From a virus: a stretch of 41,412 bases of DNA. The notes under the pieces were generated by a model. That model did no database searches. It had not been told where the DNA came from and was given only the letters and a program-made list of their open reading frames with translations. Each line of letters begins with the position of its first letter. Positions within the stretch are counted from its first letter, which is position 1. The stretch is taken from IMG/VR virus record IMGVR_UViG_3300035698_019092, positions 1 to 41,412 of that record. One strand, given 5' to 3'. The translations under genes and the position numbers were made by a program. Shown here piece by piece: positions 1-41,412 of the stretch.

Positions 1-18
1 AATTCTACTGGTGTGTTT

Positions 19-25
19 GGTGCCA
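19..25 (-). repeat. TGGCACC intergenic repeat, copy 1
   Basis: On the minus strand the core reads TTTCTGGCACCAAAC. It lies about 70 bp beyond the stop of the gene at 94-300 and would precede a gene outside the left edge. It is the leftmost of six copies in the first 2.6 kb. Confidence 0.5.
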
Positions 26-61
26 GAAATGACCCTTATGTAGTAGTGTCTTCTACCCCGT

Positions 62-87
62 GCCCCGTAGGGCGACGGGTTCGGGGC
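62..87 (-). other. GC-rich hairpin downstream of a small gene
   Basis: GCCCCG and CGGGGC can pair as a 6-bp stem around a 14-nt loop, just beyond the stop codon at position 94. No U-tract follows on the minus strand, so it is not a clear intrinsic terminator. It may protect a 3' end. Confidence 0.35.
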
Positions 88-93
88 TACGCA

Positions 94-300
94 TTATCTC
101 GCCCGCTTGGCCTTGCCCTTGCGAACCACGATATAGCCAGCGGCTCGCAGGCAACGGATGGCTGTTCGTGCTTGGCCAAGCAGGGGTGCGACTCGTTGAC
201 GTTCACACCGCTTCTCATATCGCTCCCAAAACTCTTGCTCCGATAACCAACGGGTTTTGAGCAGGGAGTTCATCACGAGGTTTTGCAATTGCGGGTGCAT
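94..300 (-). CDS. Small basic protein of unknown function
   Basis: The 68-residue product starts at an ATG preceded by GGAGGATTGCCAG, a strong ribosome binding site; an upstream in-frame extension lacks such a signal and runs through a GC-rich hairpin. It begins MHPQLQNLVMNSLLK and carries WLSEQEFWERYEKRC, followed by a very basic C-terminus (RKGKAKRAR). The alternation of helix-like segments and Arg/Lys would suit a small nucleic-acid-binding protein with a winged-helix flavour (QARTAIRCLRAAGYIVVRKG), but I recognise no family. It shares the 12-nt leader CACAACGGAGGA with its upstream neighbour at 356-622, so the two are probably expressed in a similar way. Confidence 0.6.
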   Translation of the reverse strand: MHPQLQNLVMNSLLKTRWLSEQEFWERYEKRCERQRVAPLLGQARTAIRCLRAAGYIVVRKGKAKRAR

Positions 301-318
301 CTGGCAATCCTCCGTTGT

Positions 319-342
319 GGGCCCCGCGAGATTGCGGGGCCC
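319..342 (-). other. Perfect 9-bp GC hairpin between two small genes
   Basis: GGGCCCCGC and GCGGGGCCC form a perfect stem with the 6-nt loop AATCTC (minus-strand reading). The ribosome binding site of the gene at 94-300 begins a few bases downstream. There is no U-tract. It could act as an mRNA processing or stability element, or modulate translation of the downstream gene. Confidence 0.5.
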
Positions 343-355
343 GGGGTGGTGGGGG

Positions 356-622
356 CTAGCGTCCCCTGATAATACAGCCCATACCTTCGATGGCAACAAT
401 TCGCGTTTTCTTCAACCGTTGCGTGTACGCCGTACCATTCTCGTCTACTTCGACGACCTCGACAAATTTGGGGGAAGCGTCTCGAACCGCAACGACCCGC
501 CCGGTGCATCCGTAGTTATAAACTATCACGTCGTCAGCTTGCAGCTCGCCGGCCGGCTTGCCGAAGTGTGCCCCGATGCCTTGCAGCCAGGTGGTTGGTT
601 TGGTCGTTTGTGTCTGACTCAT
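356..622 (-). CDS. Small beta-rich protein of unknown function
   Basis: An 88-residue product. The start is set by GGAGGACGAGAAAATG; the longer in-frame reading to 676 has no ribosome binding site. The sequence MSQTQTTKPTTWLQGIGAHFG leads into alternating hydrophobic and polar segments (DDVIVYNYGCTGRVVAV, KFVEVVEVDENG, KKTRIVAIEGMGCI) that look like a small beta barrel of the SH3/KOW type. The pattern D-V-I-V-Y-N-Y-G would suit an RNA- or protein-binding barrel, but this is inferred from hydrophobicity only. No homologue is recognised. The surrounding DNA is richer in GC than the glycan gene region. Confidence 0.6.
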   Translation of the reverse strand: MSQTQTTKPTTWLQGIGAHFGKPAGELQADDVIVYNYGCTGRVVAVRDASPKFVEVVEVDENGTAYTQRLKKTRIVAIEGMGCIIRGR

Positions 623-770
623 TTTCTCGTCCTCCGTTGTGCTCCTAGGAGCGGGTTCAGTTAACGGTCGCCTCAATCTTCTCTCGTCGTTCGCCTTTCG
701 TCGTCATCGTCTCGCTCCATTCCAGTACGAGAAAACCCCATGTTTCGGATCTATATAAACCAACCATAGA

Positions 771-1190
771 CTATCCCCCAACCAAATTACCGCAGTGTTT
801 ACAAGTCGTCGAACTCCAGTCACTTATTATGGGTGTGAACTCACTGCAATAACCACAACGAACCGTCCCAGTTGACTCACAGTATTTGCTCTCGACAGTC
901 TCCACCCAATCCCCCCAAGAAGTCAAGCAGAGTATTCCATCCTCCTCCAAAATGGTTGTGGTGTAGGTGTCCCCCGTGTTGATATAGTAAGCCTTTCGAC
1001 CAACCAATTCAACGATCTCAACGCCGAACGTGGCATGAATCCACCCGGCCCGGGTTAAGAAACGCTGGCAGGTATCAAGTAGGTTGATCCTCCTACGTTG
1101 ATTAAGCCAATTGGTAAATCGAATAGCCATTTCACAGGCATTGTCGAACTCACCACAAACTCGACGTGTGGTTGCAGACTGAATCATCAT
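771..1190 (-). CDS. Protein with C-terminal zinc ribbon, unknown function
   Basis: A 139-residue product that starts MMIQSATTRRVC. The ATG follows TAGGAGTTAC, so I prefer it to a codon five residues upstream. The C-terminus has two CxxC knuckles, CGYCSEF and CKHCGNLVGG, spaced like a zinc ribbon (about residues 113-135). The middle is rich in aromatic and beta-prone residues (GRKAYYINTGDTYTTTI, CLTSWGDWVETV). A copy of the TGGCACC repeat lies about 25 bp ahead of the start. The protein may bind nucleic acid or protein through the ribbon; the precise role is unknown. Confidence 0.6.
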   Translation of the reverse strand: MMIQSATTRRVCGEFDNACEMAIRFTNWLNQRRRINLLDTCQRFLTRAGWIHATFGVEIVELVGRKAYYINTGDTYTTTILEEDGILCLTSWGDWVETVESKYCESTGTVRCGYCSEFTPIISDWSSTTCKHCGNLVGG

Positions 1191-1215
1191 GTAACTCCTA
1201 CCCACTAGTAGATTT

Positions 1216-1222
1216 GGTGCCA
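1216..1222 (-). repeat. TGGCACC intergenic repeat, copy 2
   Basis: The most complete copy: minus strand ATTTCTCTGGCACCAAATCT. It sits between the stop of the gene at 1235-1456 and the ribosome binding site of the gene at 771-1190. Confidence 0.6.
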
Positions 1223-1234
1223 GAGAAATTCACA

Positions 1235-1456
1235 CTAGTCCATCCACTTAGTAAGCTCGTAGTAGGCTTGCAGGTCTTGGAAGAGCCCTACTTGAATCAA
1301 CTCTTGCACAAATCTTGCGTGATTGATCGGATGAAAACCCAGATATTCGATCTGGGTTTTTTTCTTTCTATCGTCTGTAGTGGTCATGAATATCATCGCC
1401 AAACTGACAATTGCTTGATCAGGGTGCCGATGAGATGTGTGGGCGATCATTTTCAT
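1235..1456 (-). CDS. Small protein of unknown function
   Basis: A 73-residue product beginning MKMIAHTSHRHPDQAIVSLA. The start has the leader AGGGAGTTTTGAAATG, nearly identical to those of the genes at 1720-2049 and 2293-2463, which supports it being real. The C-terminal half (HPINHARFVQELIQVGLFQDLQAYYEL) looks alpha-helical. The coding sequence contains a perfect inverted repeat followed by seven T on the plus strand (1334-1363), which is unusual inside a gene. No family is recognised. Confidence 0.55.
   Translation of the reverse strand: MKMIAHTSHRHPDQAIVSLAMIFMTTTDDRKKKTQIEYLGFHPINHARFVQELIQVGLFQDLQAYYELTKWMD
1334..1363 (+). terminator. Intrinsic terminator-like hairpin inside a coding region, pointing rightward
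   Basis: Plus strand CCCAGAT, loop ATTCG, ATCTGGG, extended by AA/TT pairs and followed by TTTTTTT. This is a textbook Rho-independent terminator for transcription running left to right, opposite to the genes. On the minus strand the same hairpin is followed by only TTTT, so it may terminate weakly in that direction too. Confidence 0.6.
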
Positions 1457-1483
1457 TTCAAAACTCCCTAGTGAAAAGGTACT

Positions 1484-1490
1484 GGTGCCA
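1484..1490 (-). repeat. TGGCACC intergenic repeat, copy 3
   Basis: Reads ATCTCTGGCACCAGTACC on the minus strand, just after the stop of the gene at 1500-1676 and before the leader of the gene at 1235-1456. Confidence 0.5.
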
Positions 1491-1499
1491 GAGATGGGG

Positions 1500-1676
1500 T
1501 CAACCCATTAAGTTGTTCAAAGCGTCCCACGCCCGATGTTGAGAAGCACAAGTATCATCACAGTAATCCAAACTACCATGACAATTACTACCACACCATA
1601 CACATTCATTCTCGTGTACCTTGTTATAGTGACCCTTTTCAAATGTTGCGTGATTTAACTTGCTGTAAGAGTTCAT
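1500..1676 (-). CDS. Small zinc-ribbon protein, unknown function
   Basis: A 58-residue product, MNSYSKLNHATFEKGHYN onward. The start follows AAGGACGAAG. Two Cys pairs, CVWCG and, after a short linker, YCDDTCA, make a compact treble-clef or zinc-ribbon-like knuckle (about residues 25-45), and a His-rich end follows. Such mini zinc proteins are common in phage accessory regions, and some resemble HNH or MYM knuckles, but no catalytic His-Asn-His is seen here. Function unknown. Confidence 0.6.
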   Translation of the reverse strand: MNSYSKLNHATFEKGHYNKVHENECVWCGSNCHGSLDYCDDTCASQHRAWDALNNLMG

Positions 1677-1719
1677 CTTCGTCCTTGTTGACCTCCAGTG
1701 AAAAACCCCATGGGGCAAA

Positions 1720-2049
1720 TCAAAATTGGATAGCCGACCAACCCCGCAGCATAACGGGAATTCGTTGTACAGTCACCCGAATCAGATTATCAGGATAAGC
1801 ATCTTGATCGACCATAACATAACGGTCAAAAGCGCATCGCGCTTGACTGATAGCTGCTTCAGGGCTCGCAGCTAGAACGTGGTACGGGTGCTGACCGAAC
1901 GGAGTAGAAATAACCACCCCGTATAGACCGTAACGACAAACCCCCCCGTTTTCTTCGTCATGTCCAACTAAAGACAGTTGAAAATCCCCTTGATCTTCGG
2001 CGACCTTCAGAGTAGAAACGTCAGAAGACACAACTCGATAAGCGGTCAT
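1720..2049 (-). CDS. Conserved-looking small protein, unknown function
   Basis: A 109-residue product starting MTAYRVVSSDVSTLKVAED. The start has the leader GGAGTTTTGAAATG shared with two other genes in this region. An internal segment, GVVISTPFGQHPYHVLAASPEAAISQARCAF, has the look of a small alpha/beta domain of the kind that reformats numbered Ala-rich helices (SPEAAISQAR). I do not recognise the family. Two TGGCACC repeats lie just upstream of its leader. Confidence 0.6.
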   Translation of the reverse strand: MTAYRVVSSDVSTLKVAEDQGDFQLSLVGHDEENGGVCRYGLYGVVISTPFGQHPYHVLAASPEAAISQARCAFDRYVMVDQDAYPDNLIRVTVQRIPVMLRGWSAIQF

Positions 2050-2081
2050 TTCAAAACTCCATAAAGAAAAGTAACCCCAAT

Positions 2082-2088
2082 GGTGCCA
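2082..2088 (-). repeat. TGGCACC intergenic repeat, copy 4
   Basis: A shorter copy (CATTTTGGCACCATTGGGG on the minus strand), 26 bp from copy 5. The pair lies upstream of the gene at 1720-2049. Confidence 0.5.
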
Positions 2089-2107
2089 AAATGACACCAG
2101 TAGATTT

Positions 2108-2114
2108 GGTGCCA
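2108..2114 (-). repeat. TGGCACC intergenic repeat, copy 5
   Basis: Minus strand TTTCTGGCACCAAATCTACT, matching copy 2 over 20 bases. It forms a tandem with copy 4. Confidence 0.6.
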
Positions 2115-2144
2115 GAAAAACTCACCCTATCAGGTGAAACAACC

Positions 2145-2288
2145 TCAAAAACCATAACCAACGTTTTCGCCGTTGTCGACGAAGTTTGACACATAACATT
2201 GCGGGGGTTTCCACCTCCACAATCCATCGCTGAAACCCAGATCGAAAAAACATTGAACTATCCCAATTAGAGACACAATCAATAACAA
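2145..2288 (-). CDS. Possible small membrane peptide
   Basis: A 47-codon reading frame that fills an otherwise empty gap just downstream of the gene at 2293-2463. It begins with TTG, loosely preceded by GGGAC. The N-terminus is hydrophobic (LLIVSLIGIVQCFF) and the rest is polar (WRWKPPQCYV, then NFVDNGENVGYGF). That layout fits a single transmembrane segment or signal peptide with a small exposed domain. The evidence is only the hydrophobic pattern and the gap it fills, so it may not be expressed. Confidence 0.25.
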   Translation of the reverse strand: MLLIVSLIGIVQCFFDLGFSDGLWRWKPPQCYVSNFVDNGENVGYGF

Positions 2289-2292
2289 ATCG

Positions 2293-2463
2293 TCAATGTC
2301 CCAACGGATCAGTCATCTCTTTTTGAACGTCGGCAAATTCCCAACCGTTATCACGGTCACAATCCCCCGCATCGTAGCCTCGATTGTAATTGTCACTCCC
2401 TGATGAATCGTAATCGTGACCGTTCAGACCGTCTGCATAGCCTCGTTCGTATTCGCTGGTCAT
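2293..2463 (-). CDS. Small acidic Tyr/Gly/Asp-rich protein
   Basis: A 56-residue product, MTSEYERGYADGLNGHDY onward. The start follows GAGAGTTTTCAA, as in two neighbours; the longer reading to 2550 has no such signal. The sequence is a repetitive run of RGYADG, NRGYDAGDCDRD and similar units, in which two RGY-x-(A/D)-G motifs are spaced by about 20 residues. Short GY.DG repeats of this kind recur in small phage proteins of unknown role. It is strongly acidic and probably compact. Confidence 0.6.
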   Translation of the reverse strand: MTSEYERGYADGLNGHDYDSSGSDNYNRGYDAGDCDRDNGWEFADVQKEMTDPLGH

Positions 2464-2488
2464 TTGAAAACTCTCTGGTGAAGAAATT

Positions 2489-2587
2489 CTAGTGGGTAAA
2501 GTGGCCTTCAATACAGTTGATTTTCCATAATCCCAAGAGACAAGCCCCAACCACCACCAACAGAAAAACTACTGTCAAGCTTTCCAT
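2489..2587 (-). CDS. Tiny lipoprotein-like membrane peptide
   Basis: A 32-residue frame with ATG preceded by GGAGAGACA. It reads MESLTVVFLLVVVGACLL followed by GLWKINCIEGHFTH. The first 16 residues are a hydrophobic segment ending in VGAC, close to a lipobox, although the usual positive charge near the N-terminus is absent. It could be a small lipoprotein or membrane peptide. Spanin-like Rz1 proteins are short lipoproteins of this type, but no endolysin, holin or Rz partner is visible nearby, so I do not assign that role. The TGGCACC repeat (copy 6) lies just upstream. Confidence 0.35.
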   Translation of the reverse strand: MESLTVVFLLVVVGACLLGLWKINCIEGHFTH

Positions 2588-2614
2588 TGTCTCTCCATTA
2601 CTCCAGGATATTTG

Positions 2615-2621
2615 GGTGCCA
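2615..2621 (-). repeat. TGGCACC intergenic repeat, copy 6
   Basis: Minus strand ATTTCTCTGGCACCCAAATA, between the tRNA-like relic and the tiny lipoprotein-like frame at 2489-2587. Confidence 0.5.
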
Positions 2622-2644
2622 GAGAAATCCACCGATCGACTAAA

Positions 2645-2698
2645 GCCCGGGTATCGGAATTGAACCGATCAACGTCTGTGCGCCTACCGTTTCCCAGG
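2645..2698 (-). pseudogene. tRNA-like relic lacking an anticodon arm
   Basis: The minus strand has a perfect T-arm, ATCGG / TTCAATT / CCGAT, with the canonical GGTTCAATTCC core. ACCCGGG follows, and pairs at six of seven positions with CCTGGGA about 45 nt upstream. Between them AACGGTAGGCG resembles a tRNA D-loop. Only 22 nt separate the outer stem and the T-stem, too few for both a D-arm and an anticodon arm, and no CCA is encoded. It is probably a decayed or recombined tRNA; a functional unusual tRNA with pieces outside this span cannot be excluded. Confidence 0.35.
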
Positions 2699-2700
2699 AT

Positions 2701-2734
2701 ACCCCCTGAATGGGGGTGATACTGTGCTTCACAG
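2701..2734 (-). other. Two adjacent hairpins upstream of the tRNA-like relic
   Basis: On the minus strand CTGTG-AAG-CACAG (2722-2734) is followed by ACCCC-CATTCAG-GGGGT (2701-2717). The second has the 5-bp stem and 7-nt loop of an anticodon arm (TTC would be in the anticodon position), but it lacks U at position 33. They may be fragments of a broken tRNA or part of another structured RNA. Confidence 0.3.
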
Positions 2735-2823
2735 CAAAGTAAAGTATTGAACCCACAAGCTACCAGGCTTTGTACTGGACACCACCCCAGGGCGGGGGAG
2801 GTTAGCTTTTCAGACATGGCCAC

Positions 2824-3121
2824 CTAACCAGGGGGTCCGACCGCCCACCAGGATTTTCGTAGTCCTGGTTGCTTGTCGGTTCTTGCCGATGTTCACGCCA
2901 TTCGAGTTGTCAGAGAACACCCCCCGAAGGGGAGGCCGGGGGACCCCCCGGGCAAAACCCAGGGCCCCCGCCTAAATGGGGGAGGGAAGGGGGGAGCGTC
3001 TCACATCGTGTCCCTTCCCTCAGACCAATGAATTGTACAATTCAAGCGCCCGGATTACAAGAGGAAGAAGAAAATTTTGTTGGTCGACGTAAACCCTTGT
3101 AGGGTAACGAGTTGAGCACAC
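2824..3121. other. GC-rich, highly structured non-coding stretch
   Basis: No convincing gene lies between the relic region and the terminator at 3122. The DNA is full of G and C runs. On the minus strand a UUCG-capped stem CCCC-TTCG-GGGG can form near 2920-2935, an inverted repeat CCAGGA...TCCTGG lies at 2849-2869, and GGTTAG...CTAACC spans about 2800-2829. It may hold a structured RNA, a DNA packaging or replication signal, or only relics. Confidence 0.4.
3029..3044. promoter_or_regulatory. 16-bp perfect palindrome
   Basis: TGAATTGTACAATTCA is its own reverse complement across all 16 bases. It sits in non-coding DNA about 80 bp beyond the strong terminator at 3122-3156, ahead of the left gene cluster. 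It has the size and symmetry of a dimeric repressor operator. No repressor gene is visible in the window. Confidence 0.35.
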
Positions 3122-3156
3122 AAAAAAAGCCCGGTGGTCCTTTGGGACAACCGGAC
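3122..3156 (-). terminator. Strong Rho-independent terminator ending the late unit
   Basis: Minus strand GTCCGGTTGTCC, loop CAAA, GGACCACCGGGC, then TTTTTTT. Ten of twelve stem positions are Watson-Crick pairs, with one GU wobble and one mismatch. It lies downstream of the gene at 3210-3473 and probably ends transcription of the long leftward structural and glycan unit. Confidence 0.85.
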
Positions 3157-3209
3157 ATTTTGGCTGGTGTGACACTACTTAACACCCCCTTGGGGGGGGG
3201 GAGGTGATT

Positions 3210-3473
3210 CTACTCCTCCCATTCAATACTAGCCCCCCGATTGTAGTAATTCCACAACTCCCACCAATGGGTGGGATCTACTACCTCTGAAGAGGAAATC
3301 AATCGGACCGAATTATCTGCTACTCCTACCAACATTAAACCTTTGGACCCCGTGACTTTTAACACCACTGATTTTGAGTCCTTTAATGAACGATATTCAA
3401 TAAAAGGATACGGGGCAATACCAACTCTACATCGAATCCACCTACAAAGTTTTGAGTAGATCCATTTCCACAT
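3210..3473 (-). CDS. Small protein of unknown function
   Basis: An 87-residue product, MWKWIYSKLCRWIRCRVG onward, with GGGGAGGG 9 nt ahead of the ATG. The first 18 residues form a Trp- and Arg-rich amphipathic helix that could lie on a membrane. The remainder is beta-rich (SVVLKVTGSKGLMLVGVADN) and ends WWELWNYYNRGASIEWEE. It is the last gene before the strong terminator and follows the glycan genes, so it may belong to that unit. No family is recognised. Confidence 0.6.
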   Translation of the reverse strand: MWKWIYSKLCRWIRCRVGIAPYPFIEYRSLKDSKSVVLKVTGSKGLMLVGVADNSVRLISSSEVVDPTHWWELWNYYNRGASIEWEE

Positions 3474-3515
3474 TAGTAGTTACCCTCCCCAGTTTTTGTC
3501 TGGCATCCGATTTTA

Positions 3516-4247
3516 CTAAAGACTTGCAGGGCGACCGTGACCCGCCTCTGTATGTCTAATACGATATAGACCAGGTAAATCAATTCCTTTAATCTTGTGA
3601 GTCTTTACCATCTTAGTACGAAAAGCCCTATCACAACTACACGCAACAAACTCACCATTAGTAGGTCTCATCCATTTTGAGTCACCATGCAAATAACCAT
3701 ACTCTCTAGCGTAATCTCCTAATACAATTTGGACACCGCCAATGGCTCGATTGTACTTTTTGGTAATAAATTCGCTGGGGTCAATAGTAACTATTCGAGG
3801 AATACCTCCAACAAACCGAGATGCTTTGTCACCCGTAGCATGATTCCGATGAATCATAATCTTTTTAGGATAAATCATACCCACGTTTTCAGGCCACTCG
3901 AATTCAGTTAACCGATCGATTATTCTTTCTCGGAAACACTGATCAACATCCGAAAACCAAATTACATCGGCTGCCGATGATTTAGCTGCCCTATCTCGTC
4001 CAATAGCACGCCTCCCGAGTTCACCCGCAGACAATGGCACCACCACCAAATTGTCGCCTAGTATTGTACTAGCCCACCTTAAAACATTCATTGTGGCATG
4101 ATCTGAAACCGTTGCACACACAACAAGAACCACACGACAACTTCTCTTCGGTTTGTTTAGTACCAATGAAGATACTTGATAACACAAAGCATCTGCATAG
4201 TGTGAAAGATTTTTAGCATAACAATGTGACACTATTTCAATCAACAT
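3516..4247 (-). CDS. Glycosyltransferase, GT-A fold (GT2-like)
   Basis: A 243-residue protein that probably transfers a sugar from a nucleotide donor. A start at ATG is supported by GGGAGAAATGGG. The region GRDRAAKSSAADVIWFSDVDQCF (about residues 83-106) is the diagnostic part: a conserved acceptor-side helix followed by the D-x-D metal- and nucleotide-binding motif SDVD. The C-terminal third, with GEFVACSCDRAF and RHTEAGHG, fits the second half of a small GT-A fold. It overlaps the KdsB-like gene by 11 bp. Donor and acceptor cannot be told from sequence. Confidence 0.75.
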   Translation of the reverse strand: MLIEIVSHCYAKNLSHYADALCYQVSSLVLNKPKRSCRVVLVVCATVSDHATMNVLRWASTILGDNLVVVPLSAGELGRRAIGRDRAAKSSAADVIWFSDVDQCFRERIIDRLTEFEWPENVGMIYPKKIMIHRNHATGDKASRFVGGIPRIVTIDPSEFITKKYNRAIGGVQIVLGDYAREYGYLHGDSKWMRPTNGEFVACSCDRAFRTKMVKTHKIKGIDLPGLYRIRHTEAGHGRPASL

Positions 4248-4998
4248 CCCATTTCTCCCTGGTCATTTGATCCAAAACAAATTCGTAGTCGTCCTTGGTG
4301 TTTATTGCCCTTGGTACATAATCCCCCATTGAAATTGCGTGAATCTTATAGCCTCGTTCAATCCATGACAATTGCTCTAACCCCTCGACCCGACTGTATT
4401 CTGATGGTACATTCCTAGTACAACCATGCAAGAGAGACGGATTGAATGAGTAAATCCCTACGTGTAATCCAGCTAATGGTAAATTTTGTCTAGAAAACCA
4501 ATGACACAATCCATTGGAATACACTACTTTCACACTGTCAGATAATTCCTCGGTGTTATTACAACCTACTAAAGTTCCAATAACTGGGGTGGTAAACATA
4601 AAATTGACAGCGTTAACAAGCATTGGATTGTACTCATCACATTGCCAATTGATAATCACATTAAAACGATCATCTTGGTTGATTTGTCTTATAATTTCAT
4701 CACATCGATGAGTTCCAGTAAGATGATCTGGTCTAGTCGGCCTCCATATCAACTTGTGGTCCTCACAATAACCACAAATTGCTCTGTCGGGTGAAGCTAC
4801 TACAACATAATCAGCAAGGGTTTGTAGAGCTAAATCATATACTCTATGAATTAAAGCTTTTCCTTTCATATCCAATAAAGGTTTTCCTGGCAAGCGTTGA
4901 CTTCCCATTCGTGCCGGAATTATCACTATATTCTTTTGCCCCCGGTCATCACCCACATCTATTGGTTTTGGTGATTTATCAAAAATAGTCGAACTCAT
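4237..4998 (-). CDS. kdsB-like: CMP-Kdo synthetase-like cytidylyltransferase
   Basis: A 253-residue homologue of 3-deoxy-manno-octulosonate cytidylyltransferase, which activates Kdo (or a related keto sugar acid) as its CMP derivative. Landmarks in order: the nucleotide loop IIPARMGSQRLPGKPL (26-41), HLTGTHRCDE (92-101; typical KdsB has H-x-S/T-G-T-D-R), NWQCDEYNP (117-125; usually NVQGDEP), WFSRQNLP, HVGIYSF and VEGLEQLSWIERG. The metal-binding Asp is kept while the Gly is Cys, so activity is likely but specificity may differ. Length matches the family. It overlaps both neighbours, which are a glycosyltransferase and a sulfotransferase-like gene. Confidence 0.85.
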   Translation of the reverse strand: MSSTIFDKSPKPIDVGDDRGQKNIVIIPARMGSQRLPGKPLLDMKGKALIHRVYDLALQTLADYVVVASPDRAICGYCEDHKLIWRPTRPDHLTGTHRCDEIIRQINQDDRFNVIINWQCDEYNPMLVNAVNFMFTTPVIGTLVGCNNTEELSDSVKVVYSNGLCHWFSRQNLPLAGLHVGIYSFNPSLLHGCTRNVPSEYSRVEGLEQLSWIERGYKIHAISMGDYVPRAINTKDDYEFVLDQMTREKWDVD

Positions 4999-5530
4999 CT
5001 GAAATTTCCCTTTCAGCTTCTAGAGTTTGATTTCTAAGATAATCATTCCAATCAGGACATTCTATTAGTGTAGGTATATCAATGGTTTCCAATCGATGTA
5101 CCATAGAATTAACTAATTCCAACCCACTAAGAAAATCACCAAACGCATCGGGCATATCCTCTATACGCATTCGTGTATCGCAATCATACTGATTGAAAAC
5201 TCCTGTAATTGCCCCTGGTTTTATGGTTAAATACGAAGATACAAAACGAACAAATCCCCGATTTGGATTATCCAATCCCTTTGCGAATGTTTCCAATATT
5301 GGGCAAGTAGAACCCGACAACAATTGTAAATAGACCAATCCTAACCAATCACACGGATTTCGTACCAATGAAACTCGTAACCTACTGGTCGGTTTTTTCA
5401 ATAGGGGAAATTGTCCTGTAGCAAAGTGAGGAGCTGTATGACCAAAACCAATAACTCTACAAGCTTCAACAAACCAATCAGCCCCCGTTTCTGGGGGTGT
5501 TGCAAATACAAAATGGTTGTAGTTAATCAT
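4979..5530 (-). CDS. Divergent sulfotransferase-like protein
   Basis: A 183-residue protein starting MINYNHFVFATPPETGADWF, with the ATG overlapping the stop of the upstream gene. The N-terminal strand-loop-helix PPETGADWF matches the layout of the PAPS 5'-phosphosulfate loop (P-K-T/S-G-T-T-W), and RVSLVRNPCDWLGLVYLQ matches the 3'-phosphate motif (R-N-P-x-D). The first Lys is replaced by Glu, so catalysis is uncertain. It could be an active sulfotransferase with altered chemistry or a non-catalytic relative. It lies between a Sulfotransfer_2-type gene and the KdsB-like gene. Confidence 0.6.
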   Translation of the reverse strand: MINYNHFVFATPPETGADWFVEACRVIGFGHTAPHFATGQFPLLKKPTSRLRVSLVRNPCDWLGLVYLQLLSGSTCPILETFAKGLDNPNRGFVRFVSSYLTIKPGAITGVFNQYDCDTRMRIEDMPDAFGDFLSGLELVNSMVHRLETIDIPTLIECPDWNDYLRNQTLEAEREISDEFDYF

Positions 5531-6173
5531 AACTATACCTAAAAAAATCAATGTCTTTTTGATAGATTTTCGTCACTATATCAACTAAATCATCATCATA
5601 CCAATCCTGATATTTCCAACTAACCCGATTGGATCGTTTTATATGGGGTAGTGTGGATTCTGTTAAACTCAACATTTTCATCAGTAACGCCCAATCACGA
5701 GACAATTCTTCAAATTGTCCTATGAAGTCTACTCCCCATTGTAACCACTCTACTTGTTGATTTGCTTGGGACCAATCGTGAACACATCGTTTCCCCAATG
5801 GATGAACAAAATCCCCGTCTGCTATCTTATAAACAAACTTCGTAAAAGACCCCAAATAGTTGTTTGACTCCCGATCTCGTCTCTGCTTCAGTCGATACCC
5901 TCTCAAATATTCGTACAGAGAAACTAATCGATCCCATGGGTTACGAACAAAGGCAAACTTCAAACAACTATCAAACCACTCTTGGGTGAAAACTCCTCTC
6001 TTCAGTAATAACCCTACTGAGGTATGCTGAGTAGTCGTCCACCAAACGGTAGGATCACACTTAGGGTGGAGTGAGTAGGTTAAATCCTGATAGCTTGAAA
6101 TATGGGTTTTAGCCCATCTATTCATAGATGTTCCCGCCGTCCTTGGAACATGAATAAAAATTACTTGACGCAT
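5523..6173 (-). CDS. Sulfotransferase (carbohydrate type), copy A
   Basis: A 216-residue enzyme predicted to move sulfate from PAPS to a sugar. The 5'-phosphosulfate loop IFIHVPRTAGTSM (about 5-17) and the 3'-phosphate motif FAFVRNPWDRLVSLYEYL are both intact, as is the downstream VEWLQWGVDFIGQFE segment typical of the heparan/chondroitin type (Sulfotransfer_2). The ATG overlaps the upstream stop in TAATG. It is a paralogue of the gene at 6729-7397, with a 53-bp stretch identical at the DNA level. Acceptor unknown. Confidence 0.85.
   Translation of the reverse strand: MRQVIFIHVPRTAGTSMNRWAKTHISSYQDLTYSLHPKCDPTVWWTTTQHTSVGLLLKRGVFTQEWFDSCLKFAFVRNPWDRLVSLYEYLRGYRLKQRRDRESNNYLGSFTKFVYKIADGDFVHPLGKRCVHDWSQANQQVEWLQWGVDFIGQFEELSRDWALLMKMLSLTESTLPHIKRSNRVSWKYQDWYDDDLVDIVTKIYQKDIDFFRYSYD
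5908..5960. repeat. 53-bp direct repeat, copy 1 (in sulfotransferase A)
   Basis: Identical base for base to 7138-7190. It encodes KFAFVRNPWDRLVSLYEY, the PAPS 3'-phosphate site. Identity includes third codon positions and stops sharply on both sides. Confidence 0.9.
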
Positions 6174-6763
6174 TATACTACTACCCACCATATTCCATTT
6201 AAAGCAACCGCACCATTCTGAATATTCTGCTCCTCACAAAATTCATCTATGGCATAACGAACTCCTGGAAACCTTTCGTTTCTGTAATCATGCACACAAA
6301 ATAATCCACCTGATCGTACTAGTGGAAAATAGACCCTGAGAGATTTACGGACGGCGTCCAGTAAATGAGAGTCATCTAAGAAAACAAAATCAACTGGGGT
6401 AGGAATTGATTTGACTGCTTCCAATCGGTCCATTTGCAATATAGTATATCTACTTGGGTTAAATCTACTTAACTCTTTTTCTGCTGATAAATGGACCTGC
6501 AACATATTTTCCGATGAAATCCCGCATTGAATATGACCATCCCCCAACTCCCAGGTATCTACTAAATACATCTTCAAATGGGGAAAACCATCCAGTAAAT
6601 AACTGCTAATCTTAGCGTGCCATACCCCTACCTCCACTCCCACCTTAATCGTTCGATCATACCCTAGTTGATCATCTCTTTCAGATGGTTGGATATGTAA
6701 ATCAAGAAGTTCTTGTAAACGTTTAGCCCTAATCTTTGCTTTTAAGGGGGGGATCGAACTCAT
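6173..6763 (-). CDS. SAM-dependent methyltransferase (Methyltransf_24-like)
   Basis: A 196-residue class I methyltransferase. KVGVEVGVWHAKISSYLL is motif I (Glu-x-Gly-x-x-x-x), MYLVDTWE follows as motif II, VDFVFLDDSHLLDAV matches the acidic motif of this subgroup, and GGLFCVHDYRNERFPGVRYAIDEF is the strand and helix that usually follow (the GG-x-x-x-x-HD signature). Such proteins often sit in polysaccharide loci as sugar O-methyltransferases. The start has GAGG 7 nt upstream. It lies between the two sulfotransferase paralogues and overlaps the upstream one by 35 bp. Confidence 0.8.
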   Translation of the reverse strand: MSSIPPLKAKIRAKRLQELLDLHIQPSERDDQLGYDRTIKVGVEVGVWHAKISSYLLDGFPHLKMYLVDTWELGDGHIQCGISSENMLQVHLSAEKELSRFNPSRYTILQMDRLEAVKSIPTPVDFVFLDDSHLLDAVRKSLRVYFPLVRSGGLFCVHDYRNERFPGVRYAIDEFCEEQNIQNGAVALNGIWWVVV

Positions 6764-7397
6764 AATTAAACCTCATAATGTCATCACTATAATATAAAGA
6801 CACTAACGCTTGATCATCATCTGTGTAATATGATCTGTAGTCTTTTCTGGTTTTTGTTGTGTTTTCTCTCAAAAGTTTCTTACAGGGTATTTCAATTAAA
6901 TCACAAATTATCTTCCAATCATCCTCTAACGACTCAAATTGACCAACGTAATCAACCCCCCACTGTAACCACTCTACTTGCGGTCGGGCTTGAGAAAAAC
7001 AACGTACATTACGAATCCCAAGAGGCTTAACAAATTTCTGACTCGATTCGGTTACAGCCCTTACAAAATCCGAAAAGCAACCCAGTGTTTTCGTACTGTC
7101 CGCATTCGGTTTAGTTTTAATTCTGAAACTTCGGAGGTATTCGTACAGAGAAACTAATCGATCCCATGGGTTACGAACAAAGGCAAACTTAAAAGAATTA
7201 CTCCACCAATCAACCGTTACTATTTTTCGTTGAATTAAATCAGAAACCGAACGATGCCCTATATCTGTGAAATCTGTATTTGGTGTCCAAACATTACAGT
7301 GATTTCTCTGGTAGGTTATTCCCTCCATTTGTTCAACCGTACGAGTAATGGAGGTGCCAGCCGTCCGAGGAATGTGAATAAGTATGGTTGATTTCAT
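6729..7397 (-). CDS. Sulfotransferase (carbohydrate type), copy B
   Basis: A 222-residue paralogue of the gene at 5523-6173. ILIHIPRTAGTSITRTVEQM carries the 5'-phosphosulfate loop and FAFVRNPWDRLVSLYEYLR the 3'-phosphate site; RPQVEWLQWGVDYVGQFESLE is shared with copy A. The start is coupled to the upstream methyltransferase through ATGA. The two copies differ in their central and C-terminal parts, which normally set acceptor choice, so they may sulfate different positions. Confidence 0.85.
   Translation of the reverse strand: MKSTILIHIPRTAGTSITRTVEQMEGITYQRNHCNVWTPNTDFTDIGHRSVSDLIQRKIVTVDWWSNSFKFAFVRNPWDRLVSLYEYLRSFRIKTKPNADSTKTLGCFSDFVRAVTESSQKFVKPLGIRNVRCFSQARPQVEWLQWGVDYVGQFESLEDDWKIICDLIEIPCKKLLRENTTKTRKDYRSYYTDDDQALVSLYYSDDIMRFNYEFDPPLKSKD
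7138..7190. repeat. 53-bp direct repeat, copy 2 (in sulfotransferase B)
   Basis: Partner of 5908-5960, at a distance of 1,230 bp. A second, shorter block of near identity (TGTAACCACTCTACTTG on the plus strand) lies near 6965 and 5740. Confidence 0.9.
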
Positions 7398-7981
7398 TTA
7401 GTCCCCACTAAATTATTGGGTGAAGTCATCACCAGGAGTTTTTGTCTCATACGCCGTTTCTTTACTTTTTTACGGGCTTTCTTCTGTAAAACATTATTTA
7501 CACAAAAACCACAACGATTAAATAAACCTACAACATAATCCACTGACCTACAATTTACGTGGTGGTGTCCCCTTTGTCCCGGTGTTGCCCAAGTAACTAT
7601 CACCCCATCCTTACAAGCCCGGGTGATATTTTCTACTACAATCGACTCAAACTCAGCGGGGATGTGTTCACCAACCTCTGTAAATAATCCCCAATGACAA
7701 ATATTCTTTCTCAGAAAATTGGTATTGGGGACACTCAAATCACAAAATTGCACTAGTCCTTCCGATAATTCCTCTACCCCTTCTCCTCCATCCAATCCAA
7801 AAGCCGAATACCCTAGATCACCCAAAGCCTGAACGTATCGACCTGTACCAGCTCCAAACTCTATAATGGTTTGTTTGGGAGGTACAATCAATCCAATGGC
7901 TTCAAGCAACTCCGTTTTTTTCTTTTTTGTACGACGTTTCATCATACCGTAAGAGTATCCACCCAAAGCCCGACTGTTCAT
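7394..7981 (-). CDS. SAM-dependent methyltransferase with basic flanks
   Basis: A 195-residue protein. TIIEFGAGTGRYVQALGDLG (about 39-58) is a classical motif I, followed by FGLDGGEGV, and WGLFTEVGEHIPAEFESIVV matches the Methyltransf_23 segment that includes the conserved Glu-His. A very basic N-terminus (KRRTKKKK) and a C-terminal KKARKKVKKRRMRQK could contact an anionic partner such as a sulfated glycan or nucleic acid. It is the fourth gene upstream of the KdsB-like gene and probably modifies a sugar or a small acceptor. Confidence 0.75.
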   Translation of the reverse strand: MNSRALGGYSYGMMKRRTKKKKTELLEAIGLIVPPKQTIIEFGAGTGRYVQALGDLGYSAFGLDGGEGVEELSEGLVQFCDLSVPNTNFLRKNICHWGLFTEVGEHIPAEFESIVVENITRACKDGVIVTWATPGQRGHHHVNCRSVDYVVGLFNRCGFCVNNVLQKKARKKVKKRRMRQKLLVMTSPNNLVGTK

Positions 7982-7990
7982 AATTAACTC

Positions 7991-8728
7991 TTAGTGCTTG
8001 TGAGAGAAAACTGCATCTGGTTTGGTTACCCCTAAACTCTTGACTAGGGATCTACGAGTAGTCATTACAACGGGGTCAAAGTTGTCATACAATTGTTGTA
8101 GAGTCATTTCCCCAAAGCGTTTATCGATTGAATACGTTATGGTATGTTCATCTCCTACTTTATTTTCCTGGGATAGCTCCTCATAATCTTTTAGGAACAA
8201 ATCCATTAACCTACTACTACTAACATAGATAAAACATCCAAACATACCAATACGAGGACTAATACGATTCCAACCATCACCACTAACACTTCTCCACCAA
8301 TAGTGATTATGCTTCTTATAGCGTATTTGAGGCATCTGAAGAATTCGACCTAATCCGTCGTGACTTCTTACCACATTCAATACATCATCAGGGTCAAATG
8401 GTTTAAGAATCTTCACGTCAAAGTCTGTATAAATAATATCCGGCGAATCCTCCAAAGCTAAACGCATTAGGTACATTTTATTCCATGACCATACTCCACC
8501 ACTTTCCACCGGAAGAGGTTCATTTCCACACTGCCTAATATGCAAAGCCCCCAGAGAATGGAGTAAATTTGTTGCTTGAATTCCCAAAGTATAATAAACA
8601 ATTGTCTTACGAACAAAATGCCGCCAAAATTCAGGTTTGTTGCTATCAAAAGAATTGTCCAAATCCTTTAGTATTTTCGGTCTAGTTTCACTGAAATCAG
8701 AACCATACAAAACTCGTATGTAACTCAT
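7991..8728 (-). CDS. Glycosyltransferase with D-x-D motif
   Basis: A 245-residue protein. SPDIIYTDFDVKILKPFDPDD (around residues 95-115) carries TDFD as the metal-binding D-x-D of a GT-A enzyme, with a neighbouring WSWNKMYLMRLALED helix as in GT32/GT8-type enzymes that read a host-like membrane acceptor. A downstream motif, GMFGCFIYVSSSRLMDLF, and GDEHTITYSIDKRFGE resemble the acceptor half of GT8-like folds. Donor unknown. The ATG follows AAGGATAGATAGA. It sits between a methyltransferase and a sulfotransferase. Confidence 0.65.
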   Translation of the reverse strand: MSYIRVLYGSDFSETRPKILKDLDNSFDSNKPEFWRHFVRKTIVYYTLGIQATNLLHSLGALHIRQCGNEPLPVESGGVWSWNKMYLMRLALEDSPDIIYTDFDVKILKPFDPDDVLNVVRSHDGLGRILQMPQIRYKKHNHYWWRSVSGDGWNRISPRIGMFGCFIYVSSSRLMDLFLKDYEELSQENKVGDEHTITYSIDKRFGEMTLQQLYDNFDPVVMTTRRSLVKSLGVTKPDAVFSHKH

Positions 8729-8729
8729 T

Positions 8730-9410
8730 CTATCTATCCTTATTCTTCGGACGATACACCTTGATCGGACTGGTCTTTTTACAGAATGGAGTTTTCTTAG
8801 GTGGGGGAGATACCCCTAAAAATCTCGACAGTCGTTTCCAAAGTGTCGAATCTACTTCAGTAAAAACATTCACTACTAATAATCTATGGGTACCTTCAAA
8901 ATAGCGAATCACACTTTCCGAATGACAAACAATCCCAGCCCGAGTTTCCTCTAGGGTTGGTCGCCTATCCAAACCAAACAACACTTGCCGACTCAAAATT
9001 CTACGTCGATTGTCGTTGGTTGTTCCTTTAGCGTGTTTATAGTAGGAACTGCTCCAATCGTCCAATGGTCGTTGAGGTAGAATAAACTTGGCTTCCGGAT
9101 AATCCTCAGCTAATTGCTTCCAATGAATAGATCCCAAGTGACCTGAGTAATCATATTGGCTGTAAACCACTAAATCGGATCTACCTGATCTTGCTTTCGA
9201 GAAGAAATCCTCCACGCATTCCAAACAACCTCCAGTACCGTGCATCCCGTAAAATCCTAACTTGCTTACCGCTTGCCAAATACTACGACTAGCAGATCGC
9301 CCCATCCCTATTTCAAAAAATTTACAAGGACCCCCCTTGGCTGGTTGTCCCAAATGAATGGGACACGCCCATGGGGCATTTCTAATCTGGTTGGATCGCC
9401 GATTCCCCAT
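8730..9410 (-). CDS. Sulfotransferase family protein
   Basis: A 226-residue protein. FFEIGMGRSASRSIWQAVSK (about 31-50) is the 5'-phosphosulfate loop in the G-x-x-R-S-x-S-x form, and KFILPQRPLDDWSSSYYKH (about 108-126) supplies the 3'-phosphate site (R-P-x-D-x-x-S). A Pro- and Lys-rich C-terminus follows (SPPPKKTPFCKKTSP). It resembles the Sulfotransfer_3/4 group more than the pair at 5523 and 6729, so the region carries at least two sulfotransferase lineages. It overlaps the upstream methyltransferase by 29 bp. Confidence 0.75.
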   Translation of the reverse strand: MGNRRSNQIRNAPWACPIHLGQPAKGGPCKFFEIGMGRSASRSIWQAVSKLGFYGMHGTGGCLECVEDFFSKARSGRSDLVVYSQYDYSGHLGSIHWKQLAEDYPEAKFILPQRPLDDWSSSYYKHAKGTTNDNRRRILSRQVLFGLDRRPTLEETRAGIVCHSESVIRYFEGTHRLLVVNVFTEVDSTLWKRLSRFLGVSPPPKKTPFCKKTSPIKVYRPKNKDR

Positions 9411-10002
9411 TTTTCTTCTCCACTACTAAAATTACACTATACTTGGTATCACGATCACAGTAGATCAAATCTACTACATGACCAACCTGATTCATCAAAT
9501 AGATGTATTCATGTAGACTAGCACCAAAACAATCTCCACCCCTACTTGGTCTCTTCCTAGCCTTCTGAAGCAAATGACCTACAGTCCATTGAATGAACAA
9601 TAACCCACCGTCGACCAATTGATTCAACCAAACATCGAGGGCCCTTCCAGGCATAAACGTATGATCTAGACTATTGGAAAAAACAAAATCAAATTGTCCA
9701 ACCCATATGGGGTTAAGTTGGTGAAAATCCCACTGAATAACTGATGACTCCAAAGGGTTCAAATCAGTACCAATTATTTTTGCATCGGGAAAATATTCTT
9801 GGAATCTCCGTACCTCAAATCCACAACGGGCCCCGTGACACAAACCCCAACGTGGAGTCAATGACCTACTAAGTAAAAACGAACCAATTGCTTCAATTTC
9901 TTGTATAAAAACACTGGGGGTTCTTCGTTCTCCATGTCGATTTGATCCACGAATCTGAACCCTAACATATTTCTGGTAGCTCTTGAATCGTCGAGTGAAC
10001 AT
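9382..10002 (-). CDS. SAM-dependent methyltransferase
   Basis: A 206-residue class I methyltransferase starting at ATG right after a GTG in frame. Motif I is unusual, GLCHGARCGFEVRRFQEYF, with Cys-His in place of the common Asp-Val and with G-x-R-x-G in place of G-x-G-x-G. It is followed by KIIGTDLNPLE as motif post-I and by FDFVFSNSLDHTFMP as the Methyltransf_11/23-like acidic segment. The C-terminal strand QLVDGGLLFIQW completes the fold. Probably acts on a sugar. It overlaps the upstream glycosyltransferase by 41 bp. Confidence 0.7.
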   Translation of the reverse strand: MFTRRFKSYQKYVRVQIRGSNRHGERRTPSVFIQEIEAIGSFLLSRSLTPRWGLCHGARCGFEVRRFQEYFPDAKIIGTDLNPLESSVIQWDFHQLNPIWVGQFDFVFSNSLDHTFMPGRALDVWLNQLVDGGLLFIQWTVGHLLQKARKRPSRGGDCFGASLHEYIYLMNQVGHVVDLIYCDRDTKYSVILVVEKKNGESAIQPD

Positions 10003-10876
10003 CACTATCTCTTTCTCTAATTACCTTGGCCAGCCGTTTATTGTTTACTGATCTCCACCAATCAGTCACTCCACCTACATTGTTCACACAACACTCTTGA
10101 AACAACTCCATCCAATGGTGATGACCCTCTGGAGCTTTCTCTGGTCTAACGTTACTATCTCCATGATAATGCCAAACTATCACTTTATCTTCGGGTAGAT
10201 CAGGCATCCAATTTCGCCGTACACTACAGTTAAACCTCCCATCTAACCACACTCCCATTTTCTTTTGAGGAACGAATTTTGCCATAAGTATATGCAAAAC
10301 ACACTCATCAGCAATGAAAATATTTCTAGCGTTCCAGGTCCATTTCTCCCATAATGGAAGTACCTCAGAATCAGGACGAGTTGCCCAAACACCCCCATTC
10401 ACACTAACAAATTTACTTACCAGTATAGCTTCTACAAGATTTTGGTCTACGTCACAGTCTCTAAGCTTCCCCACCCTATTCTGAATCAACTCACCATCCG
10501 TAGTCCAGTTTGAAAATCGTGTTGCACAGAAACCCCAATCATTAGCCCATACAAACAATGGATCAAACCTACCGTGAATTGAGGTATCTGCATCTAAATA
10601 CAAATACAATCCATCACCGGGAAACCTCTGGGCTATTTGAATCTTGTTAAGAAACTGAGCATTTTTACCCCTGTATGTTGGTTCCTCCAAAATTACATTG
10701 ATTGGAAAAGGCCAATCCCATTCTTTTGCTATCCGTTGTGCAATCTCAAATGATTCTGGCCACGCAAAAATACTAACGGGAAGAGTATTATGATTTGCCA
10801 GTGTATAAAGAGAAACCACCAAATAGGGTAAATGAGCTGGGCCCGACATCACATAGAAAATCTCATTTTTCAACAT
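9962..10876 (-). CDS. Glycosyltransferase, GT8-like
   Basis: A 304-residue protein with CGGAGAACCGCA ahead of its ATG. MSGPAHLPYLVVSLYTLANH (9-28) is the typical first strand and helix of a GT-A retaining enzyme, and LYLYLDADTSIHGRFDPLF (about 90-108) carries the D-A-D motif. GGVWATRP (about 160) and DECVLHILMA (about 189) match the later elements of GT8/GT-A folds. It starts the run of alternating transferase and methyltransferase genes. Sugar donor and acceptor unknown. Confidence 0.75.
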   Translation of the reverse strand: MLKNEIFYVMSGPAHLPYLVVSLYTLANHNTLPVSIFAWPESFEIAQRIAKEWDWPFPINVILEEPTYRGKNAQFLNKIQIAQRFPGDGLYLYLDADTSIHGRFDPLFVWANDWGFCATRFSNWTTDGELIQNRVGKLRDCDVDQNLVEAILVSKFVSVNGGVWATRPDSEVLPLWEKWTWNARNIFIADECVLHILMAKFVPQKKMGVWLDGRFNCSVRRNWMPDLPEDKVIVWHYHGDSNVRPEKAPEGHHHWMELFQECCVNNVGGVTDWWRSVNNKRLAKVIRERDSDVHSTIQELPEIC

Positions 10877-11198
10877 TGCGGTTCTCCGATTGAATTCTTC
10901 GACTACGCAAGTATCGACTTAACTTTTCGTTTTGGTCGACTAACCACTCCAAATAATCTAATGGTGTATTATCCCGGGTGCGTTTTGCATATACACCAAA
11001 TCCTACTAATTTCTTCCCAAATTTCTGGGCTTCAGTGTCGGTCATTGCTTTTGAGTCAATGTCCGTTGTTTTTAACTCTCGACGAACTCTTCGCCAAAAC
11101 CCTAACTGAAAGTCTGTAGACATTTCCATCAAGTCTTGCAGACAACTCTCCACATATTTTCTACCGTCAATTCTATCCTGATCGTCATCCGTCAGCAT
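10863..11198 (-). CDS. Small helical protein, DUF3820-like C-terminus (tentative)
   Basis: A 111-residue product with start MLTDDDQDRIDG set by AGGAAATCTA. The C-terminal half (GFGVYAKRTRDNTPLDYLEWLVDQNEKLSRYL) has the shape of the small domain found in DUF3820 and in exodeoxyribonuclease X C-termini (F-G-K-x-K-G ... Y-L-x-W-x-x). The Gly-Lys part is degenerate, so the match is weak. The N-terminal half is helical and acidic. It is flanked by two glycosyltransferases, so a role in the same locus is possible but not shown. Confidence 0.4.
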   Translation of the reverse strand: MLTDDDQDRIDGRKYVESCLQDLMEMSTDFQLGFWRRVRRELKTTDIDSKAMTDTEAQKFGKKLVGFGVYAKRTRDNTPLDYLEWLVDQNEKLSRYLRSRRIQSENRNVEK

Positions 11199-12018
11199 TA
11201 GATTTCCTATCTGTAGCCTTATCAACGGCTTCTTGAATTCCCTTAAAAGTACCTCTGTGAACCCACCCCCTTTTTTTCATTCCTACCCGTACAATTTTCA
11301 GACCAAGCCTTTTAGCTAAATACCACATATATCCATCCTGGGAAGGAACCGGTAGAGTAAATTCCTTGGGACCTTTGCATGTAGTAAACGCTAGTAGTGA
11401 CACTACTCTAGTAAATTTAGTACCAAAAAAAGCACACCATGATATGATTCTCTTATGACTCACACGAGATGACATAAGATGAGCGGGTGCGAGTTTTAGT
11501 GGATCAGTTTCTACCAATCGTTTAGGTAATTTCTTACTATTTAATTCAACCCATCGATCCAAATTGAGCATCTGATCCGCAGGTTTGGTGAACCCCCACG
11601 GGTGACTAACAATCGATGGGAACTCTCTAAACCACTCTGGATCGATCCAATCATCATTACCAGCAGCCGTGGTATCCACATCCAATTTCAGCCAATAAGG
11701 AGTAATTACCTGGGCTCCAGCAATATAAACGAACCCCGACAACATTTTATGTCGTTGGTTGTTATCCCATTTTCCATTTCCCGATCCCCACCTAGAGTCA
11801 TTTGAGCAGGGTGGCCACACATATACAGTTAATTGGGGGTGGTCTACTATATCTCTTACATCACTTTCATCAACCTCAAATCTATCCCGAAAAACAATCA
11901 TAGGGTGATTGAGTAATGATGGTTTGTTTTGTCTCCAGGTTGGCCATGTTAGAGCTAATTGATCCAAGTGTTTTTGGTCTACACCACAAACTGTAGTATA
12001 ATCAAAATCTTTTCTCAT
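11185..12018 (-). CDS. Glycosyltransferase-like protein with D-x-D motif
   Basis: A 277-residue protein. The start at ATG overlaps the upstream stop in ATGA. YWLKLDVDTTAAG (about residue 112-124) holds a D-V-D motif preceded by strand and Lys, as in GT-A enzymes, and it is followed by DDWIDPEWF. The N-terminal DYTTVCGVDQKHLDQLALTW is a nucleotide-sugar-binding style first strand. The C-terminus (WVHRGTFKGIQEAVDKATDRK) is basic. It sits just after the cupin gene; function in detail unknown. Confidence 0.6.
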   Translation of the reverse strand: MRKDFDYTTVCGVDQKHLDQLALTWPTWRQNKPSLLNHPMIVFRDRFEVDESDVRDIVDHPQLTVYVWPPCSNDSRWGSGNGKWDNNQRHKMLSGFVYIAGAQVITPYWLKLDVDTTAAGNDDWIDPEWFREFPSIVSHPWGFTKPADQMLNLDRWVELNSKKLPKRLVETDPLKLAPAHLMSSRVSHKRIISWCAFFGTKFTRVVSLLAFTTCKGPKEFTLPVPSQDGYMWYLAKRLGLKIVRVGMKKRGWVHRGTFKGIQEAVDKATDRKSNADG

Positions 12019-12413
12019 AACTTTATTATCCCCCCTGGTTCTATTCTTTCTATATCCTGAGCATCTAGTACCGCCCAATACAACTCGATTGCTTCTCCAT
12101 CTTCTACTCCTTCAAACTGGTGCAAAACACCTGGAGGAACATCGGACACCTGCCCCGTTTGTATTGTCGTCTCATCGATTTTCATTTCATTAGGGGCAAT
12201 ATCCTCATCATGAAATATTCTAATCTTCAAAATTCCACTAATAACAACGAAACGATTCCACTTAATGTGATGTATATGCTTACTACAATAAGCCCCAGCT
12301 CTAAATGTAATCTTGTGACACTCAACTCCATTGTAGGCAAAAATTAACTGAGTAAATCCCCAAATCTTTCCTTGACTGGGACCAATTGGGGGAACCGCAA
12401 ATGTAGGCAACAC
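12015..12413 (-). CDS. Cupin-domain protein (mannose-6-phosphate isomerase type II-like)
   Basis: A 132-residue single-domain cupin. IWGFTQLIFAYNGVECHKITFRAG leads into the first cupin motif, SKHIHHIKWNRFVVISG, and the second, VPPGVLHQFEG, supplies the other metal-binding His. The arrangement fits the C-terminal isomerase-like cupin of ManC-type enzymes or a sugar epimerase-type cupin, and places it in sugar metabolism. GGGAGG lies 6 nt ahead of a GTG at 12413, which I prefer to a start further upstream. It is coupled downstream to a glycosyltransferase. Confidence 0.7.
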   Translation of the reverse strand: MLPTFAVPPIGPSQGKIWGFTQLIFAYNGVECHKITFRAGAYCSKHIHHIKWNRFVVISGILKIRIFHDEDIAPNEMKIDETTIQTGQVSDVPPGVLHQFEGVEDGEAIELYWAVLDAQDIERIEPGGIIKL

Positions 12414-12415
12414 TA

Positions 12416-12904
12416 TTACCCTCCCAGATATGGACACTTTACATCATGGGTTGAAAATACTGGAACATTTCTTATACATGACTGAAACAAATAACCATCT
12501 ACATTGTTCAAATAGTATTTGGAGATAATAGCTGTTACCCTCCAACGTAATGATCTAAAAAACAATTGACACCCTAAATCAGTTTCCCTAACGAGTGATC
12601 TAATCTCCCGAACTTGTGTAGTAGTTCGACCTTCCATATAACGAGCCAAATCGTAACCATACCCCTGTCGTCTATGTTTCGGATGAATCGCACAACTTAC
12701 TACATCTAAAAATGGACGGTTTATCATGTAGAATAAATACCCTACAATTCCCAATCCATCTTTCACAATAACTCGTGAAACTACACTTCGTTGTTGAGTA
12801 ACTTTTAATATATCAGATTCTTTCCAAGGACCTTCAAAACATTCAACGTTTATTCTACTTACATCAGTTAAATCACCAGGGGTCATCTTTCTTACAACTG
12901 ACAT
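12416..12904 (-). CDS. GNAT-family N-acetyltransferase
   Basis: A 162-residue acetyltransferase with AGGAG 8 nt ahead of its ATG. VRKMTPGDLTDVSRINVECFEG is the typical N-terminal strand and helix, and VVSCAIHPKHRRQGYGYDLARYM (about residues 75-97) is motif A, with R-R-Q-G-Y-G as the acetyl-CoA pyrophosphate loop. LGCQLFFRSLRWRV matches motif B. RimI-type and sugar-modifying enzymes share these features; in this neighbourhood an amino-sugar acetyltransferase is a reasonable guess. The stop lies just before the start of the cupin gene. Confidence 0.8.
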   Translation of the reverse strand: MSVVRKMTPGDLTDVSRINVECFEGPWKESDILKVTQQRSVVSRVIVKDGLGIVGYLFYMINRPFLDVVSCAIHPKHRRQGYGYDLARYMEGRTTTQVREIRSLVRETDLGCQLFFRSLRWRVTAIISKYYLNNVDGYLFQSCIRNVPVFSTHDVKCPYLGG

Positions 12905-12915
12905 AAACCAAACTC

Positions 12916-13944
12916 CTATAGTTTTTCGTACCACTCGCTCAGATCCGGTTGACGTTCAACCCCCTTTGTAACATCCATTATCGCCTCAGAAAATGGGCAG
13001 AATGCAAACGCCCTGAGCCTACTGTATTCATAGCAATTGTAAACCTCCAAACCAAATTTTTGGAATATCCCACCAGCTTGTATTCTACACAACCAATCAT
13101 TGACAACATCATACTTATTATTATCTAATTGCAGCACACCAGTTTTTTTGTTTCTCTTGTGTTCTATTGATTGTGCGAACGCATACCGACGAGTATCCGA
13201 CATAGAAAAATCAGCACCCAACAAATAGATTCGACTCACCCCCAAAAACTTTAGAAGTCTAATCCCCAAAAGCATGGTGTTCACACTTTTCAATTCTCCT
13301 GTACGATTTACCCCCTTATTCAAATTACCCCAACAAGCCCCATCCGATAAGAAGAAATTTTCATCTGGGATTAACCAACTATTCCGGCGAAACCCCCAGA
13401 CATTGGGAGACGTATTAGTACGAATCGGGGATACCTCAAACTGTCCGGGCCCTACTTTGACTTTGATTTTACTACGATAACCCGTCATCTTGGGAGTTGG
13501 AATAAACTTCATTATTCCCGCATCAAACCAAATCGAATGACTAAACTTACTGGGGGGATCAGAACAAACAAATGACTGGGGTCTAAACCTAGAGTGACCC
13601 GCCATATTGTTTACACACATAGTCCAAGCCCCCCTATGATTCAATGCCTCCAAAGGAAGGTCATTGCAGGAGGGTCCACCACACGCAAGAAAAGCACTGC
13701 GACCACCCAACAAATCTCGAATTGCTGTGGTGGGGCGGCGCCGGCGGTCGATCACAAAAAGAGGGTCTAACCACTTGCGAGAAAAATGAGGATCACTGAT
13801 TTGTAAACGATGATTACATCGTTCACACCCAGGATACTTTACAGTACCTTTACCCCGAACACATTTCTCTAGTAGTTGACATTTGTGAATGTGATCTTTC
13901 TGGTGTAAACGCTTAGTATCTACCCCTAGATACACACAATCCAT
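12916..13944 (-). CDS. DUF115-like protein with Cys-rich N-terminus
   Basis: A 342-residue protein; GGGGAGAACTATT precedes the ATG of MDCVYLGVDTKRL. The first 45 residues carry several Cys (CVYLG, KCQLLEKC, YPGCERC) that look like a metal-binding tag. From about residue 75 the protein has the pattern SAFLACGGPSCNDLPLEAL, then WTMCVNNMAGH, and later RIYLLGADFSMSD, which matches the DUF115 / flagellin-modifying Maf-like and sialyltransferase-like group. Such proteins act on activated sugars, so this probably is a glycan-transfer enzyme. Two genes downstream of it lies the cupin. Confidence 0.65.
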   Translation of the reverse strand: MDCVYLGVDTKRLHQKDHIHKCQLLEKCVRGKGTVKYPGCERCNHRLQISDPHFSRKWLDPLFVIDRRRRPTTAIRDLLGGRSAFLACGGPSCNDLPLEALNHRGAWTMCVNNMAGHSRFRPQSFVCSDPPSKFSHSIWFDAGIMKFIPTPKMTGYRSKIKVKVGPGQFEVSPIRTNTSPNVWGFRRNSWLIPDENFFLSDGACWGNLNKGVNRTGELKSVNTMLLGIRLLKFLGVSRIYLLGADFSMSDTRRYAFAQSIEHKRNKKTGVLQLDNNKYDVVNDWLCRIQAGGIFQKFGLEVYNCYEYSRLRAFAFCPFSEAIMDVTKGVERQPDLSEWYEKL

Positions 13945-14008
13945 AATAGTTCTCCCCAACTGGTTTCCCCATTGTAAATTGAACCTCAATTCAAAACAAG
14001 TTGAGAAT

Positions 14009-16213
14009 TTAGGGACCTACCCAACTAGAAGCAAAATCATGTGAGGCAATACTACTACGTGTATGTTGACCCCGCAACAATTCCCGATCTCGAAACTCCA
14101 CCGGTAAAAAAGTGCTTTGTTCGTATACTCGTACATCCCCTCGATCATTAACTACATCAGTAATCAAAGGAGGACCAATCGAATTAGGGTATTTTGGATT
14201 GAAATACACTAATAACCTCTTGAGCACATCAGATATAAACGGGTGAAATTTAATACATCCTAATACCCCATTGCAACAATGACCATCCTCCGAAGCCTTT
14301 ACAGCAAAAGCAGAACAATCAACAATACTATCTAAACAACGAAGCGGTTCAAAGTCAACGTCTAGATATACTCCACCATTTTTGTAGAGAATCCAATACC
14401 GAAGCAAATCCACTTGTTGGGCAGGTTTTGAACATCTATCATAAATATAATGTAAAACCTCCGGAAGTATTCCCCGGAGGTTTCCCTTCCACAACTTATA
14501 GTCCCATTCTGGGTGCATTACTTTCCACTTTTCACACCAATCTCTATACTTTGAAGGCATCTCATCATCCCCTACCCAAATCTGGTGTATTTGTTTAGGA
14601 ATACTTGGAATTGGATCTACTGCCAAATCACGCTCTATGAAAAATATAGGTTGGAGGTCGAGCCGGTGTTTTTTTTGGAATAGAGGTAGCTCACTACGTC
14701 GAATACGAAAACGAATATAGATGGGATTCAACTTTCGTACGTGACCAAATATACAATCAGGAGTGTAAAACACCCCTATTTTTTTCTGTATACAATCAAG
14801 AGCCCAATCAGGGTGCTCAAACCTAATTTTGAACTGAGGGTCCCACTGACAATTCATTAGAGTTTCTCGTCTAGCAACAAAACAATTATTTGTCATGTCC
14901 ACTCGACGATAACGAACACCCCCAGGACCAACTCGCCAAGCCGTACGAATTGGCATAACACATAAAATCCTCTTCCCTTCTGGGGTCCTTTTCATTATCA
15001 ATTGTGCATTAAGATTCTGTGGAGTTGTTCCATCAAACCTAACGCACGCCGACAATATATCTACATCGGAATCACTATCCAAGCATTCAATCATTATTTT
15101 CAGATTGGTCTCTTTACTTATTACCATATCATCGTCTATTAGTACAACATATGGTTCGGATGCTTCTTGAATCAGCCGGTTCCGCCCGGCAGACAACCCA
15201 ACATCAAAACTCTCTTGTATCCATTTCACCCCGGGGGTTGATCGAACCCACTCGGCATCTGGAGGGTATTTGGGGTCATCCTGAAAACTGTCGTCTACTA
15301 TAGTGATAGGTACATTTGGATAGTGTAATCGAATTGATTCAACACAACGCCGTAAACACCCAAATCGTTTGAAACTCTTGATTAAAAATTCTAGGTCTTT
15401 CACCTCAGAGGATAATTTTGTAGGTTGAAGTTCTTTAGTATGAACGGCCTTTGATCGGTCTACGTGAGCTACCGCATTCATAAATTGACGTTCGGTAGGA
15501 CCCAAGTCTAAATACTCTACAATGCGATTTAACTCTGCTAATGGTTCTACTAACAAATCATGGATTTGAACCACTAGATGATCCCGACCCTGGAGAAAAT
15601 CAGTTTTTCTTTCTTGTAACCACCTCTGGAGTTTCGCACACTGTTTTCGACTGGCCCTAAATCTGAGATTTTTTGTGTCCGATGATCTGGTTGTCAAGGA
15701 CCGGATTGACTCGTCAATTGGACGTTCTAGGCTGATTATCTTCATGGGTTGATTTGTACTAGCAAAATCAGCTATCAATGCACATAAGTGTGGATACTTC
15801 ATACCATAGTGTTGACCATTTGCGTCATAACGATGTACTGATAACCAATCAAGGAACCATCTTACTCTGGATTTAGCACAATTATACCCTAAACCCATGG
15901 GTGTTAGGGTCCGGGTTGGAAAGGGCAGTGCGTTTTCACAAAAATGAGCAAGCTTTGAGTCTTCTCCTCCTTGGGTATTTTGGCCCATATACACCCCAAG
16001 TTTCTCTAAGCATTCAGCCACACAACTAGATAGTGTCCGGTGAATCCCCAATACAACAATTAGAGGAAAATCACCAGGGGTTGTATTATCTACAGAATTT
16101 GAATCAGCGTTACAATTCCGACTTGCATTTACCTTTAGGGGAGATAAAGTACATCCTTTTCGAGTACAATGCCACAACCCATCGGGCTTTTGCTTTAGAG
16201 TGCAATCAATCAT
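14009..16213 (-). CDS. Trifunctional sulfotransferase / GT2 / GT32-like fusion
   Basis: A 734-residue protein whose ATG overlaps the stop of the upstream tail gene (ATGA). A short Cys tag (DCTLKQKPDGLWHC) comes first. Region 1 (about 50-260) is a sulfotransferase: VVLGIHRTLSSCV as 5' loop and SLERPIDESIRSL as 3' site. Region 2 (about 275-500) is a GT2-type glycosyltransferase: ITIVDDSF and VVLIDDDMV. Region 3 (about 530-734) is GT32/OCH1-like: IPKQIHQIWVGDDEMP and DLLRYWILYKNGGVYLDVDF. The fusion joins two sugar transferases to one sulfate transferase. A single continuous frame with no internal stop supports it. Confidence 0.8.
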   Translation of the reverse strand: MIDCTLKQKPDGLWHCTRKGCTLSPLKVNASRNCNADSNSVDNTTPGDFPLIVVLGIHRTLSSCVAECLEKLGVYMGQNTQGGEDSKLAHFCENALPFPTRTLTPMGLGYNCAKSRVRWFLDWLSVHRYDANGQHYGMKYPHLCALIADFASTNQPMKIISLERPIDESIRSLTTRSSDTKNLRFRASRKQCAKLQRWLQERKTDFLQGRDHLVVQIHDLLVEPLAELNRIVEYLDLGPTERQFMNAVAHVDRSKAVHTKELQPTKLSSEVKDLEFLIKSFKRFGCLRRCVESIRLHYPNVPITIVDDSFQDDPKYPPDAEWVRSTPGVKWIQESFDVGLSAGRNRLIQEASEPYVVLIDDDMVISKETNLKIMIECLDSDSDVDILSACVRFDGTTPQNLNAQLIMKRTPEGKRILCVMPIRTAWRVGPGGVRYRRVDMTNNCFVARRETLMNCQWDPQFKIRFEHPDWALDCIQKKIGVFYTPDCIFGHVRKLNPIYIRFRIRRSELPLFQKKHRLDLQPIFFIERDLAVDPIPSIPKQIHQIWVGDDEMPSKYRDWCEKWKVMHPEWDYKLWKGNLRGILPEVLHYIYDRCSKPAQQVDLLRYWILYKNGGVYLDVDFEPLRCLDSIVDCSAFAVKASEDGHCCNGVLGCIKFHPFISDVLKRLLVYFNPKYPNSIGPPLITDVVNDRGDVRVYEQSTFLPVEFRDRELLRGQHTRSSIASHDFASSWVGP

Positions 16214-17247
16214 GTATAAATCCTCACAGAAGCACCAGCCGATCCCGCCCAATTAGTATTTGACATATACCCCAATACCTTATCAAAATTGGTGCAATCC
16301 AAAGGCGCCGAGTATGGACCCCCTCGAAATAAAGCACCGAATCCACAACCACCCACCCCACTAATGAAAAAAGTAATATAGGTCATGAACCCCCCACCAG
16401 TAAAAGACATTGAAAGTGATGCAAAAGTAGGATAATTATACTCCCAACCAATAGTCCCTAGTAAACAAGCATTACCAACTTTACTTAAAACCTTGGTGCC
16501 ATTGGGATTACACCTCGGAGTCGACAAATATTTTTTACCAAACAGCCCACACCCAAAATCTAGAGCCTCGGGAAACCCCGATAACTCTGCATAATAAAAA
16601 TTATTGTGTACTCCACACCCATCACACGGTCCCCTAAGTAAAGCATCCTCAATATCATCATTGTAGGTTGTTGGTGACGATCCATTGGAACCCGACAAAG
16701 TAGCAGTTAACGGAGCATAGTCCGGTGCGACACTTGTTTTTGTGAGATTAACCGAAAAATCGGTGCAGAAAGACTCTCGTTGATAATCACTAATATAAGA
16801 AAGGGTATACTTATTCCACGATGGTATTCGTACCCCCATATAATAACCATAGTAACCATGACACCCAGTATAAACCTCAAACAAACGATCTCCAACATCT
16901 GGAGTACCAAAACACCCTGGATATACAACACAAGTAAATAAATCACTGGCCCACTTACAAGCAGTAAAATCAACCGTCCAGGGATCTTGATCTAAAGGCC
17001 ATGATGACTCAGCACATTCAACCCACGGGATGTAGTATGTTTTATTGTGACAACTACAAGGGTAACCCGAAGAAATATTTACCCAATCCGAAAAACTTAA
17101 TGCCACACAATCAGGAGTAGTCTCCCGGAAGTGCCGACAATCAGAATCACATGTACGACAAGCCGGAACATCCAAAGCAAACCCACCGGGATTAGAACCC
17201 CGGTACATTGCTTTACCATTATACAATAAAGCTTTTTGCTTAGGCAT
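16210..17247 (-). CDS. Cys-rich distal tail or receptor-binding protein
   Basis: A 345-residue protein with 19 Cys, starting MPKQKALLYNGKAMYRGS. The TAATG overlap with the upstream gene and its position after the tape measure and two further tail genes make it a distal tail or fibre candidate. The Cys come in C-x-x-C and C-x-C pairs (CRTCDSDC, CSCHN, CDGCG) among Gly-, Tyr- and Thr-rich beta segments, which suggests metal- or disulfide-stabilised repeats. It lies directly ahead of the glycan genes. No family is recognised. Confidence 0.55.
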   Translation of the reverse strand: MPKQKALLYNGKAMYRGSNPGGFALDVPACRTCDSDCRHFRETTPDCVALSFSDWVNISSGYPCSCHNKTYYIPWVECAESSWPLDQDPWTVDFTACKWASDLFTCVVYPGCFGTPDVGDRLFEVYTGCHGYYGYYMGVRIPSWNKYTLSYISDYQRESFCTDFSVNLTKTSVAPDYAPLTATLSGSNGSSPTTYNDDIEDALLRGPCDGCGVHNNFYYAELSGFPEALDFGCGLFGKKYLSTPRCNPNGTKVLSKVGNACLLGTIGWEYNYPTFASLSMSFTGGGFMTYITFFISGVGGCGFGALFRGGPYSAPLDCTNFDKVLGYMSNTNWAGSAGASVRIYT

Positions 17248-18023
17248 TAGTAACTACAAGGATCAATACAAGAACTCCAAGCAATAGCAGGTAAACCAAT
17301 CCACCTACCTCCAGCATTCATCGATTGTCCTGTACTTCCTGAACTTTCGGGACTCCCCGAACTTTCTTCCTCCACTTCATAAGATGGGTCCCAAAAACAT
17401 AGGACCTCGTCCCCGTCATTGGATGGTACATTAAATATATTGTACACTTGACCTGGATTACTAGGGGATACTCCCCCACTTAAATAAAGGAATCGAAAAT
17501 CACTGATTAGAAATATTGAATCTGTAGCTTCTACTCCACCAGACTGATCTACTACAGCAACCCCACAAGCAAATCCTCCCAGTGTTGTTGTTGGACTATC
17601 TGGATACTTAAATGGTATAAACATACCACGTTGTTCATCCCAATAGCAAGAGTACCTTTGCCCCATTATCAGTTGTAACTCTACCCCATTTGAATCTATT
17701 GGGTACTCTTCACTACTAGTTTCCCAAGATTCCTCGTTGTGATTATAATGAAACCACCTACCTAAATAATGATGGGGGATTTCAGTTGTTCCCCCTGAAC
17801 TACTAGATTCATCTTCAAGTGTAGCCGATGCCGTAACCTCAAAAAGACCCGTATCCCCCGGAACCTCCCCAGTAACACCAGAAACCACACCTGCATGTCG
17901 AACACTAAGCGACCCTCGAAAACACTGGTGAACCATTCTCTCTACCATTATTCGTAGAGGTTCCCAATCTTTTGAGGCCGATAGTCCGTCGCCACCTTTC
18001 TTCTGGGGTAACCGATCATTCAT
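17247..18023 (-). CDS. Probable distal tail protein
   Basis: A 258-residue protein; ATG follows the TAG of the upstream gene by one base, and a TTG four codons earlier is an alternative. It is beta-rich with Ser/Gly linkers (DESSSSGGTTE, and EVEEESSGSPESSGS near residues 223-238) and ends with GGRWIGLPAIAWSSCIDPCSY. The Gly- and Trp-rich body and the position between a tail-tip-like gene and a Cys-rich gene suggest a tail component. Homology not recognised. Confidence 0.5.
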   Translation of the reverse strand: MNDRLPQKKGGDGLSASKDWEPLRIMVERMVHQCFRGSLSVRHAGVVSGVTGEVPGDTGLFEVTASATLEDESSSSGGTTEIPHHYLGRWFHYNHNEESWETSSEEYPIDSNGVELQLIMGQRYSCYWDEQRGMFIPFKYPDSPTTTLGGFACGVAVVDQSGGVEATDSIFLISDFRFLYLSGGVSPSNPGQVYNIFNVPSNDGDEVLCFWDPSYEVEEESSGSPESSGSTGQSMNAGGRWIGLPAIAWSSCIDPCSY

Positions 18024-18024
18024 A

Positions 18025-18954
18025 CTATGGCTCAAATATCTCGTTTAGAATCGTTTCTTCATAAAGATACTGACTATTTATCTTAATCTTTTGCCAACCA
18101 TAACCGGGTCTGTAAAGATGGTAGTGTGTTACTTGAACTGGTGTTGCATCTACACCAGGACCCTCAAAATTCTTCTCTAGAAATGACATATCCAACGTTA
18201 CAGGAGATTGTCCAGGGTATCCACCCCTCCAAGTAAACTGTTGAGAGAAAGAAAACCCTTGAAATAGTATAGTATGTGGTGGAGCCCCAAAAAAGAAAGC
18301 AAACGAAGCTTCATTAACCTTTCCCAACTTCGTACGTAGTCTAGGCATCAATGTAGAGTAAAACCATTCGTAGGGTATTTGGGGCCAACGACATTGGTAC
18401 TCTATCATCGACGAGGTCACAACCCCGGACACATCACGCTCTGTTACTGCTACACTATTTGCATCAGTTACTTCATCTAACCAAAAACTCTCTTTACTCC
18501 GGGGTTTTGACGTTAGAAATTCTCCACTAACATTACCAGACACCTCTAAAAAGGTCCATGGATTCTGAGGGTCTCTTTCCTCATCGTTTTCCTGCACAGT
18601 CCCGTACTGAATAGTTACTTCTAAAAAATCCTCATAGGTTCCAGACGGAGCATTTGAGTCTACAGCAAACGGATCAACTGGTAACCCCCCAACCAATCCT
18701 TTCGCTTGTACCTTTTGAGCTACAAGAGTAGGAAGTCCCGGCATGTAATACCGCCTAGGATAAAATATGGAACCCATAAATACATATGATAATGGAAAAC
18801 ATTCAGTAACAAAACTAGTGAGATTAGAAGCTTGAATAATGACTACATCTTTACCAGAAGCCTCATCCGGCCCAAAATCGTAGTCGGTGGTTTTCAACCT
18901 AAAGGGAATACCCCCTGGAGTGGATCGCCTCCAAGTAGATGTATCTTCATTCAT
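18025..18954 (-). CDS. Probable tail tip or baseplate protein
   Basis: A 309-residue protein immediately downstream of the tape measure gene, the place where distal tail (Dit/gp27-like) proteins normally lie. The sequence alternates beta segments with turns (PFRLKTTDYDFGPDEASG, FLEVTIQYGTVQEND, FTWRGGYPGQSPVTLDM) and ends GYGWQKIKINSQYLYEETILNEIFEP. The closing segment, a Tyr- and Trp-rich passage after FEGPGVDAT, is of a kind often seen in phage tail proteins. The family is not identified. Confidence 0.55.
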   Translation of the reverse strand: MNEDTSTWRRSTPGGIPFRLKTTDYDFGPDEASGKDVVIIQASNLTSFVTECFPLSYVFMGSIFYPRRYYMPGLPTLVAQKVQAKGLVGGLPVDPFAVDSNAPSGTYEDFLEVTIQYGTVQENDEERDPQNPWTFLEVSGNVSGEFLTSKPRSKESFWLDEVTDANSVAVTERDVSGVVTSSMIEYQCRWPQIPYEWFYSTLMPRLRTKLGKVNEASFAFFFGAPPHTILFQGFSFSQQFTWRGGYPGQSPVTLDMSFLEKNFEGPGVDATPVQVTHYHLYRPGYGWQKIKINSQYLYEETILNEIFEP

Positions 18955-18968
18955 ATCAAGTTATTCCA

Positions 18969-21137
18969 CTATGTGCCCATTACAGCAGTTATTTGTGTAG
19001 GGTGATTAGTTATTTTCGTTTTTTCGTGCTCGACTAATTGACCTAATAATACAACGGCTTGGCTCATTCCTTCAGCGGTCAATCTTGGATATTTATCGGT
19101 ATCTTTTGCAAGTATCGCATCTTGTATAGAACGTCCCCAATCAGCAAAACCATAACGTCCTTCTTTTACTAAAGGATCGTCTGCCATTAAATCATTCAAT
19201 TTTTTCTTTAGCCCTTCCACCCCTCGGTCAAACACATCGGGTCCTAACTTATCCAACTCAGGCTTCAAATCCTTGAGGCGATCAAATTCCTCCCTTATGT
19301 TCTCTACGGGAGTTCTTAAAGATTCCGAAATTCCTTTAGCTATTTCCCCACGTTTTTCTTGTTTTACAAACCCCTGGTAATCCTCTAATAGCTTTCGCAT
19401 TACCTTTCTTTGATCTGCCGTTACTCCAGGCAACTTTTCAAACGATCTCACCCCATCCTCTATAGCTTGTTGATGGTCATCCCATCCAGAAGCCATACCT
19501 TTAATCTTATACTGCATTTCATCTATTTCTTGTATTGGTCTGGCTAATGTTGTACCCTTAAAAAAGTCCTGTTTCAATTTACTCAAATCATCATCTGAAT
19601 GACCTGCTAACAATCCTTGATCTTGAAGTAACTTTAACCTTTTACTGTACTCCTTGATTCTTTCCTCTGGATCACGATTTTTACCCAGTTGACTATAAAC
19701 ATCTGCTAAAAATTGGGCGGCCCCCGCAGCCGACTCAAATTCCTCTGTTAATTTTGCACCACCACCACCACCCTCGGGCATTTGTTCTAATTGACGTTTC
19801 CAAGTATCGAGCATAGGATCGGGTTTTGTACCCCGAGGAAATCGTTCTGGGTGTTCTTCCTTCTCAGTTTCTATTGCAATTTTATCTTTTAAATCTTTCC
19901 TTCGATTAGGACGATTTCTTGTTTCTGATAACATATTACGAAATCGTTTAGTTATCATTTCTGGAATATCACTTAACACACTTTGTAATTCTTGGAACGA
20001 TTCTGTTAATTGATTTACTTCTGTTGTAATTGGACTAATCACTTCAGAACATTTGCCCAATTTAGTCATATCATTGCTTGCACTTTTGATTTCTTGTTTT
20101 GAGTCTGCTAAAGCTACTCCTAAACCAATCGCAGCCGCCGATGCTGCCGCAATTGCCACCCCAACTTTAACCCATCCATACGGACCAGCCAAAGCTACAA
20201 TAAAAGCAGATGCAACTCCAGCCGCTTTGGTATATGCCGTATAGAGTTTTATAGCTAGATTAACTCCACCAATAGCAAATCTAGCCGATACATACGCTCC
20301 TGCTATCATAAGTAACTTACCCAATTGATTACCTAATCCTACAAGTAATGGACCAAACGTTTCCACTAATCTCATTTGCAAACGCACAAACTGAGTCTGT
20401 ATCGGTATCAATTTCTTACCTAATTCTTCCCTGATATCCCCCAAAACATTTCTTGCTTGTTTCAATGCTCCCGCATCGGTATTAGCCATTGCACCCGCCA
20501 CGTCACCCAATTGATTTTGAACTATCTCCAAAATCATAGCTTGAGCTTTGGCGAGTTCGTTAGTTTCCACCAACCCCTTAATCATCGTTTTCTGTTCATC
20601 ACTAAATGAAACACCCGATCGACGTAATCTAGTAATTCCCCTGATAGGATCTTCTAACGCCATACCCAATTGTATGGCTGATGACGATGCCTGTACTCCC
20701 ATAACTGCCGCTAAATCTAAAGCTACTTTCGTAGCTTCCTTGAATACATCACCAGTTATAGACTTAAAAGTTAGCATTCGGGCTTGTAGCTCTAAAATTT
20801 CCTCATCACCCACGGTCGTCATTTTCTGGAACGCACTAGCTTGTTCCCTTAATTGCTTGGCGGTGAACCCAGCAGCCATACCCGTACCCTTTACAACCGC
20901 AGCAACCCGGGCCTCTGCATCAATTTGTCGTCCCGCTAGTGCTATCCACTCCTTAGCACGACTCAACAAAACACTAAACCCAATACCAGTACCAATTGTA
21001 GCTAAAACTCGATTTATACTGGAAGCCATTGTCTTAGCAGCTCCCACAACTTGGGGCTCAACAGCTTCCATACCTCGACGAACTCCCGACGCATCGGTAG
21101 CTACAGTGACATAAGCTTTTGCTAACTCTAAACCCAT
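18969..21137 (-). CDS. Tail tape measure protein
   Basis: A 722-residue protein, MGLELAKAYVTVATDASGVRRG onward, with the Gly- and Ala-rich, helical composition of tape measures. The N-terminal part (about 1-260) follows the pattern of phage tail tape measure domains, with KQLREQASAFQKMTTVGDEEI and ITRLRRSGVSFSDEQKTM. Residues about 270-345 hold hydrophobic segments (LLVGLGNQLGKLLMIAGAY, ASAFIVALAGPYGWVKVGVAIAAASA). The rest is charged and coiled-coil-like. If 1.5 angstrom per residue holds, the tail would be about 110 nm. It follows the two chaperone genes, as usual. Confidence 0.9.
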   Translation of the reverse strand: MGLELAKAYVTVATDASGVRRGMEAVEPQVVGAAKTMASSINRVLATIGTGIGFSVLLSRAKEWIALAGRQIDAEARVAAVVKGTGMAAGFTAKQLREQASAFQKMTTVGDEEILELQARMLTFKSITGDVFKEATKVALDLAAVMGVQASSSAIQLGMALEDPIRGITRLRRSGVSFSDEQKTMIKGLVETNELAKAQAMILEIVQNQLGDVAGAMANTDAGALKQARNVLGDIREELGKKLIPIQTQFVRLQMRLVETFGPLLVGLGNQLGKLLMIAGAYVSARFAIGGVNLAIKLYTAYTKAAGVASAFIVALAGPYGWVKVGVAIAAASAAAIGLGVALADSKQEIKSASNDMTKLGKCSEVISPITTEVNQLTESFQELQSVLSDIPEMITKRFRNMLSETRNRPNRRKDLKDKIAIETEKEEHPERFPRGTKPDPMLDTWKRQLEQMPEGGGGGAKLTEEFESAAGAAQFLADVYSQLGKNRDPEERIKEYSKRLKLLQDQGLLAGHSDDDLSKLKQDFFKGTTLARPIQEIDEMQYKIKGMASGWDDHQQAIEDGVRSFEKLPGVTADQRKVMRKLLEDYQGFVKQEKRGEIAKGISESLRTPVENIREEFDRLKDLKPELDKLGPDVFDRGVEGLKKKLNDLMADDPLVKEGRYGFADWGRSIQDAILAKDTDKYPRLTAEGMSQAVVLLGQLVEHEKTKITNHPTQITAVMGT

Positions 21138-21146
21138 TCTACTATC

Positions 21147-21566
21147 CTATCTTTTCTTACCTCTTTTACCCTTACGCTTCTTCTCTTGTTTTTTCACTTC
21201 AGCTTCCATCAGACTACGAGCCCGTGATTTCCCTTTAATTGTCGCTACCATTGGTGTTCCATCCGAAGCCCGACCCTTCAAACGACCTTGATCATCCTGT
21301 TTTAGAGACACTAAAGCTTCCACAGCATCAATATCCTCTGTCGGTTTATCTCTGGACCCCCTCAACAATTTAATGTCACACAATCTTCCATGAATCTGAT
21401 CCAAAGTCCACTGCCCAATCTCTCTCATTGAATAACCCCCACCTCCATTCCAGGGGTTTTCACATAAAACCCTAAAATCGTAAGCCGTCAATCCCCCTAA
21501 AAGCCCACCAGTCTTAACGATCTCATCCGATTCATCGTCTTGACGGCGCAGATCGGCGAGCTTCAT
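21147..21566 (-). CDS. Tail assembly chaperone, second part (frameshift partner)
   Basis: A 139-residue frame starting MKLADLRRQDDESDEIVK, with ATG overlapping the upstream TGA. LGGLTAYDFRVLCENPWNGGGGYSMREIGQWTLDQIHGR is the recognisable part. The C-terminus is highly basic (KGKSRARSLMEAEVKKQEKKRKGKRGKKR), unlike many such partners. In phage lambda the second chaperone segment (T) is made only as a -1 frameshift extension of G. The same frame relation is present here, with a slippery heptamer at 21569-21575. Direct initiation at the ATG is also possible. Confidence 0.75.
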   Translation of the reverse strand: MKLADLRRQDDESDEIVKTGGLLGGLTAYDFRVLCENPWNGGGGYSMREIGQWTLDQIHGRLCDIKLLRGSRDKPTEDIDAVEALVSLKQDDQGRLKGRASDGTPMVATIKGKSRARSLMEAEVKKQEKKRKGKRGKKR

Positions 21567-22222
21567 ATATTTCCCAATGCTGGGGCAGTAATTTTTTCCA
21601 CCTTCCTAACAGCCTCCGTAATCTCTCCAAAACTCCACTGAGCTACTTTAGCCCTAGTAATATCAGGATGTTCATACTTAATCGAACTAGTGATAAAACT
21701 AACCATTCCAGCCATGCAGGCCGTTGACCACCACTGGTCATATCTAATCAATCCCTCTCGGGGTTTTTGACCACACAACTTTTTAATCTGTCCTGGGGTA
21801 ATTCGCCCCTGATCCAAGGATGTATTCAAAAGAGCCCTAATACGCTTGTGTTCTTCTTCGTCTGTCTTTCCCAAACCATCCAGTTGAAACTCCTCAATCA
21901 ACCAAATCTTAACTTCATCCGTCATTGTGAGATTGGATACATCATATGCTTTCTTATAGGGTAAATCATCTAAACCCCAAGCAGCCACTTTCCGTAATTC
22001 TGCTTGAATAAGCTCCTGGGCGTTTTCTCCTAAAGCTTCAACATTTTGGACAAACGCTCTTATGTACTGATTTCTATAGTAGTCTAAAGCTTCCCGCTCT
22101 AAATCTACTAAATGTTGAGCCACTACAGGTCTCAAACGATATTTAGTCTCCTCCCCATTTTCTACCACTGTAATTATTTCACAAGCCGCTAACAACCGTG
22201 CTTCCCTATCACCACTCGACAT
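21563..22222 (-). CDS. Tail assembly chaperone, first part
   Basis: A 219-residue protein beginning MSSGDREARLLAACEIITV. I place the start at this ATG because the upstream in-frame extension runs through a terminator. It is helical and acidic, with RPVVAQHLVDLEREALDYYRN and WGLDDLPYKKAYDVSNLTMTD. Its position, between tail tube and tape measure, and a G GGA AAT slippery site three codons before its TGA match the G/GT tail chaperones of siphophages. The stop overlaps the next start (ATGA). Confidence 0.75.
   Translation of the reverse strand: MSSGDREARLLAACEIITVVENGEETKYRLRPVVAQHLVDLEREALDYYRNQYIRAFVQNVEALGENAQELIQAELRKVAAWGLDDLPYKKAYDVSNLTMTDEVKIWLIEEFQLDGLGKTDEEEHKRIRALLNTSLDQGRITPGQIKKLCGQKPREGLIRYDQWWSTACMAGMVSFITSSIKYEHPDITRAKVAQWSFGEITEAVRKVEKITAPALGNI
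21569..21575 (-). promoter_or_regulatory. Programmed -1 frameshift site (G GGA AAT)
   Basis: On the minus strand the zero-frame codons at the end of the first chaperone gene are TTG GGA AAT ATA TGA. The heptamer G-GGA-AAT has the X-XXY-YYZ form, as in lambda G/T (GGGAAAG). Slipping back one base gives GGG AAA TAT ATG AAG CTC, which is exactly the frame of the gene at 21147-21566. Confidence 0.8.
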
Positions 22223-22244
22223 GATATTCCCCTGTAAAACAAGT

Positions 22245-22304
22245 AAAAAAAACCCCGTGCGAAGTCGGAGTGGACCTGCTAGAATCCCCCGACCCCGACG
22301 GGGT
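22245..22304 (-). terminator. Strong Rho-independent terminator after the tail tube gene
   Basis: Minus strand ACCCCGT ... ACGGGGT, extended by CGGGGTCGG pairing with CCGACTTCG (two GU wobbles), with a 20-nt loop and a bulged C, then TTTTTTTT. It probably limits read-through from the highly expressed tail tube gene into the chaperone and tape measure genes. Confidence 0.8.
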
Positions 22305-22343
22305 CCAATCAATTTAGTTCAAAGCAGGTCCCAATTCATTACC

Positions 22344-22775
22344 CTAAGTTGGAAGTGTTCGTGTTACAGCCCCAGATTCTCCCGGATAGTAGAATACCCC
22401 ATCGGCCCCCCAGCTCGAAGTCCATCCCACTACCTCCTCAGATTCAATATTCACTGTCAACTGAAAATTGTCACACATTGCTCTAGGAAAATCCCAATAA
22501 AGAGATGCAGCATTTAACCAAAGGACCGCAACTAGAATATCCTCTGGTTGAAACAAATCATACTGCTCATCGGCCACATCAAACTTTCCCTCGGCTGTAA
22601 ACGTACCGTCTTTCCTCCCTGCTTTGCGATTTGTAAATCCTGCACTATCTGAATCTCCCCATTCGGATTTGGTCGCAAGCGTACGACTCACTTGCCATTG
22701 AGTTGCACGAGCTACCAGAGAAGACCCTACAACAAACTTCCCATTTCGCCCGGCTAAAGCGGTTTCACCAGACAT
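22344..22775 (-). CDS. Probable major tail tube protein
   Basis: A 143-residue protein. AAGGAG lies 8 nt ahead of the ATG of MSGETALAGRNGKFVVGS. The TALAGRNGKFVVGSSLVARATQWQVSRT segment and the later KDGTFTAEGKFDVADEQYDLF with GDSDSAGFTNRKAGRKDG are the usual layout of small single-domain tail tube proteins (a beta sandwich with a long loop). It lies just before a strong terminator and between the tail terminator-like gene and the chaperones. Direct homology not verified. Confidence 0.7.
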   Translation of the reverse strand: MSGETALAGRNGKFVVGSSLVARATQWQVSRTLATKSEWGDSDSAGFTNRKAGRKDGTFTAEGKFDVADEQYDLFQPEDILVAVLWLNAASLYWDFPRAMCDNFQLTVNIESEEVVGWTSSWGADGVFYYPGESGAVTRTLPT

Positions 22776-22790
22776 AAAAATCACTCCTTT

Positions 22791-23543
22791 TTATGGTCCA
22801 GAAGAACTACTGGAGCTTTCACTGGACGAACTACTTGATTGACTAGAAGATGAACTACTATTACTGGAGCTTTCACTAGACGAACTACTTGATTGACTGG
22901 AAGATGAACTAGAGGATTGACTGGAAGATGATGATGACGATGACGATTGACTAGAGCTAGAACTACTAGAATCATCGTCGTCATGTCTTGCCATTAAATA
23001 GATGGAGTATTCAACTGATCCACCGTTTGCTGTCAATTTGATACGATGATTACTAGCGTCTGCTACATCAAATCCAGCCTCGGCCAATTGAAGCTTGAAA
23101 ATAACCCCCTGCCCTCTCAAAGCCCCACCAGTAGCAACCGTATGGGTTCCTATTGGAGTCCACCCATTGACTGCATCGGGCTCGATTTCCAAAATACCTG
23201 CATCATCGACATCATTCTCATTAACAATGAAAATACCCACAATCTCTTCAAAAATAATTGCTTGACCTACTCCGTCTACTCCAGCACCCCCACCAATATT
23301 AACAGTCCCCAAATCATATAGGTCTAAAACCTCACTAGCTCCGCTGGTCAGTGATCGACTTTTAGATTGCCACGCTCGATTGTACTGATTTGCATTTACA
23401 CCATCTGAAAGAACACTACCCGTTTTAGAGAATGAAACACTAGGGTGTCCAATGGTTGATTTTGTTGAATCCGTCAGTAGATTATTCAACATTCCCGCAA
23501 TTCTTACGGAAATACTCATTCCAGACATCGAACGTGTACCCAT
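22791..23543 (-). CDS. Virion protein with C-terminal poly-serine tract
   Basis: A 250-residue protein. Residues about 1-185 form a beta-rich domain (DLYDLGTVNIGGGAGVDGVGQ, IFEEIVGIFIVNENDVDD, HRIKLTANGGSVEYSIYLMARHDDDD) of the type common in phage decoration or fibre proteins. From about residue 187 it becomes almost pure Ser, broken by single Q, E or N. AGGGGAAATTC precedes the ATG. It sits between a tail terminator-like gene and the tube gene, so it may decorate the tail. The tract is a candidate site for glycosylation. Confidence 0.6.
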   Translation of the reverse strand: MGTRSMSGMSISVRIAGMLNNLLTDSTKSTIGHPSVSFSKTGSVLSDGVNANQYNRAWQSKSRSLTSGASEVLDLYDLGTVNIGGGAGVDGVGQAIIFEEIVGIFIVNENDVDDAGILEIEPDAVNGWTPIGTHTVATGGALRGQGVIFKLQLAEAGFDVADASNHRIKLTANGGSVEYSIYLMARHDDDDSSSSSSSQSSSSSSSSSQSSSSSSSQSSSSSSESSSNSSSSSSQSSSSSSESSSSSSGP

Positions 23544-23552
23544 GAATTTCCC

Positions 23553-24047
23553 CTAGGATTGTACGGGAATATCTACTTGGAATAAATATGAGATAACCCA
23601 CTCGTAGTGATCATCTCCCGAATTCACCCCATAGTCATTCTCGCATTGTGTAATTAGATGATTACCATTATCTAATGTAAGAGCTACTGGAGACTCAGTT
23701 GGGTGTCCCCCAAAAATCTCCATCACCTTTTGTGCTAGTGCAGATGAAATAGTCTTAGGGGACCGGTTATCTCCGTCAATGTCACGAGCCATTATCCTAA
23801 AGTTGATTGGAATGGTTACTATACACCACTTACTCGTAGCATCTCTAACCATTCTACTATTAACTGTCCCCGGTAAAATCTCTAGCACACAATATGGAAA
23901 AGGTTGTCCCCCACCAGCCTTATTATCATGTAATACTGGGAACTCATCGTTATGTCCAGATTTCCATAAAGCTTTGAACTCAGTATTAAGGGTACTAGCA
24001 TCCCAAGCAACTGTTATCGCTTTTAGTAGGTCAGACGACCCCGCCAT
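23553..24047 (-). CDS. Tail terminator-like protein
   Basis: A 164-residue protein. Its pattern, LLKAITVAWDASTLNTEFKALW, then PYCVLEILPGT (a conserved phage tail-completion strand), then SALAQKVMEIFGG and finally WVISYLFQVDIPV, matches the small alpha/beta fold of tail terminators (lambda gpU or Phage_tail_terminator-like). Position also fits, between the gp10-like gene and the tube gene. The ribosome binding site is weak. Confidence 0.65.
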   Translation of the reverse strand: MAGSSDLLKAITVAWDASTLNTEFKALWKSGHNDEFPVLHDNKAGGGQPFPYCVLEILPGTVNSRMVRDATSKWCIVTIPINFRIMARDIDGDNRSPKTISSALAQKVMEIFGGHPTESPVALTLDNGNHLITQCENDYGVNSGDDHYEWVISYLFQVDIPVQS

Positions 24048-24056
24048 ATAAACACA

Positions 24057-24533
24057 CTAAGTGGGAATCGGACCCGTTAGTATTCGACGAATCCTTCCCA
24101 ACTCCTCTTCATGGGTACGTACCAAGAATGACCGATTCATCCCAGTTTCTAGAATCAACCCGTAATCTAGTGGGGTCCCTACATACCCCATATAAACCCC
24201 TTGTCTACGTTCAATTACTTCAGAAAAAACCGTTTTCAGTAATTGGGTGGTTTCTGCATGGGGAAATTCCCCGGGCTTGCTTCTACCAGTAACAACTCTC
24301 CCACCTCTAGGTCCCTTAGACTTTACAACTGCTGTGGAAATATTCCTAATGACTTTACTCTTGAGGTGTTCAGTAGCTATCTGAACTCGACTACGCATTG
24401 ACATAGTTACTTTACTACAAACCTCATCAATAAACCATTCAATACGAACACCACTAGTACCTCGACGCGACCGAGCACTTAATACAGCACTTGATACTTG
24501 AGGAGTTGTTACTACCACAAATTCACCCAGCAA
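24057..24533 (-). CDS. HK97 gp10-like tail completion protein
   Basis: A 158-residue protein read from a TTG; a GTG five codons later is an alternative start with a GGTGA signal. MRSRVQIATEHLKSKVIRN, TGRSKPGEFPHAETTQLLKTV and YVGTPLDYGLILETGMNRSFL are the three stretches typical of HK97 gp10-like proteins, in which the P-G-x-x-P-x-x-x-T loop and the later Y-G-x-x-L-E-x-G segment are conserved. It joins head and tail. It overlaps the upstream gene by 11 bp. Confidence 0.8.
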   Translation of the reverse strand: MLGEFVVVTTPQVSSAVLSARSRRGTSGVRIEWFIDEVCSKVTMSMRSRVQIATEHLKSKVIRNISTAVVKSKGPRGGRVVTGRSKPGEFPHAETTQLLKTVFSEVIERRQGVYMGYVGTPLDYGLILETGMNRSFLVRTHEEELGRIRRILTGPIPT

Positions 24534-25128
24534 CTTGGTTCAATTTTTCTACCCAAGCATCATATTGATCTTCAAATATAGGTTGGTGCCAATTACCCAT
24601 GTTCATACCGTTAAGCAAATAGCGTCCCGGCATATCATTGACATCTTCCAAAGTGGGCTTAATACCCTTAACTACTGTCATATCCCCGGACTCGATAAAA
24701 GACACCAACTCCCTACATAGAGTTTTTAACTGATGTGGATTAAGTATCCCTTTTGCAGGTGGAACTCCACTCAATTTCTCTCTAACCCGTGTACCCCACC
24801 TAAGTGCAAGAGCCTTACGAATAACCCCCAACAACCTTTCCTTCTTATAGAGCGGGTCAGTCAACTCCCAAACACCCTTAATAGAATCAACCGTAAGGAA
24901 TTGACCCTGAGTTTCTGGAATACCTTCAATCAGAGAATTAGAAGCTGGTCGTGTAGTCTGATCATCATCGAACAATTCTGGATCATACTGTTTGTCGAAC
25001 ACTCGCTTCACTGCCCGAATCGCACTACGCATCCGAACAGCCCCAATATTTTGAACCAGTAGATCACCCCCTCGAATAGAAGTGGCTTCGACAGTAAACG
25101 ATGGAATCATAGTAACTGATTTCGACAT
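24523..25128 (-). CDS. Unknown head-tail protein
   Basis: A 201-residue protein preceded by AGGGGAAAGTATA. It lies between the terminator behind the capsid gene and the gp10-like gene, where connector or neck proteins commonly sit. It has no obvious motif: TVDSIKGVWELTDPLYKKERLLGVIRKAL, then ILNPHQLKTLCRELVSFIESG and PGRYLLNGMNMGNWHQPIFEDQYD suggest a helical protein. A role in the head-tail junction is inferred only from position. Confidence 0.55.
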   Translation of the reverse strand: MSKSVTMIPSFTVEATSIRGGDLLVQNIGAVRMRSAIRAVKRVFDKQYDPELFDDDQTTRPASNSLIEGIPETQGQFLTVDSIKGVWELTDPLYKKERLLGVIRKALALRWGTRVREKLSGVPPAKGILNPHQLKTLCRELVSFIESGDMTVVKGIKPTLEDVNDMPGRYLLNGMNMGNWHQPIFEDQYDAWVEKLNQVAG

Positions 25129-25162
25129 TATACTTTCCCCTAGTACAGCTTTCCATTAGAGT

Positions 25163-25209
25163 TAAAACAGCTCCGCCGTTGGAGGAAAGCGTAGAACCAA
25201 CGGCGGAGC
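25163..25209 (-). terminator. Rho-independent terminator behind the major capsid gene
   Basis: GCTCCGCCGTTGG and CCAACGGCGGAGC form a perfect 13-bp stem (25170-25209) with a 14-nt loop. On the minus strand the stem is followed by TGTTTTAA. It begins 18 bp after the capsid stop. The short U-run is weaker than in the other terminators. Confidence 0.75.
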
Positions 25210-25227
25210 GTACCAGGGGGGAAGACA

Positions 25228-26925
25228 TTATGCAGGAGCCGTAGTTGTGACCGCTGCCACTGCCCCTCGCTCAATTTGTCCACCGTAGCGAGCCATCACT
25301 ACGATTAGCATTTCGTTGTTACGCATCAAGGTAATCCCTTCGGTACTTGTGCGTACGGTAAATCCCTTACGACGATACATTCGATACTTAGCGAGAATCG
25401 CGTAGAATACCTGAGTATTCGCAAGGGCCTCATTGATCTTATAGGGACGATCCATCCAAACGAACGAACGATAACCCGTTCCCTCCATGCCAGACATTCC
25501 ACCACCCAAACGACGAGCGTCGTTTGTTCCTACATTAATTGCACGGGCTCTCTGGTAACTGGTTTCCGTTCCACAGAATACCGCAGAATTCATCAAATTG
25601 GGTTTGTGTTCGGCCTTGGAAACCGAAAACATCAACGACTCATAGTTACCTAACGAAGTTGCCCCACCCCAGGCAACCGTAGTTGCCCCAGAATTCATAA
25701 CACCCTGTGGCTGGGTGGTTCCATTACCTACAGAAATCACGTCATCCAAATCTTCCAGCAGACGTTCACCATATTGATTGGTAATGATTCGGCCAAACTC
25801 CAGAGGAGTATCCTCCATAAAGTCCAAACCGATTTGAACCGCACCCTCCCAACGATAAACAGTAGTGTTAAACGCTGCAACATAGTTAGTCGTGTTGAAC
25901 AAAGCAATTGCACTAGCATCAACACCACCCCACGATCCCGTCACCGTGTCAACCGACACCCCTTCAATGCGTCGGCCCCTTGACAAGGGAATTTCATTTA
26001 CAAGAGGGTACAACTCCCCAAACAACAAGGGGGTTTGAATTACCTGATCGTCAAAAACAATTGGGGCAGCTTCAAGTCCACCACTACCACCAACAGCATC
26101 ATCAATCAGGGTCTTAACCCCACCACGATAACCCTTCGTAATTCTCGGCTTGTGATCGTCCGAATCATCCCATTCACCCTTTTCACACAAATGGTGCAAT
26201 AGGTTCTTGTCCTCATCCGGTAGCATTTCCCAAGCTCTGTGGGGTGAACCCGCAATACGTGAAGTTTTACTAGCCAATTGGAACTTGGCCCAAGCACCAC
26301 ACAACGCCATATCGAAATCCGATCCTTCGTACAACTTTCGGCCATGAGCCATAACCGATTGTCCAGCCTTTGGATGAGGCGTCCCGGCCTTAGTCCTTTC
26401 TGGATAGGTCAAATCGTACCGCTTCGTATTATACTTCTCATCCATACCCTTCATACGAGACATCGATTTTCCATCTCCAGTATAAGTTGGGGTTCCACCC
26501 ATCTTACTGATTGATTCACTGACATCTTTCACCCCGGACAAATCAGAGGGGGGTTGATCCCCCGATTGAGTGCCAACAGATTTCTTGGGGTCTTCATTAT
26601 CCAATACCTTTTTAGGCTTTTTCTTTTCGTCCTCATCCTCATCCTCATCCTCGTCCTCGTCCTTGACCTTCGGAGGAGGTTTTGCCTTAGTACGATCCGA
26701 CTTCAACTCATCTACATCTATCTTCATTACCTTCACCAGATCAATCAATTCCTTCACCAGATCGATCTTTTCGTCCTTTGTCATACGCCGAAATTCTTCC
26801 GGGGTTAATGTACCATCAGCAAGCGCCTTGCCGGCCGCCTTGCGGAAGTCCTCATCGGTTGCTGTAGGTTCCACTTCCTGGTGCTCCACCAACCAACTCC
26901 TAAGTTTCGTCGTAATCTCAATCAT
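25228..26925 (-). CDS. HK97-type major capsid protein with acidic N-terminal extension
   Basis: A 565-residue protein. Residues 1-190 hold a helical N-terminus, an Asp/Glu repeat (DEDEDEDEDEDE, about 88-99) and a linker: a likely scaffolding delta domain removed by the prohead protease. The HK97 fold starts near 195 and includes AAPIVFDDQVIQTPLLFGELYPLV, RWEGAVQIGLDFMEDTPLEFGR and GTTQPQGVMNSGATTV. KYRMYRRKGFTVRTSTEG and NNEMLIVVMARYGGQIERGAVA form the C-terminal strands. Expression is likely strong: a good ribosome binding site (AAAAGGGAACAAG) and a terminator directly behind. Confidence 0.92.
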   Translation of the reverse strand: MIEITTKLRSWLVEHQEVEPTATDEDFRKAAGKALADGTLTPEEFRRMTKDEKIDLVKELIDLVKVMKIDVDELKSDRTKAKPPPKVKDEDEDEDEDEDEKKKPKKVLDNEDPKKSVGTQSGDQPPSDLSGVKDVSESISKMGGTPTYTGDGKSMSRMKGMDEKYNTKRYDLTYPERTKAGTPHPKAGQSVMAHGRKLYEGSDFDMALCGAWAKFQLASKTSRIAGSPHRAWEMLPDEDKNLLHHLCEKGEWDDSDDHKPRITKGYRGGVKTLIDDAVGGSGGLEAAPIVFDDQVIQTPLLFGELYPLVNEIPLSRGRRIEGVSVDTVTGSWGGVDASAIALFNTTNYVAAFNTTVYRWEGAVQIGLDFMEDTPLEFGRIITNQYGERLLEDLDDVISVGNGTTQPQGVMNSGATTVAWGGATSLGNYESLMFSVSKAEHKPNLMNSAVFCGTETSYQRARAINVGTNDARRLGGGMSGMEGTGYRSFVWMDRPYKINEALANTQVFYAILAKYRMYRRKGFTVRTSTEGITLMRNNEMLIVVMARYGGQIERGAVAAVTTTAPA

Positions 26926-26969
26926 CTTGTTCCCTTTTACCTAAAGGAATTTCTTTTGAACTAATTATT

Positions 26970-28601
26970 TCAAGTCACAAGGCTAGAGTATTTATCTGCT
27001 AATATTGCGTCAGCTTGATTCCCTTCCAGAACACCCAAAACGAGTTTTACCAGTATGAAATCATCTGTGTCCCCTTTAGTAAAGAGGATGCCAATCGCCC
27101 GTTTAACTGAAATGTCTCCCGGCTGGTTTTTATCTACCAGTTGTTTAACTTGCTTTGATTCCCCTAGAGAAGACAACACTTGATTCAATCTACTAGTAGA
27201 TTGGTTCAACAATGCTTTGCAGGGTCGAGTCAACCCATCCATTCCTACCGCTTCCTTTAAGTCATCAACCGTTTCTCTAATTCGACTTTCATTCTGGGTT
27301 GACAACACCCGACCTTTCTTCTCCCCCCTTGTATTCGACTTAGTAATATCGATTGAAACTGTTACCAATACGTAATCCTCAGAAAACTTTAGGGTGTTCT
27401 CTTCAATCGTCCACATAAAACGATAATGAGTTCGATCCCCACTTTGTTGGCGCTCAACAGTTACAAGTAAACTATCCGGAAATGTTGCCTCTAAAAACAC
27501 CCAATCGTTTACTTCCGCTAATCCTAGTCCCTTAACATGGGGCACTATAGTTACACGAATTCTCTCTAACAAATCCTCGAATGATCCAGAAATAGGGCCA
27601 TAAAACTTTTCACTTGGAGGACCAACTTGAGTCTTATCCCCTATTACTTCGTTGTCACCGGTCTCGCGCTCTTTTCCTTCGGAGGCACCCGCATTGGCTT
27701 CTTTTGGTGTACTGGAGTCGTCCGATTTTCCTTCTGATTCCTTTTCGCATCCGGACTGGTTTTCACTTTTTACCTCCTGGTTATTAACTACCACCTTCAA
27801 ATCCAAAGTGACGGGAACTCTAGTAGGAGTATCCGACCTCAAACGTTCACCATATTGTTTCATAACGGTGCTGGTGAGTTTCCCACCCTCTACAAGCGAC
27901 AACAATACCTCTTGAGTCTCAGCATCAACATTAGCAGGAACACTCACCAGGGATTCCTCTAGGATCTCCCCCTTTTTCACATCGTAACCACCACCACTGA
28001 CACTCTTACCTAAATCCTCAAATTCAGTAGCTCTAAATCCGTGAGAGAAACGCCCCATACCATTATCTACCATAACGGCTGAATCATGACACAAATCGTT
28101 AATATCGACAATGGCTGAGATTACTACCAATTTAGATTCATCGTGAGAAACCACTCCAAGCATTTTACCAATGGGCATGGTGTGAACATGCTGCCAAAGC
28201 AAAAGCATCTTAGGATCAACTTTGAATCCACCCGTTCTCAGTACATCCTCATCACGATCCTTCCGACTAGTAGTAAGTACATGGCGAAAAACCATCAGGG
28301 TATCTTTAGGTAAATCCAACTGACCACTCAACTTAGAATAGTCATCCTTGGTCTTCTCCTCGATCTCCATTTCGGAGTTACCATAGACCAAAGTCTGAGC
28401 CGCCTTTTGCAGCACATCATTATAACTGGTATGAAGACCACCAGAGTTACTGCAAAAATGACGGTAACAAGCTTGAATGCCCAAAGCCTGCTCAACTGTT
28501 TTAACAAATCGATCCGCTGTAAGAATACCGTAGGCAAATTCGGTTTTCTTTTTAACTCTAGATCGAACTGCATCAAGCAGTAATTCGTTTGGGGTTTTCA
28601 A
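26970..28601 (-). CDS. Prohead maturation protease with C-terminal extension
   Basis: A 543-residue protein; start at a TTG eight bases after AAAGG; an earlier TTG at 28664 has a poorly spaced signal. The U35-type serine protease domain spans about 75-245: LMVFRHVLTTSRKDRDEDVLRTGG, LLWQHVHTMPIGKML (catalytic His near 137), and EESLVSVPANVD (nucleophile Ser in S-V-P-A-N, near 220). After an acidic Ser/Glu linker (about 285-340) comes a second domain, GSFEDLLERIRVTIVPH and FLEATFPDSLLVTVE, then a helical tail. The extension may act as scaffold. Confidence 0.85.
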   Translation of the reverse strand: MKTPNELLLDAVRSRVKKKTEFAYGILTADRFVKTVEQALGIQACYRHFCSNSGGLHTSYNDVLQKAAQTLVYGNSEMEIEEKTKDDYSKLSGQLDLPKDTLMVFRHVLTTSRKDRDEDVLRTGGFKVDPKMLLLWQHVHTMPIGKMLGVVSHDESKLVVISAIVDINDLCHDSAVMVDNGMGRFSHGFRATEFEDLGKSVSGGGYDVKKGEILEESLVSVPANVDAETQEVLLSLVEGGKLTSTVMKQYGERLRSDTPTRVPVTLDLKVVVNNQEVKSENQSGCEKESEGKSDDSSTPKEANAGASEGKERETGDNEVIGDKTQVGPPSEKFYGPISGSFEDLLERIRVTIVPHVKGLGLAEVNDWVFLEATFPDSLLVTVERQQSGDRTHYRFMWTIEENTLKFSEDYVLVTVSIDITKSNTRGEKKGRVLSTQNESRIRETVDDLKEAVGMDGLTRPCKALLNQSTSRLNQVLSSLGESKQVKQLVDKNQPGDISVKRAIGILFTKGDTDDFILVKLVLGVLEGNQADAILADKYSSLVT

Positions 28602-28738
28602 TTTATTGGCCTTTGGAAAAAATAATATGATAAATCGCAGACGTTTTCTTACAATCGTTGACAATTCCTTGGTCTAAGACACAAGGAATATATCCATCTA
28701 CGAAATTATCACTGGTTTCACTATCACCAGTTAAAACA

Positions 28739-29023
28739 CTAAATGTCCCTACCCGCTGAGTAATGAACACCAAGAGTGGTATTTTCGGCTGATCCCTTCG
28801 TAAATCTAATCCTACGCAAATCCTCCAGTAGAAATTCCTCGGGTGCCAACCCCACATGTAAAACCATTCCAACGGAATGACTAGGCTTAGACAAATCCAT
28901 CGTATACCGAACAGACCCGGAACCCGCTTGTAAACAAACCTTAGTAGCATTTGCGGGAATCGTCAAATCCCCCGCACCTTTTACATGCTTGTCTACGTCG
29001 ACTTGTTCGTAGGATAAAAACAC
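28739..29023 (-). CDS. Small beta protein of unknown function
   Basis: A 94-residue protein, GTG start with GGAGGGTGACTA ahead of it. HVKGAGDLTIPANATKVCLQAGSGSVRYTMDLSKPS, then SVGMVLHVGLAPEEFLLEDLRRIRFTKGS and a final TTLGVHYSAGRDI, give a compact beta sandwich typical of phage decoration or spike-like proteins. The closing GVHYSAGRD motif with LRRIRFTKGSAENTTL resembles C-termini of small phage structural proteins. Position between two unknown genes and the protease suggests a minor capsid or decoration role. Its start overlaps the upstream stop. Confidence 0.6.
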   Translation of the reverse strand: MFLSYEQVDVDKHVKGAGDLTIPANATKVCLQAGSGSVRYTMDLSKPSHSVGMVLHVGLAPEEFLLEDLRRIRFTKGSAENTTLGVHYSAGRDI

Positions 29024-29502
29024 TAGTCACCCTCCACATCAACCAAAGTAGCTGCAAACTCCGCAGATACCCTAGTAAGAAGAGTTGCAAACAATCGCTT
29101 TACGAACTTACGATCTTTTTTATATTTTTCATCACCGGTTCCGACTGCCGTCAAAAATCTTCCGACATCGTGGAAGTTAGGTCGCTGGTCGATTATCTTA
29201 CTGGAGTGTTTGAATGGGACAGTTTCCGTACCCAACTTTACACCCAAATTCACCAAACAATCACGAGTCATTACGGCTAACGCAACGACCTCTTCCTCCG
29301 AACCAAAAAAGACCATCCCCAAAACCCTGGGGCGATCAACCGAAAGTTTTACGTTGTCGGGCATCGACATTAGAACTTTCTCCTTGACATCTGGTTTTCG
29401 TATTTCCAAGTGTACAGTTTCATCACCTATAAAAACCGAATCTGAACCAACATACCTTGCCTTGCTTTGGTGCCGATTCCATTTATCTACCAGAGTATTC
29501 AC
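29023..29502 (-). CDS. Unknown head-region protein
   Basis: A 159-residue protein. The GTG start overlaps the TGA of the upstream poly-serine gene (GTGA); a GTG seven codons earlier is an alternative. Beta and helical segments alternate: VFIGDETVHLEIRKPDVKEK, KLSVDRPRVLGMVFFGSEEEVVALA and KHSSKIIDQRPNFHDVGRFLTAV, ending KFVKRLFATLLTRVSAEFAATLV. No domain is recognised. It is translationally coupled to both neighbours. Confidence 0.6.
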   Translation of the reverse strand: MNTLVDKWNRHQSKARYVGSDSVFIGDETVHLEIRKPDVKEKVLMSMPDNVKLSVDRPRVLGMVFFGSEEEVVALAVMTRDCLVNLGVKLGTETVPFKHSSKIIDQRPNFHDVGRFLTAVGTGDEKYKKDRKFVKRLFATLLTRVSAEFAATLVDVEGD

Positions 29503-30269
29503 GGCTGACTCTGAGACGACCACGACGAACTAGAGTGACTACTAGAACTAGAACTGGAGTGACTACTAGAACTAGAACTGGAAGAACTACTGAAACTCGA
29601 AGACGACTCACTGCTGGTAGATTGACTACTAGAGGATTCACTACTAGAGGATTCACTAGATGAACTACTACTACTAGAGGATTCACTAGATTCGCTACTT
29701 GTTGATCGGCTAGACGAACTTGACGACTCACTACTGGTGGAAAGACTTGAACTACTAGTAGAAAGACTCGACGAACTGCTATTCGACGAACTAGAGCTAC
29801 TGGTAGAAATACTGGACGAGCTACTAGAACTACTATTCGACGAACTAGAGCTACTGGTAGAAATACTGGACGAGCTTGACGATCCAGAAGAGAACGACGT
29901 ACTAGACCACGACGAACTAGAATGACTACTAGTGGAAGAACTGGAGGAGCTACTAGACAAATCCTCCATAGAAAGAATCTGCAAACGATCCAACGTTCGG
30001 GGGCCGGGAAACTGCAAACTTCCCGTATGGAAATTCAAGAAGTCTGGATCACTCTTTACTCCACTTGCACTAGTATCAACTAACCTAGCCTGATAGATTG
30101 TATTATGAGGTAACTCTACGGTCACAGACGTGCTTGTAGACCCCACTCCAGTATCATACGTTGGAGTGATTGCAGAATCATCTCCTGCCCGACTCATCCG
30201 AGTAATCGTCAAGACTCTTGAGGCAAGATTGACCGCCGGACCTAGATAGAATGTAACATTTACACCCAT
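29499..30269 (-). CDS. Virion protein with C-terminal poly-serine tract
   Basis: A 256-residue protein. Residues 1-103 make a beta-rich domain (NVTFYLGPAVNLASRVLTITR, TSTSVTVELPHNTIYQARLVD, LQFPGPRTLDRLQILSMEDL) that resembles fibronectin-like or fibre domains. Residues from 104 to the end are nearly all Ser, interrupted by T, N, E, I, F, W and Q. AGGAGATAAGGACTA precedes the ATG. A strong terminator (30287-30339) lies immediately upstream, so this gene probably has its own promoter or relies on read-through. Likely surface-exposed. Confidence 0.6.
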   Translation of the reverse strand: MGVNVTFYLGPAVNLASRVLTITRMSRAGDDSAITPTYDTGVGSTSTSVTVELPHNTIYQARLVDTSASGVKSDPDFLNFHTGSLQFPGPRTLDRLQILSMEDLSSSSSSSSTSSHSSSSWSSTSFSSGSSSSSSISTSSSSSSNSSSSSSSSISTSSSSSSNSSSSSLSTSSSSLSTSSESSSSSSRSTSSESSESSSSSSSSSESSSSESSSSQSTSSESSSSFSSSSSSSSSSHSSSSSSSHSSSSWSSQSQP

Positions 30270-30286
30270 TAGTCCTTATCTCCTAT

Positions 30287-30339
30287 AAAAAAAAATCGCG
30301 GAACACATAACCCCTACAAAGGGATGACATGCGCCGCGA
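30287..30339 (-). terminator. Terminator ahead of the second poly-serine gene
   Basis: Minus strand TCGCGG ... CCGCGA as outer stem, an inner imperfect stem around CCC-TTTGTA-GGG, then TTTTTTTTT. It separates the portal/MuF unit from the poly-serine gene at 29499-30269, downstream of the gene at 30404-30661. Confidence 0.7.
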
Positions 30340-30403
30340 CCTCGGCTTCCCCGACGGTTCTGAACGCCCTTCTTTCTTCAGCTCGCGAGTAATTGTATCA
30401 AAT

Positions 30404-30661
30404 TTACTCCCCGAAGCAAACCCCGTTTTGTGATCCTTGAGGTCTTTTTGAAACTTTGCTCGGTTCCGGTCGTCTATAATGGTTGCTTACAACTTGACAA
30501 TGCACTAAATTAGAGTTATTTCCCCTAACCTCTAACTTTATAGTAAAATCAACCCCCTTCATCATAGCATCAACAAAGTCCTCCTCAAAGTCCTTCATTG
30601 ATTTCATGAATTCAACCAATGATACATCATCTGGTAGAACATCCCTAAAGTTTTTGGTCAT
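30404..30661 (-). CDS. Small protein of unknown function
   Basis: An 85-residue product starting MTKNFRDVLPDDVSLVEF. FMKSMKDFEEDFVDAMMKGVDF is a strongly helical segment, followed by TIKLEVRGNNSNLVHCQVV and a Pro- and Ser-rich end. It overlaps the upstream gene and is the last gene before the terminator at 30287-30339. Family unknown. Confidence 0.55.
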   Translation of the reverse strand: MTKNFRDVLPDDVSLVEFMKSMKDFEEDFVDAMMKGVDFTIKLEVRGNNSNLVHCQVVSNHYRRPEPSKVSKRPQGSQNGVCFGE

Positions 30662-30866
30662 GTCTCACAACTTCCAAATCAAATTGGGTTAAATCTACCA
30701 GAATAATCTCAACACAATTTCCAGCCCACCGTTGAACCGTTCGCTTTAACTTCTTTTTTTGATCCCGATCCAATTGACCATGAACCCGAACTATAATACG
30801 ATCTCCCGCTTGAAATGTCAATCTATGACACTGAACATCAGCCAATTTAGGAACGTGACTACCCAC
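30645..30866 (-). CDS. Small basic beta protein of unknown function
   Basis: A 73-residue product. The GTG of the start overlaps the upstream TAG (TAGTG); GGAAAGACTA lies just ahead. HRLTFQAGDRIIVRVHGQLD and CVEIILVDLTQFDLEVVRHDQKL resemble a small OB- or barrel-like structure, with KKKLKRTVQRW as a basic helix between them. It may contact nucleic acid or a head partner; no family is recognised. Confidence 0.5.
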   Translation of the reverse strand: MGSHVPKLADVQCHRLTFQAGDRIIVRVHGQLDRDQKKKLKRTVQRWAGNCVEIILVDLTQFDLEVVRHDQKL

Positions 30867-31204
30867 TAGTCTTTCCACTTCAATATAGGAGGACTACCAT
30901 CTTGACCCCTTAACTCATGATGAATATCTACAGTCCACTGAGCTATCGTCCGACAAGCCGATATTTCTTTAGCAGTATGTCGAAAATCATTCCTAGAATG
31001 ACGTACCCTCATACATCGCCACAAGTAGAAATCAGAATCCAAGCTTTTCGGAATAGGTAGATTTTCCCCATGGTTTCTAGCGTACAACTCACAAATTGTA
31101 AGAAATCCTTTCTCTACCATATAAGCTAACGTAATATCATCCCTGGTACTTTGCACCAAACGATTTCCATGCCTAAACAATTTACCATTCTTCTTGTACC
31201 CCAT
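30866..31204 (-). CDS. Unknown small protein downstream of the MuF-like gene
   Basis: A 112-residue product. Three starts are stacked (GTG ATG ATG); AGGGAG spaced 5 nt from the last one, ahead of GYKKNGKLF, favours it. LVQSTRDDITLAYMVEKGFL and SDFYLWRCMRVRHSRNDFRHTA are helical, and a GQDGSPPILKWKD end follows. Similar short genes near minor head genes are common and unnamed. Confidence 0.5.
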   Translation of the reverse strand: MGYKKNGKLFRHGNRLVQSTRDDITLAYMVEKGFLTICELYARNHGENLPIPKSLDSDFYLWRCMRVRHSRNDFRHTAKEISACRTIAQWTVDIHHELRGQDGSPPILKWKD

Positions 31205-31206
31205 CA

Positions 31207-32040
31207 TCACTCCCTGGTAGAAACCCTCCGGTTGTAATCATATAATAGTTGCAATGCGTCATTATCCTGCATTCCAAATTCTGTAGTAATTGAACACTGA
31301 CAGTGACATCGTTCCGACGCAGGTAGACTAATATGTCCAGGCCATGGTATTTTGTACCCACTCAAATCCCACATACCATTTTCGTCTTCAGGTACACCAT
31401 CCAGGTCTGCATGAGTATCCCTAGTGGTATTACCCAAAATACTTAACCACACTTGCTTTATCGGAACTTGTGGACCCAATTCCTCTTTAAGATGATCCAC
31501 CGCCTGTTTTCGTGCTCCATTTAACGCATTGGCTGATTCTGTTCTAGCAATATTCTCTGAACGCCATCTGGCATATCGAAACCCCCTACCTAGAAAATAC
31601 TCACGCATTCCAACAGAAATTCTTTTAATACTCCACCCGTCTTTTAGTCCCTGTGTCACATATCGTTCTGCATCTCCCATGGTTGTCACCGATATGTCAT
31701 CCCAATAATCTTGATTGAAACTCTTGGTTAGTTGTGTAGCAATAGCCGATTTCATCCATGGGGGTAACTCCGATAATATTCCCATTGGGGTTCCAGAGAG
31801 AGTGAAAACTTCCTCTAGAGCATACCAATCAGTAGAGTTATTAACAGCCCACTCAGCGGCGGTCGATGCCTTTTCAGGGTTTACCCTAATGTCAACCCCA
31901 ATAGACATAAGATGAGTAACCGCCGCCTCGGCCATATTTCGAGCCAAAATCGGAAGCATAACGTTTATCAATTGATCACGCCACTGCTTTGGATCGAAAA
32001 TCAATTGCATTAAAGCTTGTGCTTCGTCATCACTCGCCAT
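31207..32040 (-). CDS. Minor head protein, Mu F / SPP1 gp7 family
   Basis: A 277-residue protein that in this family occupies the inside of the procapsid beside the portal and helps DNA packaging and injection. Key motif at about residues 160-178: ENIARTESANALNGARKQA (R-T-E and A-x-N-x-A), followed by WLSILGNTTRDTHADLDG, the T-R-x-x-H motif. Near the end ERCHCQCSI is the usual metal-binding Cys cluster. The length is short for a MuF protein with a toxin domain. It lies four genes after the portal, a normal neighbourhood. Overlaps the upstream gene by 11 bp. Confidence 0.9.
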   Translation of the reverse strand: MASDDEAQALMQLIFDPKQWRDQLINVMLPILARNMAEAAVTHLMSIGVDIRVNPEKASTAAEWAVNNSTDWYALEEVFTLSGTPMGILSELPPWMKSAIATQLTKSFNQDYWDDISVTTMGDAERYVTQGLKDGWSIKRISVGMREYFLGRGFRYARWRSENIARTESANALNGARKQAVDHLKEELGPQVPIKQVWLSILGNTTRDTHADLDGVPEDENGMWDLSGYKIPWPGHISLPASERCHCQCSITTEFGMQDNDALQLLYDYNRRVSTRE

Positions 32041-32392
32041 TGGTATTACTCGTCTCTTCCGTGATATCTATATTAAGGCCACAGCCATCTGTTACCACCA
32101 ATACATCCTGATTATCACTACGTTTAGAAACAACCTGAACAATCTCCATGGCAACTGCTAGAGTATTTGAATTAGGAGGGCTTGACTTTATAGCTTCATC
32201 CAACTGATCCAAAAACACACCTAAATCATAAATGGTTCCTACATCAACAAATTCCCTTACCAATGGAACCTCCACAGATTCCGGTAAACCTCTAACCCAA
32301 TCAGCAAATTCATACCACCCCTCATTAGAAGCAATTTGACCAAAACCTTCGCTCTTTTCATCCTGATCGATCAAGTAAGCTTCAAAAGACAT
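32030..32392 (-). CDS. Small acidic protein, unknown
   Basis: A 120-residue protein, MSFEAYLIDQDEKSEGFG onward, preceded by AGGGTGATTTT. GWYEFADWVRGLPESVEVPLVREFVDVG and YDLGVFLDQLDEAIKSSPP are helical; TNTLAVAMEIVQVVSKRSDN and VLVVTDGCGLNIDITE follow. This pattern, with a Trp-rich N-terminus and acidic composition, suggests a small helical domain that could contact a DNA-binding partner. Sits between the MuF gene and the unknown 83-aa gene. Unknown. Confidence 0.55.
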   Translation of the reverse strand: MSFEAYLIDQDEKSEGFGQIASNEGWYEFADWVRGLPESVEVPLVREFVDVGTIYDLGVFLDQLDEAIKSSPPNSNTLAVAMEIVQVVSKRSDNQDVLVVTDGCGLNIDITEETSNTNGE

Positions 32393-32408
32393 AAAATCAC
32401 CCTAACCT

Positions 32409-32660
32409 TTATTCATCTGAATCATCGATCGTTGTTGAGGTATTACCCTCAATGTCTAACTTTTTTAGTCTACTACAAATTAACTCTACTTGAGCAACAA
32501 AAAAGGGTACTAGAGATTCTTGAATCTCATCCTCTACCTTTCTAGTTTGTTGAATTGCGAGAGTTCGATGTACTTCCTTTTGTACTAGTCTACGAGCCCT
32601 GATTGTAACTTTACGAAGTTTTGTCAAAGTATTCTGAGCTATTACGGATCTACGTCCCAT
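32409..32660 (-). CDS. Small basic helical protein, unknown
   Basis: An 83-residue product. MGRRSVIAQNTLTKLRKVTIR and RRLVQKEVHRTLAIQQTRKVEDE form long amphipathic helices rich in Arg and Lys; the C-terminus is acidic. It could be a coiled-coil packaging cofactor or chaperone. GGGGTTAGACACT lies ahead of the start. It lies directly after the portal gene; function unknown. Confidence 0.55.
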   Translation of the reverse strand: MGRRSVIAQNTLTKLRKVTIRARRLVQKEVHRTLAIQQTRKVEDEIQESLVPFFVAQVELICSRLKKLDIEGNTSTTIDDSDE

Positions 32661-32672
32661 AGTGTCTAACCC

Positions 32673-35510
32673 CTACCCAAATCCTTTAGCCCATTCACCT
32701 TGACCTTTAGCAGATTGTGGCAAATCAGCGTTGTCTTGACTAATCAATCTACGCACTTCGGATAAACTACTGCAAGCGTACATAGACCCTAATCGGTATG
32801 CCCCTGCACCACGTTTGTAATAGTATCGATTTCCACTGTACTGTTCAGAATGTTTCCCCCCATCAAAACTATCACGATCATCTACTAACACCGTATGAAC
32901 AACCCTCGACTGATCTTTTTTCTTCCATGATTCTTTTCGCCTACGAGATTCTGGGTGCATCGTAATTTTATCGTTATCATTATCCATAAACGTCTTTACT
33001 TCAATTCCATGAACCTTACCCTTTTTTCTACTAATAACATCCATCGGTTGATTATCGTTTAGAGCTTTACCTCCAACAGCCTTCGCTACTCGTTTTTCGT
33101 TGCTTCTTCCATTTTGTTGTTTCTCTACGGTAGAACTCTTATGAGTAGCCTTAGCTCTTTCAGCCCTATCCTTAGAACTCTTCTTCTTGCTCGAAAACGA
33201 ACCGGATGATTGCCCTTCACCACTACCAGAACCAAACCTACCACTGGAAGGATCACGGTTAGGGTTATTCTTCGACAAATCACTGACCTGACCATGTTTT
33301 TCAGGTGGGTGTTTTTCACCCAAAAAGTTCAAAACACCAGACATTTTATGTAACTCACCAATTACTGATCGGAAGCCTTCAATAACATCATCCATAAATT
33401 TCAATTCTGTATCGATCCGATTCATCAAATCAGACACATTTGTATCATCACTCTTAAACCCTGAAGACATACTCCTTGCACGACTTTGACTTTCTGCCAG
33501 TTGCTTTTTCAAATTAGTCAGACGTGCTTTTCCTTTCTCCTGAGACCTTTTCAACATTACTATCTTATCATCCAACTGACCAAGCCTATCCTCTATAACC
33601 TCTAATTTCTTCTTTCTAGCAGCAACTTGGTTTGACTGTTTAGCCTTAACTTCCTTCAATTCATCCCTTACTTTATCAGCCGCTTTCTTGGCTTTCCTAA
33701 CCTCCCTATCGGCCTCTGCTTGTGTTCCTTCTATTCGATCACTATAACTCTCTTTACCCCCAGGTGAACCCCCTGATCTAGGATTCACATCACCTCCAGA
33801 ATCACCTCCAGAACCGTCACCAGAATCACCTCCAGAACCACCTCCAGAACCGCCTCCAGAACCAAACCTACCACTGGAAGGATCACGGTTAGGGTTATAC
33901 TTCAACAAATCACTAGCCAACTCCAACGACTTTTGTAGCAACATTGTTGAAGACTCTAAAGCTTTTACAGTCTCATCAATTTCCTCAACTTCTTCAGGGA
34001 GGTCGTCTTCTTCTCTTTTGGGTTTATCAGACTTAGGAGGTTCAATGGGTTTCAATCCGATTCCCGCTATAGCTTTCGCCCTTTCACCCGATAGCCCATA
34101 TGAAATAAGTAGAGCTTCAGCTTGCTCTGGTCGAATTTTACCATCTCCCAGATGTTGTACTACCTGATTCACAGCATTGGCAATCCCCGGGTGAATTGCC
34201 GCCTCATTCAAATCATCATCGGGGCCAAATCCAGCCTCCGCCCTCAACTCATTTTGAGTAACATCCCCATTCTTACGCATCGCTAAAAGCATGGATTGCC
34301 TTAGTGATGGGTCCTGGGGTATTTTTTTCTCCCACCAAACAACAATCCTACTTTTAGTATCAAAACCCCTCAAAAAATTAGTCAGTACATTACCCAGCAA
34401 ATCCAAAATAGTATTAACTCTAGAGAAAAACCTCTTTTCGATATTCACAACTTGAGCATATCCCCCCACACCTACCGGCTCCCCTAGAATATAAGGATGC
34501 ACAGCAAAAGCACTCAAAATCCTAGTACGTACTGCCCCCTCACTTTTCTCCCAACCCATTTCAGTTGAAGTAGCACTAATACGATCAATTCGTTCAATCA
34601 ATCCATCTAGGATCAAAGGTTCCCCATAATTGAAAACCCCCTGAACGTGTTTAGCAATAGCAGATCGAATCTGTCGTCGTTGTTCGGGCCGAAAAACAGG
34701 TCGACCCTTTGTATCTACCATCATCTCTTGCTGACCGGCGGTAATCACAATAGATGGAAATACACCATTATGGAAAAATCTCTCCTGCGAAGTCTGTATG
34801 TGATCCTCAATACGAAGGGCAAGAATCTGCGAACCGGCTGGGGCTTTAGCACTTAACGGATCACTGGGATCAGGAAGATGAGCAAACGCTACCTGTTTTC
34901 GATCCAATTCCTCCCCTATACCACCCTTTTTAGGATTGCTCAACATGAACTTCGCAAAGGGAGTGGGATCATGAACTGGAGTAATCCAGGTGGTAGGCAA
35001 ACAATAGATTTCCACCCCATCTTTTGTTTTGCTTGCCACTATGTAAGACCAACCCGTCAAAAGAAGATTAACCGTAAATGAATAAACAAACTGCCAACGA
35101 TCTTGAATCACATTAGGTCTTTCCAATAAGTCAATCACCCAATGGTTTTCTAATACATCTAACTCTGTATGGGCAGTTTTGAGTTTTGCACTCTCCGACA
35201 TAACACCAAAATTTATACCCTTCGTACCTCGCTTGCCCCCTCTGGGTAATACATCCCCCTGCTCTGCCACCATAAAAGGTTGATTTGCAGCTTCTAGAGC
35301 AACCGCATTAATAGCCGAATACAACCACCCACGGAAAAGCCCATATCTCTCATGTTGCTTAGAATTATCTTGCATTGACGCAAATACCCCACCTCCCGAT
35401 GGGACCATCATATCACCCATACTTCCCGATTGCTTCAAATCCATTGCAGCACCATAAGAAGCATGGGAAATATCTCGACTTCTCTGAATAGACTTTTCTA
35501 AATAATCCAT
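32673..35510 (-). CDS. Portal protein with coiled-coil and nuclease-like C-terminal extension
   Basis: A 945-residue protein, about twice the usual portal length. Residues about 1-440 form the portal (Phage_portal, HK97-like): FRGWLYSAINAVALEAANQ, RERFFHNGVFPSI-type segment SQERFFHNGVFPSIVI, and PYILGEPVGVGGYAQVVNIEKRF. A linker KYNPNRDPSSGRFGSG with Gly-rich repeats follows (about 537-575), then a coiled coil (about 590-740), a second NNPNRDPSSGRFGSG (about 747), and a C-terminal domain with NEKRVAKAVGG ... PMDVISRK ... GIEVKTFM that fits the E / PD / ExK pattern of PD-(D/E)XK nucleases. The two linkers share a 43-bp identical DNA segment. Confidence 0.85.
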   Translation of the reverse strand: MDYLEKSIQRSRDISHASYGAAMDLKQSGSMGDMMVPSGGGVFASMQDNSKQHERYGLFRGWLYSAINAVALEAANQPFMVAEQGDVLPRGGKRGTKGINFGVMSESAKLKTAHTELDVLENHWVIDLLERPNVIQDRWQFVYSFTVNLLLTGWSYIVASKTKDGVEIYCLPTTWITPVHDPTPFAKFMLSNPKKGGIGEELDRKQVAFAHLPDPSDPLSAKAPAGSQILALRIEDHIQTSQERFFHNGVFPSIVITAGQQEMMVDTKGRPVFRPEQRRQIRSAIAKHVQGVFNYGEPLILDGLIERIDRISATSTEMGWEKSEGAVRTRILSAFAVHPYILGEPVGVGGYAQVVNIEKRFFSRVNTILDLLGNVLTNFLRGFDTKSRIVVWWEKKIPQDPSLRQSMLLAMRKNGDVTQNELRAEAGFGPDDDLNEAAIHPGIANAVNQVVQHLGDGKIRPEQAEALLISYGLSGERAKAIAGIGLKPIEPPKSDKPKREEDDLPEEVEEIDETVKALESSTMLLQKSLELASDLLKYNPNRDPSSGRFGSGGGSGGGSGGDSGDGSGGDSGGDVNPRSGGSPGGKESYSDRIEGTQAEADREVRKAKKAADKVRDELKEVKAKQSNQVAARKKKLEVIEDRLGQLDDKIVMLKRSQEKGKARLTNLKKQLAESQSRARSMSSGFKSDDTNVSDLMNRIDTELKFMDDVIEGFRSVIGELHKMSGVLNFLGEKHPPEKHGQVSDLSKNNPNRDPSSGRFGSGSGEGQSSGSFSSKKKSSKDRAERAKATHKSSTVEKQQNGRSNEKRVAKAVGGKALNDNQPMDVISRKKGKVHGIEVKTFMDNDNDKITMHPESRRRKESWKKKDQSRVVHTVLVDDRDSFDGGKHSEQYSGNRYYYKRGAGAYRLGSMYACSSLSEVRRLISQDNADLPQSAKGQGEWAKGFG
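33226..33268. repeat. 43-bp direct repeat in the portal gene, copy nearer the nuclease
   Basis: Identical to 33856-33898, 630 bp away. Encodes NPNRDPSSGRFGSG. Confidence 0.9.
33856..33898. repeat. 43-bp direct repeat in the portal gene, copy nearer the portal domain
   Basis: Partner of 33226-33268. The distance of 630 bp is a multiple of three, so recombination between copies would remove 210 codons in frame. Confidence 0.9.
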
Positions 35511-35517
35511 GGATCAA

Positions 35518-35970
35518 TCATCCGGGGTCACTTGGTTTAGGGGTAGCAGCCCCCCGGCGATACCCCTCAATTGCAGTTTCCGCTTCATAATAAGCCAAAC
35601 GGCGAGCCGCCTCTTGAGCCATGGTTGGAATAACTACCTCATGTAAAACATAGTTTTCCCGACGTAGAGCCTCTAAAGCGACCTCCGAAGTCTTTAACGC
35701 TTTACTAATATCATCCAAAACCTCAGTAGAACCCTTTTCAATTTTATCGAATCGACACTTCAGATCATCAAACTTCCGAGCAAACTTATCATCCAATGCT
35801 TTTTGATCATCTTGATATTGACGAAGGGTTTTAGCAACCAAATCATTTAGATGCTTCAACCTATCAACTTCTTTAATTACCGATCGACGATATTTCCATA
35901 AATCATGAATTGACCGCTCCGCAGATCGACGTGTAGTTGACTTACGGAACTTCCTTGTTATCCTCAACAT
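35518..35970 (-). CDS. Coiled-coil protein of unknown function
   Basis: A 150-residue protein starting MLRITRKFRKSTTRRS; a longer start at 36015 would lengthen the overlap with the upstream gene and I see no signal for it. The central part is one long heptad-like helix (EVDRLKHLNDLVAKTLRQY, ALDDKFARKFDDLKCRFDKIE, SKALKTSEVALEALRREN). The basic N-terminus could bind DNA. It lies just before the portal gene; possibly a small portal or scaffold helper. Confidence 0.6.
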   Translation of the reverse strand: MLRITRKFRKSTTRRSAERSIHDLWKYRRSVIKEVDRLKHLNDLVAKTLRQYQDDQKALDDKFARKFDDLKCRFDKIEKGSTEVLDDISKALKTSEVALEALRRENYVLHEVVIPTMAQEAARRLAYYEAETAIEGYRRGAATPKPSDPG

Positions 35971-36355
35971 CACTTTCAGGGCTTTCCACACTACAATCCT
36001 TGTCGGTCTTCTCATTGTCTTCCCCCAAAGTTAATTCACTAATCGCTATATCGGGACCTTCCTCAACCATATCGGAAAACTTGCCGCGGACAAATGCTGC
36101 TAACTCCAATGGTTCTGGCTTCTCAGGAGCCTTAGATTCCGGGGCCGAATCCTTCAAGTGAGAATTCAACATCTCGGCGGCATTAGCAAAATCACCAGTA
36201 GGAAAATCCCAAGTGGTTCTACCTACCAAATGAACCTTACCATCTTCGACTTTCCAACACGCCACCATCCATTTGGGTGATTTCACAGCATCCATCAATT
36301 GCTGTACAACTGAAATCAACGCTCCCACTACCGAATCATGATTTACACTTCCCAT
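35942..36355 (-). CDS. Small protein with acidic C-terminal half
   Basis: A 137-residue product, MGSVNHDSVVGALISVVQQL onward, with GGGAGAATTGACC ahead of the ATG. The N-terminal half has PKWMVACWKVEDGKVHLVGRTTWDFP, a small beta segment; the C-terminal half is Glu/Asp/Lys-rich and disordered (SVESPESDVEDNKEVP). Overlaps the coiled-coil gene by 29 bp. No family recognised. Confidence 0.55.
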   Translation of the reverse strand: MGSVNHDSVVGALISVVQQLMDAVKSPKWMVACWKVEDGKVHLVGRTTWDFPTGDFANAAEMLNSHLKDSAPESKAPEKPEPLELAAFVRGKFSDMVEEGPDIAISELTLGEDNEKTDKDCSVESPESDVEDNKEVP

Positions 36356-36367
36356 GGTCAATTCTCC

Positions 36368-36706
36368 CTAGTAATCAACAATTCCTGGTAATACACCCAA
36401 ATCATTCTCATTACACCAAACCCTCAAAGTGCTCTCCAAATTATCAGCAACTTCACTCCCTTGGACATCCCCCGGGGCCCTAGAATTCTCGGGATAATCA
36501 AACCCACAACTTTCCCCTAGTTGAATCAAAAACTGTGATCCATTACGTAAATCAACTACTACTGAAGCATCAACAAAAATCTCTGTCTTCACATCCGTTA
36601 TAGGTTTTTTGAACCTATTGAAATACACCTTGCCCAAAAACACATCACGAGTATGACCCTGTACATTCTCAATGAAATCACTCATCGTAGAACAGACAAT
36701 TCTCAT
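36368..36706 (-). CDS. Unknown small head-tail protein
   Basis: A 112-residue protein, MRIVCSTMSDFIENVQGHTRD onward, with GGAGG placed 8 nt ahead of the ATG. TRDVFLGKVYFNRFKKPITDV, then IFVDASVVVDLRNGSQFLIQLG, and ENDLGVLPGIVDY at the C-terminus are beta-rich. Lies directly after a head-closure-like gene, so it may be part of the neck. Family unknown. Confidence 0.5.
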   Translation of the reverse strand: MRIVCSTMSDFIENVQGHTRDVFLGKVYFNRFKKPITDVKTEIFVDASVVVDLRNGSQFLIQLGESCGFDYPENSRAPGDVQGSEVADNLESTLRVWCNENDLGVLPGIVDY

Positions 36707-37078
36707 CTAGTCATCCTCCCCTGAATTTTTACCACACATTACACAGTACAAGATTCCCGATCCAACCGATTTATCTGGGTGTGCATCCGTTAGTACATCC
36801 AACTTATCTGGGGAAGACACCACACTACCATTTCTTTTCGTTACAGCAATTTGGTGTCTTCGGGTTAAACCAGGATCATCAGTAAAATAAACCTTGACTC
36901 TAAGACTCATTCCTTGCTTACGATAATCATCAACTTCCTGCTGACTAACTGACTGCTCCCAACAATTAACCGTAGATGATACTAAAGTAGAAGTATCCTT
37001 TGTCCCCACTAATTCATCTCTAGTGCGTACCCTTCTATAGATTGAACACTCATCGGGCAAATTATCTAGGAGAGTCAT
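36707..37078 (-). CDS. Head closure-like protein (head-tail joining)
   Basis: A 123-residue protein. LLDNLPDECSIYRRVRTRDEL, then TVNCWEQSVSQQEVDDYRKQG, MSLRVKVYFTDDPGLTRRHQIAVTK and VLTDAHPDKSVGSGILYCVMCG follow the order of strands in SPP1 gp16-like head closure (stopper) proteins, with YFTDDPGL as the characteristic loop. Its start is fused by ATGA to the connector gene upstream. Role: seals the portal after packaging. Confidence 0.7.
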   Translation of the reverse strand: MTLLDNLPDECSIYRRVRTRDELVGTKDTSTLVSSTVNCWEQSVSQQEVDDYRKQGMSLRVKVYFTDDPGLTRRHQIAVTKRNGSVVSSPDKLDVLTDAHPDKSVGSGILYCVMCGKNSGEDD

Positions 37079-38214
37079 ATAATCTCATCACCCCCATAAT
37101 TGCGAAAACCACACAACGTAAACTGAGATTCTCCATCCAACAAATTCTCATCAACATAAACAACACCAGCCTTAGTGGGATCAATTGAATAAGAGTAATC
37201 CCCCAAACTTTCACTCGTAATCGCTCCGGCGGCATGTCCAATTTTCGTACCCTTTTTTCGCACTAGTCGTCTTCGTACCCTACGCAACGTCTCAGAAATT
37301 ACTACCCCCAAAATAGGCGATGCGTCGACTTGATTACTGTCGCCCCGGAACTCGTCATGACTGTAGCCAGCCCAATACACCACCTTTACACAACCGGGGG
37401 TTATAGGCCACAAGCCTTGGCTACGAACAATTCCATCCCGACATACAAAGTTTTCGTCAGCATCCTGTCCGTCATAGTTGGGCCAGTAGTCTGTACCCTC
37501 TACCTTCAAATGTTCTGCTTCAAATGAACCAACTCGGGTGCCAGCGCGACCGTCATAATCAATCCATAGCTGCATTGCGGGGGATGACCTAATAGGTAAT
37601 CCCTTTAGCTGCAACTCAGTGGTTTGACCCCCCGAGGACGTTCTCTGATAAGCCTGATTATCATTTACTTCCCAAACGGTTCTAGATCCACCGGCTCCCA
37701 CCACAGCCAATGGATAATACTCCGTCCGTTCCGAACACACGGGATCATACCCCAAGTAACGCCTCACTAGTCCTTCCACCCTGCGCATGAACGTGGAGAC
37801 GAGGGCCCTTTCCTCATCCGTCACACTGCCCGATAAGCCCGCCTCAAGCAACACCTCAGACACATCGGCAATGCGCCGGGTGCCTTCCAGGTGAAAGATT
37901 TGCTTAGAGACAAGCTTCCACTCCTGTGCGTCCGCGTTGTCGTAATAATCGAAGTAGAGGTTGTACGTCCCCGGGTTGATAGCCCCTAGGTCTGACGCAT
38001 CTAGGCGAAGGACATTAGTGGCCCCCTTCGTCAGACTGCTTCCATTCGCTGTAGGATCATCACTGGTTACCGTCAGCTTAGCCGTCTGGCCGTCCCTACC
38101 AATAATCACCCTAACCTTATCGTTCGCCCCAGGCGTGATTACAGCATCCGACGAATCGAGAATCTGGAGGTTTCGGGTTAGGCCCCGGTTTTGATAGGCA
38201 TAGATTAGGGTCAT
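37075..38214 (-). CDS. Head-tail connector with an extra N-terminal beta domain
   Basis: A 379-residue protein in two parts. Residues 1-115 form a beta sandwich (IYAYQNRGLTRNLQILDSSD, KVRVIIGRDGQTAKLTVTSDDP, RLDASDLGAINPGTYNLYFDYYDN) resembling the N-terminal domain of baseplate upper (BppU-type) and fibre proteins. Residues about 116-379 fit the gp6/gp15-type connector (ADVSEVLLEAGL, RRVEGLVRRYLGYDP, LKGLPIRSSPAMQLWIDYDG, RDGIVRSQGLWPITPG). The first 155 codons are much richer in GC than the rest. Its start is coupled to the poly-serine gene. Confidence 0.65.
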   Translation of the reverse strand: MTLIYAYQNRGLTRNLQILDSSDAVITPGANDKVRVIIGRDGQTAKLTVTSDDPTANGSSLTKGATNVLRLDASDLGAINPGTYNLYFDYYDNADAQEWKLVSKQIFHLEGTRRIADVSEVLLEAGLSGSVTDEERALVSTFMRRVEGLVRRYLGYDPVCSERTEYYPLAVVGAGGSRTVWEVNDNQAYQRTSSGGQTTELQLKGLPIRSSPAMQLWIDYDGRAGTRVGSFEAEHLKVEGTDYWPNYDGQDADENFVCRDGIVRSQGLWPITPGCVKVVYWAGYSHDEFRGDSNQVDASPILGVVISETLRRVRRRLVRKKGTKIGHAAGAITSESLGDYSYSIDPTKAGVVYVDENLLDGESQFTLCGFRNYGGDEII

Positions 38215-40766
38215 TTAGGAACCTCCACTGTTTTTCTCACCGGACCAACTTGAACGTCTGAATTATCGGTGGGTCCAACTTCCTCCAAAGTATTCCCACT
38301 AGGTCCTTCGTCGACAACTGAACTACTCACAGGTCCACTAACAATCTGACTATCTCGATTGGGATTACTTCCTTCCTCTATAACATCAGAAAGATTAACC
38401 CCACTGATATTGTAACTCTTCGGGTCTCCCGTGTCTGCGCCAACATCACTGTTTGCTGGACCTAAAACCTCTACACTTTTTTTGGTGGGTCCAGTAGATG
38501 TGAATGATGATGATGACGATCCCACCGATGATGTAGACTTACTAGCGGGTCCAGTTACAATCACAATTACATCTACAGGAAATTCCAGTAAACCCGTACT
38601 GGTACTTGTCGATGAACTACTTTCACTGGAGGTCGACAAGGACGAAGACGAACTGCTCTCGGAAGACTGACTGCTAGTAGAAAAACTGGAAGACTCACTT
38701 GATTGTGAACTAGACGAAGAACTAGAGGATTCACTGCTAGAGGATTCACTACTAGAGGATTCACTTGAGGATGAACTACTGGAAGACTCACTTGATTGTG
38801 AACTAGACGATGATGATGATGACGATTGACTAGAGCTAGAACTAGACGATGATATACTGCTAGTGGATTGACTTGATTGAGAACTACTACTTGAAAATGA
38901 CGACTCACTACTAGATGATGACGATTCACTGCTAGTGGAAAGACTAGACGATGACGTACTAGAAGATGTACTGCTAGAAGATTCACTGCTAGTGGAAAGA
39001 CTAGACGACGACGTACTAGAAGATTCACTGCTAGTGGAAAGACTAGACGACGACGTACTAGAAGATGTACTGCTAGTGGATTGACTGGAGGAAGAGGATT
39101 GACTAGAGGAAGATGATTCACTGGACAATGACGACAGACTAGAGGAAGAGGATTGACTAGAGAATGAGGATTCACTTGAGGAAGAGGATTGACTAGAGGT
39201 AGATGATTTACTGGATGATGATGATTCACTCGACAAGGAGGAGGATGATGACTGGCTACTAGACAATTCACTGGAAGACGATGACGATTCACTAGACGAT
39301 GACGATTCACTAGATGATGACGATTCACTGGAAGACGATGACGATTCACTGGAAGACGATGACGATTCACTGCTAGAGGATTCACTTGACGAACTAGAGG
39401 ATTCACTTGACGAACTAGAGGATTCACTTGAGAATGAACTACTACTTAAACTACTGCTTTCCGACGACTCACTGCTGGTAGATTGACTGGAGGATGACGA
39501 TGAAACACTACTAGAGGATTCACTTGAGGATGACGATGATTGACTACTAGTGGATTGACTGGATAAACTACTGCTCTCTGATGATTGGCTACTAGACGAT
39601 GATTTACTACTGGTGGAAAGACTTGACTGAGAACTACTACTAGAAGATTCACTTGAAGAGGAAGACGATTGACTAGATGATGATGTACTAGTTGAACTTT
39701 GGCTACTAGTGGAAAGACTTGACTGAGAACTACTACTAGAGGATTCACTTGAAGAGGATTGACTACTGAAGGACGAAGATTCACTACTAGAGGATTCACT
39801 TGAGGATGAGGATGACAATGATTGACTACTAGAGGATTCACTTGAGGATGATGACGATTGACTACTAGTGGATTGACTACTTTTTGACGATTGACTACTA
39901 GAGGATTCACTTGAAGAGGAAGATTCACTTGACAAACTAGAAGACTTACTACTAGTAGAAAGACTTGACTGAGAACTACTACTAGAGGATTCACTTGAGG
40001 ATGACGATGACTGACTACTGGTAGATTGACTACTAGAAGATTCACTTGAGGATGACGATGATTGACTAGATGACGATGACGATTGACTACTGGTAGATTG
40101 ACTTGATTGAGAACTACTACTGGACGATTCACTTGAAGATGACGATGATTGACTAGATGACGATTCACTAGATGATGACGAAGATTCACTGCTAGTGGAA
40201 AGACTACTGGACGATTCACTTGAAGATGACGATGACTGACTAGATGACGATTCACTAGATGACGACGTACTAGATGATGACGACGATTGACTACTAGTAG
40301 AAAGACTACTAGAGGATTCACTTGAGGATGATGACGATTGACTACTGGACGATTCACTAGATGATGACGACGATTGACTACTAGTAGAAAGACTTGACTG
40401 AGAACTACTAGAAGATTCACTTGACAAACTACTGCTTTGAGATGATTCACTTGAGGATGACGATGACTGACTGCTAGAAGATTCACTTGAGGATGACGAT
40501 TGACTACTGGTGGATTGACTCGACGATTCACTACTACTAGAGGATTCACTTGAGGAAGATTCACTAGAGGAAGATTCACTAGAGGAAGACGATGACTGGC
40601 TACTAGTGGATTGACTCGACGATTCACTACTAGTAGAGGACTGACTACTAGAAGATTCACTAGAGGAGGATGATTCACTAGATGGAGAACTACTACTGCT
40701 CTCCTCATCCCAAAACTCAAGAAATGAGCTGATTGGTCTGGAAGATATAGGAACACCACTTAACAT
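38211..40766 (-). CDS. Very long poly-serine virion protein with C-terminal Gly-Pro repeats
   Basis: An 851-residue protein. After a short N-terminus (MLSGVPISSRPISSFLEFWDEE), residues about 22-723 are nearly all Ser, with single E, Q, T, L, F, K and V. The C-terminal about 125 residues hold decamer-like units (GPVSSSVVDE, GPSGNTLEEV, GPTDNSDVQV, GPVRKTVEV). Ser codons of all six kinds are mixed, which limits but does not remove DNA repeats. Such a protein is probably a flexible, surface-exposed fibre or brush and a candidate for O-linked modification. Lies among head genes. Confidence 0.7.
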   Translation of the reverse strand: MLSGVPISSRPISSFLEFWDEESSSSSPSSESSSSSESSSSQSSTSSESSSQSTSSQSSSSSSESSSSESSSSESSSSSESSSQSTSSQSSSSSESSSSQSSSSSSESSQSSSLSSESSSSSQSSLSTSSQSSSSSSESSSSQSSSSSSESSSSLSTSSQSSSSSSTSSSSESSSSQSSSSSSESSSSLSTSSESSSSSSESSSSQSSSSSSESSSSSSQSSQSTSSQSSSSSSQSSSSSSESSSSQSTSSQSSSSSSESSSSSSQSSLSTSSKSSSLSSESSSSSESSSSQSSKSSQSTSSQSSSSSSESSSSQSLSSSSSSESSSSESSSFSSQSSSSESSSSSSQSSLSTSSQSSTSTSSSSQSSSSSSESSSSSSQSSLSTSSKSSSSSQSSESSSLSSQSTSSQSSSSSSESSSSVSSSSSSQSTSSESSESSSLSSSSFSSESSSSSSESSSSSSESSSSESSSSSSESSSSSSESSSSSESSSSSESSSSSSELSSSQSSSSSLSSESSSSSKSSTSSQSSSSSESSFSSQSSSSSLSSLSSESSSSSQSSSSSQSTSSTSSSTSSSSLSTSSESSSTSSSSLSTSSESSSSTSSSTSSSSLSTSSESSSSSSESSFSSSSSQSSQSTSSISSSSSSSSQSSSSSSSSSQSSESSSSSSSSESSSSESSSSESSSSSSSSQSSESSSFSTSSQSSESSSSSSLSTSSESSSSTSTSTGLLEFPVDVIVIVTGPASKSTSSVGSSSSSFTSTGPTKKSVEVLGPANSDVGADTGDPKSYNISGVNLSDVIEEGSNPNRDSQIVSGPVSSSVVDEGPSGNTLEEVGPTDNSDVQVGPVRKTVEVPK

Positions 40767-40780
40767 GGGCGTCTACTCTT

Positions 40781-41412
40781 TTACCAAGCATTTCCACCAG
40801 AGTGATCAAATAGTACCCCCCATTTAGCAGTGCCACCAGCGCAACTTCCAATCAGCACGTCTCCATCGTCTCCCTTGCCGGTTCCGTCGCTCATCCAAAT
40901 AACGTATTCACCTTCTGTCGGTTCCCTGGGGTCTGCCGTCTTCTCCATACCAGCGATACCCCCATTGACTTGTAGAGGGTAGTGAGCGGCAGCTGTCAGA
41001 ATGCCTATCTCTCCGCTGTTCTCACATTCAAGTATTCGTGTGGTACCGTAGAAAAAGGCTACTCCATTCCCTACGGCCTGAATTGTCCAGGGAGAAGCCT
41101 GGCCCGTATCGTACAAGACGATCCCCGCCTGTAGCGAAGACTCGATAATGAGAAACTTGTCGCACGTTGTACCGGGCGTCAGAGTTGTCGTCCCGATGCC
41201 AAAGTTAGTGCCATCGGTATAGAGCGGGCTGTCATCTAGCACAGCCGATTTGTCGTAGGGCAGATAACCCGACGTGAGATTCTCAGTGTGAACGTCGCCC
41301 TTGAGATACGTGTCGGTGATGGAGTCGTTTCCAAGCGTGACCGTGTCGGAGCCGTTGCCGGTTGTGTCGTAGCCAATTACGATTTCGTTTTCGATGGCGT
41401 CTTCACCCCCGG
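40781..41412 (-). CDS. Tail-fibre-like protein, 5' part beyond the window
   Basis: At least 210 residues; the frame stays open to the right edge, and the GTG at 41242 is probably internal. The pattern IVIGYDTTGNGSDTVTLGND then SITDTYLKGDVHTENLT is the repeat form seen in fibre and adhesin-like virion proteins ahead of chaperone or stalk domains. Later parts (GIGTTTLTPGTTCDKFLIIESS, GEIGILTAAAHYPLQVNGG) and the end, SCAGGTAKWGVLFDHSGGNAW, fit a fibre or spike end. GC content is clearly above the rest of the window. Confidence 0.65.
   Translation of the reverse strand, partial: GGEDAIENEIVIGYDTTGNGSDTVTLGNDSITDTYLKGDVHTENLTSGYLPYDKSAVLDDSPLYTDGTNFGIGTTTLTPGTTCDKFLIIESSLQAGIVLYDTGQASPWTIQAVGNGVAFFYGTTRILECENSGEIGILTAAAHYPLQVNGGIAGMEKTADPREPTEGEYVIWMSDGTGKGDDGDVLIGSCAGGTAKWGVLFDHSGGNAW

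Follow-up and report, generated by a model that had tools for sequence, protein, structure and literature searches.

The glycan and sulfation cassette

The window, i.e. the whole 41,412-nucleotide stretch of the viral record IMGVR_UViG_3300035698_019092 analyzed here, contains a cassette of 17 consecutive minus-strand ORFs (3516-16252). An earlier note on this DNA had counted 14 genes. Its account of the domain content is borne out by Pfam profiles and motifs, with some of the calls being weak or motif-only: the cassette combines six glycosyltransferase-type and five sulfotransferase-type domains with three methyltransferases, a DUF115-like enzyme, a CMP-Kdo synthetase-like protein, a GNAT and a cupin. 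As that note also stated, it comes after the tail genes (tape measure at 18969); it is part of the late structural operon. Its genes are the following:

3516..4247, minus: GT2-like glycosyltransferase, core cassette gene; weak GT2 profile match in 10 of 16 relatives
4237..4998, minus: CMP-Kdo synthetase-like (KdsB) cytidylyltransferase; CTP_transf_3, E 5e-23; NF003952, E 2.8e-40, under the model cut-off
4979..5551, minus: sulfotransferase-type P-loop enzyme, core cassette gene; family-alignment motifs PRTGTTWF and VRHPxDWLxSxY
5523..6191, minus: sulfotransferase; Sulfotransfer_2, E 8e-15
6173..6763, minus: methyltransferase; Methyltransf_24, E 2e-8
6729..7397, minus: sulfotransferase; Sulfotransfer_2, E 2e-14
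7394..7981, minus: probable methyltransferase; weak Pfam match, E 0.0015
7991..8728, minus: probable DxD glycosyltransferase; motif TDFDVKILKPFD alone, Pfam scan without match
8730..9410, minus: sulfotransferase; Sulfotransfer_4, E 9e-16
9382..10005, minus: probable methyltransferase; weak Pfam match, E 0.014
9962..10876, minus: GT8/glycogenin-like glycosyltransferase, core cassette gene; weak profile match, glycogenin E 1.4e-4
10863..11225, minus: small cassette protein; Pfam scan without match
11185..12078, minus: probable GT-A-type glycosyltransferase, core cassette gene; invariant KxDxD alone
12015..12437, minus: cupin (WbuC/Polysacc_synt_C type); Pfam cupin-type match, 8e-6
12416..12934, minus: GNAT acetyltransferase; Pfam E 9e-6
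12916..13989, minus: DUF115/Maf-like enzyme with predicted CMP-sialyltransferase (GT42) fold, candidate initiating Ser O-glycosyltransferase; predicted fold and profiles
14009..16252, minus: three-domain protein with sulfotransferase-like N-terminus, GT2 and Gly_transf_sug (GT32 type) domains

In the last of these proteins the GT2 (3e-12) and Gly_transf_sug (2e-12) domains are recovered by Pfam, and the N-terminal sulfotransferase call comes from the motifs GIHRTLSS and LERPIDESIRS (Pfam 0.08). The KdsB-like assignment of 4237..4998 is accompanied by a relative, L108:3819-4541, that clears the NF003952 cut-off. Orthologs of 3516 are present in 18 of the 50 contigs sampled below. For the P-loop enzyme at 4979 a Pfam scan returned no match and the best PDB profile match had E 0.39; 11185..12078 was without a match in either Pfam or PDB profile searches, and a PDB search with 5523 gave no useful match. 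A nucleotide search with the whole cassette against 50,697 phage records likewise found nothing. None of the core cassette enzymes contains a transmembrane segment, the initiating phosphoglycosyltransferase family PF02397 is absent from the 26 records scanned for it, and no membrane protein, flippase or lipid-carrier component was found with the cassette.

Poly-serine proteins in the virion operon

The same window encodes three proteins with long poly-Ser tracts, exactly where the earlier note had placed them, and a fourth position at which related phages carry such tracts:

38211..40766, minus: poly-Ser protein 1 (polyS1); about 712 poly-Ser residues; adjoins the head-tail adaptor gene
29499..30269, minus: poly-Ser protein 3 (polyS3); FN3 domain (about residues 1-105) and disordered Ser tail, tract of about 161 residues
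22791..23543, minus: poly-Ser protein 2 (polyS2); conserved N-terminal domain of about 185 residues and C-terminal Ser tail, tract of about 67 residues
17247..18035, minus: tail-region protein; several orthologs with poly-Ser tracts at this position

The gene for polyS2 sits between those for the tail completion and major tail proteins, while that for polyS3, whose tail terminates in SSSSWSSQSQP, lies among the head genes. A PDB search with the N-terminal domain of polyS2 returned nothing useful, and the DARPin matches of its profile were judged spurious. A slippage origin of the tracts was rejected based on codon usage, since they use all six Ser codons, and identical neighboring Ser codons in polyS1 are no more frequent than expected by chance (0.22 observed versus 0.22 expected). 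Certain antisense "poly-Ser" ORFs, such as the plus-strand G042:15132 opposite a protease, were dropped as opposite-strand artifacts.

A Maf-like enzyme with a predicted sialyltransferase fold

The DUF115 protein (12916) was modeled by AlphaFold with a pLDDT of 89, and the best structural matches of the model in the PDB are the CMP-sialyltransferases Cst-I/Cst-II and GT29 (E 0.005, probability 0.98). TM-scores against Cst-II are low (0.3-0.47). All 19 DUF115 members match PHROG 4603, "alpha-2,3-sialyltransferase" (best 3e-9), and nine of the 19 weakly match PF01973 (best E 6e-5), the window's own member being without a match to the latter. The structural and PHROG matches point, with scores that are weak yet specific to CMP-sialyltransferases, to a Cst-II-like fold. 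DUF115 also has a conserved GGPS motif. The Maf_flag10 domain is similar to Cst-II, and CMP-Kdo can serve Maf enzymes as the donor when they O-glycosylate Ser/Thr (PMC11339370). The scans recovered no flagellin gene; the neighbors of DUF115 are phage tail and Ser-rich genes.

Co-occurrence of the cassette and poly-Ser genes

The capsid lineage was sampled with 50 contigs, and co-occurrence was counted on those 21 ingroup contigs that extend as far as the cassette. All 21 possess both the cassette and poly-Ser genes, whereas two outgroup capsid relatives, G038 and G042, possess neither. Profile searches detected the polyS2 family in 42 and polyS3 in 44 of the 50 contigs, nearly all of them Ser-tailed; the genes occupy fixed genome positions, and the C-terminal placement of the tails is conserved. 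This association could reflect inheritance instead of function. A tblastn search with the capsid gave no match, and a capsid search of bacterial genomes for the host found no relative.

Loci beyond this lineage were obtained with an alignment-based DUF115 scan, which recovered independent phages; a single-sequence DUF115 scan of IMG/VR had given no match. Among distant loci of at least 10 kb, a Ser tract of at least 50 residues accompanies DUF115 in 23 of 36, versus one of 123 control loci, the controls being mostly enterobacterial phages rather than phages of PVC bacteria, which might be Ser-rich generally. Lineage B shares no capsid homolog with the window's lineage, yet a Ser-rich gene immediately follows DUF115 in all 20 of its loci with room beyond it. 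This lineage includes Planctomycetota prophages: DUF115 with an adjoining Ser-rich gene is found in Planctomycetota genomes with tail genes alongside. As lineage B counts as a single lineage, the number of independent associations is about six or seven, and in some of them the Ser gene is distant on a long contig (30 kb in G067).

This survey, of the kind proposed in the earlier note, also shows departures from the pairing. A 25-kb fragment (G072) carries DUF115 and lacks poly-Ser. Verrucomicrobiota chromosomes encode DUF115 together with GT8/GT2-like homologs, mostly without adjacent poly-Ser genes, implying that the pairing is not absolute and that other acceptors are possible for these enzymes.

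A proposed protein-glycosylation system

Taken together, the cassette is likely to encode a cytosolic system for protein glycosylation. Its substrates would be virion-operon proteins of the phage itself, modified on their C-terminal poly-Ser tails. This develops the suggestion of the earlier note that the phage modifies its own Ser tracts, for which there is strong indirect support: both gene sets lie in one late operon and their joint occurrence is conserved, as are the C-terminal tails; the pairing is seen repeatedly in phages and prophages of unrelated structure; a Maf/GT42-type enzyme is accompanied by a CMP-Kdo synthetase; and membrane, flippase or lipid-carrier components are lacking. 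In late infection the KdsB-like enzyme would activate Kdo or a related keto-sugar with CMP, and the DUF115/GT42-fold enzyme might transfer this sugar to Ser hydroxyls of the tails in the fashion of Maf acting on flagellin. The GT2, GT8-like, DxD and GT32-type enzymes would then lengthen the glycan, and the sulfotransferases, methyltransferases and GNAT would cap it. Ser tails held on the head by the FN3 domain, and near the tail tube and neck by other domains, could form a bottle-brush particle coat, with shielding, protease protection or adhesion as the potential benefit.

The other option raised in the earlier note, that the host surface is rebuilt to block superinfection, is weakened and appears unlikely. 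In this reading the enzymes would alter lipopolysaccharide or capsule, either for that purpose or to help progeny release, and the poly-Ser tracts would be unmodified flexible spacers. Phage glycosyltransferases are well known to cause seroconversion, Kdo occurs in lipopolysaccharide, and the Verrucomicrobiota chromosomal enzyme sets mostly lack neighboring poly-Ser genes; however, neither a membrane protein nor a flippase or initiating phosphoglycosyltransferase was found, the cassette is placed among late structural genes, and lineage B, whose structural genes are unrelated, shows the poly-Ser pairing again. Slightly less probable still is an inherited coincidence in phages of Ser-rich PVC hosts, with the poly-Ser tracts as mechanical spacers and the glycan genes serving another acceptor, such as tail fibers. 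The common ancestry of the relatives is consistent with this, as is the fact that PVC bacteria make up 31 of the 33 genomes carrying distant DUF115 relatives, with controls drawn from other phages; yet neither feature is present in G038 and G042, which are distant relatives by capsid, and the Ser-rich gene directly adjoins DUF115 in unrelated phages. Sugar hypermodification of phage DNA, a frequent target of phage glycosyltransferases, is highly improbable, as DNA glycosylation normally requires a modified base, a thymidylate synthase homolog exceeds the cut-off in just one of 26 records, the poly-Ser linkage and sulfotransferases are left unexplained, and the cassette is late and tail-adjacent.

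Comparison with known systems

In the Gram-positive serine-rich repeat adhesins (GtfA/GtfB) the Ser-rich acceptor adjoins dedicated transferases. The earlier note had cited these as a known parallel, and the likeness extends to a Ser-rich acceptor near transferases; here the acceptors would be virion-operon proteins, and the Pfam/NCBIfam matches of the cassette include neither a GtfA/GtfB-type pair nor accessory Sec genes. Closer in mechanism are the O-glycosylation of flagellin by Maf and the glycosylation of mycobacteriophage virions. With the Maf/DUF115 enzymes the phage protein is predicted to share a Cst-II-like fold, a CMP-keto-sugar donor and cytosolic Ser/Thr O-glycosylation (PMC11339370); unlike them, it is proposed to act on a phage Ser tail rather than on flagellin, it has the Cst-II-like domain only, and its family's Pfam match is weak. 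In mycobacteriophages Che8 and Rita, phage-encoded glycosyltransferases modify virion proteins (capsid, tail tube) at their C-termini (Freeman 2023, as described in PMC12619734 and PMC11256854). Going by that description, phage-encoded glycosyltransferases and virion-protein C-termini are common to both systems, whereas there the capsid and tail-tube subunits themselves are modified and here the candidate scaffolds are distinct proteins that are encoded at several places among the virion genes and end in long poly-Ser tails, accompanied by a GT42/Maf-type enzyme, a CMP-Kdo synthetase and several sulfotransferases that set the present system apart. The hallmarks of virion glycosylation seen here are phage-encoded glycosyltransferases and virion-operon proteins with hydroxyl-rich tails as candidate acceptors. 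Virion glycosylation by phage enzymes is known from mycobacteriophages; what is novel in the present variant is its use of poly-Ser scaffolds together with a Maf-like enzyme and sulfotransferases. Fibril glycosylation clusters of giant viruses, in which a virus-encoded sugar pathway is proposed for particle-surface glycosylation (PMC10117803, PMC9614988), are alike by description of the pathway and differ in their eukaryotic hosts and unrelated capsids.

Implications

Few cases of glycosylated phage particles are known. As the cassette nearly always accompanies genes for Ser-tailed virion proteins, this uncultivated phage family is probably sugar-coated, perhaps with a sulfated, mucin-like character. 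We tentatively raise the wider possibility that widespread phages, probably of Planctomycetota/Verrucomicrobiota-type hosts, carry a bottle-brush of mucin type on head, neck and tail, sulfated and linked through keto-sugars, which a Maf-like initiator would build on dedicated poly-Ser scaffolds; this might be the first case of a mucin-like coat in a virus of prokaryotes. The survey points to a large uncultivated phage group, and to unrelated Planctomycetota prophages, with seemingly built-in particle glycosylation, for which they apparently possess specialized acceptors, an initiating enzyme of their own and enzymes for sulfation. If true, prokaryotic viruses would have a mucin-like coat, simple poly-Ser sequences would be the substrate of new soluble O-glycosyltransferases of use in glyco-engineering, and phages would have a possible route by which to evade trapping or defense.

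Gene layout and content of the cassette

The late genes of the window lie on the minus strand in the order head-tail adaptors, portal, protease, major capsid protein, tail genes and tape measure, followed by the cassette; the 41,412 bases are probably a fragment of a virus genome. The relevant features are:

3516-16252, minus strand, cassette
12916-13989, minus strand, DUF115 protein (Maf-like)
4237, minus strand, KdsB-like cytidylyltransferase
22791-23543, poly-Ser protein polyS2
29499-30269, poly-Ser protein polyS3
38211-40766, poly-Ser protein polyS1

ORF calls and Pfam matches bear out the inventory of cassette functions in the earlier note, while its count of fourteen genes has to be raised to 17 ORFs, running from 16252 down to 3516. 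The functions called most firmly are those of 5523, 6729 and 8730 (all Pfam sulfotransferases), 4237 (cytidylyltransferase), 6173 (methyltransferase), 12416 (GNAT protein) and 14009 (GT2 and Gly_transf_sug domains); the remaining assignments rest on weak profile matches or motifs. Positions 1-3500 of the window have a GC content of ~0.47-0.50, against ~0.40 in the cassette, and carry small ORFs with no assigned function. In the portal protein (32673-35510) the C-terminus carries a long extension in which a NPNRDPSSGRFGSG motif recurs; a segment reminiscent of PD-(D/E)xK nucleases was also read by eye.

The poly-Ser proteins

The three poly-Ser proteins that had been reported are genuine. Their tracts use a mixture of Ser codons, a pattern that points to selection on the protein and away from DNA slippage as the origin of the tracts. 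In relatives polyS2 lies between the tail-completion and major-tail-protein genes, and polyS3 is flanked by the protease gene and minor head genes; alignments of both families show a conserved folded domain followed by a Ser tail that starts at the same place. The 29499 protein, a candidate acceptor, has an FN3 domain, whose fold was matched to lambda tail proteins as well, and a tail predicted to be disordered. Many tails, including orthologues of this protein, end in a conserved SSSSW(S/T)(S/T/A) motif, possibly a recognition tag, and a Trp occurs within the last 14 residues of 19/37 polyS3 and 10/38 polyS2 proteins. In the related contig G002 the polyS3 orthologue (22260-22727) has a tail shrunk to eight Ser; this contig stops before the cassette locus.

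Co-occurrence of cassette and poly-Ser genes

Capsid-protein alignment gathered ~80 IMG/VR loci, from which whole contigs were taken and window proteins mapped on 50; the same search of bacterial genomes recovered no relative. After the tail genes, relatives share a cassette core of DUF115, cupin, 11185, 9962, 6173, 4979, KdsB and 3516. The proposed comparison of related phages found poly-Ser genes and cassette together in all 21 ingroup contigs that reach the cassette locus (G000, G005-G010, G014, G017-G019, G021, G026, G029, G032, G035-G037, G039, G040 and G047, with G005/G017 and G029/G037 being near-duplicate pairs). Both are likewise present in G050 and G052, retrieved via DUF115. Contigs with poly-Ser genes and no cassette end before or near its locus; G003, G025 and G030, which extend 2-6 kb beyond the tail gene with no recognised DUF115 (G030 has a GT2 gene there), were counted neither for nor against. 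G038 and G042, capsid relatives at a greater distance, lack cassette and poly-Ser genes alike, except that G038 has two methyltransferase homologues. A second, diverged DUF115 paralogue occurs in the head region of five contigs (G019:15792, G021:24776, G023:16520, G026:30622, G050:30870), in several of them near a polyS1-type gene.

As an independent test, a DUF115-alignment scan also retrieved phages with no detectable capsid homologue. In a large group of these, lineage B, tail genes particular to the group are followed by DUF115 and immediately by a Ser/Gly-rich protein, often with a 14009-type glycosyltransferase. A search from the lineage-B tape measure yielded 20 lineage-B loci that extend far enough past DUF115, and every one of them has a Ser-rich gene; several are contigs already in the DUF115 scan. 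Three distant tape-measure relatives showed no DUF115 within the stretch retrieved, and in two of these a short ORF rich in Ser was present. Other DUF115 lineages with poly-Ser genes are represented by G053, G060, G067, G074 and L256, these genes lying >10 kb from DUF115 in G067 and G053; the 25 kb fragment G072 has DUF115 and no poly-Ser gene. Ser tracts of at least 50 residues occur in 23/36 distant DUF115 loci versus 1/123 control loci of at least 10 kb, a strong trend rather than a formal probability, since loci are non-independent within each set and enterobacterial phages make up most of the controls. Inheritance of cassette and poly-Ser genes together by chance is made less likely by the outgroups and by lineage B. 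Several lineage-B Ser/Gly-rich proteins (L239:10702-12276, L258:10702-12237, L253, L257, L227) have an apparent embedded Hint/intein-like domain (LxGTxVxxxxG...VHN, read by eye), which suggests self-processing.

A candidate glycosylation pathway

The confident DUF115 structure model (pLDDT 89) finds its best solved-structure matches in CMP-sialyltransferases of GT42 and GT29, and sequence profiles concur. Flagellin O-glycosyltransferases have a Maf_flag10 domain that is described as Cst-II-like, and Maf enzymes can transfer Neu5Ac or Kdo from CMP donors onto Ser/Thr (PMC11339370). The nearest profile match of the cassette cytidylyltransferase is CMP-Kdo synthetase. A CMP-donor synthase, a transferase fold and Ser-rich acceptors are together consistent with one pathway, in which the KdsB-like enzyme would supply the CMP donor and the GT42/Maf-type DUF115 protein would initiate a glycan on Ser-rich virion proteins. 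Lipid-linked assembly of surface glycans is unlikely because the core enzymes have no transmembrane segments, these being seen only in short unassigned ORFs of some relatives and in two diverged head-region DUF115 paralogues, and because no initiating transferase was found in the 26 records scanned. Modification of phage DNA by the cassette is also unlikely, a thymidylate synthase homologue above the cut-off occurring in 1 of 26 records. Self-glycosylation of the virion Ser tails is the best explanation, and we consider it probable; sulfation and a mucin-like coat are less secure steps.

Hosts, origin and known systems

Among 84,980 bacterial and archaeal species genomes, 31 of 33 DUF115 relatives belong, by record title, to Planctomycetota/Verrucomicrobiota. 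At many of the Planctomycetota loci, DUF115 sits in a lineage-B prophage that also carries tail genes and a Ser-rich gene. Verrucomicrobiota loci combine DUF115 with 9962-, 11185- or 3516-like genes, mostly with no adjoining poly-Ser gene, and several look chromosomal (L464, L467, L470, L472, L473, L482, L490); the phages may have obtained their enzymes from such sets. We infer a PVC-type bacterium as the host of the window's phage, and such hosts as the origin of its cassette enzymes.

Two mycobacteriophage accounts describe glycans made by phage enzymes at capsid and tail-tube C-termini (PMC12619734, PMC11256854). For poly-Ser virion proteins combined with such a cassette, a search of open-licence papers returned no report. 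Hence, the kind of system is known, and what appears to be new is the poly-Ser scaffolds, the putative GT42/Maf-type initiating enzyme and the sulfotransferases.

Follow-up and report, generated by a model that had tools for sequence, protein, structure and literature searches.

Why would a phage attach a nuclease to its portal protein? The question is raised by an open reading frame on IMG/VR uncultivated virus record IMGVR_UViG_3300035698_019092, of which positions 1 to 41,412 were analyzed and are called the window here. The frame at 32673-35510 (minus strand) is open and encodes 945 residues, which an earlier note had read from the letters alone as a portal protein with a nuclease-like domain behind two copies of a linker. 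The portal assignment holds. Residues 119-425 match Pfam Phage_portal (E 8.3e-25), the closest relative with a solved structure is the RcGTA portal (6tba, E 4e-9), and the HK97-type core (PF04860) lies within a head module that has MuF, S78 protease and capsid genes downstream. Both linkers were also found, with NPNRDPSSGRFGSG occurring exactly twice, at residues 539 and 749. The protein is laid out as follows.

33897..35510, minus strand: portal core, residues 1-538, from the PF04860 match (E 8.3e-25) and sister portals
33855..33896, minus strand: linker (tag) copy 1, NPNRDPSSGRFGSG, residues 539-552, at the usual end of cargo-free sister portals
33267..33854, minus strand: inter-linker segment, residues 553-748, a Gly/Ser-rich stretch and then a predicted coiled coil
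33225..33266, minus strand: linker (tag) copy 2, residues 749-762, an exact match to copy 1
32739..33182, minus strand: PD-(D/E)XK nuclease domain, residues 777-924, from AlphaFold2 models, the match to Hjc (Z 10.8) and family conservation

Sister portals are 41-50% identical to the window portal over about 485 residues, and the majority terminate near residue 538, at the start of linker 1, without the nuclease. The segment between the linkers gave only weak coiled-coil matches in Pfam, and a phmmer search over the fetched loci returned the segment itself alone. A 12-nt tandem repeat at window positions 33789-33872 (minus strand) encodes the Gly/Ser-rich stretch immediately past linker 1.

We then considered the C-terminal domain, whose landmarks are E805, D824, E837, K839 and KITMHPES at 848-855, in the order E805, PMD824, IE837VK839. 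AlphaFold2 models from 12 and 17 sequences had pLDDT values of 84.4 and 91.2, respectively, and their elements run helix, two long strands, helix, strand, as is typical of a PD-(D/E)XK core. The alpha-beta-beta-beta-alpha-beta arrangement was present in the models and in their Foldseek and VIA matches (Hjc, RecU, SPARDA, HincII and VRR_NUC). The best solved match was the archaeal Hjc resolvase 1ob8, with a Z score of 10.8, which exceeds the 7-8 that the tool gives as common background, and an rmsd of 2.5 over 105 residues. SPARDA nuclease subunits (9qcc, Z 10.0) and RecU ranked next, and the top of the list consisted almost wholly of PD-(D/E)XK enzymes. To assess conservation, we collected 40 family sequences, which are 45 viral loci minus identical copies and still include near-duplicates (L082/L084, L018/L073 and L004/L012). 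D824, E837 and K839 are invariant (40/40), as are K848 and T850 of the KIT motif and the Lys of the next helix (alignment position K85). Residue 805 of helix A is Glu in 31 sequences and Gln in the other 9. Because the D...ExK residues are retained throughout, the motif is not a chance occurrence. The proposed motif order is present, the predicted structures contain the restriction-endonuclease-like core, and the relatives keep the catalytic residues; a prediction lacking that core, or relatives lacking the acidic triad, was what the earlier note had named as speaking against the assignment. In the predicted models, the domain is a PD-(D/E)XK nuclease fold, and it is probably catalytically active.

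The modeled fold does not disclose the substrate, which may be DNA or RNA, its top matches being Holliday-junction resolvases and SPARDA nucleases. Identity to Hjc is 7-18% and comes from structural alignment only, and sequence searches with the domain matched no resolvase family. Although the window domain shares the PD-(D/E)XK core with Hjc and the SPARDA subunits, it is only ~7-19% identical to them, is attached to phage head proteins and belongs to a family with its own K(I/V)T(M/V)HP and G(V/L)G(S/A)FR motifs. Pfam searches with the domain alone gave NOV_C at E 0.011, below the cut-off, and the sequence libraries gave sub-threshold hints (NOV_C at E 7.5e-4 at best, PDDEXK_14 at E 0.07). 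A profile search of PDB sequences stayed at chance level; its best match (E 0.5) aligned the D...ExK segment with the nuclease Card1. PHROG and NCBIfam held no family for the domain; phrog_113, a portal family, matched weakly at its C-terminal end. The nuclease family lies outside every curated family found and appears to be undescribed, as far as these searches reach.

Single-sequence searches for related loci with the domain or the whole portal returned nothing useful, and the 45 viral loci were recruited with the KITMHPE pattern and then with profiles. At tblastn sensitivity, the domain was absent from 50,697 phage records; as a control, the portal and inorganic pyrophosphatase (InPase) parts of the L063 protein matched 497 of them, none spanning most of the query. 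Two pattern-based scans of 84,980 prokaryote species genomes found one copy, on the MuF protein of a Sulfuricurvum MAG contig, and in BFVD the one close relative (47% identical) comes from an uncultured Caudovirales phage. The family is therefore one of mostly uncultivated viruses.

We next asked which proteins carry the nuclease. Pfam and PHROG place it on four portal families, PF04860, PF05136, PF06381 and PF06074, and the PF06074 fusion includes MuF as well. It also occurs on MuF itself or in a separate or polyvalent gene, mostly adjoining MuF: the nuclease gene is flanked by portal and MuF in L069, with overlapping ends, overlaps MuF in L062, L073 and L042, and follows MuF in L068, L077, L038 and L081. 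Portal or MuF thus bears a domain that is enzymatic by fold and active site in the window and in relatives alike, and by sequence comparison the nuclease is a mobile family that shifts between portal, MuF and free-standing genes. In three loci (L048, L063 and L078), a triple fusion joins portal, InPase and PD-(D/E)XK nuclease, on two portal families. The 1,537-residue MuF protein of L037 (3771-8381) contains six PRDxxGEF-type linkers between modules that include an ART-PolyVal domain and the nuclease. Intein- or Hint-like insertions interrupt MuF in L084/L082, L092, L083 and L056; those of L084, L092 and L083 lie near a conserved CNC site, and that of L056 includes a DUF559 domain.

In the window, Pfam and PHROG group adaptor, portal, MuF, S78 protease and capsid genes as a single module, whose members next to the portal and downstream are these.

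32409..32660, minus strand: small gene resembling the N-terminal part of sister MuF proteins (blastp 36% identity, E 8e-8)
32030-32392: unassigned 120-residue ORF after the small MuF-like gene
31207..32040, minus strand: MuF minor head protein, cargo-free (Pfam PF04233, E 1.8e-7; 58% identity to the MuF of L040)
26970..28664, minus strand: prohead serine protease, S78 (Pfam PF04586, E 1.9e-4; PHROG head maturation protease, E 1.4e-9)
25228..26925, minus strand: major capsid protein (Pfam PF05065, E 1.5e-10)

The MuF protein of the window has no cargo, and in sister phages it is MuF that carries the nuclease. Among the 15 portal relatives fetched for the window's lineage, L040 (portal 43% and MuF 58% identical to the window's) has a bare portal and the nuclease on MuF, behind GQPRDDYGRFGSG; L084 also has it on MuF. 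The portals of L085 and L086 end in a HELGHH metallopeptidase-like tail, as predicted from sequence. In L096, MuF has an insert of ~500 residues at its residue-53/58 junction and a C-terminal ADP-ribosyltransferase (ART), with a nuclease gene immediately after it, and L094 has an ART on MuF. Topoisomerase IB is inserted in the MuF of L085 and L086 at the same junction, with the remainder of MuF in the next ORF. From these arrangements, the lineage has four cargo slots (portal C-terminus, MuF interior, MuF C-terminus and the gene after MuF), in which the predicted cargo varies. The topoisomerase (L085:8202-9614 and L086) is a PF01028 core in frame with the N-terminal part of MuF, behind EKFNPYHDSATGRF.

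We then examined the linker itself. Linkers of this type had been expected ahead of effector domains in phage head proteins, and this expectation held: a strictly defined motif adjoins the nuclease in 24 of the 40 collected sequences, compared to 1.4% of windows drawn at random from these loci. Some ten others can be read by eye as variants; HPRGKAGKF, QPRVPAGGAGGGEF and GLWITVNGQHILVG are examples. Across relatives, the domain almost always has a linker of these kinds ahead of it, and three recurrent classes can be told apart (PRDxxGRF, GSGNFGHxGRPG and WxTxxGxxVxI). Within the window, 41 nt of the two linkers are identical, where none would be expected by chance, and they sit within a direct repeat that takes in portal codons upstream of the linker.

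33849..33914, minus strand: 66-nt direct repeat, copy 1 (end of portal helix and linker), 92% identical to copy 2
33219..33284, minus strand: 66-nt direct repeat, copy 2, 92% identical to copy 1

The MuF gene of L096 has a comparable internal repeat (86-nt copies, 93% identical). Both repeats fit a model in which arrays would grow by recombination that copies the end of the carrier together with the linker. Elsewhere, paired linkers have diverged in DNA and remain nearly the same in protein: 24/24 residues and 51/72 nt are identical in L042, 18/18 and 45/54 in L081, 44/47 and 122/141 in L039, and 16/17 and 45/51 in L096/L038. Pooled by hand, these pairs differ at ~0.05 per nonsynonymous and ~0.54 per synonymous site; the set was picked post hoc and by motif, so the comparison is no formal test. 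The pattern is suggestive of selection acting on the linker sequence.

Free-standing cargo genes keep the tag at or near the N-terminus (L039, L038 and L081). L039 has two consecutive genes with a near-identical 47-residue leader and differing cargo, one of which is the nuclease. The usual free-standing layout is a short helical-looking N-terminal stretch, the tag and then a large protein. A tblastn search with the tag matched Gilgamesh gp48 at E 3e-6, a value obtained with a query shaped on that same match; gp48 lies two genes past a portal-MuF fusion gene, with one small gene between. In Gordonia phages, Phendrix gp66, Boopy gp78 and Sixama gp73 gave weaker matches (E 0.5 to 4, singly not significant), in each case near the start of the gene immediately after the portal. 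HHTV-1 gp13 has WNPALHPRGPDGKF near residue 132, with a MuF gene close by. A tblastn search with a 25-residue GxGSGNFGHxGRPG linker returned no match, possibly from masking as low complexity. Literature searches on the linker found nothing, and the shared tag appears to be undescribed as far as they reach. Gilgamesh gp48 (Streptomyces phage, L131) is a hypothetical protein of 4,624 residues with the tag near residues 32-45.

What could such an arrangement do? The portal crown, built from the C-terminal end in solved portals, faces the capsid lumen, and the portal ring normally remains in the capsid in known phages; delivery would therefore need cleavage at the linker. The portal C-terminus is the crown in P1 (PMC12810830), and the crown is a named domain of the RcGTA portal. 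We propose, with a probability of about 58%, that the portal serves as a cargo carrier and that the nuclease, appended to its C-terminus behind a reusable tag, is virion cargo delivered at infection. About 12 copies would sit inside the head on the capsid-side crown and would most likely be freed or exposed at head maturation, with the S78 prohead protease of the window as the candidate linker-processing enzyme. The nuclease would then enter the bacterium with the DNA and may cut host or competitor DNA, or defense nucleic acid. Injected virion cargo is consistent with a lumenal nuclease whose active site never varies and whose place can be taken by ART, metallopeptidase, topoisomerase or pyrophosphatase. 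Against this reading, a DNase next to packaged DNA would need to be held inactive.

The resemblance to Hjc could instead indicate that the portal nuclease trims branched DNA entering the head. The C-terminal crown is on the capsid side, past the point where DNA branches stall, which argues against such a resolvase. So does the presence of the same domain on MuF or in its own gene, its absence from the majority of sister portals and its replacement by enzymes without a part in packaging (ADP-ribosyltransferases and metallopeptidases). The precedent is T4 endonuclease VII, which associates with portal gp20 and releases stalled Y-DNA according to a title in the reference list of PMC9958956. We consider a packaging resolvase unlikely and favor delivery with the DNA. 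It is just as unlikely that the nuclease acts late in the infected cell, in counter-defense or DNA processing, and is made with the head proteins so that its presence in virions is incidental. Free-standing versions do exist and some look translationally coupled to MuF, as in the ATGA overlap of L096/L038, but fusion to low-copy virion proteins and retention of the tag point to virion targeting.

A similar design is seen in the MuF polymorphic toxins that temperate phages encode: a C-terminal effector, often a nuclease, on a portal-adjacent head protein, in most cases with a candidate immunity gene downstream (Jamet et al. 2017, PMC5576092). By analogy, the window nuclease could arm a lysogen against competing bacteria, its carrier being of the same class (PMC5576092), with protection from a neighboring immunity gene. 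Here, however, the portal is the carrier (in relatives L040 and L084 it is MuF, with the nuclease C-terminal to it), and we see no apparent immunity gene. Bacterial genomes almost entirely lack the family: pattern-based scans found one copy in 84,980 prokaryote genomes, too few for a common prophage family. The gene immediately downstream of the portal was considered as an immunity gene and dropped: its product matches the N-terminus of MuF (36% identity, E 8e-8) and so belongs to the head module. We regard a lysogen toxin as quite improbable. Least probable of all is a nuclease fold that has lost catalysis and serves to bind DNA or as a structural knob. The Gln that replaces the helix Glu in 9/40 sequences speaks for it, and the invariance of D...ExK (its D, E and K, 40/40) speaks against it.

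Fusions of effectors to portals are a known class (PMC5512222, PMC9503650). PBECR, 2H, InPase, Nudix and ART domains are fused to portal, MuF or prohead protease, and packaging with injection has been proposed for them (Iyer et al. 2017, PMC5512222; Viruses 2022, PMC9503650). The window protein is likewise an enzyme on a head protein, and our three portal-InPase-nuclease relatives join both kinds of cargo. With the terms searched, a PD-(D/E)XK domain on a portal was not found in these two papers, which do not mention the tag or contain the word "linker". Head-packaged, injected effectors are known from T4 (Alt and IPI) and P1 (Dar proteins) (PMC9958956, PMC12810830). The T4 capsid-targeting sequence and the P1 Dar leaders resemble the tag in being N-terminal; they target effectors into the prohead, with protease processing and injection. 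Their sequences differ from the tag, however, which is also an internal linker on portal and MuF and for which targeting and processing are putative.

A tentative extension, with the odds somewhat against it, is that the linker (short helix, N/H-P-x-R-D-x-x-G-R-F, Gly) is a general capsid cargo signal in tailed phages. On portal and MuF it would act as an internal joint, and on free-standing cargo as an N-terminal leader; it would load, and perhaps proteolytically release, changing enzymes, while its DNA repeats would allow cargo to be exchanged among phages by recombination. Should the tag direct targeting or cleavage, injected effectors could be found from sequence alone, and it would offer a means of loading proteins into phage heads. 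The cultured tagged phages Gilgamesh, Boopy, Sixama and Phendrix make this model testable. One phage lineage directly shows cargo moving among portal, MuF and separate genes behind a common tag, and the nuclease family adds an apparently undescribed member to the arsenal that phages may inject.

Among the other proteins of the window, Ser-rich repeats (SSESSSSQSS) make up most of the two encoded at 38211-40766 and 29499-30269 (both minus strand), and sister phage L081 has similar Ser-rich proteins. The former contains NPNRD without GRF. Finally, the ORF at 14009-16252 (minus strand) encodes 747 residues with two glycosyltransferase domains (PF00535 and PF04488) and lies inside the phage structural region.
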